From positions 2,480,001-2,544,000 of the forward strand of contig NZ_JACSGT010000001.1 of the NCBI RefSeq assembly GCF_021504595.1: a stretch of 64,000 nt of DNA, given 5' to 3'. Of this stretch, positions 1 through 64,000 are shown piece after piece. The stretch comes from Chryseobacterium indicum. Its GTDB lineage: Bacteria > Bacteroidota > Bacteroidia > Flavobacteriales > Weeksellaceae. The notes beneath the pieces are model-generated. The model was not told the origin of the DNA and did not search any database. It was given only the letters and a program-made list of their open reading frames with translations. A program made the translations under genes and the position numbers. Position 1 is the stretch's first letter; the number at the start of each line of letters is the position of its first letter.

Positions 1-1163
1 ATATAATATCCGTCTTCCAGACCTTCGCCAACATGATTTACATCTCCACCGACAAGCACTTCTGCGCCTTCCTCTTTTCCTAATTTGATGTAGGAAAGGA
101 TTTTGTCTTTCTGGATCTGTGAAGCCTGTGCTCCCATCATTACGGTTTTATCTAAAGGATTTCCGACTTTGATGGCTTTTACTCTTTCGATCACTTTGGC
201 AATGAAGGCATCTGCAATGTCTTCCTGAACCAGTAATCTTGACGGACATGTACAGATTTCACCCTGATTCAAAGCAAAAAGAACTGCGCCTTCAATAGCT
301 TTATCTAAAAATTCGTCGTCTGCATCCATTACCGAATTGAAGAAAACGTTTGGAGACTTTCCTCCTAATTCTAACGTTACAGGGATGATATTTTCTGTTG
401 CGTACTGCATGACCAGTCTACCGGTTGCTGTAGATCCTGTAAAGGCTGCTTTTGCTACTTTCGGGTTGGTTACCAAAGCTCTTCCCAATTCTGCTCCGAA
501 ACCGTTCACAATGTTTACCACTCCTGCCGGAAGCAAATCGCCGATGAGTTCCATAAGAACCATAATGGAAATCGGAGTACTTTCTGCAGGTTTTAAAACA
601 ACGCAGTTTCCTGCTGCCAAAGCCGGAGCTAATTTCCAGACTGCCATTAAGATCGGGAAATTCCATGGAATGATCTGTGCGATTACTCCAAGCGGTTCGT
701 GAACGATTAATGAAACGGTATCTTTATCCAGTTCGTTATGAGAACCTTCTTCTGCTCTGATAACGGACGCAAAATATCTGAAATGATCGATTGCCAAAGG
801 AATATCTGCTGCCAAAGTTTCTCTTACCGCTTTTCCGTTATCAATAGTTTCAACGGTTGCGATGTATTCTAAGTTCTGCTCGATCCTGTCGGCAATTTTG
901 TTTAATATGATGCTTCTTTCTGTGGAAGAAGTATTTTTCCATGTCTGGAATGCTTTTTCGGCTGCATTTACCGCCAGTTCAAGATCTTCTTTGGATGAAT
1001 GCGCTGCCTGTGTAAAATTTTTACCGTCAATAGGTGAAACGACATCGAAATATTCTCCGTTAACGGGAGCTGTAAACTGCCCGTTGATGTAATTGTCATA
1101 TCTTTTTTTGAATTCAGGCCATTGCAATAGTGTACCTGATTGCTGTTGTGTTGTAGTGCTCAT
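1..1163 (-). CDS. Aldehyde dehydrogenase, partial (3' end outside window)
   Basis: NAD(P)-dependent aldehyde dehydrogenase, oxidising an aldehyde to its acid in the cytoplasm. Reading the minus strand from the ATG at 1163 gives MSTTTQQQSGTLLQWPEFKK, then family landmarks in order: IIPWNFP, the nucleotide-binding FTGSTATGR, the ELGGKSP segment with the general-base Glu, and QGEICTCPSRL around the catalytic Cys. About 387 residues are present; the family is normally about 500, and the rest lies before base 1. The QGEICTCPSRL form is typical of the AldA/ExaC acetaldehyde-type branch, but the substrate is inferred. It is transcribed divergently from an AraC-type regulator, which probably controls it through the repeated sites between them. 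Confidence 0.9.
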   Translation of the reverse strand, partial: MSTTTQQQSGTLLQWPEFKKRYDNYINGQFTAPVNGEYFDVVSPIDGKNFTQAAHSSKEDLELAVNAAEKAFQTWKNTSSTERSIILNKIADRIEQNLEYIATVETIDNGKAVRETLAADIPLAIDHFRYFASVIRAEEGSHNELDKDTVSLIVHEPLGVIAQIIPWNFPILMAVWKLAPALAAGNCVVLKPAESTPISIMVLMELIGDLLPAGVVNIVNGFGAELGRALVTNPKVAKAAFTGSTATGRLVMQYATENIIPVTLELGGKSPNVFFNSVMDADDEFLDKAIEGAVLFALNQGEICTCPSRLLVQEDIADAFIAKVIERVKAIKVGNPLDKTVMMGAQASQIQKDKILSYIKLGKEEGAEVLVGGDVNHVGEGLEDGYY

Positions 1164-1227
1164 ATTCGTACAATTTTAATTTTTATCTATTGCCAAATTA
1201 CACTTCCCTTAGAGATTCGGATAGCAC

Positions 1228-1257
1228 AATCGTACAAAAAAACTTCAAAATCGTGCA
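1228..1257. promoter_or_regulatory. Candidate AraC-type operator, direct repeats
   Basis: AATCGTACA at 1228-1236 and AATCGTGCA at 1249-1257 are direct repeats 21 bp apart, two helical turns, in the divergent promoter region. A third TCGTACAA lies at 1166-1173 beside the dehydrogenase start. Same-face direct repeats are the usual binding sites of AraC-family activators; binding by the adjacent regulator is inferred. Confidence 0.5.
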
Positions 1258-1307
1258 GACAGAAAATTTTATTATTTCATTAACAGTATTGTAAGCCGAT
1301 TATTTTC

Positions 1308-1315
1308 TATATTTG
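1308..1315 (+). promoter_or_regulatory. Bacteroidetes -7 box (TAnnTTTG) of the AraC gene
   Basis: TATATTTG matches the Bacteroidetes -7 consensus exactly and lies 29 bases before the ATG at 1345. A TTG at 1289-1291 could be the -33 element, but the spacing is on the short side. Confidence 0.5.
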
Positions 1316-1344
1316 AGTAAACAGGCTATTAAAAATGTTTAGAA

Positions 1345-2268
1345 ATGAACAATAACAAGATTTTATTAGAAACTCCTGAATTAAAAAAGGAAAACCAGCT
1401 TATGCACTTGGTTGAAAATCAGACAAAATTCAATCTAAACAATTGCGAATTCAGTATCTACGAAACGCATAAGGCTGCTTTCGATGTAAAACTGCATTTT
1501 GAAACGATTGCATTCACGGCAATGCTTCGAGGCAAAAAGCACATGAAAATAGATCATAAAACGGGATATTTCGATTATTATCCGGGAGAAAGTGTTCTGG
1601 TTTCGCCGGGAGAAACAATGGTGATCGATTTTCCTGAAGCCGATGAAACACCTTCCCAGTGTATTTCTCTAAGCCTGAATCCTGAATTCATAGAGAGTTC
1701 TCTTAATCACCTCAATTATCATCTTCCGAAAGTAGACGAAACTTCGCGCTGGAATATTGAACTGGATGAATATTTTCTGTTTAATAATCAGTCTTTGGCT
1801 TCGGCAACCAATAATATCATGAGAATTGCGATGGACGACAATTCACAGAAAGATATTATGGCAGATTTTGCTTTGAAGGAACTTCTGATCCGCCTGATGC
1901 AGACACAAGCGAGAAGCATGGTGGAGAAAAATATTGTAAAAAATAAATCCAGAATTGGTTTTGCCGTAGATTATATTAAGAAAAACCTTCATCAGAAATT
2001 ATCGATAGACAGCATTGCAAAAATGGCATATGTTAGCAAATCTAATTTCTTTAAAATGTTTAAAGACGAACTGGGAACTTCTCCGAATGAGTTTATTTTG
2101 CAGGAAAGAATCAATCGGGCAAAAGAACTTTTGGCGAACCAGAACAGCATTAAGGAAACAGCTTATCAGACAGGGTTTTCGGATGCGAATTATTTTACGA
2201 GAGTATTTAAGCAATTAGTGGGAGTAACTCCGAAGAGCTATCAGGATAAAATCGGGCTTTGGGATTAA
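1345..2268 (+). CDS. AraC-family transcriptional regulator
   Basis: 307-residue DNA-binding regulator. The N-terminal two thirds (about residues 25-190) are a ligand-sensing, cupin-like domain of the kind in AraC-type N-terminal domains, with YPGESVLVSPGETMVIDFP in the barrel. The C-terminal 100 residues are a double helix-turn-helix: LSIDSIAKMAYVSKSNFFK is the first and IKETAYQTGFSDANYFTRVF the second, followed by the family's closing VGVTPKSYQ. It is divergent from the aldehyde dehydrogenase with 181 bases between starts, an arrangement that usually means the regulator activates its neighbour in response to an aldehyde or alcohol. That pairing is inferred. The ATG at 1345 fits the promoter box at 1308-1315. 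Confidence 0.88.
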   Translation: MNNNKILLETPELKKENQLMHLVENQTKFNLNNCEFSIYETHKAAFDVKLHFETIAFTAMLRGKKHMKIDHKTGYFDYYPGESVLVSPGETMVIDFPEADETPSQCISLSLNPEFIESSLNHLNYHLPKVDETSRWNIELDEYFLFNNQSLASATNNIMRIAMDDNSQKDIMADFALKELLIRLMQTQARSMVEKNIVKNKSRIGFAVDYIKKNLHQKLSIDSIAKMAYVSKSNFFKMFKDELGTSPNEFILQERINRAKELLANQNSIKETAYQTGFSDANYFTRVFKQLVGVTPKSYQDKIGLWD

Positions 2269-2270
2269 TT

Positions 2271-2555
2271 TTAATATCTATCTTCATAACAAGATAATTG
2301 ATACGTATACTTATCAAAATCAGGATAGATTTCTTCCGTTAAAAATGGTCTTAATTTTTGAATTTGATTTTCATTAAGATCATAACAATTATATATTTCA
2401 TGTGGAAAATCATCTTTTGATAACACCAAATCATCCAAAGTTGCTAAAATTTCTTCTGGAGAAATATTTAGAATATATTCTCTGTTAAGATATTCATCCA
2501 ATTGATTAAATTCTTCAATAACTCTTTCTATTTTCACGCTATAATAAAAAAACAC
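2271..2555 (-). CDS. Small acidic hypothetical protein, start uncertain
   Basis: I do not recognise this 94-codon frame. It has no ATG: the frame opens at a GTG (2555) inside the likely terminator of mvaS, and a second GTG at 2537 would give 88 residues. The product would be soluble and acidic with many Asp/Glu/Tyr (SPEEILATLDDLVLSKDDF, YPDFDKYTYQ), without membrane segment or signal. It lies directly downstream of mvaS on the same strand and ends 2 bases from the stop of the convergent AraC gene. It may be a real small protein with a non-ATG start or the remnant of a gene that lost its 5' end. Coding composition looks genuine, but translation is unproven. Confidence 0.45.
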   Translation of the reverse strand: MFFYYSVKIERVIEEFNQLDEYLNREYILNISPEEILATLDDLVLSKDDFPHEIYNCYDLNENQIQKLRPFLTEEIYPDFDKYTYQLSCYEDRY

Positions 2556-2575
2556 CCCAAAGATAGAGTGTTTTT
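2546..2575 (-). terminator. Likely intrinsic terminator of mvaS
   Basis: AAAAACAC at 2548-2555 pairs with GTGTTTTT at 2568-2575, with a 12-base loop. Read on the minus strand it is followed by a run of seven T's. It sits 11 bases after the mvaS stop and overlaps the apparent start of the next small frame. Confidence 0.55.
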
Positions 2576-2585
2576 CATTAAGTTT

Positions 2586-3914
2586 TTATTTTTGATAATC
2601 ATAATATCTCGCTCCTTTTAAAACAGGATTTTCCAATTCTACTGATTTTAAACCGAAACCTTTATAGTTTTCGTTAACTGAATTTTGCAGTTGTTTTCTG
2701 TGAAGTTTTTCATAAGTCTCAAAATCAATTGCTGTTCTGTTTTTTAAACTTTCAAATAAATTCCATTTTTCAGCCACCTTTTTCCAGTTTTCTGAAACTT
2801 TTCCGGCAAATACTTTGGATTTTGATCCGCTTCCGTATCCTAAAAATCCGATTTGCTGTCCTGCCAATTCTTCATTTTCGTTAAAAGATGTCTGTAAAGC
2901 GGAAAGTAGAGCCATAAAAATGGAAGCGGTATACATATTTCCGATTTCCGAAGAGGCTCTTTGCGATTTTTCAATTTTATCATTAATAAACTGAAGGTAT
3001 TCTTCTGATTTTGCCACCGCTTTTTGTTCTTCAGGAGTTTGGTATGACAAACCGTTTTCTAAGCTGTAAATTTCTGTGAAAACCCTCTTTCCGTGGAAGG
3101 CGTAAGGAAGATGGAAGATCAGATATTTCCAGTTTTCGTAAGGCTTATTAAGTCCTGTAATTTCTTTATAATGATCGTAGGCTTCTCTAATTCTGTCCTG
3201 ATAACACTGGTTGGAATATTGTCCGTCAAAGACAGGTTCATCCGTGAAAATTTCTATTTTTTCGGGAAAACTTTCGGGAGCATTCGTTAAATCCTCTTTT
3301 TTGAAATGACGACGCGGCTTGAAAAAGTCAAAGACCGATTCTGTGGCAACTCCCCAATTATTCTCAATTTCAATGAGATCAGGTTTTGAAGAAATTAAAA
3401 CCGCAACTGCTCCTCCGCCCTGTGTATATTCTCCGGAAGAAGCCAGTTCGTATTTTGCGTAATCACTTGCAATGACTACTGCTTTTTTATCAGGGTTTGC
3501 TCTTACAAAATCTAAAGAATTATGAAGCGCATCTACTGCTCCAATACACGCAAAAGTCATGTCTACCACATCACAGTTTCTGAAAACCCGGTCTCCGAAT
3601 TCTTTTTCGAAAACTTTTTCTACCATCTGCATAGCGTAAGAAGCGGTTGGTTTAGCGGCATCTAAAGCGCTTTCTGTTCCTAAATAAATTCTTGATATTT
3701 CTTTCGGATTGATGTTATAATCCTGTATAACTCTGAATAATGCTTCTGCTGCAAATGTTGCGGCATCTTCATGAACATCGGGAAAGCCCATTTTATGCAA
3801 TCCCAATCCTTTTTCGAGTTTTGCAGGTTCGATTCCTCTTTTTTCTGCTAAATCTTTAATTTCCAAATATAATGAAGGTACATAATAGCTTGCTGCCTCA
3901 ATTCCAAAAGTCAT
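2586..3914 (-). CDS. mvaS: Hydroxymethylglutaryl-CoA synthase
   Basis: 442 residues, full length. It condenses acetyl-CoA with acetoacetyl-CoA to HMG-CoA, the committed step of the mevalonate route to isoprenoids, which Flavobacteriia use instead of the MEP pathway. It belongs to the thiolase-fold family. The nucleophile is Cys123 in DMTFACIGAVDAL; GEYTQGGGAVAVL and the late GFLGYGSGSKSKVF segment are family signatures. The ATG at 3914 has no competing upstream start. It is transcribed away from the ECF sigma gene, and no other mevalonate gene is visible nearby. Confidence 0.9.
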   Translation of the reverse strand: MTFGIEAASYYVPSLYLEIKDLAEKRGIEPAKLEKGLGLHKMGFPDVHEDAATFAAEALFRVIQDYNINPKEISRIYLGTESALDAAKPTASYAMQMVEKVFEKEFGDRVFRNCDVVDMTFACIGAVDALHNSLDFVRANPDKKAVVIASDYAKYELASSGEYTQGGGAVAVLISSKPDLIEIENNWGVATESVFDFFKPRRHFKKEDLTNAPESFPEKIEIFTDEPVFDGQYSNQCYQDRIREAYDHYKEITGLNKPYENWKYLIFHLPYAFHGKRVFTEIYSLENGLSYQTPEEQKAVAKSEEYLQFINDKIEKSQRASSEIGNMYTASIFMALLSALQTSFNENEELAGQQIGFLGYGSGSKSKVFAGKVSENWKKVAEKWNLFESLKNRTAIDFETYEKLHRKQLQNSVNENYKGFGLKSVELENPVLKGARYYDYQK

Positions 3915-4051
3915 ATTTCTTAATTTTCATACGAATTTAGAAAATGTAAACGTTTAATCATATATGATTTTTAGCAATTATTAAAAATTTATTCAGAATA
4001 TGATAAACCTCAGTGCATTATGTTTTATGCCTGAAGATGAAAATTTTGTGA

Positions 4052-4612
4052 TTACTGATCCTCAAACTCATTATTTTTCAGTAATTCTGCCAGAACTTTT
4101 TTTGCGCGCATCACCCGAACTTTTGTATTGGCGACAGAAATGCCCAGTTCTTCGGCAATTTCTTTGATGCTTTTTTCTTCGAAAAATCTTAAACGAATGA
4201 TTTCCTGATAATTGACATCTAAAGATTCTATTGTTTTTATGATTTTCTTTTGTTCTTCTTCGGAAATCATTAATTCTTCAGGAGATTTGGCATACTGGTT
4301 TTTTACTTCATCCAGATTTTCTGTAGGGTCCTGATTTTCTTTAGATTTTTTCCGCCAAAAATCGATGATGGTATTCTGCGCGATCGTGAGAACCCATGTT
4401 TTAAACTGAAAATGAGGATCGTACATTTCCAGCTTTGAAAGGACTTTTGAAAAAACATTTACGGTGATTTCATCGGCATCATTTTCGTCGTGAACTTTTT
4501 TCATTACAAAAGAAAAAACATCAACCCAAAAAATGTTGATGAGCTTTGTCTGCGCTTTCTGGTCTTTTTCCTTCGCTTTCTGAATGAGAGGAAATAATTG
4601 TTCGTCGTTCAT
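4052..4612 (-). CDS. RNA polymerase sigma factor, ECF (sigma-70 family)
   Basis: 186 residues from the ATG at 4612. Region 2 occupies about residues 20-90: VFSFVMKKVHDENDADEITV, then FQFKTWVLTIAQNTIIDFWR, where region 2.3/2.4 melts and reads the -10 element. Region 4 is about 125-180: YQEIIRLRFFEEKSIKEIA followed by the recognition helix ELGISVANTKVRVMRAK. A TTG nine bases upstream would lengthen the frame but falls inside the TAnnTTTG box at 4619-4626, so the ATG is preferred. No anti-sigma gene is adjacent; the next gene on the strand is mvaS, about 140 bases away, so the regulatory partner is unknown. Confidence 0.88.
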   Translation of the reverse strand: MNDEQLFPLIQKAKEKDQKAQTKLINIFWVDVFSFVMKKVHDENDADEITVNVFSKVLSKLEMYDPHFQFKTWVLTIAQNTIIDFWRKKSKENQDPTENLDEVKNQYAKSPEELMISEEEQKKIIKTIESLDVNYQEIIRLRFFEEKSIKEIAEELGISVANTKVRVMRAKKVLAELLKNNEFEDQ

Positions 4613-4618
4613 TAGTAA

Positions 4619-4626
4619 CAAATATA
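4619..4626 (-). promoter_or_regulatory. -7 box of the ECF sigma gene, near-leaderless
   Basis: On the minus strand TATATTTG fits TAnnTTTG and ends 6 bases before the ATG at 4612. Transcription would begin almost at the start codon, excluding the alternative TTG start at 4621. Confidence 0.5.
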
Positions 4627-4730
4627 ACTGATTTTCGCTGAAAATACAATGCAGGAAATCAAATGATTTTTTGGTAAAAATGGTATTACCGACCGAAGTT
4701 TAGCCCTGATCGCAGCATTTGTCTGAGCTC

Positions 4731-4787
4731 ATTTTGTTTGATATAGGTTTCGGCGGCTTTGCCGCCGAAACCTATATCAAACAAAAT
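4731..4787. repeat. Perfect 27-bp inverted repeat in a REP-like intergenic element
   Basis: Arms 4731-4757 and 4761-4787 are exact reverse complements with a 3-base loop; the core is GGTTTCGGCGGC / GCCGCCGAAACC. On the left it is flanked by TTTAGCCCTGATCGCAGC and on the right by GCGAGTGCGGAGAGCAGG and CAGCTCCT. These flanks resemble, from memory, a dispersed intergenic repeat in flavobacterial genomes. It occupies most of the gap between the sigma gene and tyrS. There is no T tract straight after the stem, so it is not a standard terminator. Confidence 0.75.
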
Positions 4788-4884
4788 AGCGAGTGCGGAG
4801 AGCAGGAAACAGCTCCTAAAAAAACAGCTTCTTTTTCATCCTGAATTGAAAGTTTCTGTCTTCGCCTTATTGCTCTGAAATGAT

Positions 4885-4892
4885 TATCTTTG
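4885..4892 (+). promoter_or_regulatory. -7 box of tyrS
   Basis: TATCTTTG matches TAnnTTTG. It ends 27 bases before the ATG at 4920 and overlaps the only upstream in-frame alternative start (TTG at 4890), so it settles the start of tyrS. Confidence 0.6.
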
Positions 4893-4919
4893 CACATTAA
4901 AATTTTAAATCAGAAAATA

Positions 4920-6215
4920 ATGAACTCTTTTATTGAAGAACTGAAATGGCGCGGGCTTTTTGCCGACATGATGCCCGGAACGGACGAACAACTGGATAAG
5001 GAAATGACAACAGCTTACATCGGTTTTGATCCTACCGCAGATTCTTTGCATATCGGAAGTCTTATTCAGATCAAAATTTTAGCTCATTTTCAGCAGCACG
5101 GTCATAAACCGATTGCTTTGGTGGGTGGCGCAACAGGAATGATTGGTGATCCTTCGGGAAAGTCTGCGGAAAGAAATCTTCTGGATGAAGATACTTTGCT
5201 TCATTATGTAGACTGTCTTAAAAATCAGCTTTCCAGATTTCTGGATTTTTCGGGAAGCGAGCCGAATAAAGCGGAACTGGTAAACAATTATGACTGGATG
5301 AAAAATATATCTTTCCTAGATTTTGCCAAAAATGTAGGAAAAAATATTACCGTCAACTATATGATGGCGAAAGATTCTGTGAAGAAAAGACTTTCCGGAG
5401 AATCGGGTGCAGAAGGAATGAGTTTTACGGAGTTTACCTATCAGTTGATTCAGGGGTACGATTTTTTACATCTGTATCAAAACAACGGCGTTAAGCTTCA
5501 GATGGGAGGTTCTGACCAGTGGGGAAATATCACGACCGGAACTGAACTGATCCGCAGAAAAGCACAGGGCGAAGCTTTTGCATTAACGGTTCCTCTAATT
5601 ACAAAAGCCGATGGTTCTAAATTCGGGAAGTCTGAAAGCGGAGAAAATTACTGGCTGGATAAAAAGAAGACTTCTCCTTATAAATTTTACCAATTCTGGC
5701 TGAATGCAACGGATGAAGACGCAGAAAGATTCATTAAATTCTATACATTTTTAGGGAAGGAAGAAATTGAAGCTTTAATTGAAGATCATAAAACGGCTCC
5801 TCACGAAAGAAAACTTCAGAAAAAATTAGCTGAGGAAGTTACGGTATGGGTTCACGGAAAAGATGAATACGAAAAGGCATTGAAAGCATCTGAGATTCTT
5901 TTCGGACGTTCAACCGCTGAAGATCTGGTAAGTCTGGATGAAGAAACTTTTCTGGAAGTATTTGACGGAGTTCCTCAAAAAGAAGTATTGAAGAATGATG
6001 TTTTAGGAGTAAATATTATCGATTTGCTTTCTGAAAAATCAGGATTTTTAAAATCGAAAAGCGAAGCGACAAGAGAGCTGAAAGGAAATTCTATTTCCGT
6101 AAACAAACAGAAAATTAATGATGTTTACACAGCCAATGAAAGTGATCTGATTGACGGCAAGTTTTTACTTCTTCAAAAAGGAAAGAAGAGCTATTTTATT
6201 GTGAAAGTAATTTAA
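4920..6215 (+). CDS. tyrS: Tyrosyl-tRNA synthetase
   Basis: 431 residues. It charges tRNA-Tyr with tyrosine through a tyrosyl-adenylate. The class I Rossmann domain has the HIGH-type signature in [19 protein letters not shown] (near residue 45) and the KMSKS-type loop as [12 protein letters not shown] (near 240), the form found in bacterial Tyr[14 protein letters not shown] and [14 protein letters not shown] form the tyrosine pocket. The C-terminal 70 residues are an S4-like RNA-binding domain ([20 protein letters not shown]). The frame stays open upstream to a TTG at 4890, but the ATG at 4920 starts the conserved N-terminus ([12 protein letters not shown]). A strong terminator follows at 6234. 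Confidence 0.95.
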
Positions 6216-6233
6216 AAGTTAATAATATAGTGT

Positions 6234-6277
6234 AAATCGGGGGCGCAAAATTTTCAATTTTGCGCCCCCGATTTTTT
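6234..6277. terminator. Strong bidirectional intrinsic terminator after tyrS
   Basis: Perfect 19-bp stem: 6234-6252 (AAATCGGGGGCGCAAAATT) pairs with 6256-6274 around a 3-base loop and is followed by T's. It begins 18 bases after the tyrS stop. Confidence 0.85.
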
Positions 6278-6290
6278 AGGTAATATCAAT

Positions 6291-6320
6291 AAAAAAAGAC
6301 CACCTTTTCAGATGGTCTTT
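6291..6320 (-). terminator. Terminator of the small lipoprotein gene
   Basis: Read on the minus strand, AAAGACCATC pairs with GGTGGTCTTT and is followed by seven T's. It lies about 20 bases beyond the lipoprotein stop. With the tyrS terminator it separates the two convergent genes. Confidence 0.75.
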
Positions 6321-6340
6321 ATATTTTGAATAATTTTTTC

Positions 6341-6793
6341 TTATAATTCTAAGAAGCTGTAAGAAAGTGATGCACTCTGCGTACCCGATCCTACTACCTT
6401 TTTAGTTTTTGCAACTTCACCGTCTACATAAATATTGATGATTAGCTCAGAATCTGAATAAGGAAGAACTGCATTTGCTGCTAAATTTAGCTGAGCCTGG
6501 CTTGAGCTTACAAACTGCTCTCCGCTAGACCATGTAGTTCCTGTAGGATTAAAAGTAGTGCTCTGCCCTGTTCCGATTTGTGTAACTACTGTTTTGAAAG
6601 TTCCTGTAACTGGTGGATTTGCAGGTGGATTTGGGCCTTTTGTATTTATTTTAGCTTCAAATTGAATAATATGATCTGTAAATCCGTCCTCGTCATCTTT
6701 CTTACAAGAATTAACAACTAAAATTGCCGAAAATAATACAGCGAATAAAAAAGAAAGTCTAAGTAAACTTTTTGATTTGTAAAATTGCTTCAT
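6341..6793 (-). CDS. Small secreted lipoprotein, function unknown
   Basis: 150 residues. An N-terminal signal with a lipobox (SAILVVNSC, Cys30) predicts export and lipidation; the KKDDED right after the Cys resembles the acidic lipoprotein export signal described in Bacteroidetes, so surface exposure is possible. The mature part is one beta-rich domain with little charge: DHIIQFEAKINTKGPNPP at the start, FKTVVTQIG, and SELIINIYVDGEVAKTKKV near the end. I see no catalytic motif. It stands alone with its own promoter box (6819-6826) and terminator (6291-6320). Confidence 0.75.
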   Translation of the reverse strand: MKQFYKSKSLLRLSFLFAVLFSAILVVNSCKKDDEDGFTDHIIQFEAKINTKGPNPPANPPVTGTFKTVVTQIGTGQSTTFNPTGTTWSSGEQFVSSSQAQLNLAANAVLPYSDSELIINIYVDGEVAKTKKVVGSGTQSASLSYSFLEL

Positions 6794-6818
6794 TTCTCCA
6801 AATAGATTTTTAATGTTC

Positions 6819-6826
6819 CAAATATA
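6819..6826 (-). promoter_or_regulatory. -7 box of the lipoprotein gene
   Basis: TATATTTG on the minus strand, 25 bases upstream of the ATG at 6793. No clear -33 element was found at the usual spacing. Confidence 0.4.
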
Positions 6827-7026
6827 GGTTTTTTATCAATATAAAAATAACTTTTATGAAAAATTTCCAACAATGATTTGCAAATAATATCAATTCAATA
6901 AATATTTACACCGTTGTTTTTGCCTGAATATTGAATGACTGGACAATAGTTTTTAAGACAGTTTGTCCGTGTCTCTGAAATGGTCTTATTTTGATGCTGT
7001 TGAAGGATAAATACATCATTAATAAT

Positions 7027-7034
7027 TATCTTTG
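7027..7034 (+). promoter_or_regulatory. -7 box of the esterase gene, near-leaderless
   Basis: TATCTTTG ends 4 bases before the ATG at 7039; a possible -33 TTG is at 7000-7002. Transcription would start at about the first codon, so the longer frame opening at a TTG (6991) is unlikely. Confidence 0.5.
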
Positions 7035-7038
7035 CCTT

Positions 7039-7677
7039 ATGAATTTAGATTATATTGTAAGAGAACCCGAAAATATTAGTTCCGACACCACGATTCTTTT
7101 CATGCTTCACGGCTATGGAAGCAACGAGCAGGATCTTTTCAGCTTCAGGGAAACACTTCCTAAAGACTGGATTATCGTAAGCTTCAGAGCTCCAAGAAAT
7201 ACCCAGTTTGAAGGCTTTTCATGGTATGATATTGATTTTAATAATCCTGAAAATTTTATTGATGTTCCGCAGGCTACAGAATCTTTAAACAGCGTTACGG
7301 AAAGCATTCTTAAAATTATAAACAGCTACGGAATTACGGAAGGAAAGACTCACCTTTGTGGTTTCAGTCAGGGAGGAATTTTATGTTATGCTCTGGCTCT
7401 GAAATATCCTGAAATGTTTAATCTTGTAGCATGTTTAAGCAGTTACCCGGAAGAAAAATTACTCACCGATATTATAAGAGATAAGAAAAAATTAGAAAGA
7501 CTTCGCTTCTTTATTTCTCACGGAACAGATGATGCTGTAATTCCTTTGGAATGGGGAAGAAAAGCGGCAGATCTTTTGTATGATTTAAGCTGTTATTTTA
7601 CGTTCAGAGAATATATGAGCGGTCATGGAGTGAACCAGAAAAATTATATGGATCTGATGGATTTTTTCTCCAAATAA
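7039..7677 (+). CDS. Alpha/beta-hydrolase, carboxylesterase/phospholipase type
   Basis: 212 residues, the usual size of the small cytoplasmic carboxylesterase/lysophospholipase group (YpfH-like). The oxyanion-hole strand is ILFMLHGYGSNEQDLF. The nucleophile elbow is GFSQGG with Ser at its centre, the Asp is in SHGTDDAVIP, and the His is in SGHGVN, so the catalytic triad is complete. There is no signal peptide. The preferred start (MNLDYIVREP) lies just after a promoter box; a longer TTG-started frame overlaps that box. The natural ester substrate cannot be read from sequence. Confidence 0.85.
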   Translation: MNLDYIVREPENISSDTTILFMLHGYGSNEQDLFSFRETLPKDWIIVSFRAPRNTQFEGFSWYDIDFNNPENFIDVPQATESLNSVTESILKIINSYGITEGKTHLCGFSQGGILCYALALKYPEMFNLVACLSSYPEEKLLTDIIRDKKKLERLRFFISHGTDDAVIPLEWGRKAADLLYDLSCYFTFREYMSGHGVNQKNYMDLMDFFSK

Positions 7678-7722
7678 ATTATCGAAATGTAAACATTTGT
7701 TTTAAATTATTAAACAAAATAC

Positions 7723-7751
7723 AAACATTCTCATTTTGGGAATGTTTTTTT
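7723..7751 (+). terminator. Terminator of the esterase gene
   Basis: AAACATTC (7723-7730) pairs with GAATGTTT (7740-7747) and runs into T's through 7751. It separates the esterase from the next plus-strand gene, which starts at 7787. Confidence 0.7.
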
Positions 7752-7786
7752 ATTGCTGATATTGATAAATTCAGTAAATTCAGTAA

Positions 7787-9118
7787 ATGAAACTGAGGTA
7801 TCTTTTTGTGTTGTTGCTGTTCAGCATTTTAATGAATGCTCAGAACTCTTTTGAAATAAAGGATGCCAAAAAAACAGTTATTCCCTTTAAGCTTATTGCC
7901 AATTTAATCTTTATTCCCGTTAACATTAACGGGGTTAATCTCACTTTTTTACTGGATACGGGAGTGGCAGAAACTTCAATTTTCAGTCTGGAAAATAAAG
8001 AAATCAGTCTTCAGAATGTTGAAAAGATAAAGTTTGCAGGTTTAGGAGGCAGTGCAAGCATCGACGGATTACGTTCCGACAATAATATTGCGAAAATCGG
8101 AAAAAATTTCGTGAATTATTCAATGACGGTTTATATCATTACCGATCAAGATTTTAATATTTCTTCACATGTAGGAATTCCGGTAAATGGAATTATCGGT
8201 TATCATTTTTTTAAAGATCATCCTGTCCTGATTGATTATGCATCTAAAAAAATTACCATCTACAACGATAAAAATCTATTTCAGAAAAAGATAAAAAATT
8301 TCAGAGAGATGGATATAAGCATCGAAAAAAACAAGCCTTATGTTGTGGCTGATGTTGAAATGACCAGAGAAAGAAAACCTTCAAAATTGCTGATTGATTT
8401 GGGAAACAGTGATCCGATGTGGCTATTTCCTGCCCTCATCAAAGATTTTGTATACAACAGACCGAATATTGATGATTATCTGGGAAGAGGTTTTAATGGT
8501 GATGTGTATGGCAAACGAAGCAGAATTCACAACTTGTATCTCGGAGATTTTAAATTTGAAAAGCCATTAACGGCAATGCCTGATGAATACTCCATTCAGC
8601 ATGTAAATATGGTGGAAAACAGAAAAGGCTCAATTGGCGGAGATATTATGAGACGTTTTACCGTTGCATTCGATTATTCTGATCAGAAAATGTATTTAAA
8701 AAAGAACGGCAATTACGATGATCCTTTTCATTTCAATATGAGCGGTCTGGATTTTAAGCAGGACGGCATGGAATGGACAAAAGATGTGGTGAATCTTCCT
8801 GCTAAAAGCAAAGAAAGTCCTTCCAATGGTATTGAAATCATTAATAACAATCTGCAGTATAATTTTGTCTTAAAACCTATTTTTTCCATTGCCGGAGTCC
8901 GTAAAGATTCTCCGGGAGCTAAAGCAGGACTTCAGAAAGATGACCGCCTGATTAGTATTAACGGCAAAAAAACAGAAGATATGACTCTGAATAAAATTAT
9001 GGAACTCATGAAATCCGATGAGGGAAAAACCATCGATATGCTGATTGAAAGAAAAAATAAACAAATGACTTTGAGCTTTACTCTCGAAGATCCGATACCT
9101 TACCAAGAACAAGAATGA
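7787..9118 (+). CDS. Secreted retropepsin-like aspartyl protease with PDZ domain
   Basis: 443 residues. A signal peptide (MKLRYLFVLLLFSILMNAQ) sends it out of the cytoplasm. Two aspartyl-protease lobes follow: FLLDTGVAETSIFS near residue 55 has the DTG motif, and LLIDLGNSDPMWLFP near 200 is the second lobe, with Leu where active enzymes usually have Thr or Ser. The C-terminal PDZ domain (about 365-435) contains AGVRKDSPGAKAGLQKDDR and LISINGKKTEDMT. Family members are periplasmic or envelope proteins of uncertain substrate in Bacteroidetes. The stop is 1 base before the start of the next gene, so the two are probably co-transcribed. The altered second motif leaves activity uncertain. Confidence 0.82.
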   Translation: MKLRYLFVLLLFSILMNAQNSFEIKDAKKTVIPFKLIANLIFIPVNINGVNLTFLLDTGVAETSIFSLENKEISLQNVEKIKFAGLGGSASIDGLRSDNNIAKIGKNFVNYSMTVYIITDQDFNISSHVGIPVNGIIGYHFFKDHPVLIDYASKKITIYNDKNLFQKKIKNFREMDISIEKNKPYVVADVEMTRERKPSKLLIDLGNSDPMWLFPALIKDFVYNRPNIDDYLGRGFNGDVYGKRSRIHNLYLGDFKFEKPLTAMPDEYSIQHVNMVENRKGSIGGDIMRRFTVAFDYSDQKMYLKKNGNYDDPFHFNMSGLDFKQDGMEWTKDVVNLPAKSKESPSNGIEIINNNLQYNFVLKPIFSIAGVRKDSPGAKAGLQKDDRLISINGKKTEDMTLNKIMELMKSDEGKTIDMLIERKNKQMTLSFTLEDPIPYQEQE

Positions 9119-9119
9119 T

Positions 9120-9644
9120 ATGAAAACCGAAGAAACTACACTGGACAAAATAAGAACCAGACCGCGATTTAAGATGTTCACTCATTTAACCAAAGAAGAA
9201 TATGCAGAAAATCTGAAAAAATACCTTAAAGAGCATAAAGATGAATTTTCCGGCAACATTAATAAAGAAGTCGCAACCATCTGTGTGGAAACAGATTACG
9301 AAACCTACTGGAAACCAAGGTTGTCTTTAAGGATTGAAATTGAAGACGAAAAAACTGCGATACGGGGCGTTTTCGGACCCAGTTCCGCAGTTTGGACGTT
9401 TTTTATGTTTTTATATTTTGCGTTTTCGATTCTCTGGATGGTTTTTATTTCCATGTATTATGTTGAAAAGCAAATCAACAGTCAGGAATTTCCATGGGCT
9501 CTTACCGCATCCTTTATTATGTTATTCTGCATTGCACTCACATATGCGGCAGCACGATTCGGCCAGCATAAAGGGAAGGATGAAATGCAGAAGCTCAGAA
9601 GATTTGCAGAAGAATCTACGCTGCAATTCGAAAAGATCGATTAA
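9120..9644 (+). CDS. Inner-membrane protein of unknown function, two TM segments
   Basis: 174 residues, no recognised family. The N-terminal 85 residues are charged and soluble (FTHLTKEEYAENLKKYLKEH). Two hydrophobic segments follow: AVWTFFMFLYFAFSILWMVF (about 90-112) and FPWALTASFIMLFCIALTYA (about 125-145). A short charged tail (KGKDEMQKLRRFAEES) would lie on the same side as the N-terminus, presumably the cytoplasm. It starts 1 base after the protease stop, so it is likely translated from the same mRNA. Its last 4 bases overlap the 3' end of the convergent L,D-transpeptidase. Confidence 0.75.
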   Translation: MKTEETTLDKIRTRPRFKMFTHLTKEEYAENLKKYLKEHKDEFSGNINKEVATICVETDYETYWKPRLSLRIEIEDEKTAIRGVFGPSSAVWTFFMFLYFAFSILWMVFISMYYVEKQINSQEFPWALTASFIMLFCIALTYAAARFGQHKGKDEMQKLRRFAEESTLQFEKID

Positions 9645-10678
9645 GGAGCAACTGTTTTGGTTGTTTGTGGCATTTGTTCCACAACAGCTTTTGCCGCTTT
9701 TATAGAATCCACCACTTTTTCTCTGTTGTCCTGCTCTTTGAGTATTTTTTCGATGTTTGGTTCTATCATCTTAGTCATTTCTTCCACAGAAACGCTGTTT
9801 GCATTCGGATCGTTCAGAAGTTTTCTCCAAGGTTTTCTTTTGCCCCAGCCGTAATCTCCATACACCATTACAGGAGTTCCTTTTGCTTTTGTAGTCGCAC
9901 CACCCGGATTTAATACCCAAGTATCTGCATAACCGTAAAGCCATTTTGCATCTTTCATTAATAATCTTAAACAGGAGTGCGATGCAGGATAACCCGGAAG
10001 ATCATACTGATGCCATCCAATTCCGTCGAGATTAAAAATATTAAAATTATAAGGTAATTTCCACTCGCTGCTTACGGTTGAAATTGCCAGCTGCTTTTTC
10101 CAGTTGGCAAAAGTAAGACCTGTCTTTGTTTTAGCGGTTTTCTTCCCCATACTTGTAGGACCCCATTTTACCAATGTTCCGTTTGAATATACTCCGTAAG
10201 CCTGAATAGGATAAGAGAATATTACAAACTTTTTTACCGGACTCAGTACATCAAGCTGCATCGGGAAAGGAGAATACTCCATCAATGTGGTATCAATTTT
10301 TGCCGGAACCACCAGAGTATCGGCATTCCATTTATTTTTAGAATCCAGCCTGTTTAAAGCTAAAATAGCATAACGCTCTTTTTCAGTATACTTTTCATTG
10401 AAGATTCCGAAGAGAGAATCTTTCATTTTTTTGTCTTTTGGGAAAATAAAAGCATTGTAAAAACCATCTTCCTGCATTGCGGGTGGTAAAGATTCTTTTT
10501 CTATTACAGAATCTTTTTTTACAATTATAGAATCTTTTTCAGAATCGGGTTCACTTATTGATGATGTTGTATCACTGATTTTATCGCTGATTTTTTCAAT
10601 TTCCTTTTTGCAGGAAACCATCATTAAAGTAATAAAGAATGCGTAAAGAAATGATTTTTTCACAAGTCTGTTTTTCAT
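9641..10678 (-). CDS. L,D-transpeptidase (YkuD-type) lipoprotein
   Basis: 345 residues. Predicted lipoprotein: the signal ends in TLMMVSC (Cys23), followed by a Lys/Glu/Ser/Asp-rich linker to about residue 65. The YkuD catalytic domain covers about 145-260: KKFVIFSYPIQAYGVY, then GWHQYDLPGYPASHSCLRLL, with the family's His223, His234, Ser235 and nucleophile Cys236. Such enzymes make 3-3 cross-links in peptidoglycan or attach proteins to it, acting in the periplasm. The C-terminus ends in a charged helix and the low-complexity PQTTKTVAP. It is convergent with, and overlaps by 4 bases, the membrane-protein gene at 9120. Confidence 0.85.
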   Translation of the reverse strand: MKNRLVKKSFLYAFFITLMMVSCKKEIEKISDKISDTTSSISEPDSEKDSIIVKKDSVIEKESLPPAMQEDGFYNAFIFPKDKKMKDSLFGIFNEKYTEKERYAILALNRLDSKNKWNADTLVVPAKIDTTLMEYSPFPMQLDVLSPVKKFVIFSYPIQAYGVYSNGTLVKWGPTSMGKKTAKTKTGLTFANWKKQLAISTVSSEWKLPYNFNIFNLDGIGWHQYDLPGYPASHSCLRLLMKDAKWLYGYADTWVLNPGGATTKAKGTPVMVYGDYGWGKRKPWRKLLNDPNANSVSVEEMTKMIEPNIEKILKEQDNREKVVDSIKAAKAVVEQMPQTTKTVAP

Positions 10679-10924
10679 AAATAAAAATGGCAGATAATTT
10701 TTTCTACTCAGTACAAATATCAGACCTAAAATCGGATAAAAAAAATACAGCGTTCATTTACCGTAAAAATACGGTGAGCAGATAATCCTATTCTGAAAGC
10801 TCATTATTTTCAAGCTTATCTGATAATTGACTGATATGTAGCTAAAAAACTATTATAAAGAAAATAAACTGAGAACTCACTCCATAAAATATAGACAGCC
10901 AATGAAAAAGACTAATTCATAAAA

Positions 10925-13150
10925 TTAATTTAATCTGATGATTTTCAATCTGTGCTGTCCGGTACCTGTTAAAGCCGTAACAGTACCCACTTCCCCACCG
11001 ATTTGTATATTAACGGTTTGTCCGGCTGTTAGGTTCACCACTGATGATGGTGAACTTGTAATATTAACTCCGCTTCCAGCGTACGGAGATGCCGAGCAGG
11101 ATGATTCAGTGTCTGTTGTGCCATTTACAACAATTCTGGTTGTAATTGCATGGTTGGCAGCTGTATTTGCATTAAAACTGTTATTTACGATAATCTGATA
11201 CGTTCCTGTCGCCGGAGCCGTAAAATTTCCCGAGGTTGTATTATAGGAAGTTCCTACATTTACTGCTGTTGTATTGTAGGGGATAACAACATAGGCAACA
11301 GCGGGAGTATATGTTGTGGTTCTCGACGCATCTACCAGCAACTGAGGAAAGGTATAATTGTTGGGTTCCCATTGGCTGGTAGTGGTGTTGTAAATCAATG
11401 TCTGTCCGTTTACAGGAGCTGTATTGGCAACATTTCTTCCCTGAATTTTTGTAACTGTGGAAGCTCCTAAGGTTCCGGTAACGTCACCTGCTATAGAAAT
11501 TCCTGATGTTGAATAAGTTCCTGCTGCAGTTAATTGTCCCTGTGCATTTACCGTGAATGTAGGAACAGCAGTAGAAGCAGTTCCGTAAGCCCCTGCAGTC
11601 ACCGCTGTATTACTCAAAGATATCGTTCCTGTAGTGGTTATGGGTCCTCCCGTAAGTCCTGTTCCTGTGGCAATATTGGTTACAGTTCCTGTATTTGAGG
11701 CTGAAATCGTTCCGTCCGGAGCAACATTTATTCCTGAGCCTATTTTTACCCCTCCAAGAATTGTGGAGCTTGCAACAGGCAGAGAATATGCTGAAGGCAA
11801 CAAGTGTTTCTGCCCATCTGCACCAATATAGGTATTTGTATTTCCTGTTCCTCCCAAGACTCCCTGAGTTCCTGAAACAAGGTTACCGATGCCAGTAACT
11901 AAATCGTAGTCTAAAGTTACTCCGCTTCCCAATACAGAATTGGTACCGCCTGTTAGAGTTAATCCCGTTGTTGATGTCGCTATATTACCTCTTGTAAGCG
12001 CTGCATTTGGTGATGTATTGATCCAGCCAGATCCGTTGTATTGTAAAATCTGCCCTGCTGCAATAGCGGAAAGAGATACATCACTTAAACCTGACAATGC
12101 GAAATTTCCTAAAGTTCCGTTTCCTCTAATGTATTGAGCAGTTGTTCCCGAACCGGAAACAGTAATCGTTCCCGAATTGGTAACCGGAGAGCCGGAAACA
12201 CTAAATGCAGAAGGCATACTAAGTCCTACACTTGTAACTGTCCCCGTATTCGCCGCCGATATTGTACCGTCTGCCGCAACATTAATTCCTGAACCAATCT
12301 TTACCCCTCCAAGAGTTGTGGAACTTGCAATTGGTAAAGAATATGCCGAAGGAAGCAAATGTTTCTGTCCGTCCGCACCAATATACGTGTTTGTATTTCC
12401 TATTCCTCCCAAGACTCCCTGAGCTCCTGCGGAAAGCCCTCCAATACCAGTCACTAAATTGTAATCGACTGCTGCTCCGCTTCCTAAAACAGCATTAGTA
12501 CCTCCGCTTACCGACAATCCAGTAGTGGTTGTCGTTAAATTTCCTTTGGTAAGAGCAGAATTTGGAGATATATTAGCCCAGACTGAACCATTATACTGCA
12601 ATATTTGTCCTGCTGTAAGAGCAGAAAGCGATACATCGCTTAAACCGGATAAAGAAAAATTTCCTAAAGTGCCATTTCCTCTGATGTATTGAGAAATGGT
12701 TCCTGAACCGGTGACTGCAATCGTTCCCGAATTGGTAATCGGAGAATTTGAGACACTGAACGCTGCAGGCATACTGAGCCCTACACTTGTTACAGTTCCG
12801 TTATTGACGGTATTAAGAATACCGCCGGAGAATGTAAGTCCTGAGCCTAAAGAAAGCGGACTTACATTACCGGAAGCATTTGCATATAAAATTTTATTAA
12901 TAAGACCTGCACTGGTATAGGCAGCTCCGACAGATTTTACGATTCCATTAACGTCAAGCTTTTCAGTAGGATTGGTTACACCAATACCCACATTCCCGGA
13001 GTTTTTATTGTAAATATTACTGCCGGATAAAGTCCATTTTGACTCATCAATCTGTTTAAGGGTACCTTTGTTATCAACTACCCGCACTTGTGCATAGAGT
13101 GAAAAAGACAAAAACGAACAAAATAAAATTGAAAAATTTGCCAGTCTCAT
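10925..13150 (-). CDS. Secreted fibre-like repeat protein with C1q-like tail
   Basis: 741 residues. A signal peptide ends near Ala20-Gln21. VRVVDNKGTLKQID follows, then GNVGIGVTNPTEKLDVNG, a motif common at the N-terminus of phage-tail-fibre-like and secreted Bacteroidetes proteins. Residues 118-302 and 303-487 are two tandem repeats of 185 residues, each starting GTVTSVGLSMP and containing QYIRGNGTLGNF and YIGADGQKHLLPSAYSLP; a third begins at 488 and diverges. The last 140 residues resemble a C1q/TNF jelly-roll (NFTAPATGTYQIIVNNSF), a trimerising binding head. Composition is Gly/Ser/Thr/Asn-rich with very few charges. It is probably a trimeric surface fibre or adhesin. Last of three same-strand fibre-like genes. 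Confidence 0.72.
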   Translation of the reverse strand: MRLANFSILFCSFLSFSLYAQVRVVDNKGTLKQIDESKWTLSGSNIYNKNSGNVGIGVTNPTEKLDVNGIVKSVGAAYTSAGLINKILYANASGNVSPLSLGSGLTFSGGILNTVNNGTVTSVGLSMPAAFSVSNSPITNSGTIAVTGSGTISQYIRGNGTLGNFSLSGLSDVSLSALTAGQILQYNGSVWANISPNSALTKGNLTTTTTGLSVSGGTNAVLGSGAAVDYNLVTGIGGLSAGAQGVLGGIGNTNTYIGADGQKHLLPSAYSLPIASSTTLGGVKIGSGINVAADGTISAANTGTVTSVGLSMPSAFSVSGSPVTNSGTITVSGSGTTAQYIRGNGTLGNFALSGLSDVSLSAIAAGQILQYNGSGWINTSPNAALTRGNIATSTTGLTLTGGTNSVLGSGVTLDYDLVTGIGNLVSGTQGVLGGTGNTNTYIGADGQKHLLPSAYSLPVASSTILGGVKIGSGINVAPDGTISASNTGTVTNIATGTGLTGGPITTTGTISLSNTAVTAGAYGTASTAVPTFTVNAQGQLTAAGTYSTSGISIAGDVTGTLGASTVTKIQGRNVANTAPVNGQTLIYNTTTSQWEPNNYTFPQLLVDASRTTTYTPAVAYVVIPYNTTAVNVGTSYNTTSGNFTAPATGTYQIIVNNSFNANTAANHAITTRIVVNGTTDTESSCSASPYAGSGVNITSSPSSVVNLTAGQTVNIQIGGEVGTVTALTGTGQHRLKIIRLN
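11690..12799 (-). repeat. Two 555-bp tandem coding repeats
   Basis: Within the fibre gene, 12245-12799 and 11690-12244 encode near-identical 185-residue units in register. The start of a third, diverged unit follows below 11690. The pair can recombine, so repeat number may vary between strains. Confidence 0.8.
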
Positions 13151-13194
13151 GTTATCAATAAAATTTTGATCAATTATTATTCTAAAGAAATCTC

Positions 13195-13878
13195 TTATTT
13201 CAGATACTGAACCTCGATAATGTCTCCCGCCAGTACAGACCAGTTGTTAGGAGCAGTACTGTTCGGAACGAGAGTTACCACAGATCCTGAGACTGTATAA
13301 TCTTCATTGGCAATTAATTTTGCTCCGTTTCTGTATACCCATACCTGCGAATAAGAAGGCAATGCAGGAGATCCCGTTAAATTGTAAGAAGTCTGGCCAG
13401 CCGCAGAGGTAAATTTTTCCTGTCCGCTTTGTACAAGATCTGTTGCAAGCATTTTTAAAACATTTCCTGTAGCTTCATCTCTTACCAGAATTGTGTAGCC
13501 TGAAGTTCCCAATGTTGCAGAAGTTGAAGGAACATTAGATCCTGCCTGATTTGCATTGGTGTTCTGAAGGACTTTCGCTAACCCGAATTTTTTGCCGTTA
13601 AGATCAATAGTTGTGTCATCTGTAAGCGTACCTCCCAGTTGCCAGGTTGTGGTTGTTACATTATTCGTTGTATTAGTAAGTGTTGTAATCCCGTTTTTAG
13701 CCTGCAGGTATTTAATTGTCCCCTTGTTGTCTATTACTCTTATTGTTCCGTTAAGAGCCTGTGCTGCACCATTAGCAGAATTTTGGGTTACATCGCCTGT
13801 CGTTTGCTGCGCATTTACCATTCCGAAAGATGAAAGAATGAATACCAGGATTGCTGAAGTTTGTAGATACCTTTTCAT
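13195..13878 (-). CDS. Secreted fibre-like protein
   Basis: 227 residues. The signal peptide ends at ..GMVNAQ (about residue 24). RVIDNKGTIKYLQAKNG matches the RVVDNKGTLKQID stretch of the downstream fibre protein, so they share an N-terminal module. A Thr/Asn-rich middle follows. The last 65 residues form a compact domain with AGQTSYNLTGSPALPSY, VWVYRNGAKLIANEDYTVSG and AGDIIEVQYLK; the same layout occurs in phage fibre and virion proteins and in the neighbour at 13898. No catalytic motif is seen. Middle gene of three: 44 bases before the repeat fibre and 19 bases after its upstream neighbour, so probably one transcript. Role inferred: minor component of a surface fibre. Confidence 0.7.
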   Translation of the reverse strand: MKRYLQTSAILVFILSSFGMVNAQQTTGDVTQNSANGAAQALNGTIRVIDNKGTIKYLQAKNGITTLTNTTNNVTTTTWQLGGTLTDDTTIDLNGKKFGLAKVLQNTNANQAGSNVPSTSATLGTSGYTILVRDEATGNVLKMLATDLVQSGQEKFTSAAGQTSYNLTGSPALPSYSQVWVYRNGAKLIANEDYTVSGSVVTLVPNSTAPNNWSVLAGDIIEVQYLK

Positions 13879-13897
13879 GATAAGTAATTTTAAAGTT

Positions 13898-14521
13898 TTA
13901 TAAGAATTTGTAAATTTTTATTTCATCGTTAGCGTAGCAGGATACTCCGGGTTCCAGTTTTATATTAAATGAAGAAAGAACCTGAAAATCTATGTTTACG
14001 CCATTTCTGTAGACTTTTGTATTAGAAGAACTTACATTCCAGGGAGTCGGGAATTCCGTCTGACCATCTGTTGCAATAATTTTTACAGAAAGAATCTCCG
14101 TTCCGGACATTTGCGAAATCCAATTGCTGCCATTATACACAAAGAGAGTTCCCGTAGAATTATTAACAAATATATCTCCCGTAGAGTTGGTCGTAGGAAT
14201 AGCAGGATCTGAGTTTCCGTAGAAAATTTTTGAACTGTCATTAAATCTGAGCCATTTGCTGCCATCCCAATAATAGTAGCCTTTGGTAATTCCGCTGTTT
14301 GTAGTCGTATTATAAACAAGCAGGCTGACTGCAGGATTAGGAACGGTAGAAACGTCCGTAACGCTCTGAAGGGGAACGCGCGGAATGAGAACTCCTTTAT
14401 CTGATGCTTTTGCCACAATATCGAGTGCCGCTGAAGGATCAGGATTAGGAGTATTCACCCCTACCTGAGATAAAAGCAGTGGTGAAATCAGAACTGAACA
14501 TACAATAAACATTAACCTCAT
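13898..14521 (-). CDS. Secreted fibre-like protein
   Basis: 207 residues, first gene of the fibre cluster. The signal peptide is MRLMFIVCSVLISPLLLSQ, followed at once by VGVNTPNPDPSAALDI, the 'GxNTxxPxxxLDI' opening found in many secreted Bacteroidetes repeat and fibre proteins. The middle has YYYWDGSKWLRF and LFVYNGSNWI, short Tyr/Trp-containing beta hairpins. The C-terminus (about 150-207) is a diverged copy of the terminal module of the neighbour at 13195: DGQTEFPTPW, VYRNGVNIDFQVLS and NDEIKIYKFL. No transmembrane segment beyond the signal. The three genes could form a secreted fibre; nothing ties them firmly to the injection system beyond the IS. Confidence 0.7.
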   Translation of the reverse strand: MRLMFIVCSVLISPLLLSQVGVNTPNPDPSAALDIVAKASDKGVLIPRVPLQSVTDVSTVPNPAVSLLVYNTTTNSGITKGYYYWDGSKWLRFNDSSKIFYGNSDPAIPTTNSTGDIFVNNSTGTLFVYNGSNWISQMSGTEILSVKIIATDGQTEFPTPWNVSSSNTKVYRNGVNIDFQVLSSFNIKLEPGVSCYANDEIKIYKFL

Positions 14522-14801
14522 AGCTTTAAGGCTTATTACTTATTATTATACTCTAATAAGTTAAATGTTCATTAAAATGTATTTGGAATAGATTGCAGAA
14601 CAGCAACTACTTACAGGTTTCTCGAAATAATTTTAATGACATTATTCAACTTTGCGTGATTAATTGAATAATTCTCATCTAACTTTGTGATTATTTAACG
14701 AATATACATATTTATTTAAAATAAAAGAAAAATAATTTTAAAATTTTACTAATTTTTAATAAATAATTTAATTAGTTAAATTCTATCGAAAAAATATAAA
14801 T

Positions 14802-15779
14802 ACCGTTTTGCATTATGAATAAAAAGAATAAAGTTGTTCATTCGATTTAAAATCAGTAAAATGTTTTTACCACAAAACATTTACAATGGACAACTTGCAG
14901 GCAAATTACGAATGAATTTTAGACGTTTTAAGAAAAATATCAGGTGAAAATCTTCTATCTTTCCAAAGAAGAATGCCAAAACTAAAAGATTTGGAATTGA
15001 TTAGTATTGTTCTAACTGCTGAATTTATGGAGATTGATAGTGAAAACCATCTTTTTCGCCACATCCCAGATACACTTGGACAAAAAATAGATCGAAGTGT
15101 CTATTATCGACGGAAACGCAGATTGGCTGGTAAGATCAATGATATACGATTGAAGCTGGCAAGAAGTTTTAATGAATTTGAAAAGCTATTCATTATTGAC
15201 AGTATGCCTGTGGAGGTTTGCAAACTTTCCAGAAGCAACACTTCAAAAATCTGTAAAGATGCTGAATATTGTTATCGAAACAGAGGATTTTGTACCTCTC
15301 AGAAAATGCATTTCTATGGTTATAAACTTCATGCAGTCAGCTCTGTAAAAGGAGTTTTTCAGAGTATAGATTTAAGTCCCGCTTCTGTTCATGATATTCA
15401 TTATTTAAAAGATATTAGAGAACAATTATCAGATTGCACCTTACTTGGTGATAAGGGATATTTATCGTCTGAAATTCAAATTGATTTGTTCAATTACGCA
15501 CACATTGAATTAGAAACTCCTAAAAGAGTGAATCAAAAAGATTATAAACCACAGTTTTATCTTTTCAAAAAAACAACGTAAAAGAATTGAGACACTTTTC
15601 TCACAACTTTGCGATCAATTTATGATTAGACGCAATTATGCAAAGAGTTTTGAAGGCTTTAAAACCAGATTATTAGTTAAAATAACAGCTTTAACCGTGG
15701 TGCAATTTATAAACAAAGCGTACTTCAATAGAAATATTAATAACTTAAAAGTAAGTATTATTTAAAATGCACAACGGGT
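14802..15779 (+). mobile_element. IS982-family insertion sequence, degenerate
   Basis: About 980 bp, the normal size for IS982. The right end TTTAAAATGCACAACGGGT (15761-15779) is an imperfect inverse of the left end ACCGTTTTGCATT (14802-14814). The transposase inside carries an in-frame stop and a frameshift, so the element is presumably immobile by itself. It lies between the fibre cluster and the end of the injection-system operon. Confidence 0.65.
14886..15765 (+). pseudogene. IS982-family transposase, broken
   Basis: The reading frame from ATG 14886 hits a TGA at codon 10, then continues in frame from ILDVLRKISGENLLSFQRRM through a well-conserved DDE core: FIIDSMPVEVC carries the first Asp, KMHFYGYKLHAV follows, and CTLLGDKGYLSSEI carries the second Asp. 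Just after QFYLFKK a run of A's near 15570 shifts the frame; the rest (RIETLFSQLCDQFMIRRNYA, with the catalytic Glu) is in another frame and ends at the TAA at 15763. IS982 normally encodes one uninterrupted transposase of about 290 residues. The early stop and the frameshift are two independent lesions, so an active enzyme is unlikely. Confidence 0.8.
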
Positions 15780-15988
15780 AACTGAAAGTTAAATTTAAAA
15801 TCTACAATACGTATTTTTCATACTCTTGAAGATGACCTTTATCCAAGAAGGCTGTTCGAAATTACTAAAAATCCTCTTGGATTTTTAAAGTATCCAAAAA
15901 CTCCCTATACATAAATGGTTTCCAAAAACAATTTGGTATTATTGAATGGTTAGATTACATTTTTCGTTGGGCGGAGTCCAGATCTGAA

Positions 15989-17600
<1,612 letters not shown>

Positions 17601-17606
17601 ATTTAT

Positions 17607-18833
17607 CTAATATTGTGGTCTATTAAAAACTATTGTGCCAATATTTAAAACTCTTGTACGCTGATTAGTCCCCGCAAGATGGGCACCCCATTTTACAGGA
17701 TTAATTATATCCCAATTACTATACCCCGCAGCACTTGTCACTGATATACTAGCAAAAAGATTAGCTCGAAATCTATTGATAGTTTCCGTTGAGGTATGTG
17801 ATTGCATACCCGACAGTCCTCCTGTTGCACCTTGCGAGCTTCCTCTTGCATTAGAGTCAGTAGCACTAGCAGAAACATTTCCACCAGTACCCACTCCTCC
17901 AGGTGCATTGGTTACGGATCCCTGTACTCCTGCAGTTTGTCCAGTTGTTATTAATTGGGAACTGCCTAAACTTGGTGTAGATGATCCCCCTTGTGATGAG
18001 GTTACTGTTCCAGTTTCTGTTCTTATAGAAGTCAAATTATCAATGGAAAAAGAAATACTTACGCTCCAATCACAATCTAATCCATCAGTATCCGTAAAAG
18101 AATGCGATATCGCACCAAGTTGTCTTCCTCTAATTTGCGATTCCATAATTGGAAAAAAAATCTGTCTCCAATTTACAGTATCATACTGATAAGGTCTGCT
18201 TTGAGCTGCTGTATTTATTAACTCTTGTAAAATAACTTCAGTAGAAGCATTGACTTCTAAAATAATAGCAGAACTTGGAACAGGCTCTCTTAACAATTGG
18301 ATCCCCGCATTTTTTTGATTTGTTTTATTGTTTCTTTGTGAAGCTGGAGTATTCAGCATTGCTTTTTCTCCATTTGCGGCTTTCCTTCCTGCCGCATCCG
18401 CTTCATTTTCCAATGCATAATCATCATTTATATTAAATCCCTGTTCTTGATGTGATGCATTTACAATACCTGATCTTTGCTGTATCACATGAGCCAGTTC
18501 GTGACCAAGAATTTCTTTACTTTGATTTGAATGAGGATTAAAGCTTGAAGCAAAATGAATTTCATTTCCTTGAGCAAAAGCTATTGCATTAAGGTTTTTT
18601 GCTTGTGTAGAATTCTCTTTTAAAATCACATCAGAAAAATTACTATTAAAGGAATACTCCATTTCATTCTTTATATTTTCCGGAATATTTCCATTACATT
18701 TTTCACTTTGATTTTCATAAGAATCATTAGCCGACCCAACACTCAGTTTCTTTTGAATGACAGGTTTGAAAAATGTTGAATTATTCTTTTTTGATTGTGC
18801 CGCCTGTTCTTTTTGGGCTTTTAAAGTTTCCAT
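17607..18833 (-). CDS. eCIS-associated DUF4157 protein (HELAH metallopeptidase motif)
   Basis: 408 residues from METLKAQ; an upstream ATG three codons earlier is possible. The DUF4157 domain lies at about 55-150 and ends in EILGHELAHVIQQRSG, with the zinc-peptidase motif HELAH at residues 111-115. DUF4157 proteins are known companions of eCIS clusters, where some are injected payloads. A Lys/Asn-rich linker follows, then a C-terminal region of about 215 residues with YDTVNWRQIFFPIMESQIRG and, late, a Gly/Ser/Thr-rich tract (about 285-345) that may be flexible, closing with VLNIGTIVFNRPQY. The C-terminal half carries no family I can name and could be the toxin. Sits between the CHAP hydrolase and the 113-residue protein. 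Confidence 0.82.
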   Translation of the reverse strand: METLKAQKEQAAQSKKNNSTFFKPVIQKKLSVGSANDSYENQSEKCNGNIPENIKNEMEYSFNSNFSDVILKENSTQAKNLNAIAFAQGNEIHFASSFNPHSNQSKEILGHELAHVIQQRSGIVNASHQEQGFNINDDYALENEADAAGRKAANGEKAMLNTPASQRNNKTNQKNAGIQLLREPVPSSAIILEVNASTEVILQELINTAAQSRPYQYDTVNWRQIFFPIMESQIRGRQLGAISHSFTDTDGLDCDWSVSISFSIDNLTSIRTETGTVTSSQGGSSTPSLGSSQLITTGQTAGVQGSVTNAPGGVGTGGNVSASATDSNARGSSQGATGGLSGMQSHTSTETINRFRANLFASISVTSAAGYSNWDIINPVKWGAHLAGTNQRTRVLNIGTIVFNRPQY

Positions 18834-18913
18834 GATGTGCAATTTTATTATGTTCTCTACATTTTAGTAAATTATAGTTTGTATTTACTTATTTTTTAAT
18901 TGAGTAAGTATTG

Positions 18914-19735
18914 TTACCCTATCCATTGAGAAAGAGAGAAAACATCCAAAGTATTTTTTCTAAAATTTCTTACTCTCTTAAAAACACCAGTTCCATTTGA
19001 TGATCCGTTAATATCTGTATTTCCTTCTATCGTGGTAAACGTGTCTGTTCCTACTTCAATAACAATTGCTGTATGAATCCAGTCATATTGAGATTTTCTG
19101 ATTAAAACCACGTCTCCTGGTTTCACTAATTCAGGATTTTTTTGAATTTCTTTATTTCTTATCAAAGCATTTTTTTCAATTGCTTTCATTCCCACGGTAT
19201 CACAACTAAAAGTAAGAGGCATGATATCAAAAATATTTTTTTGATGTAAAGAAAACGCTTGATCCAATATAGTTTGTACAAAACCCATGCACCAAAACCA
19301 ATTTATACCTTCATTTCCATTCATATATGTTCGTACCCAAGGTCCTGAATTACTTTGATTTCTTATTACCAACTCGCTGGGATTTTGCTTTACATGATTT
19401 TGGGCTACATCAATAATTGTTTTTCTTATTGTGCTATTAGGCAAGACATTTTCAAATGCTACTTTAACTTTTTTACACAATTCAGAAAAAACCTGTTGAT
19501 CTAGAATCCCATTTTGAGTAGCACCAATAAACTTTTGAAAATGATTTACCGCTGTTTCTGTTGCATTTCCAAAATCTCCATCAATAGCTGTCATTGTTCC
19601 TATTCCGGGATGAGCCATTTCTTGCAAACAAAGCCAAGATTGAATTTTTTCTACATCACTTTTTTTATTATTAGAGCCATTTCTTTTTTGAGTGTTAGTA
19701 ATACTCAATTCTTTTAAATATTGATTTTTTTTCAT
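18914..19735 (-). CDS. Peptidoglycan-binding and CHAP-type hydrolase of the eCIS operon
   Basis: 273 residues. The N-terminal 90 residues are a PG_binding_1 domain: VEKIQSWLCLQEMAHPGIG, IDGDFGNATETAVNHFQK and NGILDQQVFSELC. From about 105 comes a CHAP-like cysteine peptidase/amidase: Cys149 in WFWCMGFVQ, His221 in YDWIHTAIVIEV, and EGNTDINGSSNGTGV with the third polar residue. It would cleave peptide bonds or the amide link in peptidoglycan. There is no signal peptide, so it must reach the wall another way: in the particle, by cell lysis, or as a payload. Many eCIS loci have an associated hydrolase that lets particles out or helps penetration. It is 55 bases after the tape measure gene. Confidence 0.78.
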   Translation of the reverse strand: MKKNQYLKELSITNTQKRNGSNNKKSDVEKIQSWLCLQEMAHPGIGTMTAIDGDFGNATETAVNHFQKFIGATQNGILDQQVFSELCKKVKVAFENVLPNSTIRKTIIDVAQNHVKQNPSELVIRNQSNSGPWVRTYMNGNEGINWFWCMGFVQTILDQAFSLHQKNIFDIMPLTFSCDTVGMKAIEKNALIRNKEIQKNPELVKPGDVVLIRKSQYDWIHTAIVIEVGTDTFTTIEGNTDINGSSNGTGVFKRVRNFRKNTLDVFSLSQWIG

Positions 19736-19790
19736 AGTTTTAATTTTAAAATTAATTTTGTTTTTTTTATAATTTTAATAGATTATAATT

Positions 19791-21278
19791 TCAGAAACTC
19801 CAGTTTACTGTCATCAATTCTTCCATCCAAGGTGTCTGTATCATCCCAATTCCCCAAGGTAATTGTTCCAACAAAATATCTACTCCTTTATCTTCTACCC
19901 AAAGCTCATAAGAACACAATCCCGAAACGGATAATTTACCATTTCTTTGCAAAAAAGTCTCTCTTAGAGCTTCTAACGATGAGTTTTTCATCACAGACCA
20001 ATATTCTAAAACGACTAACAACAAATCATTACAAATCTCTTTTTCTTCTTGGCTAATTTTTTGCTTGGTATTTACGACTTCATCTATGGGAAATCCGCAA
20101 AGAATTTTATTTAAAATCAATTCGTTTTCAAAGAAAATTTCCTGACCTGTGATGAGATATTGAGTCAATAAAACCGCTTTGTGTTGGCTTTCTTTATCTA
20201 TCCAAACCTCATCTTTACATAAATTCAGTTTCTGGAAAAGGTTTACAAGAAAAGGATGCAAAATTACAAGACCTGCATTGTCTATGTAAAGCGATGAAAT
20301 CTGTAATTCTGATGTATTTGCTTTTATATTTTCACGACTATCCTGTTGTTCTTTTTTCTGGTTTTGATTATTAGTTTCATTAAAGTTAACACTATTTCCC
20401 TTATCGTTTTCAGGGATTTCCCCCTTATTTATAGAAAATTTTTCGTTGTTAATTTTATTTGAATCGTTTTCTTGATGGAATGCATCTTCATCGGATTTTA
20501 ATGGTTCTTTTCTGTTTTGATTAATTTCGTTAAAATCGTCTTGTTCTTTATCCTTACGTTGCAATTTTTGATTTTTAAAGTCTTTATTTTCAGCGAAATT
20601 TTGCTGCTGATGAAGCCATTTTTCCAGCTCTTCAACCGAAGAAAATTTAATTTCAGAATTAAAAAAAGCTTTTAATATTTGAGAAATCGGTTGTTTTGAG
20701 GTCGAAAGTTTTAAGATTTCAAAAATTACTTTTTCTTTAAAAGATTCTTTAGTATTAAAATAAAATCTAATTAACGCTGTTTTGCTTTCATCGAAAATAT
20801 TGATGATTTTTTCAATAAAAAACTCTGATATTTCTATTTTTTTAGTGATTTCGTCTATATTTTTCGAGTATGAATTTTCTGCAATAATTCCTGTTTTCAA
20901 ATAATTAAAAAATAATTTTTCGGCAAATTCCTCTTGTGATTCAAAACCGAAATTCTCTAATTTTTCTTTGGTTTTATTGAATTTTAAAACAGGAAAATGA
21001 TCTTTCAGATATTCTTCAATTTTGAGTAAAGTGTGGTTTACAAGCTCTTTTTTCCAGTTTTTTTGAGAAATATTGGGTAACTCAATCGACAGATTTTCAA
21101 TTTCCCATTCGTAATTTTCTATGGAATATTGGTCTAAAATGATTTCTAATTTTGGGTAAAAATCTTTCTCCAACACATCGGATAATGTATTCTGAACCTC
21201 TTTCCCAAAAGATTGAGAAGAACACTGAATATCTACAATATGTTTTTGAAGAAGATGCATTTTTATTCGATTATCCAT
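19791..21278 (-). CDS. Contractile injection system tape-measure protein (Afp14-like)
   Basis: 495 residues. The N-terminal region MHLLQKHIVDIQCSSQSFGK matches the opening of the Bacteroidetes 'CIS tape measure' family. The middle (about 235-335) is a highly charged, low-complexity Lys/Glu/Asn/Gln stretch. The conserved C-terminal domain (from about 340) has LYIDNAGLVILHPFLVNLFQ, KAVLLTQYLITGQE, the LCGFPID loop and LEQLPWGIGMIQTPWMEELM, all hallmarks of that family. It is thought to set tube and sheath length and to occupy the tube lumen. It overlaps the preceding gene by 8 bases; a second ATG at 21260 would avoid the overlap and start at MHLLQKHIVD. Confidence 0.8.
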   Translation of the reverse strand: MDNRIKMHLLQKHIVDIQCSSQSFGKEVQNTLSDVLEKDFYPKLEIILDQYSIENYEWEIENLSIELPNISQKNWKKELVNHTLLKIEEYLKDHFPVLKFNKTKEKLENFGFESQEEFAEKLFFNYLKTGIIAENSYSKNIDEITKKIEISEFFIEKIINIFDESKTALIRFYFNTKESFKEKVIFEILKLSTSKQPISQILKAFFNSEIKFSSVEELEKWLHQQQNFAENKDFKNQKLQRKDKEQDDFNEINQNRKEPLKSDEDAFHQENDSNKINNEKFSINKGEIPENDKGNSVNFNETNNQNQKKEQQDSRENIKANTSELQISSLYIDNAGLVILHPFLVNLFQKLNLCKDEVWIDKESQHKAVLLTQYLITGQEIFFENELILNKILCGFPIDEVVNTKQKISQEEKEICNDLLLVVLEYWSVMKNSSLEALRETFLQRNGKLSVSGLCSYELWVEDKGVDILLEQLPWGIGMIQTPWMEELMTVNWSF

Positions 21279-21888
21279 TTAAAAAATTAAACGGTGGACA
21301 ATGGAATGATACAGAAGAAAATGCTTTTCCACCTTCTATTCCCATTTCAGATTTTTTCTCACCTCCTATCACATAATTAAAATCAAAAACAATATTTTTT
21401 TCTCTGAAATAAATACTTGTACTTAGTGGATAATCCATTATTTGCCCATTAATAGAAGCAGTATAAGGAATAATAAACCGCACGCTTTTCATGTTAAGGG
21501 GTACAATGTTTTCTAGATAGTTTAACACTTCAATATCTTTATCCGCCAAAGGAAAAATATAAATATTATCGAAAAAAACGTCTTCCTTTATAGATGAAGC
21601 ATTTTGTATAGATTTTTCTGGATTTAGAATGCGGATATTAAAAGTAATGTTTACCCATTGATCTTTTATTCCCTTTATAGAATACCATAAAGTATTTTGC
21701 ATTTTATCAACTACAGGTTTATCTTCCGTCCAAAAATGGAAAAATTCCACTTTTTCAGTTTCAGGAAAAGGAACGTTTTCCGTGTAGTTTAATATCTCGT
21801 TTAGTACTTCCCGCACTTCTCTTGCGGTATTGTTTCCGTTATCGTTAATAGTATCTATTTTTGCGATTACTTGTGCTTTTGTTGCCAT
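21271..21888 (-). CDS. Fibre-like eCIS protein of unknown role
   Basis: 205 residues. The N-terminal segment KAQVIAKIDTINDNGNNTAR followed by EVREVLNEILNYTEN resembles the helical N-terminal module often seen on tail-fibre and head-fibre proteins of flavobacterial phages. The remainder is beta-rich (EKVEFFHFWTEDKPVV, YPLSTSIYFREKNIVFDF) and ends in a Gly-rich stretch (YVIGGEKKSEMGIEGGKAFS). It has no signal peptide. Location between the baseplate proteins and the tape measure is where receptor-binding fibre genes (afp13/pvc13) sit in other eCIS loci, but it is much shorter and I see no homology to the adenovirus-like Afp13. It may be a fibre tip or an adaptor. Confidence 0.6.
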   Translation of the reverse strand: MATKAQVIAKIDTINDNGNNTAREVREVLNEILNYTENVPFPETEKVEFFHFWTEDKPVVDKMQNTLWYSIKGIKDQWVNITFNIRILNPEKSIQNASSIKEDVFFDNIYIFPLADKDIEVLNYLENIVPLNMKSVRFIIPYTASINGQIMDYPLSTSIYFREKNIVFDFNYVIGGEKKSEMGIEGGKAFSSVSFHCPPFNFLNG

Positions 21889-21911
21889 AATATTTAGTTT
21901 TTAGTGGATTA

Positions 21912-24893
21912 TTATTTTTGTGTATTGAAGTCTTTTTCGTTGAAATCTGGATGATTAAAATCTCCTACTTTTACCCCTATTTTTTGTGTATTTATACAGA
22001 GTTCTCCCAATTGTTTTATGGTTACGGTAAAAGCGTTTACTTTTTCGTTAAAAGGAAAAGTATGGCTTACCACTTTTTTGTCGGTGGTTATTTTTTCGGT
22101 TTTGTCCCCGAAATCTATTTCGTACTCGTGTTTATCGTCTTGTGCATTATTGGTAAACAAGAATGTTTTAAAGTTGTCCTTATCCATTGCTACACTCCAA
22201 TTGGAAATTTCATTGGGTTTAGAAATTTCAATTTCTAACGTATTGCTCAGCTCTTCTTCGGTTTCATACTGCAATGTATATTTTGCAGGGTTTTTAATAG
22301 ACTCGTGGTTGGGTTGCAGATAAAACTTATCGCTTCTTTTTACAATGGCATTTTTAGCAGTTCCTAAAAAACTTCCGTCTTTTTTACCTTTTATAATGAC
22401 CTCGTATTCTTTATCGTCAGTATTGCAGTATTTTAGCGTATTTAGCGAAATAGAAAGCGGTTCTTTCTTCTCAATTTTCAGTTCTATGTTGTTTCCTTCT
22501 CCGCAGCACATATAAGGAACAAAAAAATCTGCAATTACCAGCTGCTGAAAAGAAACTTCCTGAGGTTTTTCGGTAACGGGATATTGTATTGCCTTATAAA
22601 GATTTCCCAGCAAATAAGATCTCATTTCCTTGGTATAAAGAGGCGAAAGATTATATTCTGCCACTTTTAGGATATTGGATTTTATATTTTCTGTTTCTTG
22701 TTTGCATTTATCCAGTTCTTCTGGTAGAGCTACTATCTGCGATGTATAATCCTTAAATGTAATACTTGCATTAATCTCCTGCATTACGCTTTCTTTCAGG
22801 TTAAATCCTCGTTTGTAAATTTTTATAGACTCTAGCAACTGTACGTAAGATTTTACGGGGGTTTTGGGTTTAAATACTGTGCTGTCCACATATACCAATA
22901 TAAAAGTTCCTCCTTTGGTTACCCCTGCTTTATGTTCTATTTCTGGATGTTTTTGTACGAAGGTAGAAAAGAACAATTCTTTAAAAAGTTTTTGCCATCT
23001 TAGTTGGGATTCCTCATAAATTACTGCAAAAGGATCTTCTAAAAACAGTTCGTTAATATCATCGAAGCGGTCGATAAGATCTTCTGCAATCATTGATAAT
23101 TTGTCCTTATTAAAAAACTGTATACAAAACCTGTGCATTAAAAATATTTGGTTGAGCTCTTTAAAAACTTCATTAAAACTGATGAAATTGGGCAAAAAGT
23201 CTTTTAAATCGTTGGTTAAAAGTTTTTTTATTTGTGTTAAAATATTTTTAAAACTATCAATGCTTTCGTTGGTTAATAAACTTTTTTCAACTAAGTCTAT
23301 TCTGTTTAATGCAATCCAATTGATGACAAATTCTGTAATATTATACATTCTTTTCCTTGCCATATCATAATCGGCTTCCAGATCGTCCCATCTTCCCTGA
23401 AATTTGGAAATATCCAACTCTTTCCCTATATAATCTACCGCATTAAGAGCCGTAATATTAAAGGGAAGGTTGTACGCATTTTTTTTGATGGTAAGCTCTT
23501 CCACCACCTCGGTATATTTTCTCCCAATATGCCCTTCAATCCTAAAGAAATTATACTTTTCCGTATCGTACAACAAAGGATTTTTTACGTTATCCAAATT
23601 GGTATAATTGGCAATATTAGAATGATAAGAAAGGATTTCTCCATTTCTGTTTTTTAGGGTCTTTTTAGGATTCCATTTTTTGTTTAAATCTAAAATCTGG
23701 TCGTAATAAAAAGGTATCGATTTTTTGGAAAGCGGAACATCTCCATACAGAGAAGGCGTTACTCTTATTACGTGATCTTCGGTAATCCAATATTTTATAA
23801 TATGCTGAAGCCTAGCAAATAACACGGTAAGTTCTTTTCTTTTTTTGCTGTTTTTTAACGAGCTGTTTTGGGTAGAGAAAAACGGAGTTCGGTATTCTTT
23901 ACTAAAATCTTCTACACTTCCCAAAACTACGTGGAAAGGAAACATTTTTTCGTCTACACAACATAAAGAAGGGTTCTGGACATCAAATTCAACAATCTCG
24001 TTGTAAGCGAAAGCAATATCCGACATCCAATCCCAAAGATATTGTACATTAACACTGTTTTTATTGGCATTAATTACCGTTTCCAGAGCGGTTTTAGGAT
24101 TATTCAAAACATTAAAATCAACGGTATTATTGATAGCCGATTTGTAACTGTTGTAAACCAGACTTATTTTCTCCGAAACATTATTGATTACAGAATCTGC
24201 CAAATTCTTTTTAAATTCATTTAAAACATCCGAACCTGTTATTAATTGATTGTGAGGAACATTATATCTTGGTAATGAAATTTTTTCAAAATTTACAATT
24301 TTTGGATATTCTGGGAACAGAACCAAATTCAACTGGTTAATTGGTACAAGCAACGGTCTTATTTTGAACTCCAATCTTTTGCCTTTATCATCGCAATTGG
24401 TGGTTACGCAGTTTTTTTCGTCAATCAGCGAAGTTTCCAATAAAAGAATAACAATTTTATCCTTGAAAAAATTATTAGGAATGGCTATTTTATCTACTTC
24501 CAAAGTATTATTGGGCAGCAATTCTACGGAATTTTTTAATGATTCGTACATTTTGGTGTACTGCATTTGCATTTCTATAAATTCGCCGTCTATATATTTA
24601 GGATTCAAAAAATTAGAAGACAATTCTACGTTGTGATAATAGCCGAAAGTTTGTTCTTCACACTGTATTTGGTATCCTAATGATGTAATTGCCGTTCCAC
24701 AACTTATTTTAATTTGAGTTGAGTTGGGTTGCGAAATTTCCATACCGCAAAGAATTCCTATTCCTATGCCTCCTACACGAGTAAGCCGATCTTGTTCTTC
24801 TAAATAACTGATGGCACGATTAAGATGTTTTTGGCTGAGTACTTGGTCTGCCTCAAAAACGGGATATTTGGATGGGTTATATGCTGTTTTCAT
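21912..24893 (-). CDS. Large baseplate-associated eCIS protein, family unnamed
   Basis: 993 residues. The start, YPVFEADQVLSQKHLNRAIS and YLEEQDRLTRVGGIGIGILC, is a recognisable opening that I associate with Bacteroidetes eCIS loci next to baseplate J; I cannot give it a firm name. The central part (about 250-650) is helical with many charged residues. The C-terminus (about 840-975) looks like two Ig/PKD-type beta domains: WSVAMDKDNFKTFLFTNN and HEYEIDFGDKTEKITTDKK. The Cys pair in FFVPYMCCGEGNN is notable. It starts 10 bases after the Afp12-like gene. Probable role: outer baseplate or fibre platform. Confidence 0.62.
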   Translation of the reverse strand: MKTAYNPSKYPVFEADQVLSQKHLNRAISYLEEQDRLTRVGGIGIGILCGMEISQPNSTQIKISCGTAITSLGYQIQCEEQTFGYYHNVELSSNFLNPKYIDGEFIEMQMQYTKMYESLKNSVELLPNNTLEVDKIAIPNNFFKDKIVILLLETSLIDEKNCVTTNCDDKGKRLEFKIRPLLVPINQLNLVLFPEYPKIVNFEKISLPRYNVPHNQLITGSDVLNEFKKNLADSVINNVSEKISLVYNSYKSAINNTVDFNVLNNPKTALETVINANKNSVNVQYLWDWMSDIAFAYNEIVEFDVQNPSLCCVDEKMFPFHVVLGSVEDFSKEYRTPFFSTQNSSLKNSKKRKELTVLFARLQHIIKYWITEDHVIRVTPSLYGDVPLSKKSIPFYYDQILDLNKKWNPKKTLKNRNGEILSYHSNIANYTNLDNVKNPLLYDTEKYNFFRIEGHIGRKYTEVVEELTIKKNAYNLPFNITALNAVDYIGKELDISKFQGRWDDLEADYDMARKRMYNITEFVINWIALNRIDLVEKSLLTNESIDSFKNILTQIKKLLTNDLKDFLPNFISFNEVFKELNQIFLMHRFCIQFFNKDKLSMIAEDLIDRFDDINELFLEDPFAVIYEESQLRWQKLFKELFFSTFVQKHPEIEHKAGVTKGGTFILVYVDSTVFKPKTPVKSYVQLLESIKIYKRGFNLKESVMQEINASITFKDYTSQIVALPEELDKCKQETENIKSNILKVAEYNLSPLYTKEMRSYLLGNLYKAIQYPVTEKPQEVSFQQLVIADFFVPYMCCGEGNNIELKIEKKEPLSISLNTLKYCNTDDKEYEVIIKGKKDGSFLGTAKNAIVKRSDKFYLQPNHESIKNPAKYTLQYETEEELSNTLEIEISKPNEISNWSVAMDKDNFKTFLFTNNAQDDKHEYEIDFGDKTEKITTDKKVVSHTFPFNEKVNAFTVTIKQLGELCINTQKIGVKVGDFNHPDFNEKDFNTQK

Positions 24894-24903
24894 AGTAATA
24901 TTT

Positions 24904-27900
24904 TTAAAGAGTTCCTAATGAGGTGTTTCCTAATATAATGGGATTGGTAGTTTCGCTAAGTTGACAATCGTATAAATTTCCTTCGGGATAAATGGTGTTG
25001 AGTTTTTTTAGGTTTTCTAGTAAATTTTTGTGATTTTTATAAAATTTGTCAATATCTGTTTTGGTAAGGTCTTTATTGCAAAATCCTAATCGGAAGTGTC
25101 GGTATTTTTCTAGCCAGTTTTTATAGGCAATTTGGAAGTCTTGCATATCTTTAGAATTTACCCAACAAATTTTCAGCAACACGTGAGCGGGAGCTTCTTG
25201 TCTAAAAATTTGTTCTGCATATCTCCTAAAAGTAATATTTCTAAATCTGGAAAGATAACCTGGCAAAACGATGGTAACCTTGAAAGAATACGGATCGTTA
25301 TTGGCTTCGTCCTTGCAATCGTCCTGTAAACAAACCGATAATAAATCTTCGGCATCGTCCTTGAAATAAGGGAAAGGTCTTAACAAAATATGTTCCAGGC
25401 AATAGAAATTTTCGTAGGCTTCGTTCAGTAGCTGAATGAGCTGATACAAAAATTCTGAAGCTTCTTCATAGCTTTTAAAAGTTTTATCTATGGTTGCTGT
25501 TTTTTTAGAATCTTCTCCTAAATAAATATAAAATTTAGTACCTCTTTTATGGATAAAATAAACACTGGGATTTAGTAAATTTTGCTGTGTCCATTTCCAT
25601 TTTTCTTCTAAATCTTTGGAAGGTTGTATTATTTTGCAAATTACATCCTCATTATTTATTTTTACAGGCAACGTCCATTGTGTTTGCACCTCTGTTTCTG
25701 TTACAATATCTCTTAGCCCAATGTTGTTTATTCCCAATAATCTGGCAACTCTTTTCTCGTAACCTCCTCTGTGTTCGGTGTTCCAAAAATGATAAAAACT
25801 AAATTTTTTATTTCCTTCTTCGGCGTACAAATAATCTATTCCTAGACCTCTTTTGTAGCTTATTTCTGCATAATCTTTTACAAATGCTTCTTTATCGTTA
25901 ATTAAATCTTGTGGCTGAAAGGACAATTCTCCCAATCCTCCTGCATCCTGACTTACCCGATACATCATAAAAACGTAATCGCTGAAACTTTCTCCGAAAC
26001 GAGCCATTAAATGATCCAAAACCCGATTTCTTCTATCATAAAAGACTGATTTTGTTTCTTCTAAAGAAACATCAACATTGGGATTGTCTCCTCTTAATAG
26101 TACATTTTCAAAATTGTTTCCATAAATTTCTTTAGCATAAAAATCTTCTCCTGTTTTGGGATTTTTATCCAAATAATTGGGAAAATAGGTCTTGTGAATC
26201 GGTTTTAGATCGAAAATATTTTTTGCATTGTACAATTGATTGAAAAAATCTGCCAAAAGCTGATCGTAAAAATGGAGATAGGCTTTTAGCTGTTTTGCTT
26301 GGGCTTTTCTTTTTTCGGGAACTTTTTCGGATAATTTATTTTTTCCCAACGCATACGTAACAGGAAACTCTTCTTGTATGCTGTAATACTCGTTTAACTG
26401 AAAATATTCTCCCTTAGGAATAGGCAAATCTTTTTGCACAGAACTTAGTTTGTAGCTGCGCATTTGGGCTTTGTATTGTTGTACTTTTTCTTCCACCAAC
26501 ATTTGACTATTTTCCGATAGCAGAAAAGGAATATTTTTTTGGAATAATAGTATTTTGGATTTTCCAGCGGAAAATATTGGTTTTTCTTCTCCAGATAATT
26601 GCAAACACCACTTTTGGTTGGTACTTCCTGTAATGGGTTGTCCCAAGGAATTATAAGCCGTCATTAAAAGATTTTCTACAGAAACTACGCCTTTTATTTC
26701 CATAAGTGCCGCAATAATATCCGAAGCGTGAATGCAATTGGGGAGTTGGGCTTTTTTCAGCTCTTCATTTTTTAAAAAACCGTGTTGCAATTTTGGTCCC
26801 AGAAATATTTCGGTAGAATTATATCCCTGTTCTACCAACTGAGATAAGGTGTAAAAAAGAACAGGCGGATTGAGTATTTTTTCTATCGCTATTTGTATTT
26901 GTGCCATTGCTTCCACCGCATCGGTTTCGGGAGCTAATTCTACATCTACACAAAAGCTAATTTCTACGGTATCAATAGTTTCTACACAAAGAAAATCTTC
27001 GGTAAGGTTTCTGTTTTCGTTGAGTTTTTGCTGAATTTTTCGATAGATTTTTTCTAGTTCTTCTTTTTTTTCTTTTAATGCTTTTATAACACTGGCAATG
27101 GGTTTTTCTTTACTAAAATATACTTTTGCCTCGTTTATTTCGTTTTTATCCGACGGTTCTACAATAAGTTGTAGTGTATCACTAGGTTTTGTTGTTCTTT
27201 CTACGGTAATAATTAAGGTGTTATTTTTTATTTCTACCTTTTTATTTTTTATTTTATATACCTCATCCATTTTTGCCAAAAGGGAGGATTTAGCGTCTTT
27301 CCAAGAAGAAAATTCTGGTTTTATTTTTACCTGCACCCATCTTTTACCTATTAAAAAGCCTTTTACCATTTCTGGAATGTGCAAATTTTCTTCTTCTAGC
27401 TCTATTTTTATTTTATTAAGACCTCTTACAGATAATTCTTCTAATTTCGTATTATTTCGGTCTTTAGATGTAAAACTTAATTTATCTTCTAATATATTAA
27501 TGTATATGTTTTTTTCTGCTTTATGGGGAATATTATATCCGTCTTTTGTATCTTTTTGATTGGCAATACACCACGCATTGGCAACCCCTTCTATATCAAT
27601 TAAAAGTTTTCTGTAATCTAGTTCCGTTACGGGAGCATTCGTCATTATTTCCCGAGCGGTAAAAAACGACTGATTGAGGATTTCTCCGTTTTTGTTAGTC
27701 AACAAATCTTTAATATCGAAATCTGTTCTGTATCCCAATTCTGTAATCATAAAAGAAAGTGCCTCCAAAATAGTAATACCAGGATCGTGGGCATTATAAT
27801 CTGTCCAAAAAGCACTTCCTAGTTTTTCGATATACTTCAAACCTTTTTTTCGCAAAAAATCGTAATCCTGCGATGGTTTAAATACTCTTTTCGATGGGAT

Positions 27901-27918
27901 GTAATATTCTGGGTTCAT
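24904..27918 (-). CDS. Baseplate wedge protein (Afp12-like)
   Basis: 1004 residues. The N-terminal stretch AFWTDYNAHDPGITILEALS is the conserved signature of gp6/Afp12-type baseplate proteins (DxDPGxTLLE), followed by FMITELGYRTDFDI. The long middle is variable. The C-terminal quarter contains LEHILLRPFPYF and FRNITFRRYAEQIFRQEAPA, AHVLLKICWVNSKDMQDFQ, a conserved block in Bacteroidetes relatives. It forms the baseplate ring with gp25-like and J-like partners around the spike and triggers sheath contraction. The start ATG at 27918 is 4 bases after the J-like gene stop. Confidence 0.82.
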   Translation of the reverse strand: MNPEYYIPSKRVFKPSQDYDFLRKKGLKYIEKLGSAFWTDYNAHDPGITILEALSFMITELGYRTDFDIKDLLTNKNGEILNQSFFTAREIMTNAPVTELDYRKLLIDIEGVANAWCIANQKDTKDGYNIPHKAEKNIYINILEDKLSFTSKDRNNTKLEELSVRGLNKIKIELEEENLHIPEMVKGFLIGKRWVQVKIKPEFSSWKDAKSSLLAKMDEVYKIKNKKVEIKNNTLIITVERTTKPSDTLQLIVEPSDKNEINEAKVYFSKEKPIASVIKALKEKKEELEKIYRKIQQKLNENRNLTEDFLCVETIDTVEISFCVDVELAPETDAVEAMAQIQIAIEKILNPPVLFYTLSQLVEQGYNSTEIFLGPKLQHGFLKNEELKKAQLPNCIHASDIIAALMEIKGVVSVENLLMTAYNSLGQPITGSTNQKWCLQLSGEEKPIFSAGKSKILLFQKNIPFLLSENSQMLVEEKVQQYKAQMRSYKLSSVQKDLPIPKGEYFQLNEYYSIQEEFPVTYALGKNKLSEKVPEKRKAQAKQLKAYLHFYDQLLADFFNQLYNAKNIFDLKPIHKTYFPNYLDKNPKTGEDFYAKEIYGNNFENVLLRGDNPNVDVSLEETKSVFYDRRNRVLDHLMARFGESFSDYVFMMYRVSQDAGGLGELSFQPQDLINDKEAFVKDYAEISYKRGLGIDYLYAEEGNKKFSFYHFWNTEHRGGYEKRVARLLGINNIGLRDIVTETEVQTQWTLPVKINNEDVICKIIQPSKDLEEKWKWTQQNLLNPSVYFIHKRGTKFYIYLGEDSKKTATIDKTFKSYEEASEFLYQLIQLLNEAYENFYCLEHILLRPFPYFKDDAEDLLSVCLQDDCKDEANNDPYSFKVTIVLPGYLSRFRNITFRRYAEQIFRQEAPAHVLLKICWVNSKDMQDFQIAYKNWLEKYRHFRLGFCNKDLTKTDIDKFYKNHKNLLENLKKLNTIYPEGNLYDCQLSETTNPIILGNTSLGTL

Positions 27919-27922
27919 GGCT

Positions 27923-30900
27923 TTAGCAATTATTTTTAATTTCTCCTATTACGTGTACATCATTGGGAATAAACAATGTATAATCTGTTTCGGGAACAAT
28001 TTCCTTTACATCGGACAATGTTCTTTTTATGGTATTTTCGGTGTCGTTAAGGATCATTTGGTTTACCTTAAAATCCACCACATAATCCACAAACTTTTGG
28101 TTATCAATCAACTGAATTAATGAGGAGAGTTCTATTTTTTTTGCAAAATTTACCTCGCTATTTTCATACGCCCAAGGACTAATGTATCTGTTGATGGCTT
28201 CTTTTATAATATCGGCATACAATCTTGTATCTGCTCCCAAAATTTCTTTGTATTTTACTTTACATTCTACTTGAATTTTTTCTAAAACTGGCGGTTTTAC
28301 ACATAAACGAACGTGAGGAGAACATAATTCCATTACTCTGTTTTTAATTTTTTGTAGGGTACTTACATTCAGTAATGGTTTCCACTCCCATATTGTTGAT
28401 GTGGTGCTAGATTTTGCAATAGGAATTAGCGTTACATATCCTGCGGAAACATTAGAAACGGTTTTGGTATCGTATCTATAATGATTTAAACATTTTATGC
28501 GGTACACTTCTGGAAATTCCTGTAAAATAATTCTTTCGTAATCCCACGAAGTAATGGATTTCTGTTTGTGTCGCAATCTTTCGCTGCTTCTTTGGTACAG
28601 CAAACTATCGTCTTCTTGTTTTTTTCCTCCGAAAGAATAATATGGCTGTTTTATTTCTTTAACCGAAGGATGAGAATTGTACAATTTAGAAATGGTTTTG
28701 GGCGGAGTAATTTCTAAAAAGCTGTTGCCTATATTCTCAAAATCTACCAAAACTGCTTTTAGAGCTTGTTCGTGGATGCCTATACAATTGCAAATCCTAT
28801 CCAGTCCGTTTACCGAAATTTTTATCCAAAAAAGCGAATTGGGTAGAAGCGTTGTTTCGGAGGCATTAAATTCTGGTATTGTTATTTTTACAATTCCCGA
28901 TTGTAGTAAACCAAGCGTTTCGTCTCCTATGTCGTGGGAATCTATTAATTTCCATTCGTTATTACTTAAATATTCCCACGAAATTTTTGCGGGTTCTTTT
29001 CTAGGATTGGCGGTTCCTTCTGCCAACTGAAAAAGTAAACTTAATGCATTCCCTTTTTGGGCGTTTTCTAGTCCTATAAAAATTTCACCTTGTTCTGGAA
29101 AAGAAGGTAATAATGATAACGTATTCGCTGGATCTATTTTTTGAAATCCGAAAGGCAACAAATGGTAATATTCTATTGAGGTAAGATTTTTATCCGAACT
29201 TTCGAAAACATAGTTTTGCGTAGCAGAATAGTTCATTACAATAGACTGAATAACAGGCGCACTTGGTAATGGGGTTGCGGTTGCAGGTGGAGATAGAGTC
29301 AGTGATTTAGCTATCGCAATGTATTTTTCCAGAAACTTTTCTTTTTCGTAGTTGCTGTCATTTAATTGGATCCTGATATATCCCGAAACGCTTTCTTTAT
29401 CCGGAATTGCATCTTCTGTATATTCTTTTACAGGATTATTATTGGTATATGTTGAATTGAATAGGGTATTTTGTTTTATAATGAATTTTCCACCCGTCAT
29501 TTCGTAGAGCAATGAAGAGTTTACAACGGTAACATCTCCTTCAATAGAAAATGTTGCTATTGCTCCTTTTTTTAAAAAAAACTCGTTGCAGCCAATGATA
29601 AAACCATTTCCGTTTTTAGGAAAATCTCCAAAAGGTTTAAAGGGTTTGTTAATATCTACTGCTCCTGTATCTGTACTAATAATGAAGTTTTTAAGTCCTT
29701 TTACTTCTACTTTAATTTCTAAATTTTCAGTAACAATATTTTCTGTATTATTTTTAGGAATTATTTTAAGAATTGGGTGCGACGTATTTATTGTATCTCC
29801 ATCGTGAATTTTTGTATTGAAAGGTACAATTGCTTTTTCGGAGGCAGGAATACTCAGTTGTATTTTTTTATCTTGGGTTAGTTCTTTTTGGGTAATTTCT
29901 ATCCATTTTTTTTCTCCAGTAATCCAGAAATCAAATGAATTTGGATTTAACGTAAGAGAGTCAAATTTTAAAGTAATGGTCCTTGTCCCGCCTTTCATAT
30001 AAAATAACGGACTGGCTATTAATAATCCTGTTGTAGTGTTTTCGGTGGAAGATGGAAATACCGAAAATGGTGTATTGGTGGCATTAAGTGCCAATAAATT
30101 GGTTTTCTTCCAAACAGAATTTTCTATATGATGGCTTAAAAAAGATTTAATTTTGATAGAATTAATTACCTGATCCGATGTAGAAGCATAGAATTTATTT
30201 TTTCCCACCGAGTTTTTCCCTGCCATAAAAATAGTTTTTTCTGGCAATAAGAAAGAACTTGCTTGTGAGAAAGGTTCTACAAGCAAATGCACATAATCGG
30301 GTTGTGCTTTTTGAGAAACCAACTGCAAAATATCTTTGTAATAAAAATCCAGATGTCTTTGGGTAAATTCGTTCAAATGTTTTTTTGCAATTCCTAATAA
30401 TTTTAAAAATGCCAAAAACAAAGCATAATGCGGAGAATGTGCAGGATAACTTTCTAATTGTTGAACGAGAGGTTCTTCCGTAGAGTTTTTCCAATAAAGT
30501 AACAATCCAAAAAGCTGCTGAACGCTTTTATTGAATTGATAATCTTGGATTAAATCAACAACAGAGTTTTCATTTTGTTCGTTTATCTTATCTAGAATAT
30601 CTTGTATTTGTTTTTCGATGGTACTGCTATGGTTTTGTAAAAACTCTTTTACTTTTATAGCATCATCTAATGTGGATACTTTTTCTATAAGATTGGTACA
30701 TTCGTGTTGAAGGTTTTCAAAAATTTCTACTATTGTTTTTTTCTGTTCTTTGCTGTCATTAAGTAATAGAAGTGTTTTTCTAATATTGGTATAGTTTTCC
30801 TCATAGGATTTTATATTCCATTTATAAATTTGAGCCAAAATAGCCGTAGATTCCCACGCAAAAAAAGGAGACCAATCCCCATTTTTCTCGTTACGATCAT

Positions 30901-31066
30901 TAAAAAACGTAATATAATGAGACATTTTTTTAGCTAAAAGAACATAATCTACCTCTTCCCTTTCTTCCAACAAAAAATAATTGGTTTGTAGGGCAGACAA
31001 AAACCTGCCGTCTTGGGTAGTTCCCATCCCTAGATGAATTGACATTTTTGAAGAACAAGTTTCCAT
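27923..31066 (-). CDS. Baseplate assembly protein J (Afp11-like)
   Basis: 1047 residues. The conserved baseplate-J block is in the C-terminal third: SERLRHKQKSITSWDYERII, then EFPEVYRIKCLNHYRYD, VSAGYVTLIPIAK and LCVKPPVLEKIQVECKVKYK, with INRYISPWAYENSEVNF near the end, as in Afp11/Pvc11. The N-terminal region is a longer helical extension (about 30-270) with glutamine- and leucine-rich segments. It bridges the gp25/Afp9 wedge and the central hub. It begins 4 bases after the gp25-like gene and ends 4 bases before the Afp12-like gene, so the three wedge components are translated together. Confidence 0.83.
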   Translation of the reverse strand: METCSSKMSIHLGMGTTQDGRFLSALQTNYFLLEEREEVDYVLLAKKMSHYITFFNDRNEKNGDWSPFFAWESTAILAQIYKWNIKSYEENYTNIRKTLLLLNDSKEQKKTIVEIFENLQHECTNLIEKVSTLDDAIKVKEFLQNHSSTIEKQIQDILDKINEQNENSVVDLIQDYQFNKSVQQLFGLLLYWKNSTEEPLVQQLESYPAHSPHYALFLAFLKLLGIAKKHLNEFTQRHLDFYYKDILQLVSQKAQPDYVHLLVEPFSQASSFLLPEKTIFMAGKNSVGKNKFYASTSDQVINSIKIKSFLSHHIENSVWKKTNLLALNATNTPFSVFPSSTENTTTGLLIASPLFYMKGGTRTITLKFDSLTLNPNSFDFWITGEKKWIEITQKELTQDKKIQLSIPASEKAIVPFNTKIHDGDTINTSHPILKIIPKNNTENIVTENLEIKVEVKGLKNFIISTDTGAVDINKPFKPFGDFPKNGNGFIIGCNEFFLKKGAIATFSIEGDVTVVNSSLLYEMTGGKFIIKQNTLFNSTYTNNNPVKEYTEDAIPDKESVSGYIRIQLNDSNYEKEKFLEKYIAIAKSLTLSPPATATPLPSAPVIQSIVMNYSATQNYVFESSDKNLTSIEYYHLLPFGFQKIDPANTLSLLPSFPEQGEIFIGLENAQKGNALSLLFQLAEGTANPRKEPAKISWEYLSNNEWKLIDSHDIGDETLGLLQSGIVKITIPEFNASETTLLPNSLFWIKISVNGLDRICNCIGIHEQALKAVLVDFENIGNSFLEITPPKTISKLYNSHPSVKEIKQPYYSFGGKKQEDDSLLYQRSSERLRHKQKSITSWDYERIILQEFPEVYRIKCLNHYRYDTKTVSNVSAGYVTLIPIAKSSTTSTIWEWKPLLNVSTLQKIKNRVMELCSPHVRLCVKPPVLEKIQVECKVKYKEILGADTRLYADIIKEAINRYISPWAYENSEVNFAKKIELSSLIQLIDNQKFVDYVVDFKVNQMILNDTENTIKRTLSDVKEIVPETDYTLFIPNDVHVIGEIKNNC

Positions 31067-31070
31067 AGCG

Positions 31071-31496
31071 TTAAGTTTTAATAAAAGTTCCTTCTTCTAA
31101 GTAATACGGGAATACATAATTGTGTCTGGAATTGGTAGCACGAATGGTGTACTCTATTTCTATCATTACAATTCCTTGTAATTCGTTGCTTTCCGCTCCG
31201 AAATAAATATTATTCAAATCAATTCTAGGTTCGTACAGTAAGATAGCGTGCTCTATAATGCCTTTAATTTTCGTGAGTAGGGTAACTGTTATATTCTCGA
31301 ATAACATTGGGGTAAGATCGCACCCAAAATCCGAACGCATTACCCTTTCTGTTAATTGTGTGCTTAATAATATCTGTAAACTTTGGTGTATATCTTGCTC
31401 ATCTGCAACCATTTCCACAGTATTAATGATAGGATTAAAAGTGGGAGGAAATCCCCATCCTTTCCCTAAAAAATTATTTTTTTCCATTTTTTCCAT
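31071..31496 (-). CDS. gp25-like baseplate wedge protein (Afp9/GPW family)
   Basis: 141 residues from MEKMEKNNFLGKGWGFPP. The frame is open further upstream, but that part is only the antisense-like reading of the PAAR gene, so the ATG at 31496 (or 31487) is used. GKGWGFPPTFNP at the start and SLQILLSTQLTERVMRSDFG with CDLTPMLFEN are the GPW/gp25 signature; this small wedge protein contacts sheath and baseplate in T4, T6SS and eCIS. LTKIKGIIEHAILLYEPRID is the conserved helix. It starts 14 bases after the PAAR gene. Confidence 0.85.
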   Translation of the reverse strand: MEKMEKNNFLGKGWGFPPTFNPIINTVEMVADEQDIHQSLQILLSTQLTERVMRSDFGCDLTPMLFENITVTLLTKIKGIIEHAILLYEPRIDLNNIYFGAESNELQGIVMIEIEYTIRATNSRHNYVFPYYLEEGTFIKT

Positions 31497-31510
31497 TTTT
31501 TCTTTATTTT

Positions 31511-31801
31511 TTAGCCTCCTATAATTACCGTTGGACATCCCATTACGATTTTTCCACCGTGCGCTGTAGAATCTCCCATCCTTGCCGCAGGAACTCCTCC
31601 TATTAATACGCTGGACGAACCTTGTACTATGGAATCTGGAGGACCTGTGCATACACAACTATCTCCTACCACAGATGCGGGTGTTCCGCCTATTAAAACA
31701 GTAGCATTTCCTCCTGGTAATATTGGACCTCCTACGTGCGGAACTGTTCCTGTGGTAAGAGGACACACGTGCATATCGTTTGTTCTTGCTGCTAAAGGCA
31801 T
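31511..31801 (-). CDS. PAAR-like spike tip protein (Afp10-like)
   Basis: 96 residues. The sequence is a beta-prism of short Gly/Pro/Ala-rich repeats: NATVLIGGTPASVVGDSC, SSVLIGGVPAARMGDSTAHG and CPTVIIGG, the classic PAAR pattern. The His and Cys residues (HVCPL, CVCTG, AHGG, MGC) are placed to bind a metal at the tip. It caps the VgrG-like spike and pierces the target membrane. The stop of the spike gene is only 1 base upstream. There is no extra effector domain, so it is a bare tip. Confidence 0.85.
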   Translation of the reverse strand: MPLAARTNDMHVCPLTTGTVPHVGGPILPGGNATVLIGGTPASVVGDSCVCTGPPDSIVQGSSSVLIGGVPAARMGDSTAHGGKIVMGCPTVIIGG

Positions 31802-31802
31802 A

Positions 31803-33476
31803 TTAATTGAGTTTTATGATTGATCCTTTAATATCTAAATTGGCATTGGCAGAAATCTCGCCTTTTGCCCCTATTATTTTAAAATCTTTTGTAGCTTTTA
31901 GGATAATATCTTTGCTACTTTCTAGGGTAATTCCGTCGGAGTTCATCATTAGTTTATTTCCGTTTTCGTCTTCTAGGAGAAAACCTTTTTCGTCGTCGCT
32001 TATCAAAAGTTTATTTCCTTTTTTTGTACTGAGCTCAACAGATTTTTTCTCATCGTCTAACTGTATTTTTGTACCTTCTTTGGTTACAAAGGCTTTCGTA
32101 TAATTTTCTTTGTCAATCGGAAACGGCATCGCATTTTGCGAACTGTATAAACTTCCCAGTATAATTGGAGTATCTGGATTATTTCCTAAACAACCTACAA
32201 TCACTTCATCATTTACATTGGGGATAAAAAAACTCCCCATTTCGTTCCCTGCAAAAAGTGTTGCCAATCTTGCCCAAACGCCTTCTCCACTTTCGGAAAT
32301 GGTTGGTATTCTCACTTTTATCCTAAATTGGTTATTAGGATCTTCTTCTATTTGGGTAACAATCCCTATTTGCAGTCCGCTAAGAGAATTGGTTTGTCCT
32401 GTTTGTGCTTGTTGAGCGGGTATGGAAGAAGATGTAGTTTCTGCAAAAGTTTGTTCCGACTCCAGTCCTAAAGAATATTCTGTTTTCCAGTAATTATTCT
32501 CGAAAGTGTGATGTTCTTTACGAATAAGGAGTTTTTCATCATCTATTTCTTCATTTACTTTTTTACAAATTAAAAAATCTCCAGCTTTAGCCATCAAATT
32601 CCCAAAAGTAGTGAGCTGGGCTTGTATTACAGCTAGATTACTCTTTTGGATGTAGGTTTTTGCCATCCTTGTAATGGTGGTAGCCAAAAATCTGCTTTCG
32701 TTAAGGGTAACTCTTTTGATATTTTCTTTGGCGCCTTGATTTTCTTCTTTTTTTTCCATTTTTTGAGAAGAAGAATCCCAATATTCAATAGATGCTTTGC
32801 TTAATTTTTTAGATTCGTCTTCGGTTCCAGAAAATGTAAAGACATTAACCCCGTTTTCTGCGGTGTATTTTTCTTTAACCTCTTTTTTACTTAAGGCATC
32901 GAAGACGAAAAATTCGCCATTTCTTACTGCTGCCATCACTCCTATAGAATCTAGAAAACCGACCAAATAATCCCAAGAATGCGTATGAGGATTGCGGGTT
33001 ATCATTTCCTTTTCCCAATCTTTTTCTTCTGTTTCTATTTTGTTAAGCACTTTTGCTGTTCTTAAAAACTGATTGAGTTTGGTGATAAAATTATCGTTCC
33101 CGTTGTCCTCTTCTTGAGGAATGCTAGTAAGTTGATAGGCTTCGTCCTTGCATTCTATCTTCACAACAGTACAATCCTCTCCTATTTTTTTTTCGATAGA
33201 TTTTATAAATCCTTTAAACAATATCTGAGGCTGATTGTCACTTGTTATTTTTACCGTGATTTTTTGTTCTTTTTTCAGCTCGTCTGTTGGCAATTTCGCT
33301 TTAGAACCCAAATCTGGATTGGACGCCACAAAAGTGAATTTAGCAAAAGGAATTTTGTTCAACTCGAAAGTGACTTGCCCTTCTTTAAGCAAACCATCCA
33401 ATCCGTTGTTTACCTCGTCTACTAAAAACTCCAGTTTTAAGAGATCATCAGTTGGTATGTAGGAAGGAACAGGCAT
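31803..33476 (-). CDS. VgrG-like spike protein (Afp8-like)
   Basis: 557 residues. The N-terminal gp27-like hub domains (about 1-370) start with SYIPTDDLLKLEFLVDEVNN and contain QILFKGFIKSIEKKIGED. An OB-fold near 375-460 has GIVTQIEEDPNNQFRIKVRI, GVWARLATLFAGNEMG and VNDEVIVGCLGNNPDTPIIL. The C-terminal 90 residues are a gp5-like triangular beta-helix with the repeating KGNKLLISDDEKGFLLEDEN. It trimerises as the central spike on the tube and carries the PAAR tip encoded next. No fused effector is seen. Confidence 0.87.
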   Translation of the reverse strand: MPVPSYIPTDDLLKLEFLVDEVNNGLDGLLKEGQVTFELNKIPFAKFTFVASNPDLGSKAKLPTDELKKEQKITVKITSDNQPQILFKGFIKSIEKKIGEDCTVVKIECKDEAYQLTSIPQEEDNGNDNFITKLNQFLRTAKVLNKIETEEKDWEKEMITRNPHTHSWDYLVGFLDSIGVMAAVRNGEFFVFDALSKKEVKEKYTAENGVNVFTFSGTEDESKKLSKASIEYWDSSSQKMEKKEENQGAKENIKRVTLNESRFLATTITRMAKTYIQKSNLAVIQAQLTTFGNLMAKAGDFLICKKVNEEIDDEKLLIRKEHHTFENNYWKTEYSLGLESEQTFAETTSSSIPAQQAQTGQTNSLSGLQIGIVTQIEEDPNNQFRIKVRIPTISESGEGVWARLATLFAGNEMGSFFIPNVNDEVIVGCLGNNPDTPIILGSLYSSQNAMPFPIDKENYTKAFVTKEGTKIQLDDEKKSVELSTKKGNKLLISDDEKGFLLEDENGNKLMMNSDGITLESSKDIILKATKDFKIIGAKGEISANANLDIKGSIIKLN

Positions 33477-33484
33477 TTTATTTT

Positions 33485-34255
33485 TTATTTAATAGGCGGA
33501 AACGATATGTTTTGCCCTGTTTTTATGTTTCTGAAACTTAGTAACTTATTGTTTTGAGCTACATCTATATAATAAGACGGATTTTCGTAAATATTTTCCG
33601 CCATTAGTGGCAATTTATCATTCATAGTAACCGTTCTTACATGCGTTAAATCTGGAGAATTTTTATTTTGCTCTGCCACCATTACCTCGTAGGTTCCAGT
33701 TCCTTTAAAAACACATTTGGCTTTGGCTCTTATCGGTCTGCCATCCCTATGGAAAAGTGTATATTCTACCTCCATACTTTTTAGGCGACATTGCAATTTA
33801 TATCCTCCCCAAAGAATTCGTAAATAGGCAGTTTGGTGCGTTTTCCCGATGTACCCCATTAAGAGTTTTCTAAATTCTTCTACTTCCTCGTCTACCGATT
33901 TTTTTTTTGCAAAAGGATTTACAATTGCAGGAGATAAAGCCCCCACAACATCACTCGCCTTATCCAACAGAGACAATTCTCCTTTTCCGTCTTTAATTTT
34001 TCCTGGTGGTACCACTCCGGAACTATCAAAAATAAAATCGAAGGTTACTTCTTCTCCCTCTATTCTGTTGAAACTTAACTCGCTGGAAGATGCTCCCATT
34101 GGTTGTCCTTCGCAGAATGCCACATTATGTTTAAGGGTATATTTTTCTGGATTCAGTTGTACGAAAATGGTTTTTTTAGGATCTTTTTGATATTTACTGT
34201 CATCATATATTTCTATCCTCATTTTGTCTATAATTCCCAATGCTGCTTGTATCAT
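33485..34255 (-). CDS. LysM-containing tube-baseplate hub protein (Afp7-like)
   Basis: 256 residues from MIQAALGIIDKM; the frame continues upstream but overlaps the small DUF5908 gene. TIFVQLNPEKYTLKHNVAFC and SFNRIEGEEVTFDFIFDSSG are typical of the Afp7/Pvc7 (gp53-like) family, as is LLMGYIGKTHQTAYLRILWG. The C-terminal part has a short LysM (THVRTVTMNDKLPLMAENIY, then YIDVAQNNKLLSFRNIKTGQ). In R-type and eCIS baseplates this protein glues the spike hub to the wedges. The start ATG overlaps the upstream stop (ATGA), indicating coupled translation. It is 8 bases from the spike gene. Confidence 0.83.
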   Translation of the reverse strand: MIQAALGIIDKMRIEIYDDSKYQKDPKKTIFVQLNPEKYTLKHNVAFCEGQPMGASSSELSFNRIEGEEVTFDFIFDSSGVVPPGKIKDGKGELSLLDKASDVVGALSPAIVNPFAKKKSVDEEVEEFRKLLMGYIGKTHQTAYLRILWGGYKLQCRLKSMEVEYTLFHRDGRPIRAKAKCVFKGTGTYEVMVAEQNKNSPDLTHVRTVTMNDKLPLMAENIYENPSYYIDVAQNNKLLSFRNIKTGQNISFPPIK

Positions 34256-34425
34256 CTTTCCGTTTTTTCTTTCAGTTTTTCCAATACTTCTTTTGTACAC
34301 TCTTTAATGAGTTGCGATTTTAATTCCTGTAATTTTACTGGACTTAGCGGTTGCGAGGTTGCAGAATTTGTTACCTCTTCTTCTATCTTCACTTTAATGT
34401 GTAATTCTTTAATCTGGATTGCCAT
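34252..34425 (-). CDS. DUF5908-family small eCIS protein (Afp6 position)
   Basis: 57 residues, ATG at 34425, stop at 34252-34254, missed easily because of its size. The start is MAIQIKELHIKVKIEEE, the usual opening of DUF5908 proteins, followed by a Ser/Thr-rich stretch and a charged helix LKSQLIKECTKEVLEKLKEK. The TGA overlaps the ATG of the Afp7-like gene (ATGA). DUF5908 proteins occur at this position in Bacteroidetes eCIS loci, between tube and LysM genes; the role is not established. Placement suggests a baseplate or tube-initiation factor. Confidence 0.75.
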   Translation of the reverse strand: MAIQIKELHIKVKIEEEVTNSATSQPLSPVKLQELKSQLIKECTKEVLEKLKEKTER

Positions 34426-34437
34426 TTTAAAAAAAAA

Positions 34438-34896
34438 TTAAAAATTAGGTACCGGAAGTTCTTTAAAAAAATTATACTTCAGGGTAATGGTTTCTATTAC
34501 CATTTTGTTTTCCTCTGCATTGAAATCGCTAAACTCGTAACTGAGAGGAATAGCGTGTGATATGTACCAAACTTTGAGAGGGTTTCCTTTTTCGTTTAAT
34601 AATGAAACCACCAGATTGGCTGGATAAAAAACAAACTCTTCCAAAGCTTGGTTGCACCACATAGATAAGCCCGACATATCCGATGTTAACCCTCTTTTTA
34701 ATACCAAATTTTCGTACCCAGAACGTAGCGGCAAAGTATGTTTGAATTTATTTTGTCCGCCTTCCGTATAAGATTCGGTTTCCATAGTTACCTTTAAGCC
34801 TGTAACACTCTGAAATTTTGTATCTACACTAAATTGTGGCAATAATTCAAAAATTACAGAAAAATAAAAACTGGGAATAGGATTGCTTTCAGGCAT
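34438..34896 (-). CDS. Inner tube protein 2 (Afp5/gp19-like)
   Basis: 152 residues, T4 gp19-like. The opening is SNPIPSFYFSVIFELLPQFS, then VDTKFQSVTGLKVTMETESY and GYENLVLKRGLTSD in the beta-barrel; IPLSYEFSDFNAEENKMVIE and ETITLKYNFFKEL close it. It is the less abundant, baseplate-proximal tube ring that starts polymerisation, judging from position next to the hub genes and from the extra N-terminal sequence. It is 10 bases after the first tube gene, to which it is clearly paralogous. Confidence 0.83.
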   Translation of the reverse strand: MPESNPIPSFYFSVIFELLPQFSVDTKFQSVTGLKVTMETESYTEGGQNKFKHTLPLRSGYENLVLKRGLTSDMSGLSMWCNQALEEFVFYPANLVVSLLNEKGNPLKVWYISHAIPLSYEFSDFNAEENKMVIETITLKYNFFKELPVPNF

Positions 34897-34906
34897 AATG
34901 CTAATT

Positions 34907-35344
34907 TTATACGTGTTCTATGGTAAATCCGTGATTGGCTATTTCCACTGTATCTATTGCAGCTTCGTTGGCATCCGATTTCATATCGGTGCATTTTAAC
35001 GAAACGATAAAACAGTCTTTTACTTTCCATACCACTTTTGGCTCGTGGTTTTCGTCTAATAAAGAGATGGTAATGTTGCGGCGTTCTACGGTATTTAATG
35101 CAACTGTATTGTACCAGTCGTAAAATTCATTATCTCCCGCAAAAACTCCTTTTTTTAGGGTAATATTGCTTAGTTTAAGCAATCCAGGCATTTTCTTTTT
35201 AAAGAATTCTGGACTTGAACCGACACGATGTTCAATAACATCCATTTCTTTGTTTAATCCGGAAACTTCTGTAAAAGCTATTTTGCTACCGCCCCATTCT
35301 ACACTGAAGTGAAACTTTGGTAGCGGAAAATCTGTATTTGGCAT
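34907..35344 (-). CDS. Inner tube protein 1, major (Afp1/gp19-like)
   Basis: 145 residues, T4 gp19-like. FPLPKFHFSVEWGGSKIAFT and EVSGLNKEMDVIEHRVG begin the barrel; LSNITLKKGVFAGDNEFYDW and TVERRNITISLLDENHEPKV follow; TVEIANHGFTIEHV ends it. These hexamers stack to form the tube that carries payload. It follows the sheath gene by 24 bases. Compared with the second tube gene it is shorter and lacks the N-terminal extension, as expected for the major subunit. Confidence 0.86.
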   Translation of the reverse strand: MPNTDFPLPKFHFSVEWGGSKIAFTEVSGLNKEMDVIEHRVGSSPEFFKKKMPGLLKLSNITLKKGVFAGDNEFYDWYNTVALNTVERRNITISLLDENHEPKVVWKVKDCFIVSLKCTDMKSDANEAAIDTVEIANHGFTIEHV

Positions 35345-35368
35345 GATGTATGGTTTTAGAGTTAATAA

Positions 35369-37369
35369 TTAAGATTTTTGTTGCATTTGTTTGAATTCCA
35401 AAATGATGAATTCCGCAGGTCTTGATGGGGCATAACCTATTTTTACGATAAGTCTTCCTTCCAAAATATCTTGTGCCGACATCGTCTGGTTAAGTCCTAC
35501 TGCGACAAAAAATGCGTGTTCTGGTTTTGCTCCTGCTAATGCACCATCGTTCCAAAGCGTTGTTAAATAATTTTCGATCATTCCTTTTACGTTCATCCAA
35601 GTTTGGGCTACATTGGGCTCGAAAACAAACTGCATACAGGCTTTCTTGGTGGCTTCTTCTATCATATTTGCTAAACGTCTTACATTAACGTATCGCCAAT
35701 CGTTGCTGTTTCCGTCTAGTGTTCTGGCTCCCCAAACGAGGGTGCCTCTTCCTGTAAATTTTCGGATGGCGTTGATGGATTTTCCTGTCTCGTGGATGTT
35801 CATTTCCTGTTGATCCCGATCATTAATATCATCCGTTAAGCCTAATATTCCGTTAACACTTACGTTAGCAGGAGCTTTCCAAACGCCTCTTGTAGCGTCT
35901 GTTTGTGCATAAATTCCTGCAATGGCTCCAGAAGGAGGAACGGTGTTCAGTTTTTGGGAAAGTTTATCTGTTATTAGTTTGAATAAAGGGAGCTGAGTGA
36001 TTAATTTTCTTTCTTCTTCTAAAATATAATTTGAAATAGCACTCATTACCGAATCCATCGTTGAAATTACATTTACTAATATCTTGTCTAATTCGGCTTG
36101 AATAAGTTGAATATTAATAATTTTTAAACTATCCGCTCCATCTTTTATTTCGTTTCCATCCTCATCCAGTAATTTAATATTCAATTTGTCTTTATATTTA
36201 TCTGTGGCAGAAAAATTTCCCCATACATTTACATCAAAAGAAGTATTATTTACAAGAGATTTTTCATTATTATCCAAAACTCGGGTTACGTCCCCAAATG
36301 GAGTTAAAGCTACAATATCTTTACTTTCAACCGTTTGAACCAATAAAGTATCAAACTCCGCCTTAAAATCAATAAGCTGTTGAGCGCAACCTTTTAAATT
36401 GACCTTAACCAAATCTGTAAGATAATTTTTATACGAAGTATTAGATACAGAGTTTAAATTTTTGAAAAGTCCTAATAAATTCCATATTTTATCTACATAT
36501 TCATTTACATTTAAATGTTTTGTAGGATCATCATCTTCAAATCCAACATTAACTTTATTTTTATCTAGATTTTTCCATTTAAGTTCATAGCCATCGTTAT
36601 ATACTTCAGAATACAACTCTTTAAATTCCTTTAATAATTTTACAATTTTATCATCGTTTTTATATTTATCTGAAAAATCCACCTGCTTATCTATGTAATT
36701 AAATCTAAATTGATACGGAAAATTAGCTTGTAAATAAGGATAATAAGCTGCTCCATATTTTAGAAATTGGTTTCCAACTGCTGTTCTGAATTTTTCGGAA
36801 CTTACATCCAAATCCTTTTTGTTTACTTCGCTAGTTTGCTTTACATCCATAATGGTAAACCTATCCATAAGATCGTTACATTGTGTTAATGCCGCTTTTT
36901 GCACTTCACTTAGATCTTCTACCGATGGAAGGCTTACTGCATCCGGAAATAAAAATAATGTAGGTTCGTCTTTTTTTTCTAATTCTTTTAAGCCTGCTAT
37001 AAATACATCTTTTGTGATAGCTTCTCCGTATAATCCAACAGAAACGATATAGCAAATTCCGCCACCATTGGCATAAAAAAGCCGTAAACTGTTGTAGAGT
37101 TTATAATCGCTTTCTGTAACCTTGCATTCGTCGGTGGGTTGGTTGTTTGCATCTAAAACTACGGTTACGTCTTTAGGTTCTGCTGCTCCTCCAAAAATTT
37201 GTTCGTACTCCAACAAAGAAGTAATCTTAATAGGGTCGTTTTTTTTGGAAGCTTTTTCTGTAAATCCTACAAATGCAGGGATGGCGGTTGCCACATTGGC
37301 AATAGAAGGAGGAAATGCATCTTTCTCGTCGATGTACACTCCTGGTGTTTTAATTGAGCTAATATTCAT
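35369..37369 (-). CDS. Contractile sheath protein (Afp2-4-like)
   Basis: 666 residues. The N-terminus SSIKTPGVYIDEKDAFPPSI is the sheath opening, and the C-terminal core is complete: IHETGKSINAIRKFTGRGTL, VWGARTLDGNSNDWRYVNVR and RLANMIEEATKKACMQFVFE are sheath signatures, ending in GYAPSRPAEFIILEFKQ. Only one sheath gene is visible, whereas Afp and PVC have three. The protein is long for a sheath (PVC sheaths are about 350-450 residues): the middle from about 200 to 480 is an insertion, charged and Lys/Asp/Asn-rich, that probably decorates the outside of the particle. It is 24 bases after the DUF4255 gene. Confidence 0.88.
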   Translation of the reverse strand: MNISSIKTPGVYIDEKDAFPPSIANVATAIPAFVGFTEKASKKNDPIKITSLLEYEQIFGGAAEPKDVTVVLDANNQPTDECKVTESDYKLYNSLRLFYANGGGICYIVSVGLYGEAITKDVFIAGLKELEKKDEPTLFLFPDAVSLPSVEDLSEVQKAALTQCNDLMDRFTIMDVKQTSEVNKKDLDVSSEKFRTAVGNQFLKYGAAYYPYLQANFPYQFRFNYIDKQVDFSDKYKNDDKIVKLLKEFKELYSEVYNDGYELKWKNLDKNKVNVGFEDDDPTKHLNVNEYVDKIWNLLGLFKNLNSVSNTSYKNYLTDLVKVNLKGCAQQLIDFKAEFDTLLVQTVESKDIVALTPFGDVTRVLDNNEKSLVNNTSFDVNVWGNFSATDKYKDKLNIKLLDEDGNEIKDGADSLKIINIQLIQAELDKILVNVISTMDSVMSAISNYILEEERKLITQLPLFKLITDKLSQKLNTVPPSGAIAGIYAQTDATRGVWKAPANVSVNGILGLTDDINDRDQQEMNIHETGKSINAIRKFTGRGTLVWGARTLDGNSNDWRYVNVRRLANMIEEATKKACMQFVFEPNVAQTWMNVKGMIENYLTTLWNDGALAGAKPEHAFFVAVGLNQTMSAQDILEGRLIVKIGYAPSRPAEFIILEFKQMQQKS

Positions 37370-37393
37370 GACGTAATATTTAATGGTTTATAT

Positions 37394-38095
37394 TTATTTT
37401 TTTTCTACGGGAACTATTTTCCAATCTTCTTTGGGTAACTTTTCGTCCTCAATTTTATATTCTCCGCTTTCTAATAATCCTGCCAAATCTTCTTTGTCAT
37501 TTTCCCACAATTGAACTTCAGAGCTTTTAATAACTTTTTTATTCTTAAGACTTTCTTCCTTTTGGATAGGGATCATCCTCACCTGATACAAAACTGAAGG
37601 CATATATTTTGATCCGAGATAAGACCACATCTGATTCAGTTGATCGATTTTTAGGCTTACAATTTCAAAAATGAACTTTTCATGATCGCTTTTTGGTTCA
37701 TCTTTCAATAAATTATTATTGGAAGGCTGCCAATAAAAAACCCGGTTGTTTTGAAGGTATCTAATTACCACTTCTAATTTTTCTATTCCTGTATCGTAAT
37801 CGGATTGTTTTATGTTATAAGATGTGAACAGAAGTGATAAAATTAAATTCTGTGTAGGATTTCTGTATTTTGCTATGGTATCGCTTTCCGGAATATATTT
37901 TTTATATAAAGTCTGATTTTTTAGTATTTTATCTTCTTCTATATTTACAATAGATAAAATAATGGAAGATTTGGAAGAAAGAAATTCATCTCCATCATTA
38001 AGCGTAGCAATATTTGCCAGTTCAACAATTGGTGTTCCTGTTATTTCTGCATTAATTGCAGCAACAAGTTTTGAAAGGAACTCTGTGATTTTCAT
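37394..38095 (-). CDS. DUF4255 / Pvc16-type tube terminator
   Basis: 233 residues, the first gene of the operon. The opening ITEFLSKLVAAINAEITGTP and STIVELANIA-type strands are followed by SSIILSIVNIEEDKILKNQT, then PTQNLILSLLFTSYNIKQSD and KLEVVIRYLQNNRVFYWQPS, the DUF4255 core. Afp16/Pvc16 proteins of this family cap the tube and sheath at the distal end and fix particle length. MWSYLGSKYMPSVLYQVRMI near the end is also conserved in the family. A TAnnTTTG box lies 19 bases upstream, so transcription of the whole cluster probably begins here. Confidence 0.84.
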   Translation of the reverse strand: MKITEFLSKLVAAINAEITGTPIVELANIATLNDGDEFLSSKSSIILSIVNIEEDKILKNQTLYKKYIPESDTIAKYRNPTQNLILSLLFTSYNIKQSDYDTGIEKLEVVIRYLQNNRVFYWQPSNNNLLKDEPKSDHEKFIFEIVSLKIDQLNQMWSYLGSKYMPSVLYQVRMIPIQKEESLKNKKVIKSSEVQLWENDKEDLAGLLESGEYKIEDEKLPKEDWKIVPVEKK

Positions 38096-38113
38096 GACTT
38101 AAATTTATATCAA

Positions 38114-38121
38114 CAAATTTA
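38114..38121 (-). promoter_or_regulatory. -7 box candidate for the eCIS operon
   Basis: TAAATTTG on the minus strand fits TAnnTTTG and lies 19 bases before the ATG at 38095. No convincing -33 element was seen at the expected distance, so confidence is moderate. Confidence 0.42.
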
Positions 38122-38420
38122 TACATCACATAATCATTATCTTACAGGAAAAACCCTGATTCCGGGATGGGGAAAACACCATTTTTTTATTAAAATTCTA
38201 AAAATGAAAAAGTGTAAAAATGTCACACTCTTGATGGGGTTATCTGATATGATATCCTTTATATTAGATTAATTTGTAACCCTTGATACTCTTCGGAACA
38301 TTTTTGAAATATGAATCCAGGCCAAAATACAAAAAAGAATCAACCCGATATCAAACCTCTTGGTTAATGATGGTTGTAAAAGGTTTCTGATTTATTTTGT
38401 TTATCAAACAGTTACAAACA

Positions 38421-38446
38421 AAAAAAGCCGCCAAATTGGCGACTTT
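38421..38446 (-). terminator. Terminator of the single tRNA-Asp gene
   Basis: Read on the minus strand, AAAAGTCGCC pairs with GGCGGCTTTT (one mismatch) around AATTT and is followed by T's. It starts about 10 bases after the tRNA 3' end. Confidence 0.75.
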
Positions 38447-38455
38447 TCACTCGGG

Positions 38456-38529
38456 CGATCCGGACGGGACTCGAACCCGCGACCTCCGCCGTGACAGGGC
38501 GGCATTCTAACCAGCTGAACTACCGGATC
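38456..38529 (-). tRNA. tRNA-Asp(GTC)
   Basis: 74 bases. The acceptor GATCCGG pairs with CCGGATC, discriminator G; D arm GTTCAGCTGGTTAGAAT; anticodon stem GCCGC/GCGGC with loop CTGTCAC giving anticodon GTC; T arm GCGGGTTCGAGTCCCGT. CCA is not encoded. The gene is identical to three tandem copies at 60186-60474. Confidence 0.95.
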
Positions 38530-38561
38530 AATTTTTAAAAGTAAATTGATAAAACTTTTGC
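38530..38561. other. Remnant inter-tRNA spacer
   Basis: The 32 bases beside the tRNA 5' end, AATTTTTAAAAGTAAATTGA then TAAAACTTTTGC, match the spacers between the tandem tRNA-Asp genes at 60260-60291 and 60366-60400 closely. In those the next base begins another tRNA, but here unrelated sequence starts at 38562. Confidence 0.75.
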
Positions 38562-38691
38562 TATGCAGATATGATTTATACTTTTCAGAAAAATACCTAT
38601 CCATAAGCTTTTGCTGCTGTTCTATTCAAAATATTACCAAATGAGTAACTTTTGAAGTAAGATAAAGAGCGCTTGTTTTAACTGGTGCAAA

Positions 38692-40166
<1,475 letters not shown>

Positions 40167-40634
40167 GATTTTTTTATTGCTGTAAAAAGAATTTGCTTTT
40201 TTTCTTCTTAAACAACTGTAAAGAACAGATTTTCAAATATAAAATTTGTCTGTTATCTGAAAATATTTAACCGAATAAAACCATTAATTACATAAAAAAG
40301 ATATACTGAATCTCCTGCCAGACCGCTATGATTATTAAGTTTATTTACTTTTAATATTTATTTTACAGGAAGCTCAGTTCCTTAAATGCACGTGTTTTTA
40401 TACGCTTACATAACACTGATAATCAGTTAAGTATAAATACGCAGTTTATAAATTAAGTATTTTCACCTAACAGTGTATTATTTTATTTTCTTTACTTTGA
40501 GTTGTTCTTTAATGAATCTTCTATTACATCAACAAGGCAAATTTTAAAAAGCCAGACTGTGATATTTTTTTAATAATTGACTTCTTTGACATAAATAATT
40601 TTAAAATATTTTTTAAACCTTAAAACTAATAATT
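40167..40634. other. AT-rich upstream region of the large plus-strand operon
   Basis: 468 bases without a supported gene. It contains the palindrome CTGATAATCAG near 40421 and TACTTTG at 40493-40499, one base short of the -7 consensus. A clear promoter for the operon that begins at 40635 could not be fixed. The region otherwise is low-complexity A/T. Confidence 0.4.
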
Positions 40635-40985
40635 ATGGCATCACAAAATCCAGTAATCAACCAAAGTGGAAGTGCAAGTATTAAATCAGGTCAATTCTGT
40701 ACCTGGAATACGGCAAACGGTACAAACTCTACCATCACCATTGCTAACGCCAGCAGAAGTAATGTATTAAAATTTGCTATTTCAGGAGCTCCGGCAAGTG
40801 GTATTATTGTAGACAATGCAGGTCAGTCGACAACACCTTTCGACGGGGTGTATTCTTTGAAGCCCAATTCTCCAAACATCGTGGTTACAGCTTTTGGTGA
40901 TTTTGGCGGTTCAACAGTTACCATCACCAACATTACCAATGCTCAAAATGATGCTGAGGCAAGCATTCAGTGTCAAACAAGCTAA
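40635..40985 (+). CDS. Small unknown protein, first gene of the large operon
   Basis: 116 residues, no recognised family. There is no signal peptide or membrane segment. It looks like a single small beta-sandwich, Ser/Thr/Asn-rich with few charges: NQSGSASIKSGQFCTWNTAN, STITIANASRSNVLKFAISG and FDGVYSLKPNSPNIVVTAFG. The same layout (beta strand, SGAPxSG, FDGxxxLKP, FGDFGGSTVTITN) appears in the next gene, so they are paralogues. The ATG at 40635 is preceded by AATAATT; the next gene overlaps its 3' end. Function unknown; it may be an accessory or structural subunit. Confidence 0.7.
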   Translation: MASQNPVINQSGSASIKSGQFCTWNTANGTNSTITIANASRSNVLKFAISGAPASGIIVDNAGQSTTPFDGVYSLKPNSPNIVVTAFGDFGGSTVTITNITNAQNDAEASIQCQTS

Positions 40986-41373
40986 TTGTGGCGGTAAACT
41001 CCGCTTTCAGATTCTCTTATTATTTATTCTTGGTCATACTCTGGCAACGGCTCAGGGTATGGTCAAGTCTAAAGCAGACACTGTATGGCTTTCCCGATAT
41101 GAATTTGCACAAAAGCAAACCAACAATGGAAGCGATTGTATCTGTTCTATTACCAATAACAGTCAGGCTAATATAGCCACAGTTGTATTAACCGGCGCAC
41201 CAGATACAAGTACTATTCAACTGGACAGTACGGCAACGTTCAATGGTACACACCATTTAAAGCCCGGTCAGCAGGCAATTGCTGTAGGCAACTTTGCCGG
41301 AAAAACAATTACAGTATTAAATCTGTCCCTTTTAGATGTAGTGATTGTTGTTATGCTATTCTGCCCCGGTTAA
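40951..41373 (+). CDS. Paralogue of the preceding gene, with a possible signal peptide
   Basis: 140 residues if it starts at ATG 40951, overlapping the upstream gene by 35 bases; ATG 41059 would give 104 residues. The longer form has a basic start (MLRQAFSVKQANCGGKLR), a hydrophobic stretch FQILLLFILGHTLATAQ and a plausible cleavage after ..AQ, so this copy may be exported. The core, VVLTGAPDTSTIQLDSTATF then NGTHHLKPGQQAIAVGNFAG and KTITVLNLS, aligns with the first gene. It ends with a hydrophobic tail LLDVVIVVMLFCPG, absent from the first. Which start is used is uncertain; the signal-like stretch favours the longer one. Confidence 0.58.
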   Translation: MLRQAFSVKQANCGGKLRFQILLLFILGHTLATAQGMVKSKADTVWLSRYEFAQKQTNNGSDCICSITNNSQANIATVVLTGAPDTSTIQLDSTATFNGTHHLKPGQQAIAVGNFAGKTITVLNLSLLDVVIVVMLFCPG

Positions 41374-41415
41374 GAATTTACCTGTATCCTATTTTGATAA
41401 AAAACAATTATTCTT

Positions 41416-44400
41416 ATGGCACAATCCGAAACAGAAATCATATTCAGCAATGAAAACTCCGGAAACCCTGCGCTGTATATATACAATCAAATAGGGCAAC
41501 ATTGGACTGCTTTATTGCTACCGGAAGGATCTGCTTATACTGATCCTGCTATTACCCTTCAGACTGCAGTACAGCAACAGGTTTATTTTCTTTTTGCCAA
41601 AACAGCTCCCGCCGATCCAAGGATCTTTACAGAGAACTACCGTTCTTATCTGCTTACGTTTCGTCAAAACGTAACAGCCAACCTTACAGTTGCATGGCTG
41701 AGTAACATTAATGAAAAACCTTCTGATAAAAATACAACCGTTATTAATTTTGCTCAATATGGAGCCAATAAACCTTTTGTAGTAGGGCAGACATTTAATA
41801 CTACCATCGGAAATGGTTTTGCTACGCTTACCATACTGAACAATACCACTATGACATTACAGCCGGAAACAACTCCGGATGCTTTACGGCTTATCTGGAC
41901 TCCAGGCAACCCTAACATGAACTTTGCGAATAAAGTACTTGGAACCAGTTCGCTCTTCAACAGCGACATTACGATTCCTTTCAGCGACCCAGGGACAGGA
42001 TCTTTTCGTTTTTCACTGGGGCTTAATATGAATTTGGACTTTACAGCATATGGCTTACAAAATAAATATTATTACGGCAACAGCAAACCACGTTCCTGCT
42101 TTTCTTATCCTATGCTGAAAACCGGCAATGGCAATGATTATTTAATTACCCAGACCGAAATAGATCTGCTCGATATAGCTAATAATAACGGACTGAATAC
42201 CTATTTTGCCATCACTGGCCAGATCTACAATACACTTAGCGGTCAGAAAAGATCTGCTTCCCTGCCCAGTAATTACGCTATCAATACCGGCTACCCTCTT
42301 ACTTTATGGCCTTTGGTAAACATGGTAGATTCAGGTGCACCTGTCAATAATTTATTTCCGACAGACTACAGCGCACGTTTTGTAATATCACCACAGGATG
42401 CAGCAGGCTTCGATCCATACTACCTTTCACCAGAAGGCGATTTTTATCTTGATCCAGAAGCATCACAAGCTGCCTTTGCGGATGAAAACGGGCAATACAG
42501 TTTGCTTCCCGGACTTTCAGGTACTGAGATTATTACCTTTACTCCTTATAAAAATAATAACGGTACTGTTACCGGCGATACTATACGCTTTATTTCAAAG
42601 CAGGCCGCCTTTGCCGCTAATTTTCCGGGGCAGAAAGTTTCACTTGCCAATCCTGGGACAGATGCTCCCACTCTCGACAGTACCTATCTTACGGCATGGG
42701 CTAATATTGTTACCCAAATTTCCGGCAACGTGCAATATGCTTCACAACCTCAGGGAGCTTCTTTATTTGCCAAAGATCATGGTATAGCTTCATCTGCGAA
42801 TAACATCACAGGATTTCTAGGGTTTTATGAGCCTTCAGTAGATATGCCACAAGACAACAATTTTGCAGTGCCATTGGTGCCTTATCTTGGCATAAGTACT
42901 GTATCTTCTTCAAGCTCACAAGATATAAATACATTTGAATCCAAGGTGCTCAGTGCAGAAAGAAAAGCATTGATATCAGCCGCCTTCACAGTACCTCGTT
43001 CCAGCAAGAGTCTGGCAAAAAGAAGTATGGCAGAAGCGGAAACAACGTCTTACACTGCCTCTGCTACACCGCAGGGAATGGTTGCCAATGTAAATAATGA
43101 CGGCAGCTGGGGATTACTAAATCTGGCGCAGAATACCGTAAATAATGGTTCTCCTGAATATCTAAATCCCGAAGGGCAAATACCGGCAACACCTCCGCAA
43201 TATCAGCTCAGTTTTATTAATCTGATGCCTCAAATGCAGAGCGCATTTCTTACCAATCAGCAGTTTCTGGTAATGACCAATAATCAATATTTAGGCAATT
43301 TATTCTCAACGATGAATACATCAGGCGGTGGCTCAAGCAATCAACCGGTGTTCAACAATAAAATGTCTATTGAAGACTGGCCTTTTGATCTGAATGTGGG
43401 AACAAGTAATACTTACGCCGACTATAATAATGTTTTAATTTTTAAATTCTGTCAGGGCAGCATTATCGATCGGGTAAAAAATCCGAAAGAATGGACTCAG
43501 GCTAATGCATTTAATATTGATAAAGACAATACTGATCCCAATGCTTCTTATAACCAGCTGGTTGCCGTATCATCGTGGCTTCAGGATTATTTACAGGCGG
43601 CTGAAGACGCATATAACGCTGCTCTCTTAAATCCTGCCTCCGGACAGCTTGAATATTATCAGAAGTTTCATTCCATTATCAATGATCCTAATTGGAATGG
43701 CATTCTGGCTCTTAAAGCAACAATCGATCTAAAAGAATTCCCTCAACAATTAAAAGGACTAATCAGCGGTATTAACCTTAAAAACTTCTATGCACATCAT
43801 TTTGGAATAGAAGTAAACCGTGTAGATGCAAGCGGTGTGATAACTATGGATCCTGTAAGTTCTTTGTTCGGGTTGATAAATTATGTTGATCCTGCATATG
43901 CCCAGCAAATCTCACAGGGATTAGATCCTAATAAGCCGATACAGCCTGCAGCAGGCGCTACTTATGATTTTAAAGTATTGTTTCTACAGGTACTCTTTGA
44001 AAATACAGCCATCAAAGATTTTGCCAGTAAGATACAGCTTACCATGAATAATCTCTTCTCTGATAAAGTAACTCATACAAACAATCCTTACGGTTCAGGC
44101 AGTCTGAATACAGTGGTACTGAATGGCACTTATCAGGATCATAATGGCACTCCTGTATATGTTTTTGATAATAAAGACGATAATCTTTTCTTCTTTGACA
44201 GTAATCTGCTTACGAATGTAGAAATTACCAAAATACAGTTCAATACACTCACAACCGATCCTGCAGCACTCGATATACAATCGAGGTTTACCATGTGGGG
44301 CTACCTTAACTTCGATACAATGATAGCTCCGGCTTCCGGCGAAGGGGAAACAGATTATCCGCTTGATACTTTTTCTTTTGGGATCACAATAAACAATGAT

Positions 44401-45069
44401 ACTTTACAACAAGGGCTTAATTACAGCAACCTGTATGTAAATATGTCATTTAATCTAAATACGCCTTCAGTTACAACTTTTGCTTTCGATGCCTCTCAGA
44501 TTGCTTTTAATTCATCACAAAGCAATGCCAGACAGAATAGCCTTTATCCTAATTTTGCTTTACAGATCAATAAACTCTTGAGTGGCAATGAAGAATCGGC
44601 TCCATCAGGACAAGGGTATTTAAAGCTTGCATTGCCCGGCATCAATGCCACGGGACTTGCTGGTAACTGGTACGGATTGCAGATGACACTTAATATGGGC
44701 TCACCCGGAGAGCTTGCCAGCAGCGGAGGTTTTAATGCCAGTCTTCTGATTGCGTGGAGCCCCGGATCTAAAAGTGCGGCTCCCGGCTACAATGCATTTG
44801 TAGGTATTAAGCTGCCCGGTACTTCCAGTAATGCTAAACTTCTGAGCATACAGGGTGTATTAAAATTATCTATTGATAAACTGAGTTTACAATACGTAAA
44901 AGACCAGAACTCATATCTTTTGACCTTATCTAACATTGCTTTGAAATTACTGGGCATTTTGAAATTACCTCCCGGAGGAAATACGGATTTCCTATTGTTC
45001 GGTAATCCCAATCCGGGTGCTACCGCTAAAAGTCTGGGTTGGTATGCTGCTTATAATAAATCAGAATAA
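41416..45069 (+). CDS. 1217-residue unknown beta-rich protein
   Basis: No family recognised with confidence. It opens with a small beta domain (ETEIIFSNENSGNPALYIYN). There is no signal peptide, no transmembrane segment and no Cys-rich region. It is Asn/Ser/Thr/Gly-rich with long beta-strand patterns, e.g. FRFSLGLNMNLDFTAYGLQN. The C-terminal ~130 residues (LSIQGVLKLSIDKLSLQYVK, SNIALKLLGILKLPPGG, SLGWYAAYN) look like an amphipathic beta repeat similar in style to parts of the giant protein encoded two genes on; I considered the DUF6603-type repeats but cannot confirm it. It follows the small pair by 42 bases and precedes the EEP enzyme by 36, so all are one operon. It could be a structural scaffold or a carrier subunit. 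Confidence 0.68.
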   Translation: MAQSETEIIFSNENSGNPALYIYNQIGQHWTALLLPEGSAYTDPAITLQTAVQQQVYFLFAKTAPADPRIFTENYRSYLLTFRQNVTANLTVAWLSNINEKPSDKNTTVINFAQYGANKPFVVGQTFNTTIGNGFATLTILNNTTMTLQPETTPDALRLIWTPGNPNMNFANKVLGTSSLFNSDITIPFSDPGTGSFRFSLGLNMNLDFTAYGLQNKYYYGNSKPRSCFSYPMLKTGNGNDYLITQTEIDLLDIANNNGLNTYFAITGQIYNTLSGQKRSASLPSNYAINTGYPLTLWPLVNMVDSGAPVNNLFPTDYSARFVISPQDAAGFDPYYLSPEGDFYLDPEASQAAFADENGQYSLLPGLSGTEIITFTPYKNNNGTVTGDTIRFISKQAAFAANFPGQKVSLANPGTDAPTLDSTYLTAWANIVTQISGNVQYASQPQGASLFAKDHGIASSANNITGFLGFYEPSVDMPQDNNFAVPLVPYLGISTVSSSSSQDINTFESKVLSAERKALISAAFTVPRSSKSLAKRSMAEAETTSYTASATPQGMVANVNNDGSWGLLNLAQNTVNNGSPEYLNPEGQIPATPPQYQLSFINLMPQMQSAFLTNQQFLVMTNNQYLGNLFSTMNTSGGGSSNQPVFNNKMSIEDWPFDLNVGTSNTYADYNNVLIFKFCQGSIIDRVKNPKEWTQANAFNIDKDNTDPNASYNQLVAVSSWLQDYLQAAEDAYNAALLNPASGQLEYYQKFHSIINDPNWNGILALKATIDLKEFPQQLKGLISGINLKNFYAHHFGIEVNRVDASGVITMDPVSSLFGLINYVDPAYAQQISQGLDPNKPIQPAAGATYDFKVLFLQVLFENTAIKDFASKIQLTMNNLFSDKVTHTNNPYGSGSLNTVVLNGTYQDHNGTPVYVFDNKDDNLFFFDSNLLTNVEITKIQFNTLTTDPAALDIQSRFTMWGYLNFDTMIAPASGEGETDYPLDTFSFGITINNDTLQQGLNYSNLYVNMSFNLNTPSVTTFAFDASQIAFNSSQSNARQNSLYPNFALQINKLLSGNEESAPSGQGYLKLALPGINATGLAGNWYGLQMTLNMGSPGELASSGGFNASLLIAWSPGSKSAAPGYNAFVGIKLPGTSSNAKLLSIQGVLKLSIDKLSLQYVKDQNSYLLTLSNIALKLLGILKLPPGGNTDFLLFGNPNPGATAKSLGWYAAYNKSE

Positions 45070-45105
45070 ATTGCCTTAATCATATGTACATAAAAAATAA
45101 CAACC

Positions 45106-46464
45106 ATGGCAAGAATACTCTACTGGAACATACGGCAATTCGCAATTAACAAGATCGATGCACCTCGGGCTAAAAGGAGATGGGATGGATCTTTTATTAT
45201 TCCTCCGCAACCGGGCTACAGAAAACGAGTAATAAGAACGACAATCACCCAGAACAAACCCGATATTTTTGTCGTAGTAGAAACATCTACCGGAGCCGGA
45301 GCTGCAGGTACTTTAATTTCTGCAGGCGGAGCTGATGGAAGCATATTTCTGCTACAACAAATGAGAACCTGGTTTCCGGGTGACGACTGGCGGCTTATTC
45401 CCCCGCTAAGGCTGGGACAAGGAAATGTTCAGGAGGGTATCTCTGTATTTTATAACCATGCCAGAGTACAATTTACAGGTCCATGGGGATGGCAGGGCGA
45501 TGGCAACCCATCTGATTCGGTTGCTAACATAGGACTGGGAAACCTCGTTAACTATGGTCCTCCTTGGGTAAACCTTCTGCCTGCCGGCAATGCACCTGCC
45601 GGACTTAACACAATTAACCCTGGTGTACCCTATAGGAAACTTGCGGGACAATGGCTTTTTCACGGACCTTTGGCTGGCGGTGTTGCTCCGGTATTAGGCT
45701 TTCCTAATGCATTTAACAGAACTCCTTTCTTAACTACTTTCTGGGAACCGGGAGCAGGAGGTGCAGCAGGCAAAATGATTAAATTATTGTCTTTCCATGC
45801 TTCACCAAAAAAACAGCAGGCAGCCGATGGAACCAACCAATTATCCAATATTCTTGAAATGACTACAGATCTTGCTGCCAATCAGGTAGGAGTTATTGTA
45901 GGAGATTTTAATGTAGATTTATTTAATACTCACTTTGAACCCATTGCTTACGACCGTTTACTTAGTGCTTTTCCAGTAGGTGTTGGCTATACCCGTCAGA
46001 TTAATCCTACCGCTAACATATGGCCAGACAAAGGATATGTTTGTACCATGCTGAGGTCTCATAACAGTGCCAGACCCTGGGCAACAAACGGCTATCCGGG
46101 GTATGAATATGTAATACAAGATACATTCTCGAGTGTAGACAATATTTTAACACGTTATGGCGGAGGTTCGGCTGTTGGTCCTGCAACCAACATTACCATA
46201 GCCAACAGAGTTACAGGAACACCATACAACAGAGATGTGCCAGCTATAGCGGGAGCTCCACAAGGGAGTTTGATTTATAATTCTGCCATGGCATTAGATG
46301 GAGGAGGATTACCTTCTGCACTCCCTCTTCCTATAGCCGGACCCACAGGACATGGCGGCGTTGTTCCCGGAAATATAGGAGCGCTGACTTCTTTTGTTGG
46401 CTGGAATAACTACCGCAGAATCATCAGTACCAGTGACCACATGGGATTAATTGTGGACGTTTAA
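45106..46464 (+). CDS. Endonuclease/exonuclease/phosphatase (DNase I-fold) enzyme
   Basis: 452 residues. All catalytic landmarks of the EEP superfamily are present: Asn8 in YWNIRQF, Glu59 in PDIFVVVETS, His231 in LLSFHASP, Asp267 and Asn269 in VIVGDFNVD, Asp345/Asn346 in SSVDNIL, and Asp444/His445 in STSDHMGLIV. It should be a metal-dependent phosphodiesterase; the family includes DNase I, CDT-B toxin, sphingomyelinases and inositol phosphatases, and the substrate cannot be told here. Gly/Pro/Ala-rich insertions occur at about 130-215 and 350-430, longer than usual. There is no signal peptide, unlike most secreted bacterial EEP enzymes. It sits between two very large non-enzymatic proteins in one operon, suggesting it is their cargo or toxic subunit. 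Confidence 0.85.
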   Translation: MARILYWNIRQFAINKIDAPRAKRRWDGSFIIPPQPGYRKRVIRTTITQNKPDIFVVVETSTGAGAAGTLISAGGADGSIFLLQQMRTWFPGDDWRLIPPLRLGQGNVQEGISVFYNHARVQFTGPWGWQGDGNPSDSVANIGLGNLVNYGPPWVNLLPAGNAPAGLNTINPGVPYRKLAGQWLFHGPLAGGVAPVLGFPNAFNRTPFLTTFWEPGAGGAAGKMIKLLSFHASPKKQQAADGTNQLSNILEMTTDLAANQVGVIVGDFNVDLFNTHFEPIAYDRLLSAFPVGVGYTRQINPTANIWPDKGYVCTMLRSHNSARPWATNGYPGYEYVIQDTFSSVDNILTRYGGGSAVGPATNITIANRVTGTPYNRDVPAIAGAPQGSLIYNSAMALDGGGLPSALPLPIAGPTGHGGVVPGNIGALTSFVGWNNYRRIISTSDHMGLIVDV

Positions 46465-46482
46465 CAGAATCATTTTATTATT

Positions 46483-49400
46483 ATGAGCTTATCCAATTTA
46501 GTTACTACATTTAAAAGCCAGGCTGCTGCCAATAGCGGTAATATTACTATTAATGCAGCATCTTTTACCGATTCAGGCTTAATTCCGCCAGTTGGGCTGG
46601 ATGAATTGCTGTCTCAAAGTTATCAACTTCCGGATGGCTCATTTTTGTTGATTGATACTTCCGGTACTTCTATTCCTGAGCCTGTAGGAAATACATTAAC
46701 AATTTCCAATGCTACGGCAGCAATACTTAATGTAGAAAAGGCAAATACTTCAGTTACACTGATTATTACAGCAAACGAAGCGGATGAAGTTCAGTTTACC
46801 ATACAAATTAACCTGTCCGACTGGAAGTTTGCTACCAGCTGGCAATACATGACGGGTGGCGTATTCGATAATCTTCCATACACCTACCCTTCCTTCATTT
46901 TCAGTACTCAGGACACAGCCATTTTCAGCTGGAAGCAAAAAAATATATCTTTAACGAAGGGGCAAAACTTTGCATCGCTTATTACCCTTACCCAATGGCT
47001 TAAGCCTGTCGTAAACTTTTTTACTTCATGGTCACCTTCTACCAATCTGGCTTTGGCAGGAAGTATAGATCCCTCTCAGGTTAATAACGAAGACATTATT
47101 TATCCCGAGATGAATTTATTTGTGCCTATTGATGCAACTTTAATATCATTAGGTTTTCTCAATGTCAGTAACCCCGGAGTTGGATTTCAGATTAAAACAG
47201 AAGAAGAAACGGTTACAGCCGATCCGGAAGATGAAGGAGAAGCATTACGTCTGGAATATGAACCTACAGACAGCTTAACACCAGCAGAAGGAGAAACACA
47301 AAAAGTACAAACTCCTATCCTCTATTTTAGTTTGCTGTTGGCAGCCGGAAATTCTATTGTACTGAATTTTAGTGCTGCTGTAGAATATGAATCTTCTTCT
47401 TTTACCCTGAATGTAGACTCTGAGCCAGACAAACCACTCACACCTCTCAACCTGTTCGGTCTTATGGCTGGACAAAATTGGTTTCAGAATATTCCTCCTA
47501 CTTTACAACAGTACCTCAACAGCATTGCATTCAAGGGATTTAACACGGGACTGGATTTTAACAACGGGCTTACTATTACCAGCGTTTCCTCTTTTATTGG
47601 CTCCAATGGAGCCTGGACGCTTTTTGATAATTTCATTATTCAGCAGTTTGATGTTAATTGGGTCATTATTAATCCGGGAACTACCAATTCACAAAGTTTA
47701 TATTTCAGTGCTCACGTAGACTTTTTCCCAACCATATTTGTTGGGGGTTTCGATGTGGAAATTACCTCAGACCTAACCCTTTCTGCTGCCTTTACAGGAT
47801 CTGTTACCTTCAACAATTTACTGTCTGCCATTACAGCAGGAGCCATTACTATTCCAGAGAATCTTTTACTGGTTGAGTTTACTGCTTTCGGGATTAATAT
47901 GGATATCAACAGTAAATATTATGAGTTTTATGCGAATGCAAATATTGACCTGAATTTCATTACTAACGTTTCGGTAACGGATGGTACGTTACTGCTAACT
48001 TCTTCTTCACCCGCGAGCGGTACCGGTCCAAGTATATTTACGGCAAAGGTATCCGGATTGTTTGCCATTGGTAAATTACAACTTAATACCGATGTAAATT
48101 ATAATTCATCGGACGGATGGAACTTAAGCCTTGCAATGCCGGAAAGCAGTAACTTAAATCTGGGAGAGCTCATTAAGCAATTATTCCAGTCTATCAGTCT
48201 GCCTACAAGTTTTTTACCAGATAGTCTTAATATTACTCAATTCTCACTGGATGCCACAATTCCCAGCGGAACGGGAAAAAGCAGCTACGAGGTAAAAGGA
48301 GGACTGCAGTGGATCTTTACCTTTCCTATTATTGATCAGCAGATCAACATCATTGCCAATCTTTGGCTGAAATATGAAGCCGCGAGTAATGATTCTACAT
48401 CCGGTAAATATTCCGGTGGTGTTTTAGGAAGTGTAACATTAGAATACTTCAATGCTACTGTCGGTATAAGCTATAATTTCGCCGAAAATAATCAGCAGCT
48501 TGCGATTACCTGGGAAGGCTTTACCGCTATGTATGACGTAACCGGAGAAAGCCGTACAATTGTTTTCTCTATTAAAAACTGGACATTGGGCGGGTTAATT
48601 ACCTCTTTTATGAAGATGTTGTTTAACCCTACATTTGAGCTTGATGCACCATGGGATATACTCAACAAAATAAGTCTGGATGGATTCTCGGTTACATACA
48701 ACCTCGACACGAAAGATATTAAGGTTACTTACAAATTACCTAAAACATTAGACCTTATATTCATCAATATCAATGGAATTAATCTTACCAAAAATCAGAA
48801 AGGGGTATTTATCACTTTTGATGGGAATTCCGTTGTTCCTTCTATCAACGAAAGTAATTTATTTAAACCAGAGACAGGCGGACAGGACATTCAGAAAATG
48901 CCGGATGTTCCGGGACAAGGCACACAGTATTTCGATTTGCGTCTGCTGGCAATGGGTCAGCATGTAGAATTGATAAATCCAGCCCAGTACAACTCCATCA
49001 AGGATGTAACAAAAGCTATGCAGGAAGCTTTTACCGAACCAAAACCGGGTACCATTCCTATAGGATCGGGCTCCGGCAACACACTGCTTAGATTCAATGA
49101 AGACAGCAACTGGCTCATCGCCACCAATTTCGGGATACTGAATGCAGGAACAAAAGAGAAGCCTGTTTGGACTCTCGATATGCAGGTGGTATTTAATGAT
49201 CCTAATCTCTATGGTCTGCGTATCGCTATGGCAGGTGGAAAAGCCAAAGTATTTGAAGGGCTGGATTTTGAGATCATGTATAAAAAGATTTCTGAATCCA
49301 TTGGCGTATATCAAATGGATCTTACCCTTCCTAATGCTTTACGTTATCTGCAGTTTGGTGCGGTCAATATCACTCTTCCTTCCATTGGTATAGAAATTTA

Positions 49401-52400
49401 CACCAATGGCGATTTCACGGTAGACATTGGCTTCCCTTACAACATGGATTTCTCCCGATCATTTACAGTACAGGCTATTGTGCCTCCGGGTATACCGGCT
49501 ATGGGTTCAGGGGGAATCTATTTCGGAAAGCTCAGCAGTGCTACAACCAATAAAGTCCCTAAGACCAACTATGGAAACTTTAATCCGGTAATTGTATTTG
49601 GTATCGGCTTGCAGGTAGGTGTAGGATATAGCGTAAACTATGGCTTACTCAGCGCCGGCTTCAGCGTTACCATGTTTGGTGTTATTGAAGGAGTAATAGC
49701 AGCTTATTATCCTTACAGCGGCACTTTACAGGAAAGCAATAAAGAACAGGTAGAAACTTCATATTATTATTATCTTCAGGGTACTATAGGGATTATCGGT
49801 AAATTATACGGTTCTATAGACTTTGGTATTATATCGGCAAGTGTAAACATTACGGTAATGGTGTATGCACAGGCAACCTTTGAAGCTTATAATAAAATAC
49901 CATTGGCTATTGTAGCTTCTGTAGATGTAAGAGTTTCTGCTAAATTAAATCTAGGAATCTTCTCCATTACCATTCATTTTACTTTTACAGCAAAAATTAG
50001 ATTTGATCTTACCATCGGCACGGATCAGACAGCAAAAGCTCCCTGGAATAATAATCTTTCGGCACCAAACGCAGCATCCCGTATATCTTCACCTGCAGCC
50101 GAATTTCGTATTGCTCCTGCCCGACAGGCAACACCACTTGATGGCGCCAGACCTGTTTCTTTTGCAGTAATGGATTCATTAGATATAATGGAGCTGACAG
50201 GCTCTGATATAATGGTGATGCGCCGTTCGCCCAATATGCCAATCAGCTATCATTCCGTTTTGGTAGAAGATGACTCTGAACTCCCTGTGCTTAATTTATA
50301 TTTTGTACCCCATTTAACAGTAGCAGGATCTGAAAACGGAAATCTGCAGGACCAGACAGCACAATATGTAGCTACTTTATTCATCGATGCTCCCGATCCT
50401 TCGGGTGACGGTAGCGGAACTACAACTTCCTTTGAATATCTATGCTCTGATTTTTTCCGTTGGCTGGTACTGAACTACATTGATCATACCCCTTCGAAGT
50501 CTTCCCGTGAAGAAGTAGAAACTGAAGGTATTTCAAAAGCTGACCTTGATGCATTAATCACATTCCTTTCAAGCGAAGAATATCCGTTTCCTATTCCTAC
50601 CAATGACCTGCTAAGCTTTCTTCAAAATAGTTTTCAGGCATTAAATGTACAATTATTAAAAGAAGATCTTGCTGCCGCAGCAATTTTCCCAATGTTTTTT
50701 GATCTTGAACTGAAAGTACCAGATATTGCATTGGACATCCAGTTCAATAACTATAATATGGCTACACAGGAATACCTGTCTGAAGTAAAAAAATGGTTTA
50801 ATGAACTTGCCGTAAAGGTACAGGAAGAAACATCTTCTGCCGCCAGATTTATGACTTTGGAAGATCCTCAGCAATGGAGTATGTCTACTTTTGTATTTGA
50901 AGACTACTTTGTACTTATAGGGAAACAACTGGCAGGTTACGCATCTGATGCTATGGATAATTTTACCTACCGCATCAGCAATGGTAATAGCTTGTCGGCC
51001 ATGGTAACCTGGGCAAACAGCATTACTGTAGACGGAACAGGCAATAAAGTAAATGTTCAGGATATTGCGACAGCTAACCAGACACATCCGCTTAATGGAA
51101 AAAATCCTATAGCCATTACCGGCATAATGTACGATATTTTGGAAGGTGATACTTTTAGTTCCATCGCTGCCATATACGCCATTACACCTTCAATGCTCAT
51201 TACGGAAAATGCAGCCGCACCGGGATTACTGGCTCCGCAAACGATTACTTATCATGGAAATGCATATAATGTACAATCTACAGATACCATTAACACAGTT
51301 GCTGCAGGTTTAAATACCACACTAAATGATCTTGCTTCGGATAAAGATTTCCAGAGTACAGCAGTGCTCACAACAGCTAACTGGCTGATTATTGGCGCGG
51401 CACTTTACACCGCAAAAAGCGAAGATACCTTTAGCAGTATCGCTACTCTTATCTATAATCATCTTGATACAGCGGCTTTACTGATGCAGAACCAGATCAC
51501 TCCAGGTCTTTTCATTGCAGGCAACAGTTTTGAATACGACGGTATAAAATATGTAATCGTACCGGGTGATACCCTTACCAGTATGGCAGCAGCTATTTCT
51601 ATATTAAAAGGAACTACGGTTACACCCCAGGATCTTGCAGGTAATATCCAAGTACAGGCACAACAAGTGCAGCCTCTCGGACAGGTATTAATTCAGCCTT
51701 TTACACACACTACTGTTGAATTCACCGATGCAGCAAACGCCGATACGCTTGATGCATTGGCTCAGCAATACAATACCACAGCAGCCTTATTGGCTACCAA
51801 CTATGCCAATCAGCAGCAAAATAACTTTTTCTACAACGGAGAAGGATTTACCAATGCCAATATTCCGGGTCTGCAGTATTTAACTGTAGGCAGTATTCTG
51901 GAATACTTTGCCGATAATAACTCCTATGGACAATTATCCGGTATGGCATCTCGTTATCAGTTACATGGTATGCGTCTGCCTACGAATCTTCCGGGGCTTA
52001 CCCTTGCACAAGGTTCACCCTGTACAGGAAATAATTGTGCCCTATATTCCCTTACCGGTCAGGAGTTTACCCTTCCGGCTACAATACCTGCCGATTTCTC
52101 TATCCAGCTCATCAACAATTCATTAAGCTGGCTTCAGTTTAACGGAAAATCAATGGATGAGGAAAGCGGAAATATATTAAATGTAAAGCTGACGCCTGAG
52201 GACATTAATCAAATTGACACCTTGCTTAATTATGCACAGACAAAAGGGATAAAGCCGGACGTTCTGGAGCTCGCACCTATGAAGCCTTTCAACCTGCAGC
52301 CTGTACAATATACTTTCCAGACAACTACAAAGTGGCAAACTTCCGGAGCATTAAACCTGCCTTATGGGTCACCAGACAGTCAAAGCAGCGTATCACCACT

Positions 52401-55400
52401 TATCTGGCAATTTCCTTCAGGTCTGCTCAATCAGTTGGCACTGCCTAAAGAAGCAGGTTCTGAATTCAGTATACAGATCGGTCAGTACGATGCAGCTAAA
52501 GGAGTAATGGACTACTGGCCATCCTCCTATTACGGCTGGAGTACGATGATAGATATAGAACTTAAACTTCTTGATACTGATTCCATCGCTCCTGTAAATG
52601 CTTACAGTTATGAATTATTAGGTGCAAGCGAAGCCGGTGCTAATATCCTGCAAAGACTGTTGTTAGCATTAAACCCGAAATCTTCCAATAACAATCTGGA
52701 TAAAATAGTCGATATACAGTGGTTGTATGAAGGCTCAGATGGATTATTGTCCGTAGGTATGGAACACATGAAGACCTTCATCGTACAGGCTAATCTTTCC
52801 ACAGAAACAAATCCTGACAATGCTACTATGAAAATGATGGCTTTGGAAGTAGCAGAAGAAAAGCCAGATACAGGAATACTGAACAGTATTTATGATTTCA
52901 TACGTATGCTATGGGAATGCAGCATTACCCGTTCAGGAGGATATTATCTTATGTATAATGAAACAGAAGGTAATACAGGATTTCCTTCCAGTATTTTTGG
53001 AAAAGGAGATAATGCGAATGTACGCCTGCTTGTTACCTATAGCAGCCAGTACAATAATAAGCCTACAGATTACATGAACTGTGCAGTAACCGGTGATAAA
53101 ATTGATGCTAATTCTTGTGTGGTATATGCGCAAAGCGAAATGCAGGAAGGACTATCCTATTATGTAAATAAGCCAGAAGATACTATTGATGCAATAACTG
53201 CACGCTTCAATATATTACCTGCAGAACTGGTAGATCTTAATAAAAAAGTGACACTTAACACGAAGGCTACTGTAAATGATTCTTTAAAATATGATATTCC
53301 GACTATTATATTTGATGGATTGGTATGTGAAATAGGTGCCAGCGGACCGGGAAATACGCTGACTTCAATTGCAGCTTATTACAATGTGGAAGCAAGTACC
53401 ATACAACAACTCAACCCAGATATTACTGACTGGAATAATCTTCCGCTCTGGCAGCTGATACTGTTGCCTCAGGTGCAATACACCATCAGTGCGGAGGGTA
53501 AAGCGGGTCTTACATTTGAAACCATAGCTGCCTATTATTTTATCGATATGGCTTCCATGGCTTGGGCAGCAAAAGATGTAGTCAATATTTTTATGGCTTC
53601 AACCATGCTTACTATCAATGATCAGATCATGCATAAAGTAACAGCCGTTCAGCAAGGTACTGCAGGTTTTGATCTGAACAGAACCAACCCGAACCCGGAT
53701 CCTGAAAATCAGCCGAAGATCACTGATCCTGATTATGCAGAGGTATATCTCAACAATATGTACAATCTTTTAAGCTATCAGATCGTAGAAAACAGCTGGT
53801 TCGGTGAAAGTGTTGTGGGCTTACCTGCTGGTCCTGCCAAACCACAAACACAAGATGATGTACTGGGTAAAACAGACAATGATGACACTGGAGATGATCT
53901 GATCTGGTATTACAATCAGATTGTGCCTATTGCCAAATTTGCCAAAACGAACCCATTTATGACTTATCCTTCCGGCTATCCGCAGGAAGAAGACAATCCG
54001 TATCGTGGTATCGGTCATCAGGTACAGGTACATTTTGACTGGGTAGATTACTATGGTAATGTAACAGTAACTCCATTTAGTGATCCGGAAATGGATCCCT
54101 CTACTCCGGTAAACAACTCACCTATTCAAACCGGCTACGTGGATGAGCTGAAAGGATTGGGTAAATGGCCAAGTGTGGAGTTAAGTTATTTGTTTGATCT
54201 TGACCTCAATCATAACCCTGAACTTAAAATAGAATTTAACTTTAATATCCAGCGTTATAATGATTTGCCTGATGTACCGGCAGATCAGCAGCAAGACTGG
54301 AAACAGAATGCCGCTAATGATCTTGTAACCTATACCAATATATATTATCAGTTAACACAATTAAATCCGACAGACGGTAAGAATACTTTAACGATTACAC
54401 TAAGCACATCCCTTACACCAGGCAAAACTGTTGATCTGTCTGATGAACAGTTTAACCAGATGCTGCAGTTTGTAAAAGATATTTATACTTATCTATCCGC
54501 ACGCAGTCAGGGTAATGAAGCAACAGCACCTGTAATGAGCCCCATCACAAGTTCTGTGAATATAGAGGATATAGATACACACTCTATCCTACAGCTCACT
54601 GTGAATCTCGACTTTTACCGTGACCTTAAATACGTTAACACAGATTTTAAAGATAGTGATCTGGTTACCCGCGCTCTTACTCAGGTAAAGCCGAAAACCA
54701 TGTCTACAACAGTGAAGGACGGTACAGATCCTCAATACAGCCTCAACGAATTTGCTGCTTTATTCGAAGCTGCTTTCTTAAATGCCGGTAATTATGAACT
54801 GAAAATTGCCATTGGTACCAATGCTGCAACAGCAGGCGGTGTGAATAATCAGGCAGTATTCGTAGTACGCATGGGGCTAAAATCCGGGCAGGGTATTTAC
54901 TGGAAAGTTAATCAGGCAGGTACTTATAAGCTGACTACAGAATCCATTACACAGCTTACAGCTGAAGGCGTTCCTGCAGAAGTTACCACGGCTATCAGCT
55001 CTTTGGTAGACACTTTTTATGAAAACAGGGATCAGTTCGATATTGCGTTACAACAAAAACTGACTGAAAAACAGTTTTCCCAGTATCGCATCAACATCTA
55101 TACCTATAGCTTGCTGAATGCGGTATTCTATGCTCCCAAACCATTAGCAACGAGTCTCGTTTCTAAAAGCGGAGTTCCTATATGCAAATATATCACGGGT
55201 CAGGGTCTGGATTGCAGCAAAGGGGAAATACAGACGTTTACCGGCATAGATATGGATACGTGGGGTGCACAGTCTCTTAATGCTATTGATGTATTCCTGA
55301 GTGCAGACTATGCAATACCTGCTTTCCTTGTAGATCAATTAAAAGCAGATGAAGAAGAGGCATGGCTGGCTACACAGGGGATTGAAGCGACCACTTATTT

Positions 55401-57378
55401 ACAGGCTATTACCAATGCTAAAACCACACTTGCTGGTGCCATAGCTTCAGAAGTAGAACCTGTACTGAAGGCACCGTATGTTTCGTTCGCAACAGGTGAC
55501 AATACAAGTCTCGGCAATGCAAGGGAAAAATTTGAGCAACAATTGCTTAACCAATTAGGCAATGCCTATACCGTAAATGCTCTTGTTCAATTTGAAGTAA
55601 CTGCTGAATCAGACTTCAGAGCAGACAGCAACTACAAAACACCACCACGACTGTATGGCACACCGGTGATCAATAACAAAGCAGACGGTGATGCAAAAGA
55701 ATATAGTATTTGTACATCCAAGATACAGCTAAACGAAAAAGACGCGGCGGACACAGATTCCTTCCTTACGTTCAGTTTTACCACCAAAAATGCAAAAGAG
55801 TTTACCAGTGTAGATCTGGATATGACCTATGTGTTAACCCACGTGGAATGTGATATCAGTGATGTAGCCGGTATCAATGGATATCAGGGTTCCAACTGGC
55901 TAACCTTCATTATACCTGCTGATGTAAACAGCCTTGGTGGCGATAATCCTGTTTCAGCATCTTTACAGCAAAGTTTAGGTATCGTGGATATTCCGGTAGT
56001 ATTGCGTAATTATCCTACACCGCCTACTCTCACTACGCAGACCGGTAAAAGTGTTCCCGTATCAGGAGATAATACAAAAACACGTCTTGCCAAAGCATCC
56101 GAATGGAATTTTATGTATTCCTATACTGAAGATCAGGCAGCACAGGACAAAATATTTTCCGATATTGAATTCAATACCGTGCCTGCTCTTTCTGCAAAAA
56201 TGTATGGAAGTCCTGCACGTGATCTTTTCAGTGATCTGGCTCAGTTTGTGACTGTATGGCCACAGGTATTGGACGATTTCAATAGCTACCTGAAGATGAT
56301 TACCGCTCAATCAGACAGCACTGATCCTAATCTTACCAATGCTTATTATGCTTTGCAGACGATGGTGAGTTTAACAAATAACCTTGCTATTGCATGGAGC
56401 GAGTACAATGGTTTACAAATCGATAATTCTAATGATAATTCTACGGCACGGGCTTACGACTTTATTATCCGACAGACAGATGATACTGATTTTGACAACC
56501 GTCTGCTCGTAACCATTGTTCCTGCTGCGGATATGTCTTCTGATGATCTGTCGCTCTACAGGGGTAATAAAGATGTATTTGAGGCTGAATTACCCAAAAC
56601 GCCTTATGTAACTATTGACAACTATACAAAAGTGAATGCTACTGATAAAAACGGAACTCCTATTCCTAATGCATATTGGTATCAGGCGGCAGATAAAACC
56701 TACCTCTCATGGGAAAAATCTTTCAATATTCCGTCCCGCAACGTTAATGTAGATGCGCTGAATGTCTTACAATTCCAGTATGCATGGGCGGGTATTTCCA
56801 TTATTCGTAATGAAGACCTTGTTCCGTACAACCCTACCATTAATAACTTTATTTACCGTACACCATTGGTAAGATTCTCTAATAAACTGATTCCTTTGCT
56901 TAACAGTAATGATATTTTTGATATTGCTAAAATTAATAATGAGGCAGGAGTCAATCTGTCGCTCGCACAACAGTTGGCCAATTTCCTCAGCACTTTCTTT
57001 ACCTACGATGAACTGGCAGAACAATTGCTAAAACTAAGTGTATCATGGAATTATCCATTATTGGGTACATCCGGAAATATTCTTCCTACTATAGAATTAC
57101 CCGTTTTGCTTGCCGCTCCATTCATTTTCGAAATACCAAAAGATTATGAGATACCTGTCGGAGGATGCCAGCCTTCGTTTAGTGAAGCAGATCCGTTTGT
57201 GTGCCGTCTTTCTAATGCACTAAAAACCTGGTATAGCCAGCACAAACCTGTAAACAGTGGTGCATGGTTTCAGATTGATCTGGCGGTATTCTCATCTCTC
57301 AGCGAGAGTAAGCTTCCACTGATAGAGCTTAAAAATATCGTTTTGTATTATAAAAATATTACGGATATTAATATATAA
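46483..57378 (+). CDS. Giant 3631-residue beta-rich protein with LysM-like repeats
   Basis: Very large, no signal peptide and no family I can assign. Residues 1-1190 are amphipathic beta-strand sequence (for example WTLGGLITSFMKMLFNP, DILNKISLDGFSVTYNL), resembling large DUF6603-type repeat proteins, which I cannot confirm. Residues 1190-1545 are mixed. Four LysM-like units follow at about 1547-1800: YDILEGDTFSSIAAIYAITP, AYNVQSTDTINTVAAGL, YTAKSEDTFSSIATLI and YVIVPGDTLTSMAAAI. A second group lies at about 2215-2380 (YVNKPEDTIDAITARFNILP, GNTLTSIAAYYNVEASTIQQ). Between and after them are long beta/alpha regions, including a Cys pair in GSPCTGNNCALYSL and a C-terminus FVCRLSNALKTWYSQHKPVN. 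The gene starts 18 bases after the EEP gene. It may be the scaffold or delivery body of a toxin-like complex; that is inference. Confidence 0.75.
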   Translation: MSLSNLVTTFKSQAAANSGNITINAASFTDSGLIPPVGLDELLSQSYQLPDGSFLLIDTSGTSIPEPVGNTLTISNATAAILNVEKANTSVTLIITANEADEVQFTIQINLSDWKFATSWQYMTGGVFDNLPYTYPSFIFSTQDTAIFSWKQKNISLTKGQNFASLITLTQWLKPVVNFFTSWSPSTNLALAGSIDPSQVNNEDIIYPEMNLFVPIDATLISLGFLNVSNPGVGFQIKTEEETVTADPEDEGEALRLEYEPTDSLTPAEGETQKVQTPILYFSLLLAAGNSIVLNFSAAVEYESSSFTLNVDSEPDKPLTPLNLFGLMAGQNWFQNIPPTLQQYLNSIAFKGFNTGLDFNNGLTITSVSSFIGSNGAWTLFDNFIIQQFDVNWVIINPGTTNSQSLYFSAHVDFFPTIFVGGFDVEITSDLTLSAAFTGSVTFNNLLSAITAGAITIPENLLLVEFTAFGINMDINSKYYEFYANANIDLNFITNVSVTDGTLLLTSSSPASGTGPSIFTAKVSGLFAIGKLQLNTDVNYNSSDGWNLSLAMPESSNLNLGELIKQLFQSISLPTSFLPDSLNITQFSLDATIPSGTGKSSYEVKGGLQWIFTFPIIDQQINIIANLWLKYEAASNDSTSGKYSGGVLGSVTLEYFNATVGISYNFAENNQQLAITWEGFTAMYDVTGESRTIVFSIKNWTLGGLITSFMKMLFNPTFELDAPWDILNKISLDGFSVTYNLDTKDIKVTYKLPKTLDLIFININGINLTKNQKGVFITFDGNSVVPSINESNLFKPETGGQDIQKMPDVPGQGTQYFDLRLLAMGQHVELINPAQYNSIKDVTKAMQEAFTEPKPGTIPIGSGSGNTLLRFNEDSNWLIATNFGILNAGTKEKPVWTLDMQVVFNDPNLYGLRIAMAGGKAKVFEGLDFEIMYKKISESIGVYQMDLTLPNALRYLQFGAVNITLPSIGIEIYTNGDFTVDIGFPYNMDFSRSFTVQAIVPPGIPAMGSGGIYFGKLSSATTNKVPKTNYGNFNPVIVFGIGLQVGVGYSVNYGLLSAGFSVTMFGVIEGVIAAYYPYSGTLQESNKEQVETSYYYYLQGTIGIIGKLYGSIDFGIISASVNITVMVYAQATFEAYNKIPLAIVASVDVRVSAKLNLGIFSITIHFTFTAKIRFDLTIGTDQTAKAPWNNNLSAPNAASRISSPAAEFRIAPARQATPLDGARPVSFAVMDSLDIMELTGSDIMVMRRSPNMPISYHSVLVEDDSELPVLNLYFVPHLTVAGSENGNLQDQTAQYVATLFIDAPDPSGDGSGTTTSFEYLCSDFFRWLVLNYIDHTPSKSSREEVETEGISKADLDALITFLSSEEYPFPIPTNDLLSFLQNSFQALNVQLLKEDLAAAAIFPMFFDLELKVPDIALDIQFNNYNMATQEYLSEVKKWFNELAVKVQEETSSAARFMTLEDPQQWSMSTFVFEDYFVLIGKQLAGYASDAMDNFTYRISNGNSLSAMVTWANSITVDGTGNKVNVQDIATANQTHPLNGKNPIAITGIMYDILEGDTFSSIAAIYAITPSMLITENAAAPGLLAPQTITYHGNAYNVQSTDTINTVAAGLNTTLNDLASDKDFQSTAVLTTANWLIIGAALYTAKSEDTFSSIATLIYNHLDTAALLMQNQITPGLFIAGNSFEYDGIKYVIVPGDTLTSMAAAISILKGTTVTPQDLAGNIQVQAQQVQPLGQVLIQPFTHTTVEFTDAANADTLDALAQQYNTTAALLATNYANQQQNNFFYNGEGFTNANIPGLQYLTVGSILEYFADNNSYGQLSGMASRYQLHGMRLPTNLPGLTLAQGSPCTGNNCALYSLTGQEFTLPATIPADFSIQLINNSLSWLQFNGKSMDEESGNILNVKLTPEDINQIDTLLNYAQTKGIKPDVLELAPMKPFNLQPVQYTFQTTTKWQTSGALNLPYGSPDSQSSVSPLIWQFPSGLLNQLALPKEAGSEFSIQIGQYDAAKGVMDYWPSSYYGWSTMIDIELKLLDTDSIAPVNAYSYELLGASEAGANILQRLLLALNPKSSNNNLDKIVDIQWLYEGSDGLLSVGMEHMKTFIVQANLSTETNPDNATMKMMALEVAEEKPDTGILNSIYDFIRMLWECSITRSGGYYLMYNETEGNTGFPSSIFGKGDNANVRLLVTYSSQYNNKPTDYMNCAVTGDKIDANSCVVYAQSEMQEGLSYYVNKPEDTIDAITARFNILPAELVDLNKKVTLNTKATVNDSLKYDIPTIIFDGLVCEIGASGPGNTLTSIAAYYNVEASTIQQLNPDITDWNNLPLWQLILLPQVQYTISAEGKAGLTFETIAAYYFIDMASMAWAAKDVVNIFMASTMLTINDQIMHKVTAVQQGTAGFDLNRTNPNPDPENQPKITDPDYAEVYLNNMYNLLSYQIVENSWFGESVVGLPAGPAKPQTQDDVLGKTDNDDTGDDLIWYYNQIVPIAKFAKTNPFMTYPSGYPQEEDNPYRGIGHQVQVHFDWVDYYGNVTVTPFSDPEMDPSTPVNNSPIQTGYVDELKGLGKWPSVELSYLFDLDLNHNPELKIEFNFNIQRYNDLPDVPADQQQDWKQNAANDLVTYTNIYYQLTQLNPTDGKNTLTITLSTSLTPGKTVDLSDEQFNQMLQFVKDIYTYLSARSQGNEATAPVMSPITSSVNIEDIDTHSILQLTVNLDFYRDLKYVNTDFKDSDLVTRALTQVKPKTMSTTVKDGTDPQYSLNEFAALFEAAFLNAGNYELKIAIGTNAATAGGVNNQAVFVVRMGLKSGQGIYWKVNQAGTYKLTTESITQLTAEGVPAEVTTAISSLVDTFYENRDQFDIALQQKLTEKQFSQYRINIYTYSLLNAVFYAPKPLATSLVSKSGVPICKYITGQGLDCSKGEIQTFTGIDMDTWGAQSLNAIDVFLSADYAIPAFLVDQLKADEEEAWLATQGIEATTYLQAITNAKTTLAGAIASEVEPVLKAPYVSFATGDNTSLGNAREKFEQQLLNQLGNAYTVNALVQFEVTAESDFRADSNYKTPPRLYGTPVINNKADGDAKEYSICTSKIQLNEKDAADTDSFLTFSFTTKNAKEFTSVDLDMTYVLTHVECDISDVAGINGYQGSNWLTFIIPADVNSLGGDNPVSASLQQSLGIVDIPVVLRNYPTPPTLTTQTGKSVPVSGDNTKTRLAKASEWNFMYSYTEDQAAQDKIFSDIEFNTVPALSAKMYGSPARDLFSDLAQFVTVWPQVLDDFNSYLKMITAQSDSTDPNLTNAYYALQTMVSLTNNLAIAWSEYNGLQIDNSNDNSTARAYDFIIRQTDDTDFDNRLLVTIVPAADMSSDDLSLYRGNKDVFEAELPKTPYVTIDNYTKVNATDKNGTPIPNAYWYQAADKTYLSWEKSFNIPSRNVNVDALNVLQFQYAWAGISIIRNEDLVPYNPTINNFIYRTPLVRFSNKLIPLLNSNDIFDIAKINNEAGVNLSLAQQLANFLSTFFTYDELAEQLLKLSVSWNYPLLGTSGNILPTIELPVLLAAPFIFEIPKDYEIPVGGCQPSFSEADPFVCRLSNALKTWYSQHKPVNSGAWFQIDLAVFSSLSESKLPLIELKNIVLYYKNITDINI

Positions 57379-57413
57379 TAATAATCAACGTCAACATAAA
57401 AAGTAATTGAACC

Positions 57414-57510
57414 CTGCAATAATTTTCTTTTATCAAAAAAATCACCATTAAGATTAAGAGTTATGTTTGAAAACCTTAAATAGCTCAATGATAAAAGAAA
57501 ATTATTACAG
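57414..57510. repeat. 97-bp element with 22-bp terminal inverted repeats
   Basis: CTGCAATAATTTTCTTTTATCA (57414-57435) is the inverse of 57489-57510 with one mismatch, around a 53-base interior. No clear target duplication was seen. It may be a small MITE, or a long-loop terminator after the giant gene, whose stop is 36 bases upstream. The rest of the gap 57379-57622 shows nothing supported. Confidence 0.55.
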
Positions 57511-57622
57511 TAATGGTTGTCTTGTAAGGTTATCCATCTAAACATCATCAGAAAACTCTAGATGACGGTAAAATAAATTACATTGGATATTGGAAACGGT
57601 TTTCATAAACAAAATTATATAC

Positions 57623-59020
57623 TTAATATCCTGGGTTTTGTGTAGTTAAACCACCACTATTAGTAATGATCTGTTGCGGAATTGGAAATACATTGTAATA
57701 GCTTTGAAAAGTTTTTCCGTCTGATGCCATTACAGAAACAGCTTGACCAGTACGAATAATATCAAACCATCTATCATGTTCCATTGCTAATTCTAGCTTT
57801 CGCTCTTTTCTGATAGCATCTCTTACCGCGGTGTAACCAGAAACTGAAAGAGAGGTAAGGCCCGCTCTGTTTCTTACTTGATTTACTAGTGCTAAAGCTG
57901 ATATGGATTGCGAAGTTTCATTTAAAGCTTCCGCTTTCATCAATAAAACTTCAGCATAACGAAGAACTTTAATATTGACATCAGTTTCCCAAGCATCAGC
58001 ATGTGCACCAGGATAAGCTTTGTAATTATATCTAGAATTTGTAAGATTTGTTGGCACGTATCTACCATCCCAAAGTGTAGTCCCTAAAGTAATAATGGTT
58101 GCATTTTTTCTTGTATCTCCGTTTTCATACGTATTTTGTAATGTTGCAGAAGGTGTATTAAAGCCCCAGCCCCAACCTTCGGAACCTCTTCCACCTTGTA
58201 CTGTACTATAGCCTTGAATTCCATTATAGTTATTGTTAACATCATAGGTCCCCTGAATTTCAAAAATGGATTCTATATTATTCTCTCCACTTACCTTAAA
58301 GTTATCCTGATAATTTGAACTTAAAGAATACCCAGTAATCTGGTCTGCATAGTTAATTACGCTACTCCACTGCCCCTGATAAAGTTTTACTTTTGCCATC
58401 AGAGCTAAAGCCGCTCCTTTTGAGGCTCTCCATTTATCTGATGCCCCATAGGTATCTTTTAATGGTAAAAAAGAAATAGCCTGAGTGAGATCATTTTCTA
58501 TTTGCGCATATACCTGTGCTTTTGTTTTTCTGATATACTTTGAAACTTGTGCATCATAGGTATCATCAGGAGAAAAATAAGGGATTGGAACATCACCAAA
58601 TAAACGAACTAAATTAAAATAATAATAAGCTCTTAAGAAATAAGCTTCCCCTTTAAGACGATTTCCATAAGTTGCATTATTATTCATATAGGAAAGATAG
58701 TACAAAGCACGATTGCAATTATAGACTCCCTGATATTGCCCATTCCAAACATTAATTAAAGGAGCCATATTAGAATTAAACGTCAGATTATCAAGTAAAT
58801 CTAAATTATAGGGATTATCACCAGACGAACTGCCTTTATCTGCCTCATCTGAAACTATACTGGTAAGACCAATCCACGAAAAAGAATGTGTCTCAAAAGT
58901 TTTAGATTGCTGATAACAAGCTCCAATAAGATTAAGAGCATACTCCTGTTGAGTCTGAGCTTTCAAACTGGTAAATCCGAAGACGATTAAAAAAAGAAAA
59001 TATATTTTAGAAATTTTCAT
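57623..59020 (-). CDS. SusD/RagB-family protein without a lipobox
   Basis: 465 residues, full-length SusD fold. Tetratricopeptide-like helices come first: NVWNGQYQGVYNCNRALYYL and AYFLRAYYYFNLVRLFGDVP, the latter a SusD signature with FLRAYYYF. The C-terminal RagB/SusD region has VLRYAEVLLMKAEALNETSQ, ALVNQVRNRAGLTSLS and DAIRKERKLELAMEHDRWFD, ending at FPIPQQIITNSGGLTTQNPG. SusD proteins are lipoproteins that bind glycans or peptides for a SusC TonB transporter. Here the signal peptide ends ..FTSLKAQ with no lipobox Cys, and no SusC gene is adjacent, both odd. The upstream gene is the T9SS protein, 17 bases away, so they form a pair. Confidence 0.85.
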   Translation of the reverse strand: MKISKIYFLFLIVFGFTSLKAQTQQEYALNLIGACYQQSKTFETHSFSWIGLTSIVSDEADKGSSSGDNPYNLDLLDNLTFNSNMAPLINVWNGQYQGVYNCNRALYYLSYMNNNATYGNRLKGEAYFLRAYYYFNLVRLFGDVPIPYFSPDDTYDAQVSKYIRKTKAQVYAQIENDLTQAISFLPLKDTYGASDKWRASKGAALALMAKVKLYQGQWSSVINYADQITGYSLSSNYQDNFKVSGENNIESIFEIQGTYDVNNNYNGIQGYSTVQGGRGSEGWGWGFNTPSATLQNTYENGDTRKNATIITLGTTLWDGRYVPTNLTNSRYNYKAYPGAHADAWETDVNIKVLRYAEVLLMKAEALNETSQSISALALVNQVRNRAGLTSLSVSGYTAVRDAIRKERKLELAMEHDRWFDIIRTGQAVSVMASDGKTFQSYYNVFPIPQQIITNSGGLTTQNPGY

Positions 59021-59037
59021 AAGATTAACTTGAGTTA

Positions 59038-60069
59038 TTATTTTTTAATAAATTTTACAGATTGTATTTTAGAATCATTTGTCGTAATATTCAGAAAATA
59101 AACTCCCGGAATCAAATCAGAGACTACTAGTGATTTTGAATTTAAAGCAACTTTTCTAACTTTTTTACCTGAAATATCTGTAATGAATGCTTCCGTAATT
59201 TTTAGGGAAAATGGCCATACTATATTAAGAGTTTCGTCCGTAGGATTTGGAAAGACTTTAAAACTATTATCGAATGTTTTTATGTCAGCAGTTCCTAAAG
59301 TATTTGTATAAATTAGCTGAAAAGGTAAATCCTGAGGAACATCCGCTACAGAAAAAGGATATCCCCCATCCAATGTGGTGTTTACAGAACCAATAGGAAC
59401 TTTATATTGTTTTGCATTCCAATTAGCCATATTTCTTTCACCTGAAACTGTCAGAGCCGGAGAATACATATTTAAATTATCATTTAGTAAGTGATTAAAT
59501 ACATCCTGTGCCTGGACTTGCCAAAATATCCAGTAATGTCCTGAAGGTAAGATTGCACCAACATTAGCAGTAATTTTCTGAACTAATCGGTTTGTATTTA
59601 CATTATTATTAGAGGCTGGAATAGCAGAGTTAAAAATTCTGTTTGCTAAAGGACTTGATACGCTTGAAAAACGATTGGTCGTAAAATCCCCGAAGACAGG
59701 CGTTGCAAAAGGATCTTCTACATCAAGAATTGCAACTTTGATAATGGATGGAGTCGCCTGACCATAATTATTAAAATATGCAAAAACACTAAGCTGACTG
59801 ATACTCCATACCTGTCCTTGTGGAACTGTAAAATCATCTGCTAAAAAATAACTTTCTACCGGACTTTTGAAACAGGCAAATCCTGCTGTCCCATTTGTTT
59901 CCGATGTACTTCCTGCCTCATTTTGACATTCGGACCAAGGCAAACTGTTAGAAGAAGAAGCTCCACTAGTAGAAGTGTTTCCTGTAATGTAATTTCCGTT
60001 GTTATAGAGTTGAGAAAATAAATTGCTTACGGTAGCTATACCAATAAGCAGAGTAATTTTTTTAATCAT
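59038..60069 (-). CDS. Secreted protein with T9SS type A sorting domain
   Basis: 343 residues. The signal peptide MIKKITLLIGIATVSNLFSQ exports it. The body (about 30-255) is an unnamed beta-rich domain of secreted proteins: YFLADDFTVPQGQVWSISQL, SVFAYFNNYGQATPSIIKVA and LPSGHYWIFWQVQAQDV. From about 260 it has the type A C-terminal domain: KVFPNPTDETLNIVWPF, EAFITDISGKKVRKVAL, LIPGVYFLNITTNDSKIQSV and KFIKK. The T9SS exports and anchors or releases it. Closely upstream of the SusD-like gene, so they are likely co-expressed. Substrate unknown. Confidence 0.82.
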   Translation of the reverse strand: MIKKITLLIGIATVSNLFSQLYNNGNYITGNTSTSGASSSNSLPWSECQNEAGSTSETNGTAGFACFKSPVESYFLADDFTVPQGQVWSISQLSVFAYFNNYGQATPSIIKVAILDVEDPFATPVFGDFTTNRFSSVSSPLANRIFNSAIPASNNNVNTNRLVQKITANVGAILPSGHYWIFWQVQAQDVFNHLLNDNLNMYSPALTVSGERNMANWNAKQYKVPIGSVNTTLDGGYPFSVADVPQDLPFQLIYTNTLGTADIKTFDNSFKVFPNPTDETLNIVWPFSLKITEAFITDISGKKVRKVALNSKSLVVSDLIPGVYFLNITTNDSKIQSVKFIKK

Positions 60070-60152
60070 GGTTAAGTCTATTTTTTACTAAAATTATTCT
60101 AAAGATGAATAAGTTACTTCCACAGAATAACAAAATATAATTGCTATAAAAT

Positions 60153-60184
60153 AAAAAAGTCTCCTAAAATTTAGAAGACTTTTT
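60153..60184 (-). terminator. Terminator of the three-gene tRNA-Asp array
   Basis: AAAAAGTCT (60154-60162) pairs with AGACTTTTT (60176-60184), and TCCTAAA with TTTAGAA extends the stem with one mismatch. On the minus strand, T's follow. It ends one base before the tRNA array begins. Confidence 0.65.
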
Positions 60185-60185
60185 G

Positions 60186-60259
60186 CGATCCGGACGGGAC
60201 TCGAACCCGCGACCTCCGCCGTGACAGGGCGGCATTCTAACCAGCTGAACTACCGGATC
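60186..60259 (-). tRNA. tRNA-Asp(GTC), third of three tandem copies
   Basis: 74 bases, identical to the tRNA-Asp at 38456-38529: acceptor GATCCGG/CCGGATC, anticodon loop CTGTCAC (GTC), T arm GCGGGTTCGAGTCCCGT. Furthest from the promoter at 60517. Confidence 0.95.
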
Positions 60260-60291
60260 AATTTTTTTAAAAGAAATTGAGAAAACTTCTG

Positions 60292-60365
60292 CGATCCGGA
60301 CGGGACTCGAACCCGCGACCTCCGCCGTGACAGGGCGGCATTCTAACCAGCTGAACTACCGGATC
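60292..60365 (-). tRNA. tRNA-Asp(GTC), second of three tandem copies
   Basis: Identical to its neighbours, separated by spacers of 32 and 35 bases that share AAGAAATTGA/AAGTAAATTGA and ACTTYTGC motifs. Confidence 0.95.
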
Positions 60366-60400
60366 AAATTTTGTTTTAAAAGTAAATTGAAAAACTTTTG

Positions 60401-60474
60401 CGATCCGGACGGGACTCGAACCCGCGACCTCCGCCGTGACAGGGCGGCATTCTAACCAGCTGAACTACCGGATC
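60401..60474 (-). tRNA. tRNA-Asp(GTC), first of three tandem copies
   Basis: Identical sequence, nearest the promoter at 60517-60547. Its leader is about 42 bases. Confidence 0.95.
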
Positions 60475-60516
60475 ATGTTTTTGTTTCTAAAGAACTTCGT
60501 TTCTTTTTTGTGATGG

Positions 60517-60547
60517 CAAAAGTACAACTTTTTTCGTTACCTGCAAA
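60517..60547 (-). promoter_or_regulatory. Promoter of the tRNA-Asp array
   Basis: On the minus strand TACTTTTG (60517-60524) fits TAnnTTTG, and a TTTG at 60544-60547 lies 19 bases upstream as a -33 element. This spacing matches the Bacteroidetes pattern. The single tRNA-Asp at 38456 has only a weaker box nearby (38688-38695). Confidence 0.6.
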
Positions 60548-60560
60548 TTTATTTCAAAAA

Positions 60561-60586
60561 AAATGCCTTCCAAAAACGGAAGGCGT
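60561..60586 (-). terminator. Terminator of trxA
   Basis: GCCTTCC (60565-60571) pairs with GGAAGGC (60578-60584), followed on the minus strand by a run of T's (60557-60563). It starts 23 bases beyond the trxA stop. Confidence 0.8.
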
Positions 60587-60606
60587 TCATTATCAAATTT
60601 ATTTTT

Positions 60607-60924
60607 TTACAAGTGAGCGCTTAATTTCTCTGCGATCACTTCTTTTGGAGCTACTCCTACTAATTTGTCAACCACTTCTCCATTCTTAAAAATAAGAACT
60701 GTAGGAATATTTCTGATCCCGTACTGCATAGAAATATCCTGGTTGTTATCCACGTCTACTTTCCCTACTATTGCTTTTCCTTCGAAATCGCTTGCTACTT
60801 CTTCGATGATTGGTCCTAACGTTCTGCAAGGTCCGCACCATACTGCCCAAAAGTCTACTAATACCGGCTTATCTGATTTTAAAACCGTTTCCTGAAATGA
60901 GCTATCTGTAATTTCTAAAGCCAT
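60607..60924 (-). CDS. trxA: Thioredoxin
   Basis: 105 residues, full size. VLVDFWAVWCGPCRTLGP contains the WCGPC redox site (Cys30, Cys33), and VDVDNNQDISMQYGIRNIPT ends in the cis-Pro loop IPT. NGEVVDKLVGVAPKEVI closes the fold. It reduces disulfides in cytoplasmic proteins using thioredoxin reductase. It has its own promoter box (60983) and terminator. Confidence 0.93.
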   Translation of the reverse strand: MALEITDSSFQETVLKSDKPVLVDFWAVWCGPCRTLGPIIEEVASDFEGKAIVGKVDVDNNQDISMQYGIRNIPTVLIFKNGEVVDKLVGVAPKEVIAEKLSAHL

Positions 60925-60982
60925 TTTTGTTTCTTTTATTTAAATTAATATTATTCTTTTATAATTTCCTTAATTGGATAAT

Positions 60983-60990
60983 CAAAATTA
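60983..60990 (-). promoter_or_regulatory. -7 box of trxA
   Basis: TAATTTTG on the minus strand fits TAnnTTTG, about 59 bases upstream of the ATG at 60924. A -33 element is not clear. Confidence 0.4.
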
Positions 60991-61009
60991 CGCTTTTTGA
61001 GTAATAAGA

Positions 61010-62185
61010 CTATCTATGCTCAACATTTGTATTTTCTATAACAAAATCTTTAGAAATTTCTTTCAAAGCAGTAGCCAAAGCATCAATATCTTCTTTAGTC
61101 GTTAAATGACTGAAGGAAATACGAAGCGGCGTACAGTGATCCATTTCATCTTCAGATAAAACCATCATCATCACCATAGAAGGTTTTGACGCTCCGGAAG
61201 AACACGCACTTCCCTGAGAAATCGCGATTCCTTTCATATCTAACTGTAGCCCGATTAGAGGATTTTTATACGGTAATAAAGCACTTAAAACCGTGTAAAG
61301 ACTACGTTCCTTCTCAGAACTTCTTCCATTGAATTTAATGCCCGGAATTTCCGCTGTAAGCCTTTCTACGGCATAGCTTTTAATTTCCTGCATATGATTA
61401 GTATAAGTTTCAAGATTTTTTAAAGAAATTTCCAGTGCTTTTCCCAGTCCTACAATTCCTGCTACATTTTCTGTTCCTGCTCTTAAGCTTCTTTCCTGTG
61501 GTCCTCCTGTAATAATCCCTTTTAAACCGCTTGATTTTCTGATGAACGCAAACCCAACGCCTTTTGGTCCGTGAAATTTATGAGCACTGCAAGAAGCAAA
61601 ATCTACCTTAATCTCCGATAAATCTAGGTTCATATGTGCCATCGTCTGTACCGTATCTGAATGGAAAAGCGCATTATTTGCCTTGCAGAGTTCTGCTACT
61701 TTTTTAATATCGATAAGATTTCCGATCTCGTTATTGGCGTGCATTAAGCTTACCAGAGTTTTCTTGTCAGAAGCTTTTAGCAATTCTTCCAGTTTATTAA
61801 GATCAATATCTCCTTTTTCATTGGGACGGATGTAGTTTACCTCTACTCCTTTTCTGCTTTTCATATCCAGAATACTTTCAGAAACGCACTTATGCTCAAG
61901 AGGAGAACTGATGATACGTTCTATTCCGAGATGTTCAACAGCCGATTTAATAATCATATTGTTCGATTCCGTACCGCAGGAAGTGAAAATAATTTCAGCG
62001 GGCGTTACATGAAGATAGTCTGCAACCTGTCTCCTTACGTTTTCGATAAGAATTTTCGCTTCCTGTCCAAAACTGTGCGTAGAGGACGGATTTCCGAAAT
62101 TCATTTTCATGGTATCAACCATTGCATCGATAACTTCTTCCGAAAGTGGAGTTGTTGCAGCGTTATCAAGGTATACTTTATTCAT
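61010..62185 (-). CDS. Cysteine desulfurase (NifS/IscS-type, class I-like)
   Basis: 391 residues. A PLP enzyme that removes sulfur from cysteine for Fe-S clusters or tRNA thiolation. MNKVYLDNAATTPLS opens the fold; GNPSSTHSFG and FTSCGTESNN follow; the PLP-binding Lys203 is in CSAHKFHGPKGVGF; the catalytic persulfide Cys328 is in SQGSACSSGASKPS; RAGTENVAG is also conserved. The ATG at 62185 has no competing start. It stands alone without iscU or sufE genes in view, so which pathway it serves is not shown. Confidence 0.88.
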   Translation of the reverse strand: MNKVYLDNAATTPLSEEVIDAMVDTMKMNFGNPSSTHSFGQEAKILIENVRRQVADYLHVTPAEIIFTSCGTESNNMIIKSAVEHLGIERIISSPLEHKCVSESILDMKSRKGVEVNYIRPNEKGDIDLNKLEELLKASDKKTLVSLMHANNEIGNLIDIKKVAELCKANNALFHSDTVQTMAHMNLDLSEIKVDFASCSAHKFHGPKGVGFAFIRKSSGLKGIITGGPQERSLRAGTENVAGIVGLGKALEISLKNLETYTNHMQEIKSYAVERLTAEIPGIKFNGRSSEKERSLYTVLSALLPYKNPLIGLQLDMKGIAISQGSACSSGASKPSMVMMMVLSEDEMDHCTPLRISFSHLTTKEDIDALATALKEISKDFVIENTNVEHR

Positions 62186-62302
62186 TTTTACTTTGAAAAT
62201 ATTAGTTTCTGTGGAATATGTACAATCTGTAAATCCTACAAAATCAATAGAGTTATCGTTTTAAAATACTCTGTTTCGATCTGTTTATTTTACTGCCCAA
62301 AA

Positions 62303-62890
62303 TTAGTGAAAAAATTGGTAATGTCCTTCATTTGCCCAATTCAACATTGGCTTATCTCCCGATGTATCTCCAAAAGCAATAATTTTATCGTATTTATGAT
62401 TGCTGATTTCCTGCTGAATTCTTACCAGTTTTTCGTTTCCGTTACAGTTTCTTCCCACAAAATTCCCGGTGAAAACTCCGTTTCTGAACTCGGCTCTAGT
62501 GGAAACGAGCTGCATTTTAAAAGCTTCTGCAAATGGTTTTGCCCAAATGTCTAACGATGCGGTAACCAATAGACTCTGCGTATTATTATGATCTATATTT
62601 TGAATAAAATCCAATGCATTTTCCCTTACGATTTTAGGATAATAATGTTCAAAAAACTGTCTGGATTTTTTTTCGATTTTTTCCTGAGTCTGCCCTTTCA
62701 GAATGGAACCAATAAAGCTTTTTTTCACTTTTTCCGTATCGGCAAGTTTTAGTTTTAAAAGAACAAAAAGCGGAATATGCTTCAAAAACTGCAGGCGAAA
62801 TCTTGTAGAATCGTAGAATTTAAGATACATAAACATAGTATCTTTATACGTAAGTGTTCCGTCGAAATCGAAGCAGTACAGTTTTTTCAT
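62303..62890 (-). CDS. HAD-IB family phosphatase
   Basis: 195 residues. The HAD motif I is YCFDFDGTLT with nucleophile Asp8 and Asp10; motif II is in LLVTASLDIWAK; motif III and IV lie in YDKIIAFGDTSGDKPMLNWA. The helical cap (about 25-110) is basic and hydrophobic (RFRLQFLKHIPLFVLLKLKL), which suggests a lipid-linked or membrane-associated substrate. It lies 71 bases after the SDR gene. In flavobacterial genomes this type of protein often follows the FAD oxidoreductase and SDR pair, consistent with removal of a phosphate in the decaprenyl-phosphoryl sugar route; that is inference. Confidence 0.78.
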   Translation of the reverse strand: MKKLYCFDFDGTLTYKDTMFMYLKFYDSTRFRLQFLKHIPLFVLLKLKLADTEKVKKSFIGSILKGQTQEKIEKKSRQFFEHYYPKIVRENALDFIQNIDHNNTQSLLVTASLDIWAKPFAEAFKMQLVSTRAEFRNGVFTGNFVGRNCNGNEKLVRIQQEISNHKYDKIIAFGDTSGDKPMLNWANEGHYQFFH

Positions 62891-62961
62891 TGAAGTAAGT
62901 CAATTTTAGAATATTTATCTTGTAACGTAAAGATCGAAAGTATATTTTAAATAAAATAATT

Positions 62962-63687
62962 TTAAAGCTTTAATTTTTTAAAAATAAATTCAGGAATATT
63001 TCGGATAATCATCATGATAATTCCCCAGATCGGCAAAACATAGGCTACGTTTTTCTGTTTTTTATAAGCTTTGAAAATAGATTCTGCTGCCTGTTTTGGC
63101 GTTGCGGTAAGTTTTGGATTCAAAGGCAGACCTTCAGTCATTTTGGTTGCCATAAATCCGGGCTTCACCGTCATGACGTGAACTTTTTTATCGAAAAGAT
63201 AGTTTCTTAAACCGCTTAAATAGGCTGTGAAAGCCGCTTTCGAGCTTCCGTAAATAAAATTACTCTGTCTTCCGCGATCTCCGGCAACAGAAGAAAGTCC
63301 GATAATCGTTCCAGACCTTCTGCTTTCAAATTTCTGCGCAAAATAATTCATCACAGGAACCAGTTTAGCGTAATTGATATCAATAATCCGTTGTGTATTT
63401 TTGTTGTCATACAATCCTTCTTCTGTTCCTTCTCCTAAATATCCAGTCGCACAGAACAGCAAACCTGAATTAACAGCATCAAACTGATTATAATCTATGC
63501 TTTTCATAAGATCAAGCTCTATCACTTCGGACTGCTGAAGAAATTTCACATCAATATGTCGGGCAAATCTTTCGGTCGTTTCTTTACTGGAGGTAAAAAG
63601 ATAGATTTTTTCAAATCTCTCTCCTTCCTGCAATGCCTTTTCCACAAAAGCCTGTGCTACTTCCGATGTACTTCCTAAAACGATCAT
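62962..63687 (-). CDS. Short-chain dehydrogenase (DprE2-like)
   Basis: 241 residues, SDR fold. The nucleotide-binding start IVLGSTSEVAQAFVEKAL has a variant of the GxxxGxG motif as in DprE2 relatives; the catalytic Ser is in GLSSVAGDRG and YGSSKAAF provides the YxxxK pair. FCATGYLGEGT and VMTVKPGFMATKMT are typical. The C-terminus is hydrophobic (LPIWGIIMMIIRNIPEFIF) and could touch the membrane. It begins 5 bases after the stop of the upstream FAD oxidoreductase, so these two probably act as DprE1/DprE2, the 2'-epimerase of decaprenyl-phosphoryl ribose in other bacteria. The identity is based on pairing and motifs, not on a search. Confidence 0.78.
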   Translation of the reverse strand: MIVLGSTSEVAQAFVEKALQEGERFEKIYLFTSSKETTERFARHIDVKFLQQSEVIELDLMKSIDYNQFDAVNSGLLFCATGYLGEGTEEGLYDNKNTQRIIDINYAKLVPVMNYFAQKFESRRSGTIIGLSSVAGDRGRQSNFIYGSSKAAFTAYLSGLRNYLFDKKVHVMTVKPGFMATKMTEGLPLNPKLTATPKQAAESIFKAYKKQKNVAYVLPIWGIIMMIIRNIPEFIFKKLKL

Positions 63688-63692
63688 GTTTG

Positions 63693-64000
63693 CTAAATAT
63701 TATTTAAAATTCTTTTATGCTGCAAAGACACAAATTTTGAGCTCTGAACATTTTTCAGATAATTGGTGAGCGAAGATCTGCTCATGCTGTCTTTGGTAAG
63801 GTAAATTTTACCGTTGTACTGCTCTACGATATCATCCAGTTGATCAATCAGTTTTTTCAGTTTGGAATTCACTTTGAAATCCAGCGCGAGAGAATATCCT
63901 TCAAACGGGAATGAATTGTAGGCTTCCGGATTTTCCTTTCCGTACAGCTTTAAAACAGCTAAAAAAGAACCGTTTCCGCTGTTGGCAATGGTTTCCAGAA
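63693..64000 (-). CDS. FAD-binding oxidoreductase C-terminus (DprE1-like), partial
   Basis: Minus-strand reading from 64000 to the TAG at 63693-63695 gives the last 101 residues: NSGNGSFLAVLKLYGKENPE, then FEGYSLALDFKVNSKLKKLI, YNGKIYLTKDSMSRSSLTNY and LQHKRILNNI. GYSLALDF and KIYLTKD match the closing domain of vanillyl-alcohol-oxidase-type FAD enzymes such as DprE1. The N-terminal FAD-binding part lies outside the window. It is followed after 5 bases by the SDR gene, supporting a two-subunit epimerase. Confidence 0.7.
   Translation of the reverse strand, partial: LETIANSGNGSFLAVLKLYGKENPEAYNSFPFEGYSLALDFKVNSKLKKLIDQLDDIVEQYNGKIYLTKDSMSRSSLTNYLKNVQSSKFVSLQHKRILNNI

Follow-up and report, generated by a model that had tools for sequence, protein, structure and literature searches.

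A conserved operon of two giant proteins and an exchangeable enzyme in Chryseobacterium indicum and six other phyla: a candidate modular toxin complex

Organization and distribution of the operon

Analysis of a 64,000-nucleotide stretch of Chryseobacterium indicum DNA (contig NZ_JACSGT010000001.1, positions 2,480,001 to 2,544,000; hereafter, the window), from a host genome of approximately 4.8 Mb, identified an operon that is very probably a conserved unit, in which two large proteins form a fixed pair and the enzyme encoded between them is exchangeable. We propose, with a probability of roughly 45%, that this operon encodes a modular antagonistic toxin complex carried by the pair. This reading is suggested by the combination of the fixed pair, a swappable and mostly nuclease-like enzyme, a predicted barrel, LysM domains, the lack of signal peptides on the carriers, and a patchy distribution.

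The first-pass annotation, made from the sequence alone, had described five plus-strand ORFs, all of which were present at its coordinates, with a corrected start for the second. The operon begins with genes for two small beta-proteins that are paralogous by phmmer, s1 (40635 to 40985; 116 aa) and s2 (40948 to 41373; 141 aa); placing the start of s2 at the ATG at 40948 gives a 38-base overlap with s1. These are followed by the genes for the 1217-aa core protein (41416 to 45069), a DNase I-like EEP enzyme of 452 aa at the exchangeable "cargo" position (45106 to 46464), and a giant core protein of 3631 aa that contains LysM (46483 to 57378). Gaps of 42, 36, and 18 bases among the large genes were likewise borne out, and the five ORFs putatively form a single transcript, of which an inverted repeat 3' of the giant gene (57414 to 57510, with 22-nt arms at 57414 to 57435 and 57489 to 57510) is a possible end. 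Relatives of every operon ORF, including the small ones, were found beyond the window, and the part of the operon compared in Chryseobacterium sp. ZHDP1 (locus L009, with the coordinates of genome G358, of the same species as the window genome) was 98% identical; these ORFs are therefore not chance frames. The description as five genes holds for this genus, whereas elsewhere the core consists of one or more small proteins, the 1217-aa protein, an optional enzyme, and the giant.

A profile scan with the 1217-aa protein, using one genome per species, returned 101 relatives, of which 80 were retained, representing 73 distinct loci. By their record titles these span the Bacteroidota, Pseudomonadota, Actinomycetota, Bacillota, Cyanobacteriota, Acidobacteriota, and Ignavibacteria; several of the records, including all of those from the Acidobacteriota and Ignavibacteria, are metagenome bins. 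The synteny check proposed in the first-pass annotation found the pair together at 72 of the 73 loci, with the giant gene 3' of the 1217-aa gene on the same strand, and an EEP enzyme between the two at 44; at the remaining locus (L062) the enzyme gene is the last on the contig. Because the loci were selected with the 1217-aa protein alone, the presence of the giant is an independent result. The suggestion of an unrecognized conserved system is thus supported, in that the pair is conserved and no characterized relative emerged from the libraries and literature searched. Searches of the open-licence literature, a scope outside which most subscription papers and preprints fall, returned no description of this system.

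The system was present in a single copy in each of 10 carrier genomes checked. Among 296 Bacteroidota genomes, the 1217-aa protein occurred in three, each with a strong giant match, and three others had weak giant-type matches only; within the genus, the operon is present in 11 of 98 genomes. Relatives were also present on eight plasmid records. Seven of these have gene tables, and in each of the seven the 1217-type gene is followed, directly or after an intervening gene, by a giant gene; the products are named as hypothetical, LysM, or Ig-like proteins, with one middle gene named as an endonuclease/exonuclease/phosphatase. Pairwise identities of the 1217-aa protein and of the giant core were correlated across 54 loci (Pearson, 0.95; Spearman, 0.72), which fits inheritance of the two as a unit. 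Among the genes downstream of the giant at 17 loci (the L090 contig stops within the giant gene), no ORF was common to more than two loci. On a Nostoc plasmid (L085), a gene (8536 to 12510) for a 1325-aa protein with a laminin-G/concanavalin-like domain (PF13385; E-value, 1.5e-19) lies directly upstream of the 1217-type gene; this protein is possibly a binding part.

The window also contains a gene cluster for an extracellular contractile injection system (eCIS) on the minus strand (19791 to 37369), with genes for a sheath (35369 to 37369), a spike (31803 to 33476), a baseplate J-like protein (27923 to 31066; match below the Pfam cut-off), and a tape measure (19791 to 21278); a second tape-measure gene lies elsewhere in the host genome. 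A stretch of approximately 24 kb that includes this cluster (14803 to 38454) is absent from the matching site of ZHDP1, where both flanks align at 96 to 98% and short pieces at the junction resemble window positions 60132 to 60482. A transposase-bearing insertion (38699 to 40160; DUF772/DDE transposase) that is likewise absent from ZHDP1 lies approximately 475 bases upstream of the operon, with approximately 7 bases common to both of its ends, as in a target duplication.

The enzyme position and its exchange

The first-pass annotation had attributed a complete EEP active site to the window enzyme, and the alignment bears this out. Among 29 aligned EEP sequences, including that of the window, the EEP residues N8, E59, R205, H231, D267, N269, D345, N346, D444, and H445 were invariant, as were P207 and the stretch G266-D267-F268-N269; the enzymes thus carry the N, E, H, D-x-N, D, and D-H residues that define the EEP superfamily. 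Pfam PF03372 matched 14 of the 29 sequences and did not match the window enzyme, for which PHROGs, PADLOC, and NCBIfam also returned nothing. The EEP profile gave modest matches (E-values, 0.0007 to 0.006) to 3teb, which is an EEP protein of solved structure, to sphingomyelinase C, and to DNase I, with sphingomyelinase C scoring at least as well as DNase I. R205-x-P207 and H231-A-S-P aligned with the R-E-P and H-S-A-P motifs of DNase I, GDFN coincided too, and the remaining catalytic residues presumably correspond to those of DNase I. On sequence grounds, the window enzyme is most probably a DNase. It shares catalytic residues and motif order with the DNase I/EEP superfamily but differs in its length of approximately 450 aa, in its large insertions, and in being missed by the Pfam model.

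The state of the slot between the 1217-aa and giant genes was assigned from sequence clusters and fusions, with Pfam run on 10 slot proteins plus the EEP set. In addition to the EEP loci, this gave a ComEC-type metallo-beta-lactamase (MBL) protein at 12 loci, a 500-aa family at 11, an HNH pair at one (L078), two small proteins at two (L076 and L077), an EEP remnant at one (L047), and an empty slot at two (L075 and L081, the latter with the giant present as a fusion). Three consecutive EEP-type frames lie between the 1217-aa and giant genes at L043 (13204 to 17487). At L047, from a metagenome-assembled genome, the EEP gene is cut down to a 127-aa frame (5437 to 5820) that retains the start and end and lacks the middle; the 1217-aa and giant genes are open across the available sequence. 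At L076, the idea that the pair of small slot proteins are split pieces of the giant was rejected when hhalign gave no match.

The MBL cargos contain HxHxDH and HHGS motifs, and their best PDB profile match is ComEC; it is by these motifs and this nearest structure that we call them ComEC type. Two copies are present at 5 of the 12 loci, and one locus is a fusion. The motifs and the PDB match are common to these cargos and the C-terminal nuclease domain of ComEC, but the cargos stand alone, have signal-peptide-like N termini, and lie outside any DNA channel. The ComEC domain reportedly degrades one of the two DNA strands during uptake (PMC8579336). A single MBL cargo, that of L030, was compared with PADLOC and matched its models, the best being LmuA (E-value, 2.1e-11).

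The 500-aa family is enzyme-like, with G-H-Q and E-G motifs that are invariant in nine aligned members, and gave no credible match in Pfam, NCBIfam, or PDB, with weak, unrelated hits at most. By its G-x-GHQ and P-x-x-E-G motifs, it may resemble GT-B glycosyltransferases. Members occupy the slot at L032, L035 to L037, L042, L046, L065, L067, and L079 and are fused to the giant at L058, L064, L083, and L084; fusions account for 2 of the 11 loci assigned to this family. In Clostridium magnum, Burkholderia ubonensis, Azospirillum B510, and Mycetohabitans rhizoxinica, the enzyme is fused N-terminally to the giant. The giant itself is encoded by two genes in C. magnum and Mycetohabitans; splits were seen at L096 (C. 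magnum), L084, L086, and L087, at a point that varies by genome and that may mark module borders. In Niastella (L063), the one MBL-giant fusion, the MBL profile matched over positions 9 to 315 only, of approximately 407, and because this match is incomplete, the fusion may be a deletion product. In a Saprospiraceae metagenome-assembled genome, the 1217-aa protein and the giant share one ORF.

Mapped onto a tree of the 1217-aa protein (58 of the 73 rows, after removal of 14 near-copies and the partial L031), the slot labels were clustered and required 9 changes of state, against a possible minimum of 6 for 7 states, with parts of the tree left unsure by several long branches. Swapping therefore appears real but infrequent. 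An exchangeable domain on a constant carrier, as in polymorphic toxins, is thus seen here in at least nine state changes and in the fusions, the toxin nature of the domain being putative.

The carrier pair, the small proteins, and export

The 1217-aa protein lies outside the known families of Pfam, NCBIfam, PHROGs, and PADLOC; a PDB profile search was empty, and its predicted model had no clear PDB relative. Common ancestry with the giant was rejected, since hhalign of the two gave no match. In the same four libraries, the giant matched LysM and LysM-bearing families only, plus one match below the cut-off (E-value, 0.12). LysM was detected by Pfam (PF01476; E-value, 1.3e-11), and a profile self-comparison of the giant indicated several copies in two blocks, at approximately residues 1491 to 1826 and 2227 to 2400. 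LysM-type region 1 (51262 to 51447; residues 1594 to 1655), identified by an NCBIfam DipM/MltD match and by self-comparison, is missing in many relatives (column occupancy, 0.41); LysM domain 2 (53347 to 53427; residues 2289 to 2315) is the PF01476 match.

The most conserved part of the giant (48928 to 50019; residues 816 to 1179) was modeled as a porin-like beta-barrel, with six long amphipathic strands at 49573 to 50016, in a model of low global confidence (pTM, 0.41). The best ten Foldseek matches to this model had TM-scores of 0.05 to 0.15 and rmsd values of 25 to 52 Å; because these low-scoring matches include LptD and ApoB100, the barrel could instead be a lipid-binding sheet. Porins are expected to have a Sec signal and a Gram-negative host, whereas carriers of this system include the Gram-positive genera Clostridium, Lysinibacillus, and Paenibacillus, and the giant showed no signal at 71 to 72 loci, with the exception of the L063 fusion.

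Signal peptides were scored by a simple hydropathy rule, not by SignalP, over the 45 N-terminal residues of the carriers and EEP enzymes and the 75 N-terminal residues of the MBL proteins, 500-aa enzymes, and small proteins. A signal-peptide-like start was found in none of the 1217-aa proteins (0/73; L031 is cut at its start), giants (0/71), EEP enzymes (0/21, the tested ORFs of 400 to 500 aa from the 44 EEP loci), or 500-aa enzymes (0/9). In contrast, all 16 MBL cargos had such an N terminus, as did s2-type proteins at all 15 loci tested, while s1 was below the threshold in all 15. As some ORFs begin upstream of the real gene, the carrier scan was repeated over a span that began with the ORF and extended 45 residues beyond the beginning of the model. 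In this repeat, the 1217-aa proteins were again negative (0/73); 52 giants had a match reaching the start and the other 20 were tested on their first 45 ORF residues (not the real start in L064), and again none of the 72 was positive apart from the L063 fusion. The latter has a strongly hydrophobic stretch at approximately residue 62, and for this reason its giant may exit by Sec, provided that this fusion did not arise by deletion. The first-pass claim that signal peptides are lacking therefore stands for both giants, L063 excepted, and does not extend to the operon as a whole. The signal-peptide-like N termini of the MBL cargos and s2 imply an extracytoplasmic role for part of the system; the carriers as a rule must leave by another way or stay inside. 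At MBL loci, with a signal on the cargo and none on the carriers, assembly would require the parts to come together beyond the cytoplasm.

Upstream of the 1217-aa gene, 64 of the 73 loci have a small gene that belongs to any of three families, and the nine loci without one include at least two that start at contig ends (L031 and L054). Small family 0 accompanies EEP, MBL, and 500-aa enzymes alike and so does not track the cargo; the idea that the small upstream proteins are enzyme-specific immunity proteins was rejected as a general rule on these grounds. Between cargo and giant, no further family was common to loci, apart from overlapping-frame ORFs of GC-rich genomes. An immunity gene may be distant or unrecognized.

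Proposed function and comparison with known systems

The first-pass annotation had offered two readings, a toxin or nuclease complex and an intracellular scaffold. The former is favored because the middle gene alternates between unrelated nuclease folds, and a purely intracellular scaffold is disfavored by the signal-like N termini of MBL cargos (16/16) and s2 (15/15) together with the porin-like barrel model. Under the toxin reading, we infer that the 1217-aa protein and the giant would act as a fixed carrier pair, in physical complex with the slot enzyme (here a DNase I-like nuclease), which they would bind or shield. The complex would exit the producer without Sec, through lysis or an exporter yet to be found. 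LysM and the small beta-proteins may aid binding to cell walls or surfaces, and the amphipathic barrel of the giant would then enter the target membrane and let the enzyme pass. Once delivered, the enzyme would cut target DNA, with killing as the presumed outcome. That no cargo-tracking immunity gene was seen is easier to reconcile with a target other than kin, such as a eukaryote, or with shielding of the enzyme than with kin killing.

Several observations argue against the toxin reading. The 26 filled slots other than EEP include 11 occupied by the 500-aa family, which may not be a nuclease, and 2 by small proteins without a known family. No immunity gene was identified at the loci, which is unusual for antibacterial toxins; the model of the giant is of low confidence, and its barrel could be a lipid-binding sheet; the MBL cargos have signal-peptide-like N termini that the carriers lack; the swaps are few; and LysM region 1 is often missing.

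An alternative that we consider unlikely, though the best of the competing explanations, is an extracellular or surface scaffold that processes DNA or other polymers, with LysM as its wall anchor and the products passing through the barrel, for nutrient gain or matrix remodeling. The ComEC-like nature of the MBL cargos and their signal-peptide-like N termini (16/16), the LysM and porin-like barrel of the giant, and the lack of a visible immunity gene would all suit such a scaffold. However, the carriers are without signal peptides (0/73 and, L063 aside, 0/72), the system occurs also in bacteria without an outer membrane, and swaps to HNH and 500-aa enzymes are unexpected in a dedicated uptake path.

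It is improbable that the giant is an amphipathic, LptD/ApoB-like beta-sheet in a lipid-carrying or envelope protein, with the enzymes acting as lipid phosphodiesterases. The repeated long strands of the model are consistent with this, as are the LptD, SlpA, and ApoB100 hits that Foldseek returned with low TM-scores, and lipid phosphodiesterases do exist among both the EEP and MBL folds, sphingomyelinase C being among the EEP profile matches. Nevertheless, the EEP enzyme has DNase I features (R205-x-P207 and H231-A-S-P), the MBL profile is nearest to ComEC, and the cargo at one locus is of the HNH type.

Swappable nuclease effectors are typical of defense systems, and the patchy distribution and the match of the L030 MBL cargo to PADLOC models (LmuA) could point to an intracellular anti-phage complex with an interchangeable nuclease effector. 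We give this little credence, as signal-peptide-like N termini occur on the MBL cargos and s2, PADLOC held no match to the 1217-aa protein, the EEP enzyme, or the giant, and the operon has no sensor ATPase.

The notion that the operon is a payload or accessory of the upstream eCIS, prompted by the eCIS genes at approximately 20 to 37 kb of the window and by a second genome of the genus (G413, with the coordinates of the L024 genome) in which the two loci are approximately 8 kb apart, is highly improbable and was rejected by the genus control, in which 5 of the 11 operon carriers and 37 of the 87 noncarriers had a tape-measure gene. That gene was also missing from 15 of 25 carrier genomes tested from several phyla; the eCIS stretch is not beside the operon in ZHDP1; near the operon, among the loci compared, a relative of the tape-measure gene was found only in L024 and one of the 448-aa gene (15989) in L015; Pfam and PHROGs identified no sheath, tube, baseplate, or tape-measure gene inside the operon; and, in our judgement, the operon proteins look far too large as tube cargo. 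Five genomes of the genus have both loci, and in two of them, those of the window and G413 (contig 32, 189972 to 202788, with the operon approximately 8 kb from a tape-measure gene), the loci lie within approximately 20 kb, a closeness that may reflect a shared insertion hotspot.

The proposed modular toxin complex can be compared with known systems. Tc and Rhs toxins consist of several large proteins and enclose a toxin in a beta-rich shell. The operon resembles them in its several large, beta-rich proteins, and a Pfam scan at an E-value of 1 or below found no Rhs/YD repeats or Tc domains in it. Polymorphic toxins combine a constant carrier with toxin-type domains that are exchangeable and in many cases nucleases, and include LysM among their adhesion domains, as set out in PMC3482391, whose available text mentions neither "DNase I" nor "metallo-beta-lactamase." A constant carrier, an exchangeable and often nuclease part, and LysM are common to the operon; in contrast to a toxin domain at the extreme C terminus of the carrier, its enzyme is a separate middle gene between two unrelated giants or is fused N-terminally to the giant. 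It also differs in having no recognized immunity gene and, except for the L063 fusion, no secretion signal on the carriers. TANFOR toxins are large Bacteroidetes proteins with varying nucleases, sometimes encoded in the next gene; approximately 87% have Sec signals, and they are nearly confined to the Bacteroidetes (PMC7073777). The combination of large proteins with varying nucleases is again shared, but the carriers described here are without signals and are spread over seven phyla. No TANFOR domain was among the Pfam and NCBIfam matches of the operon proteins, though those libraries may lack a model for it.

Within the open-licence literature, polymorphic and TANFOR toxins are the nearest published ideas. 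It is conceivable, and we put it forward tentatively, that the operon represents a new class of weapon, in which two signal-less giant carriers, one of them with its own membrane barrel and wall-binding domains, would package and deliver any of several unrelated nucleases, and which would have spread horizontally through at least seven phyla and onto plasmids. Such a class would account for some of the largest "LysM domain-containing" and "hypothetical" proteins of environmental bacteria, and its fixed partners and variable payload make the system readily testable. Should the toxin reading fail, the conservation of a giant pair and its exchangeable enzyme as a unit across seven phyla would still call for an explanation. 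If the toxin reading is correct, the operon would add a delivery principle beside those of Tc toxins, Rhs, contractile injection, and two-partner systems.
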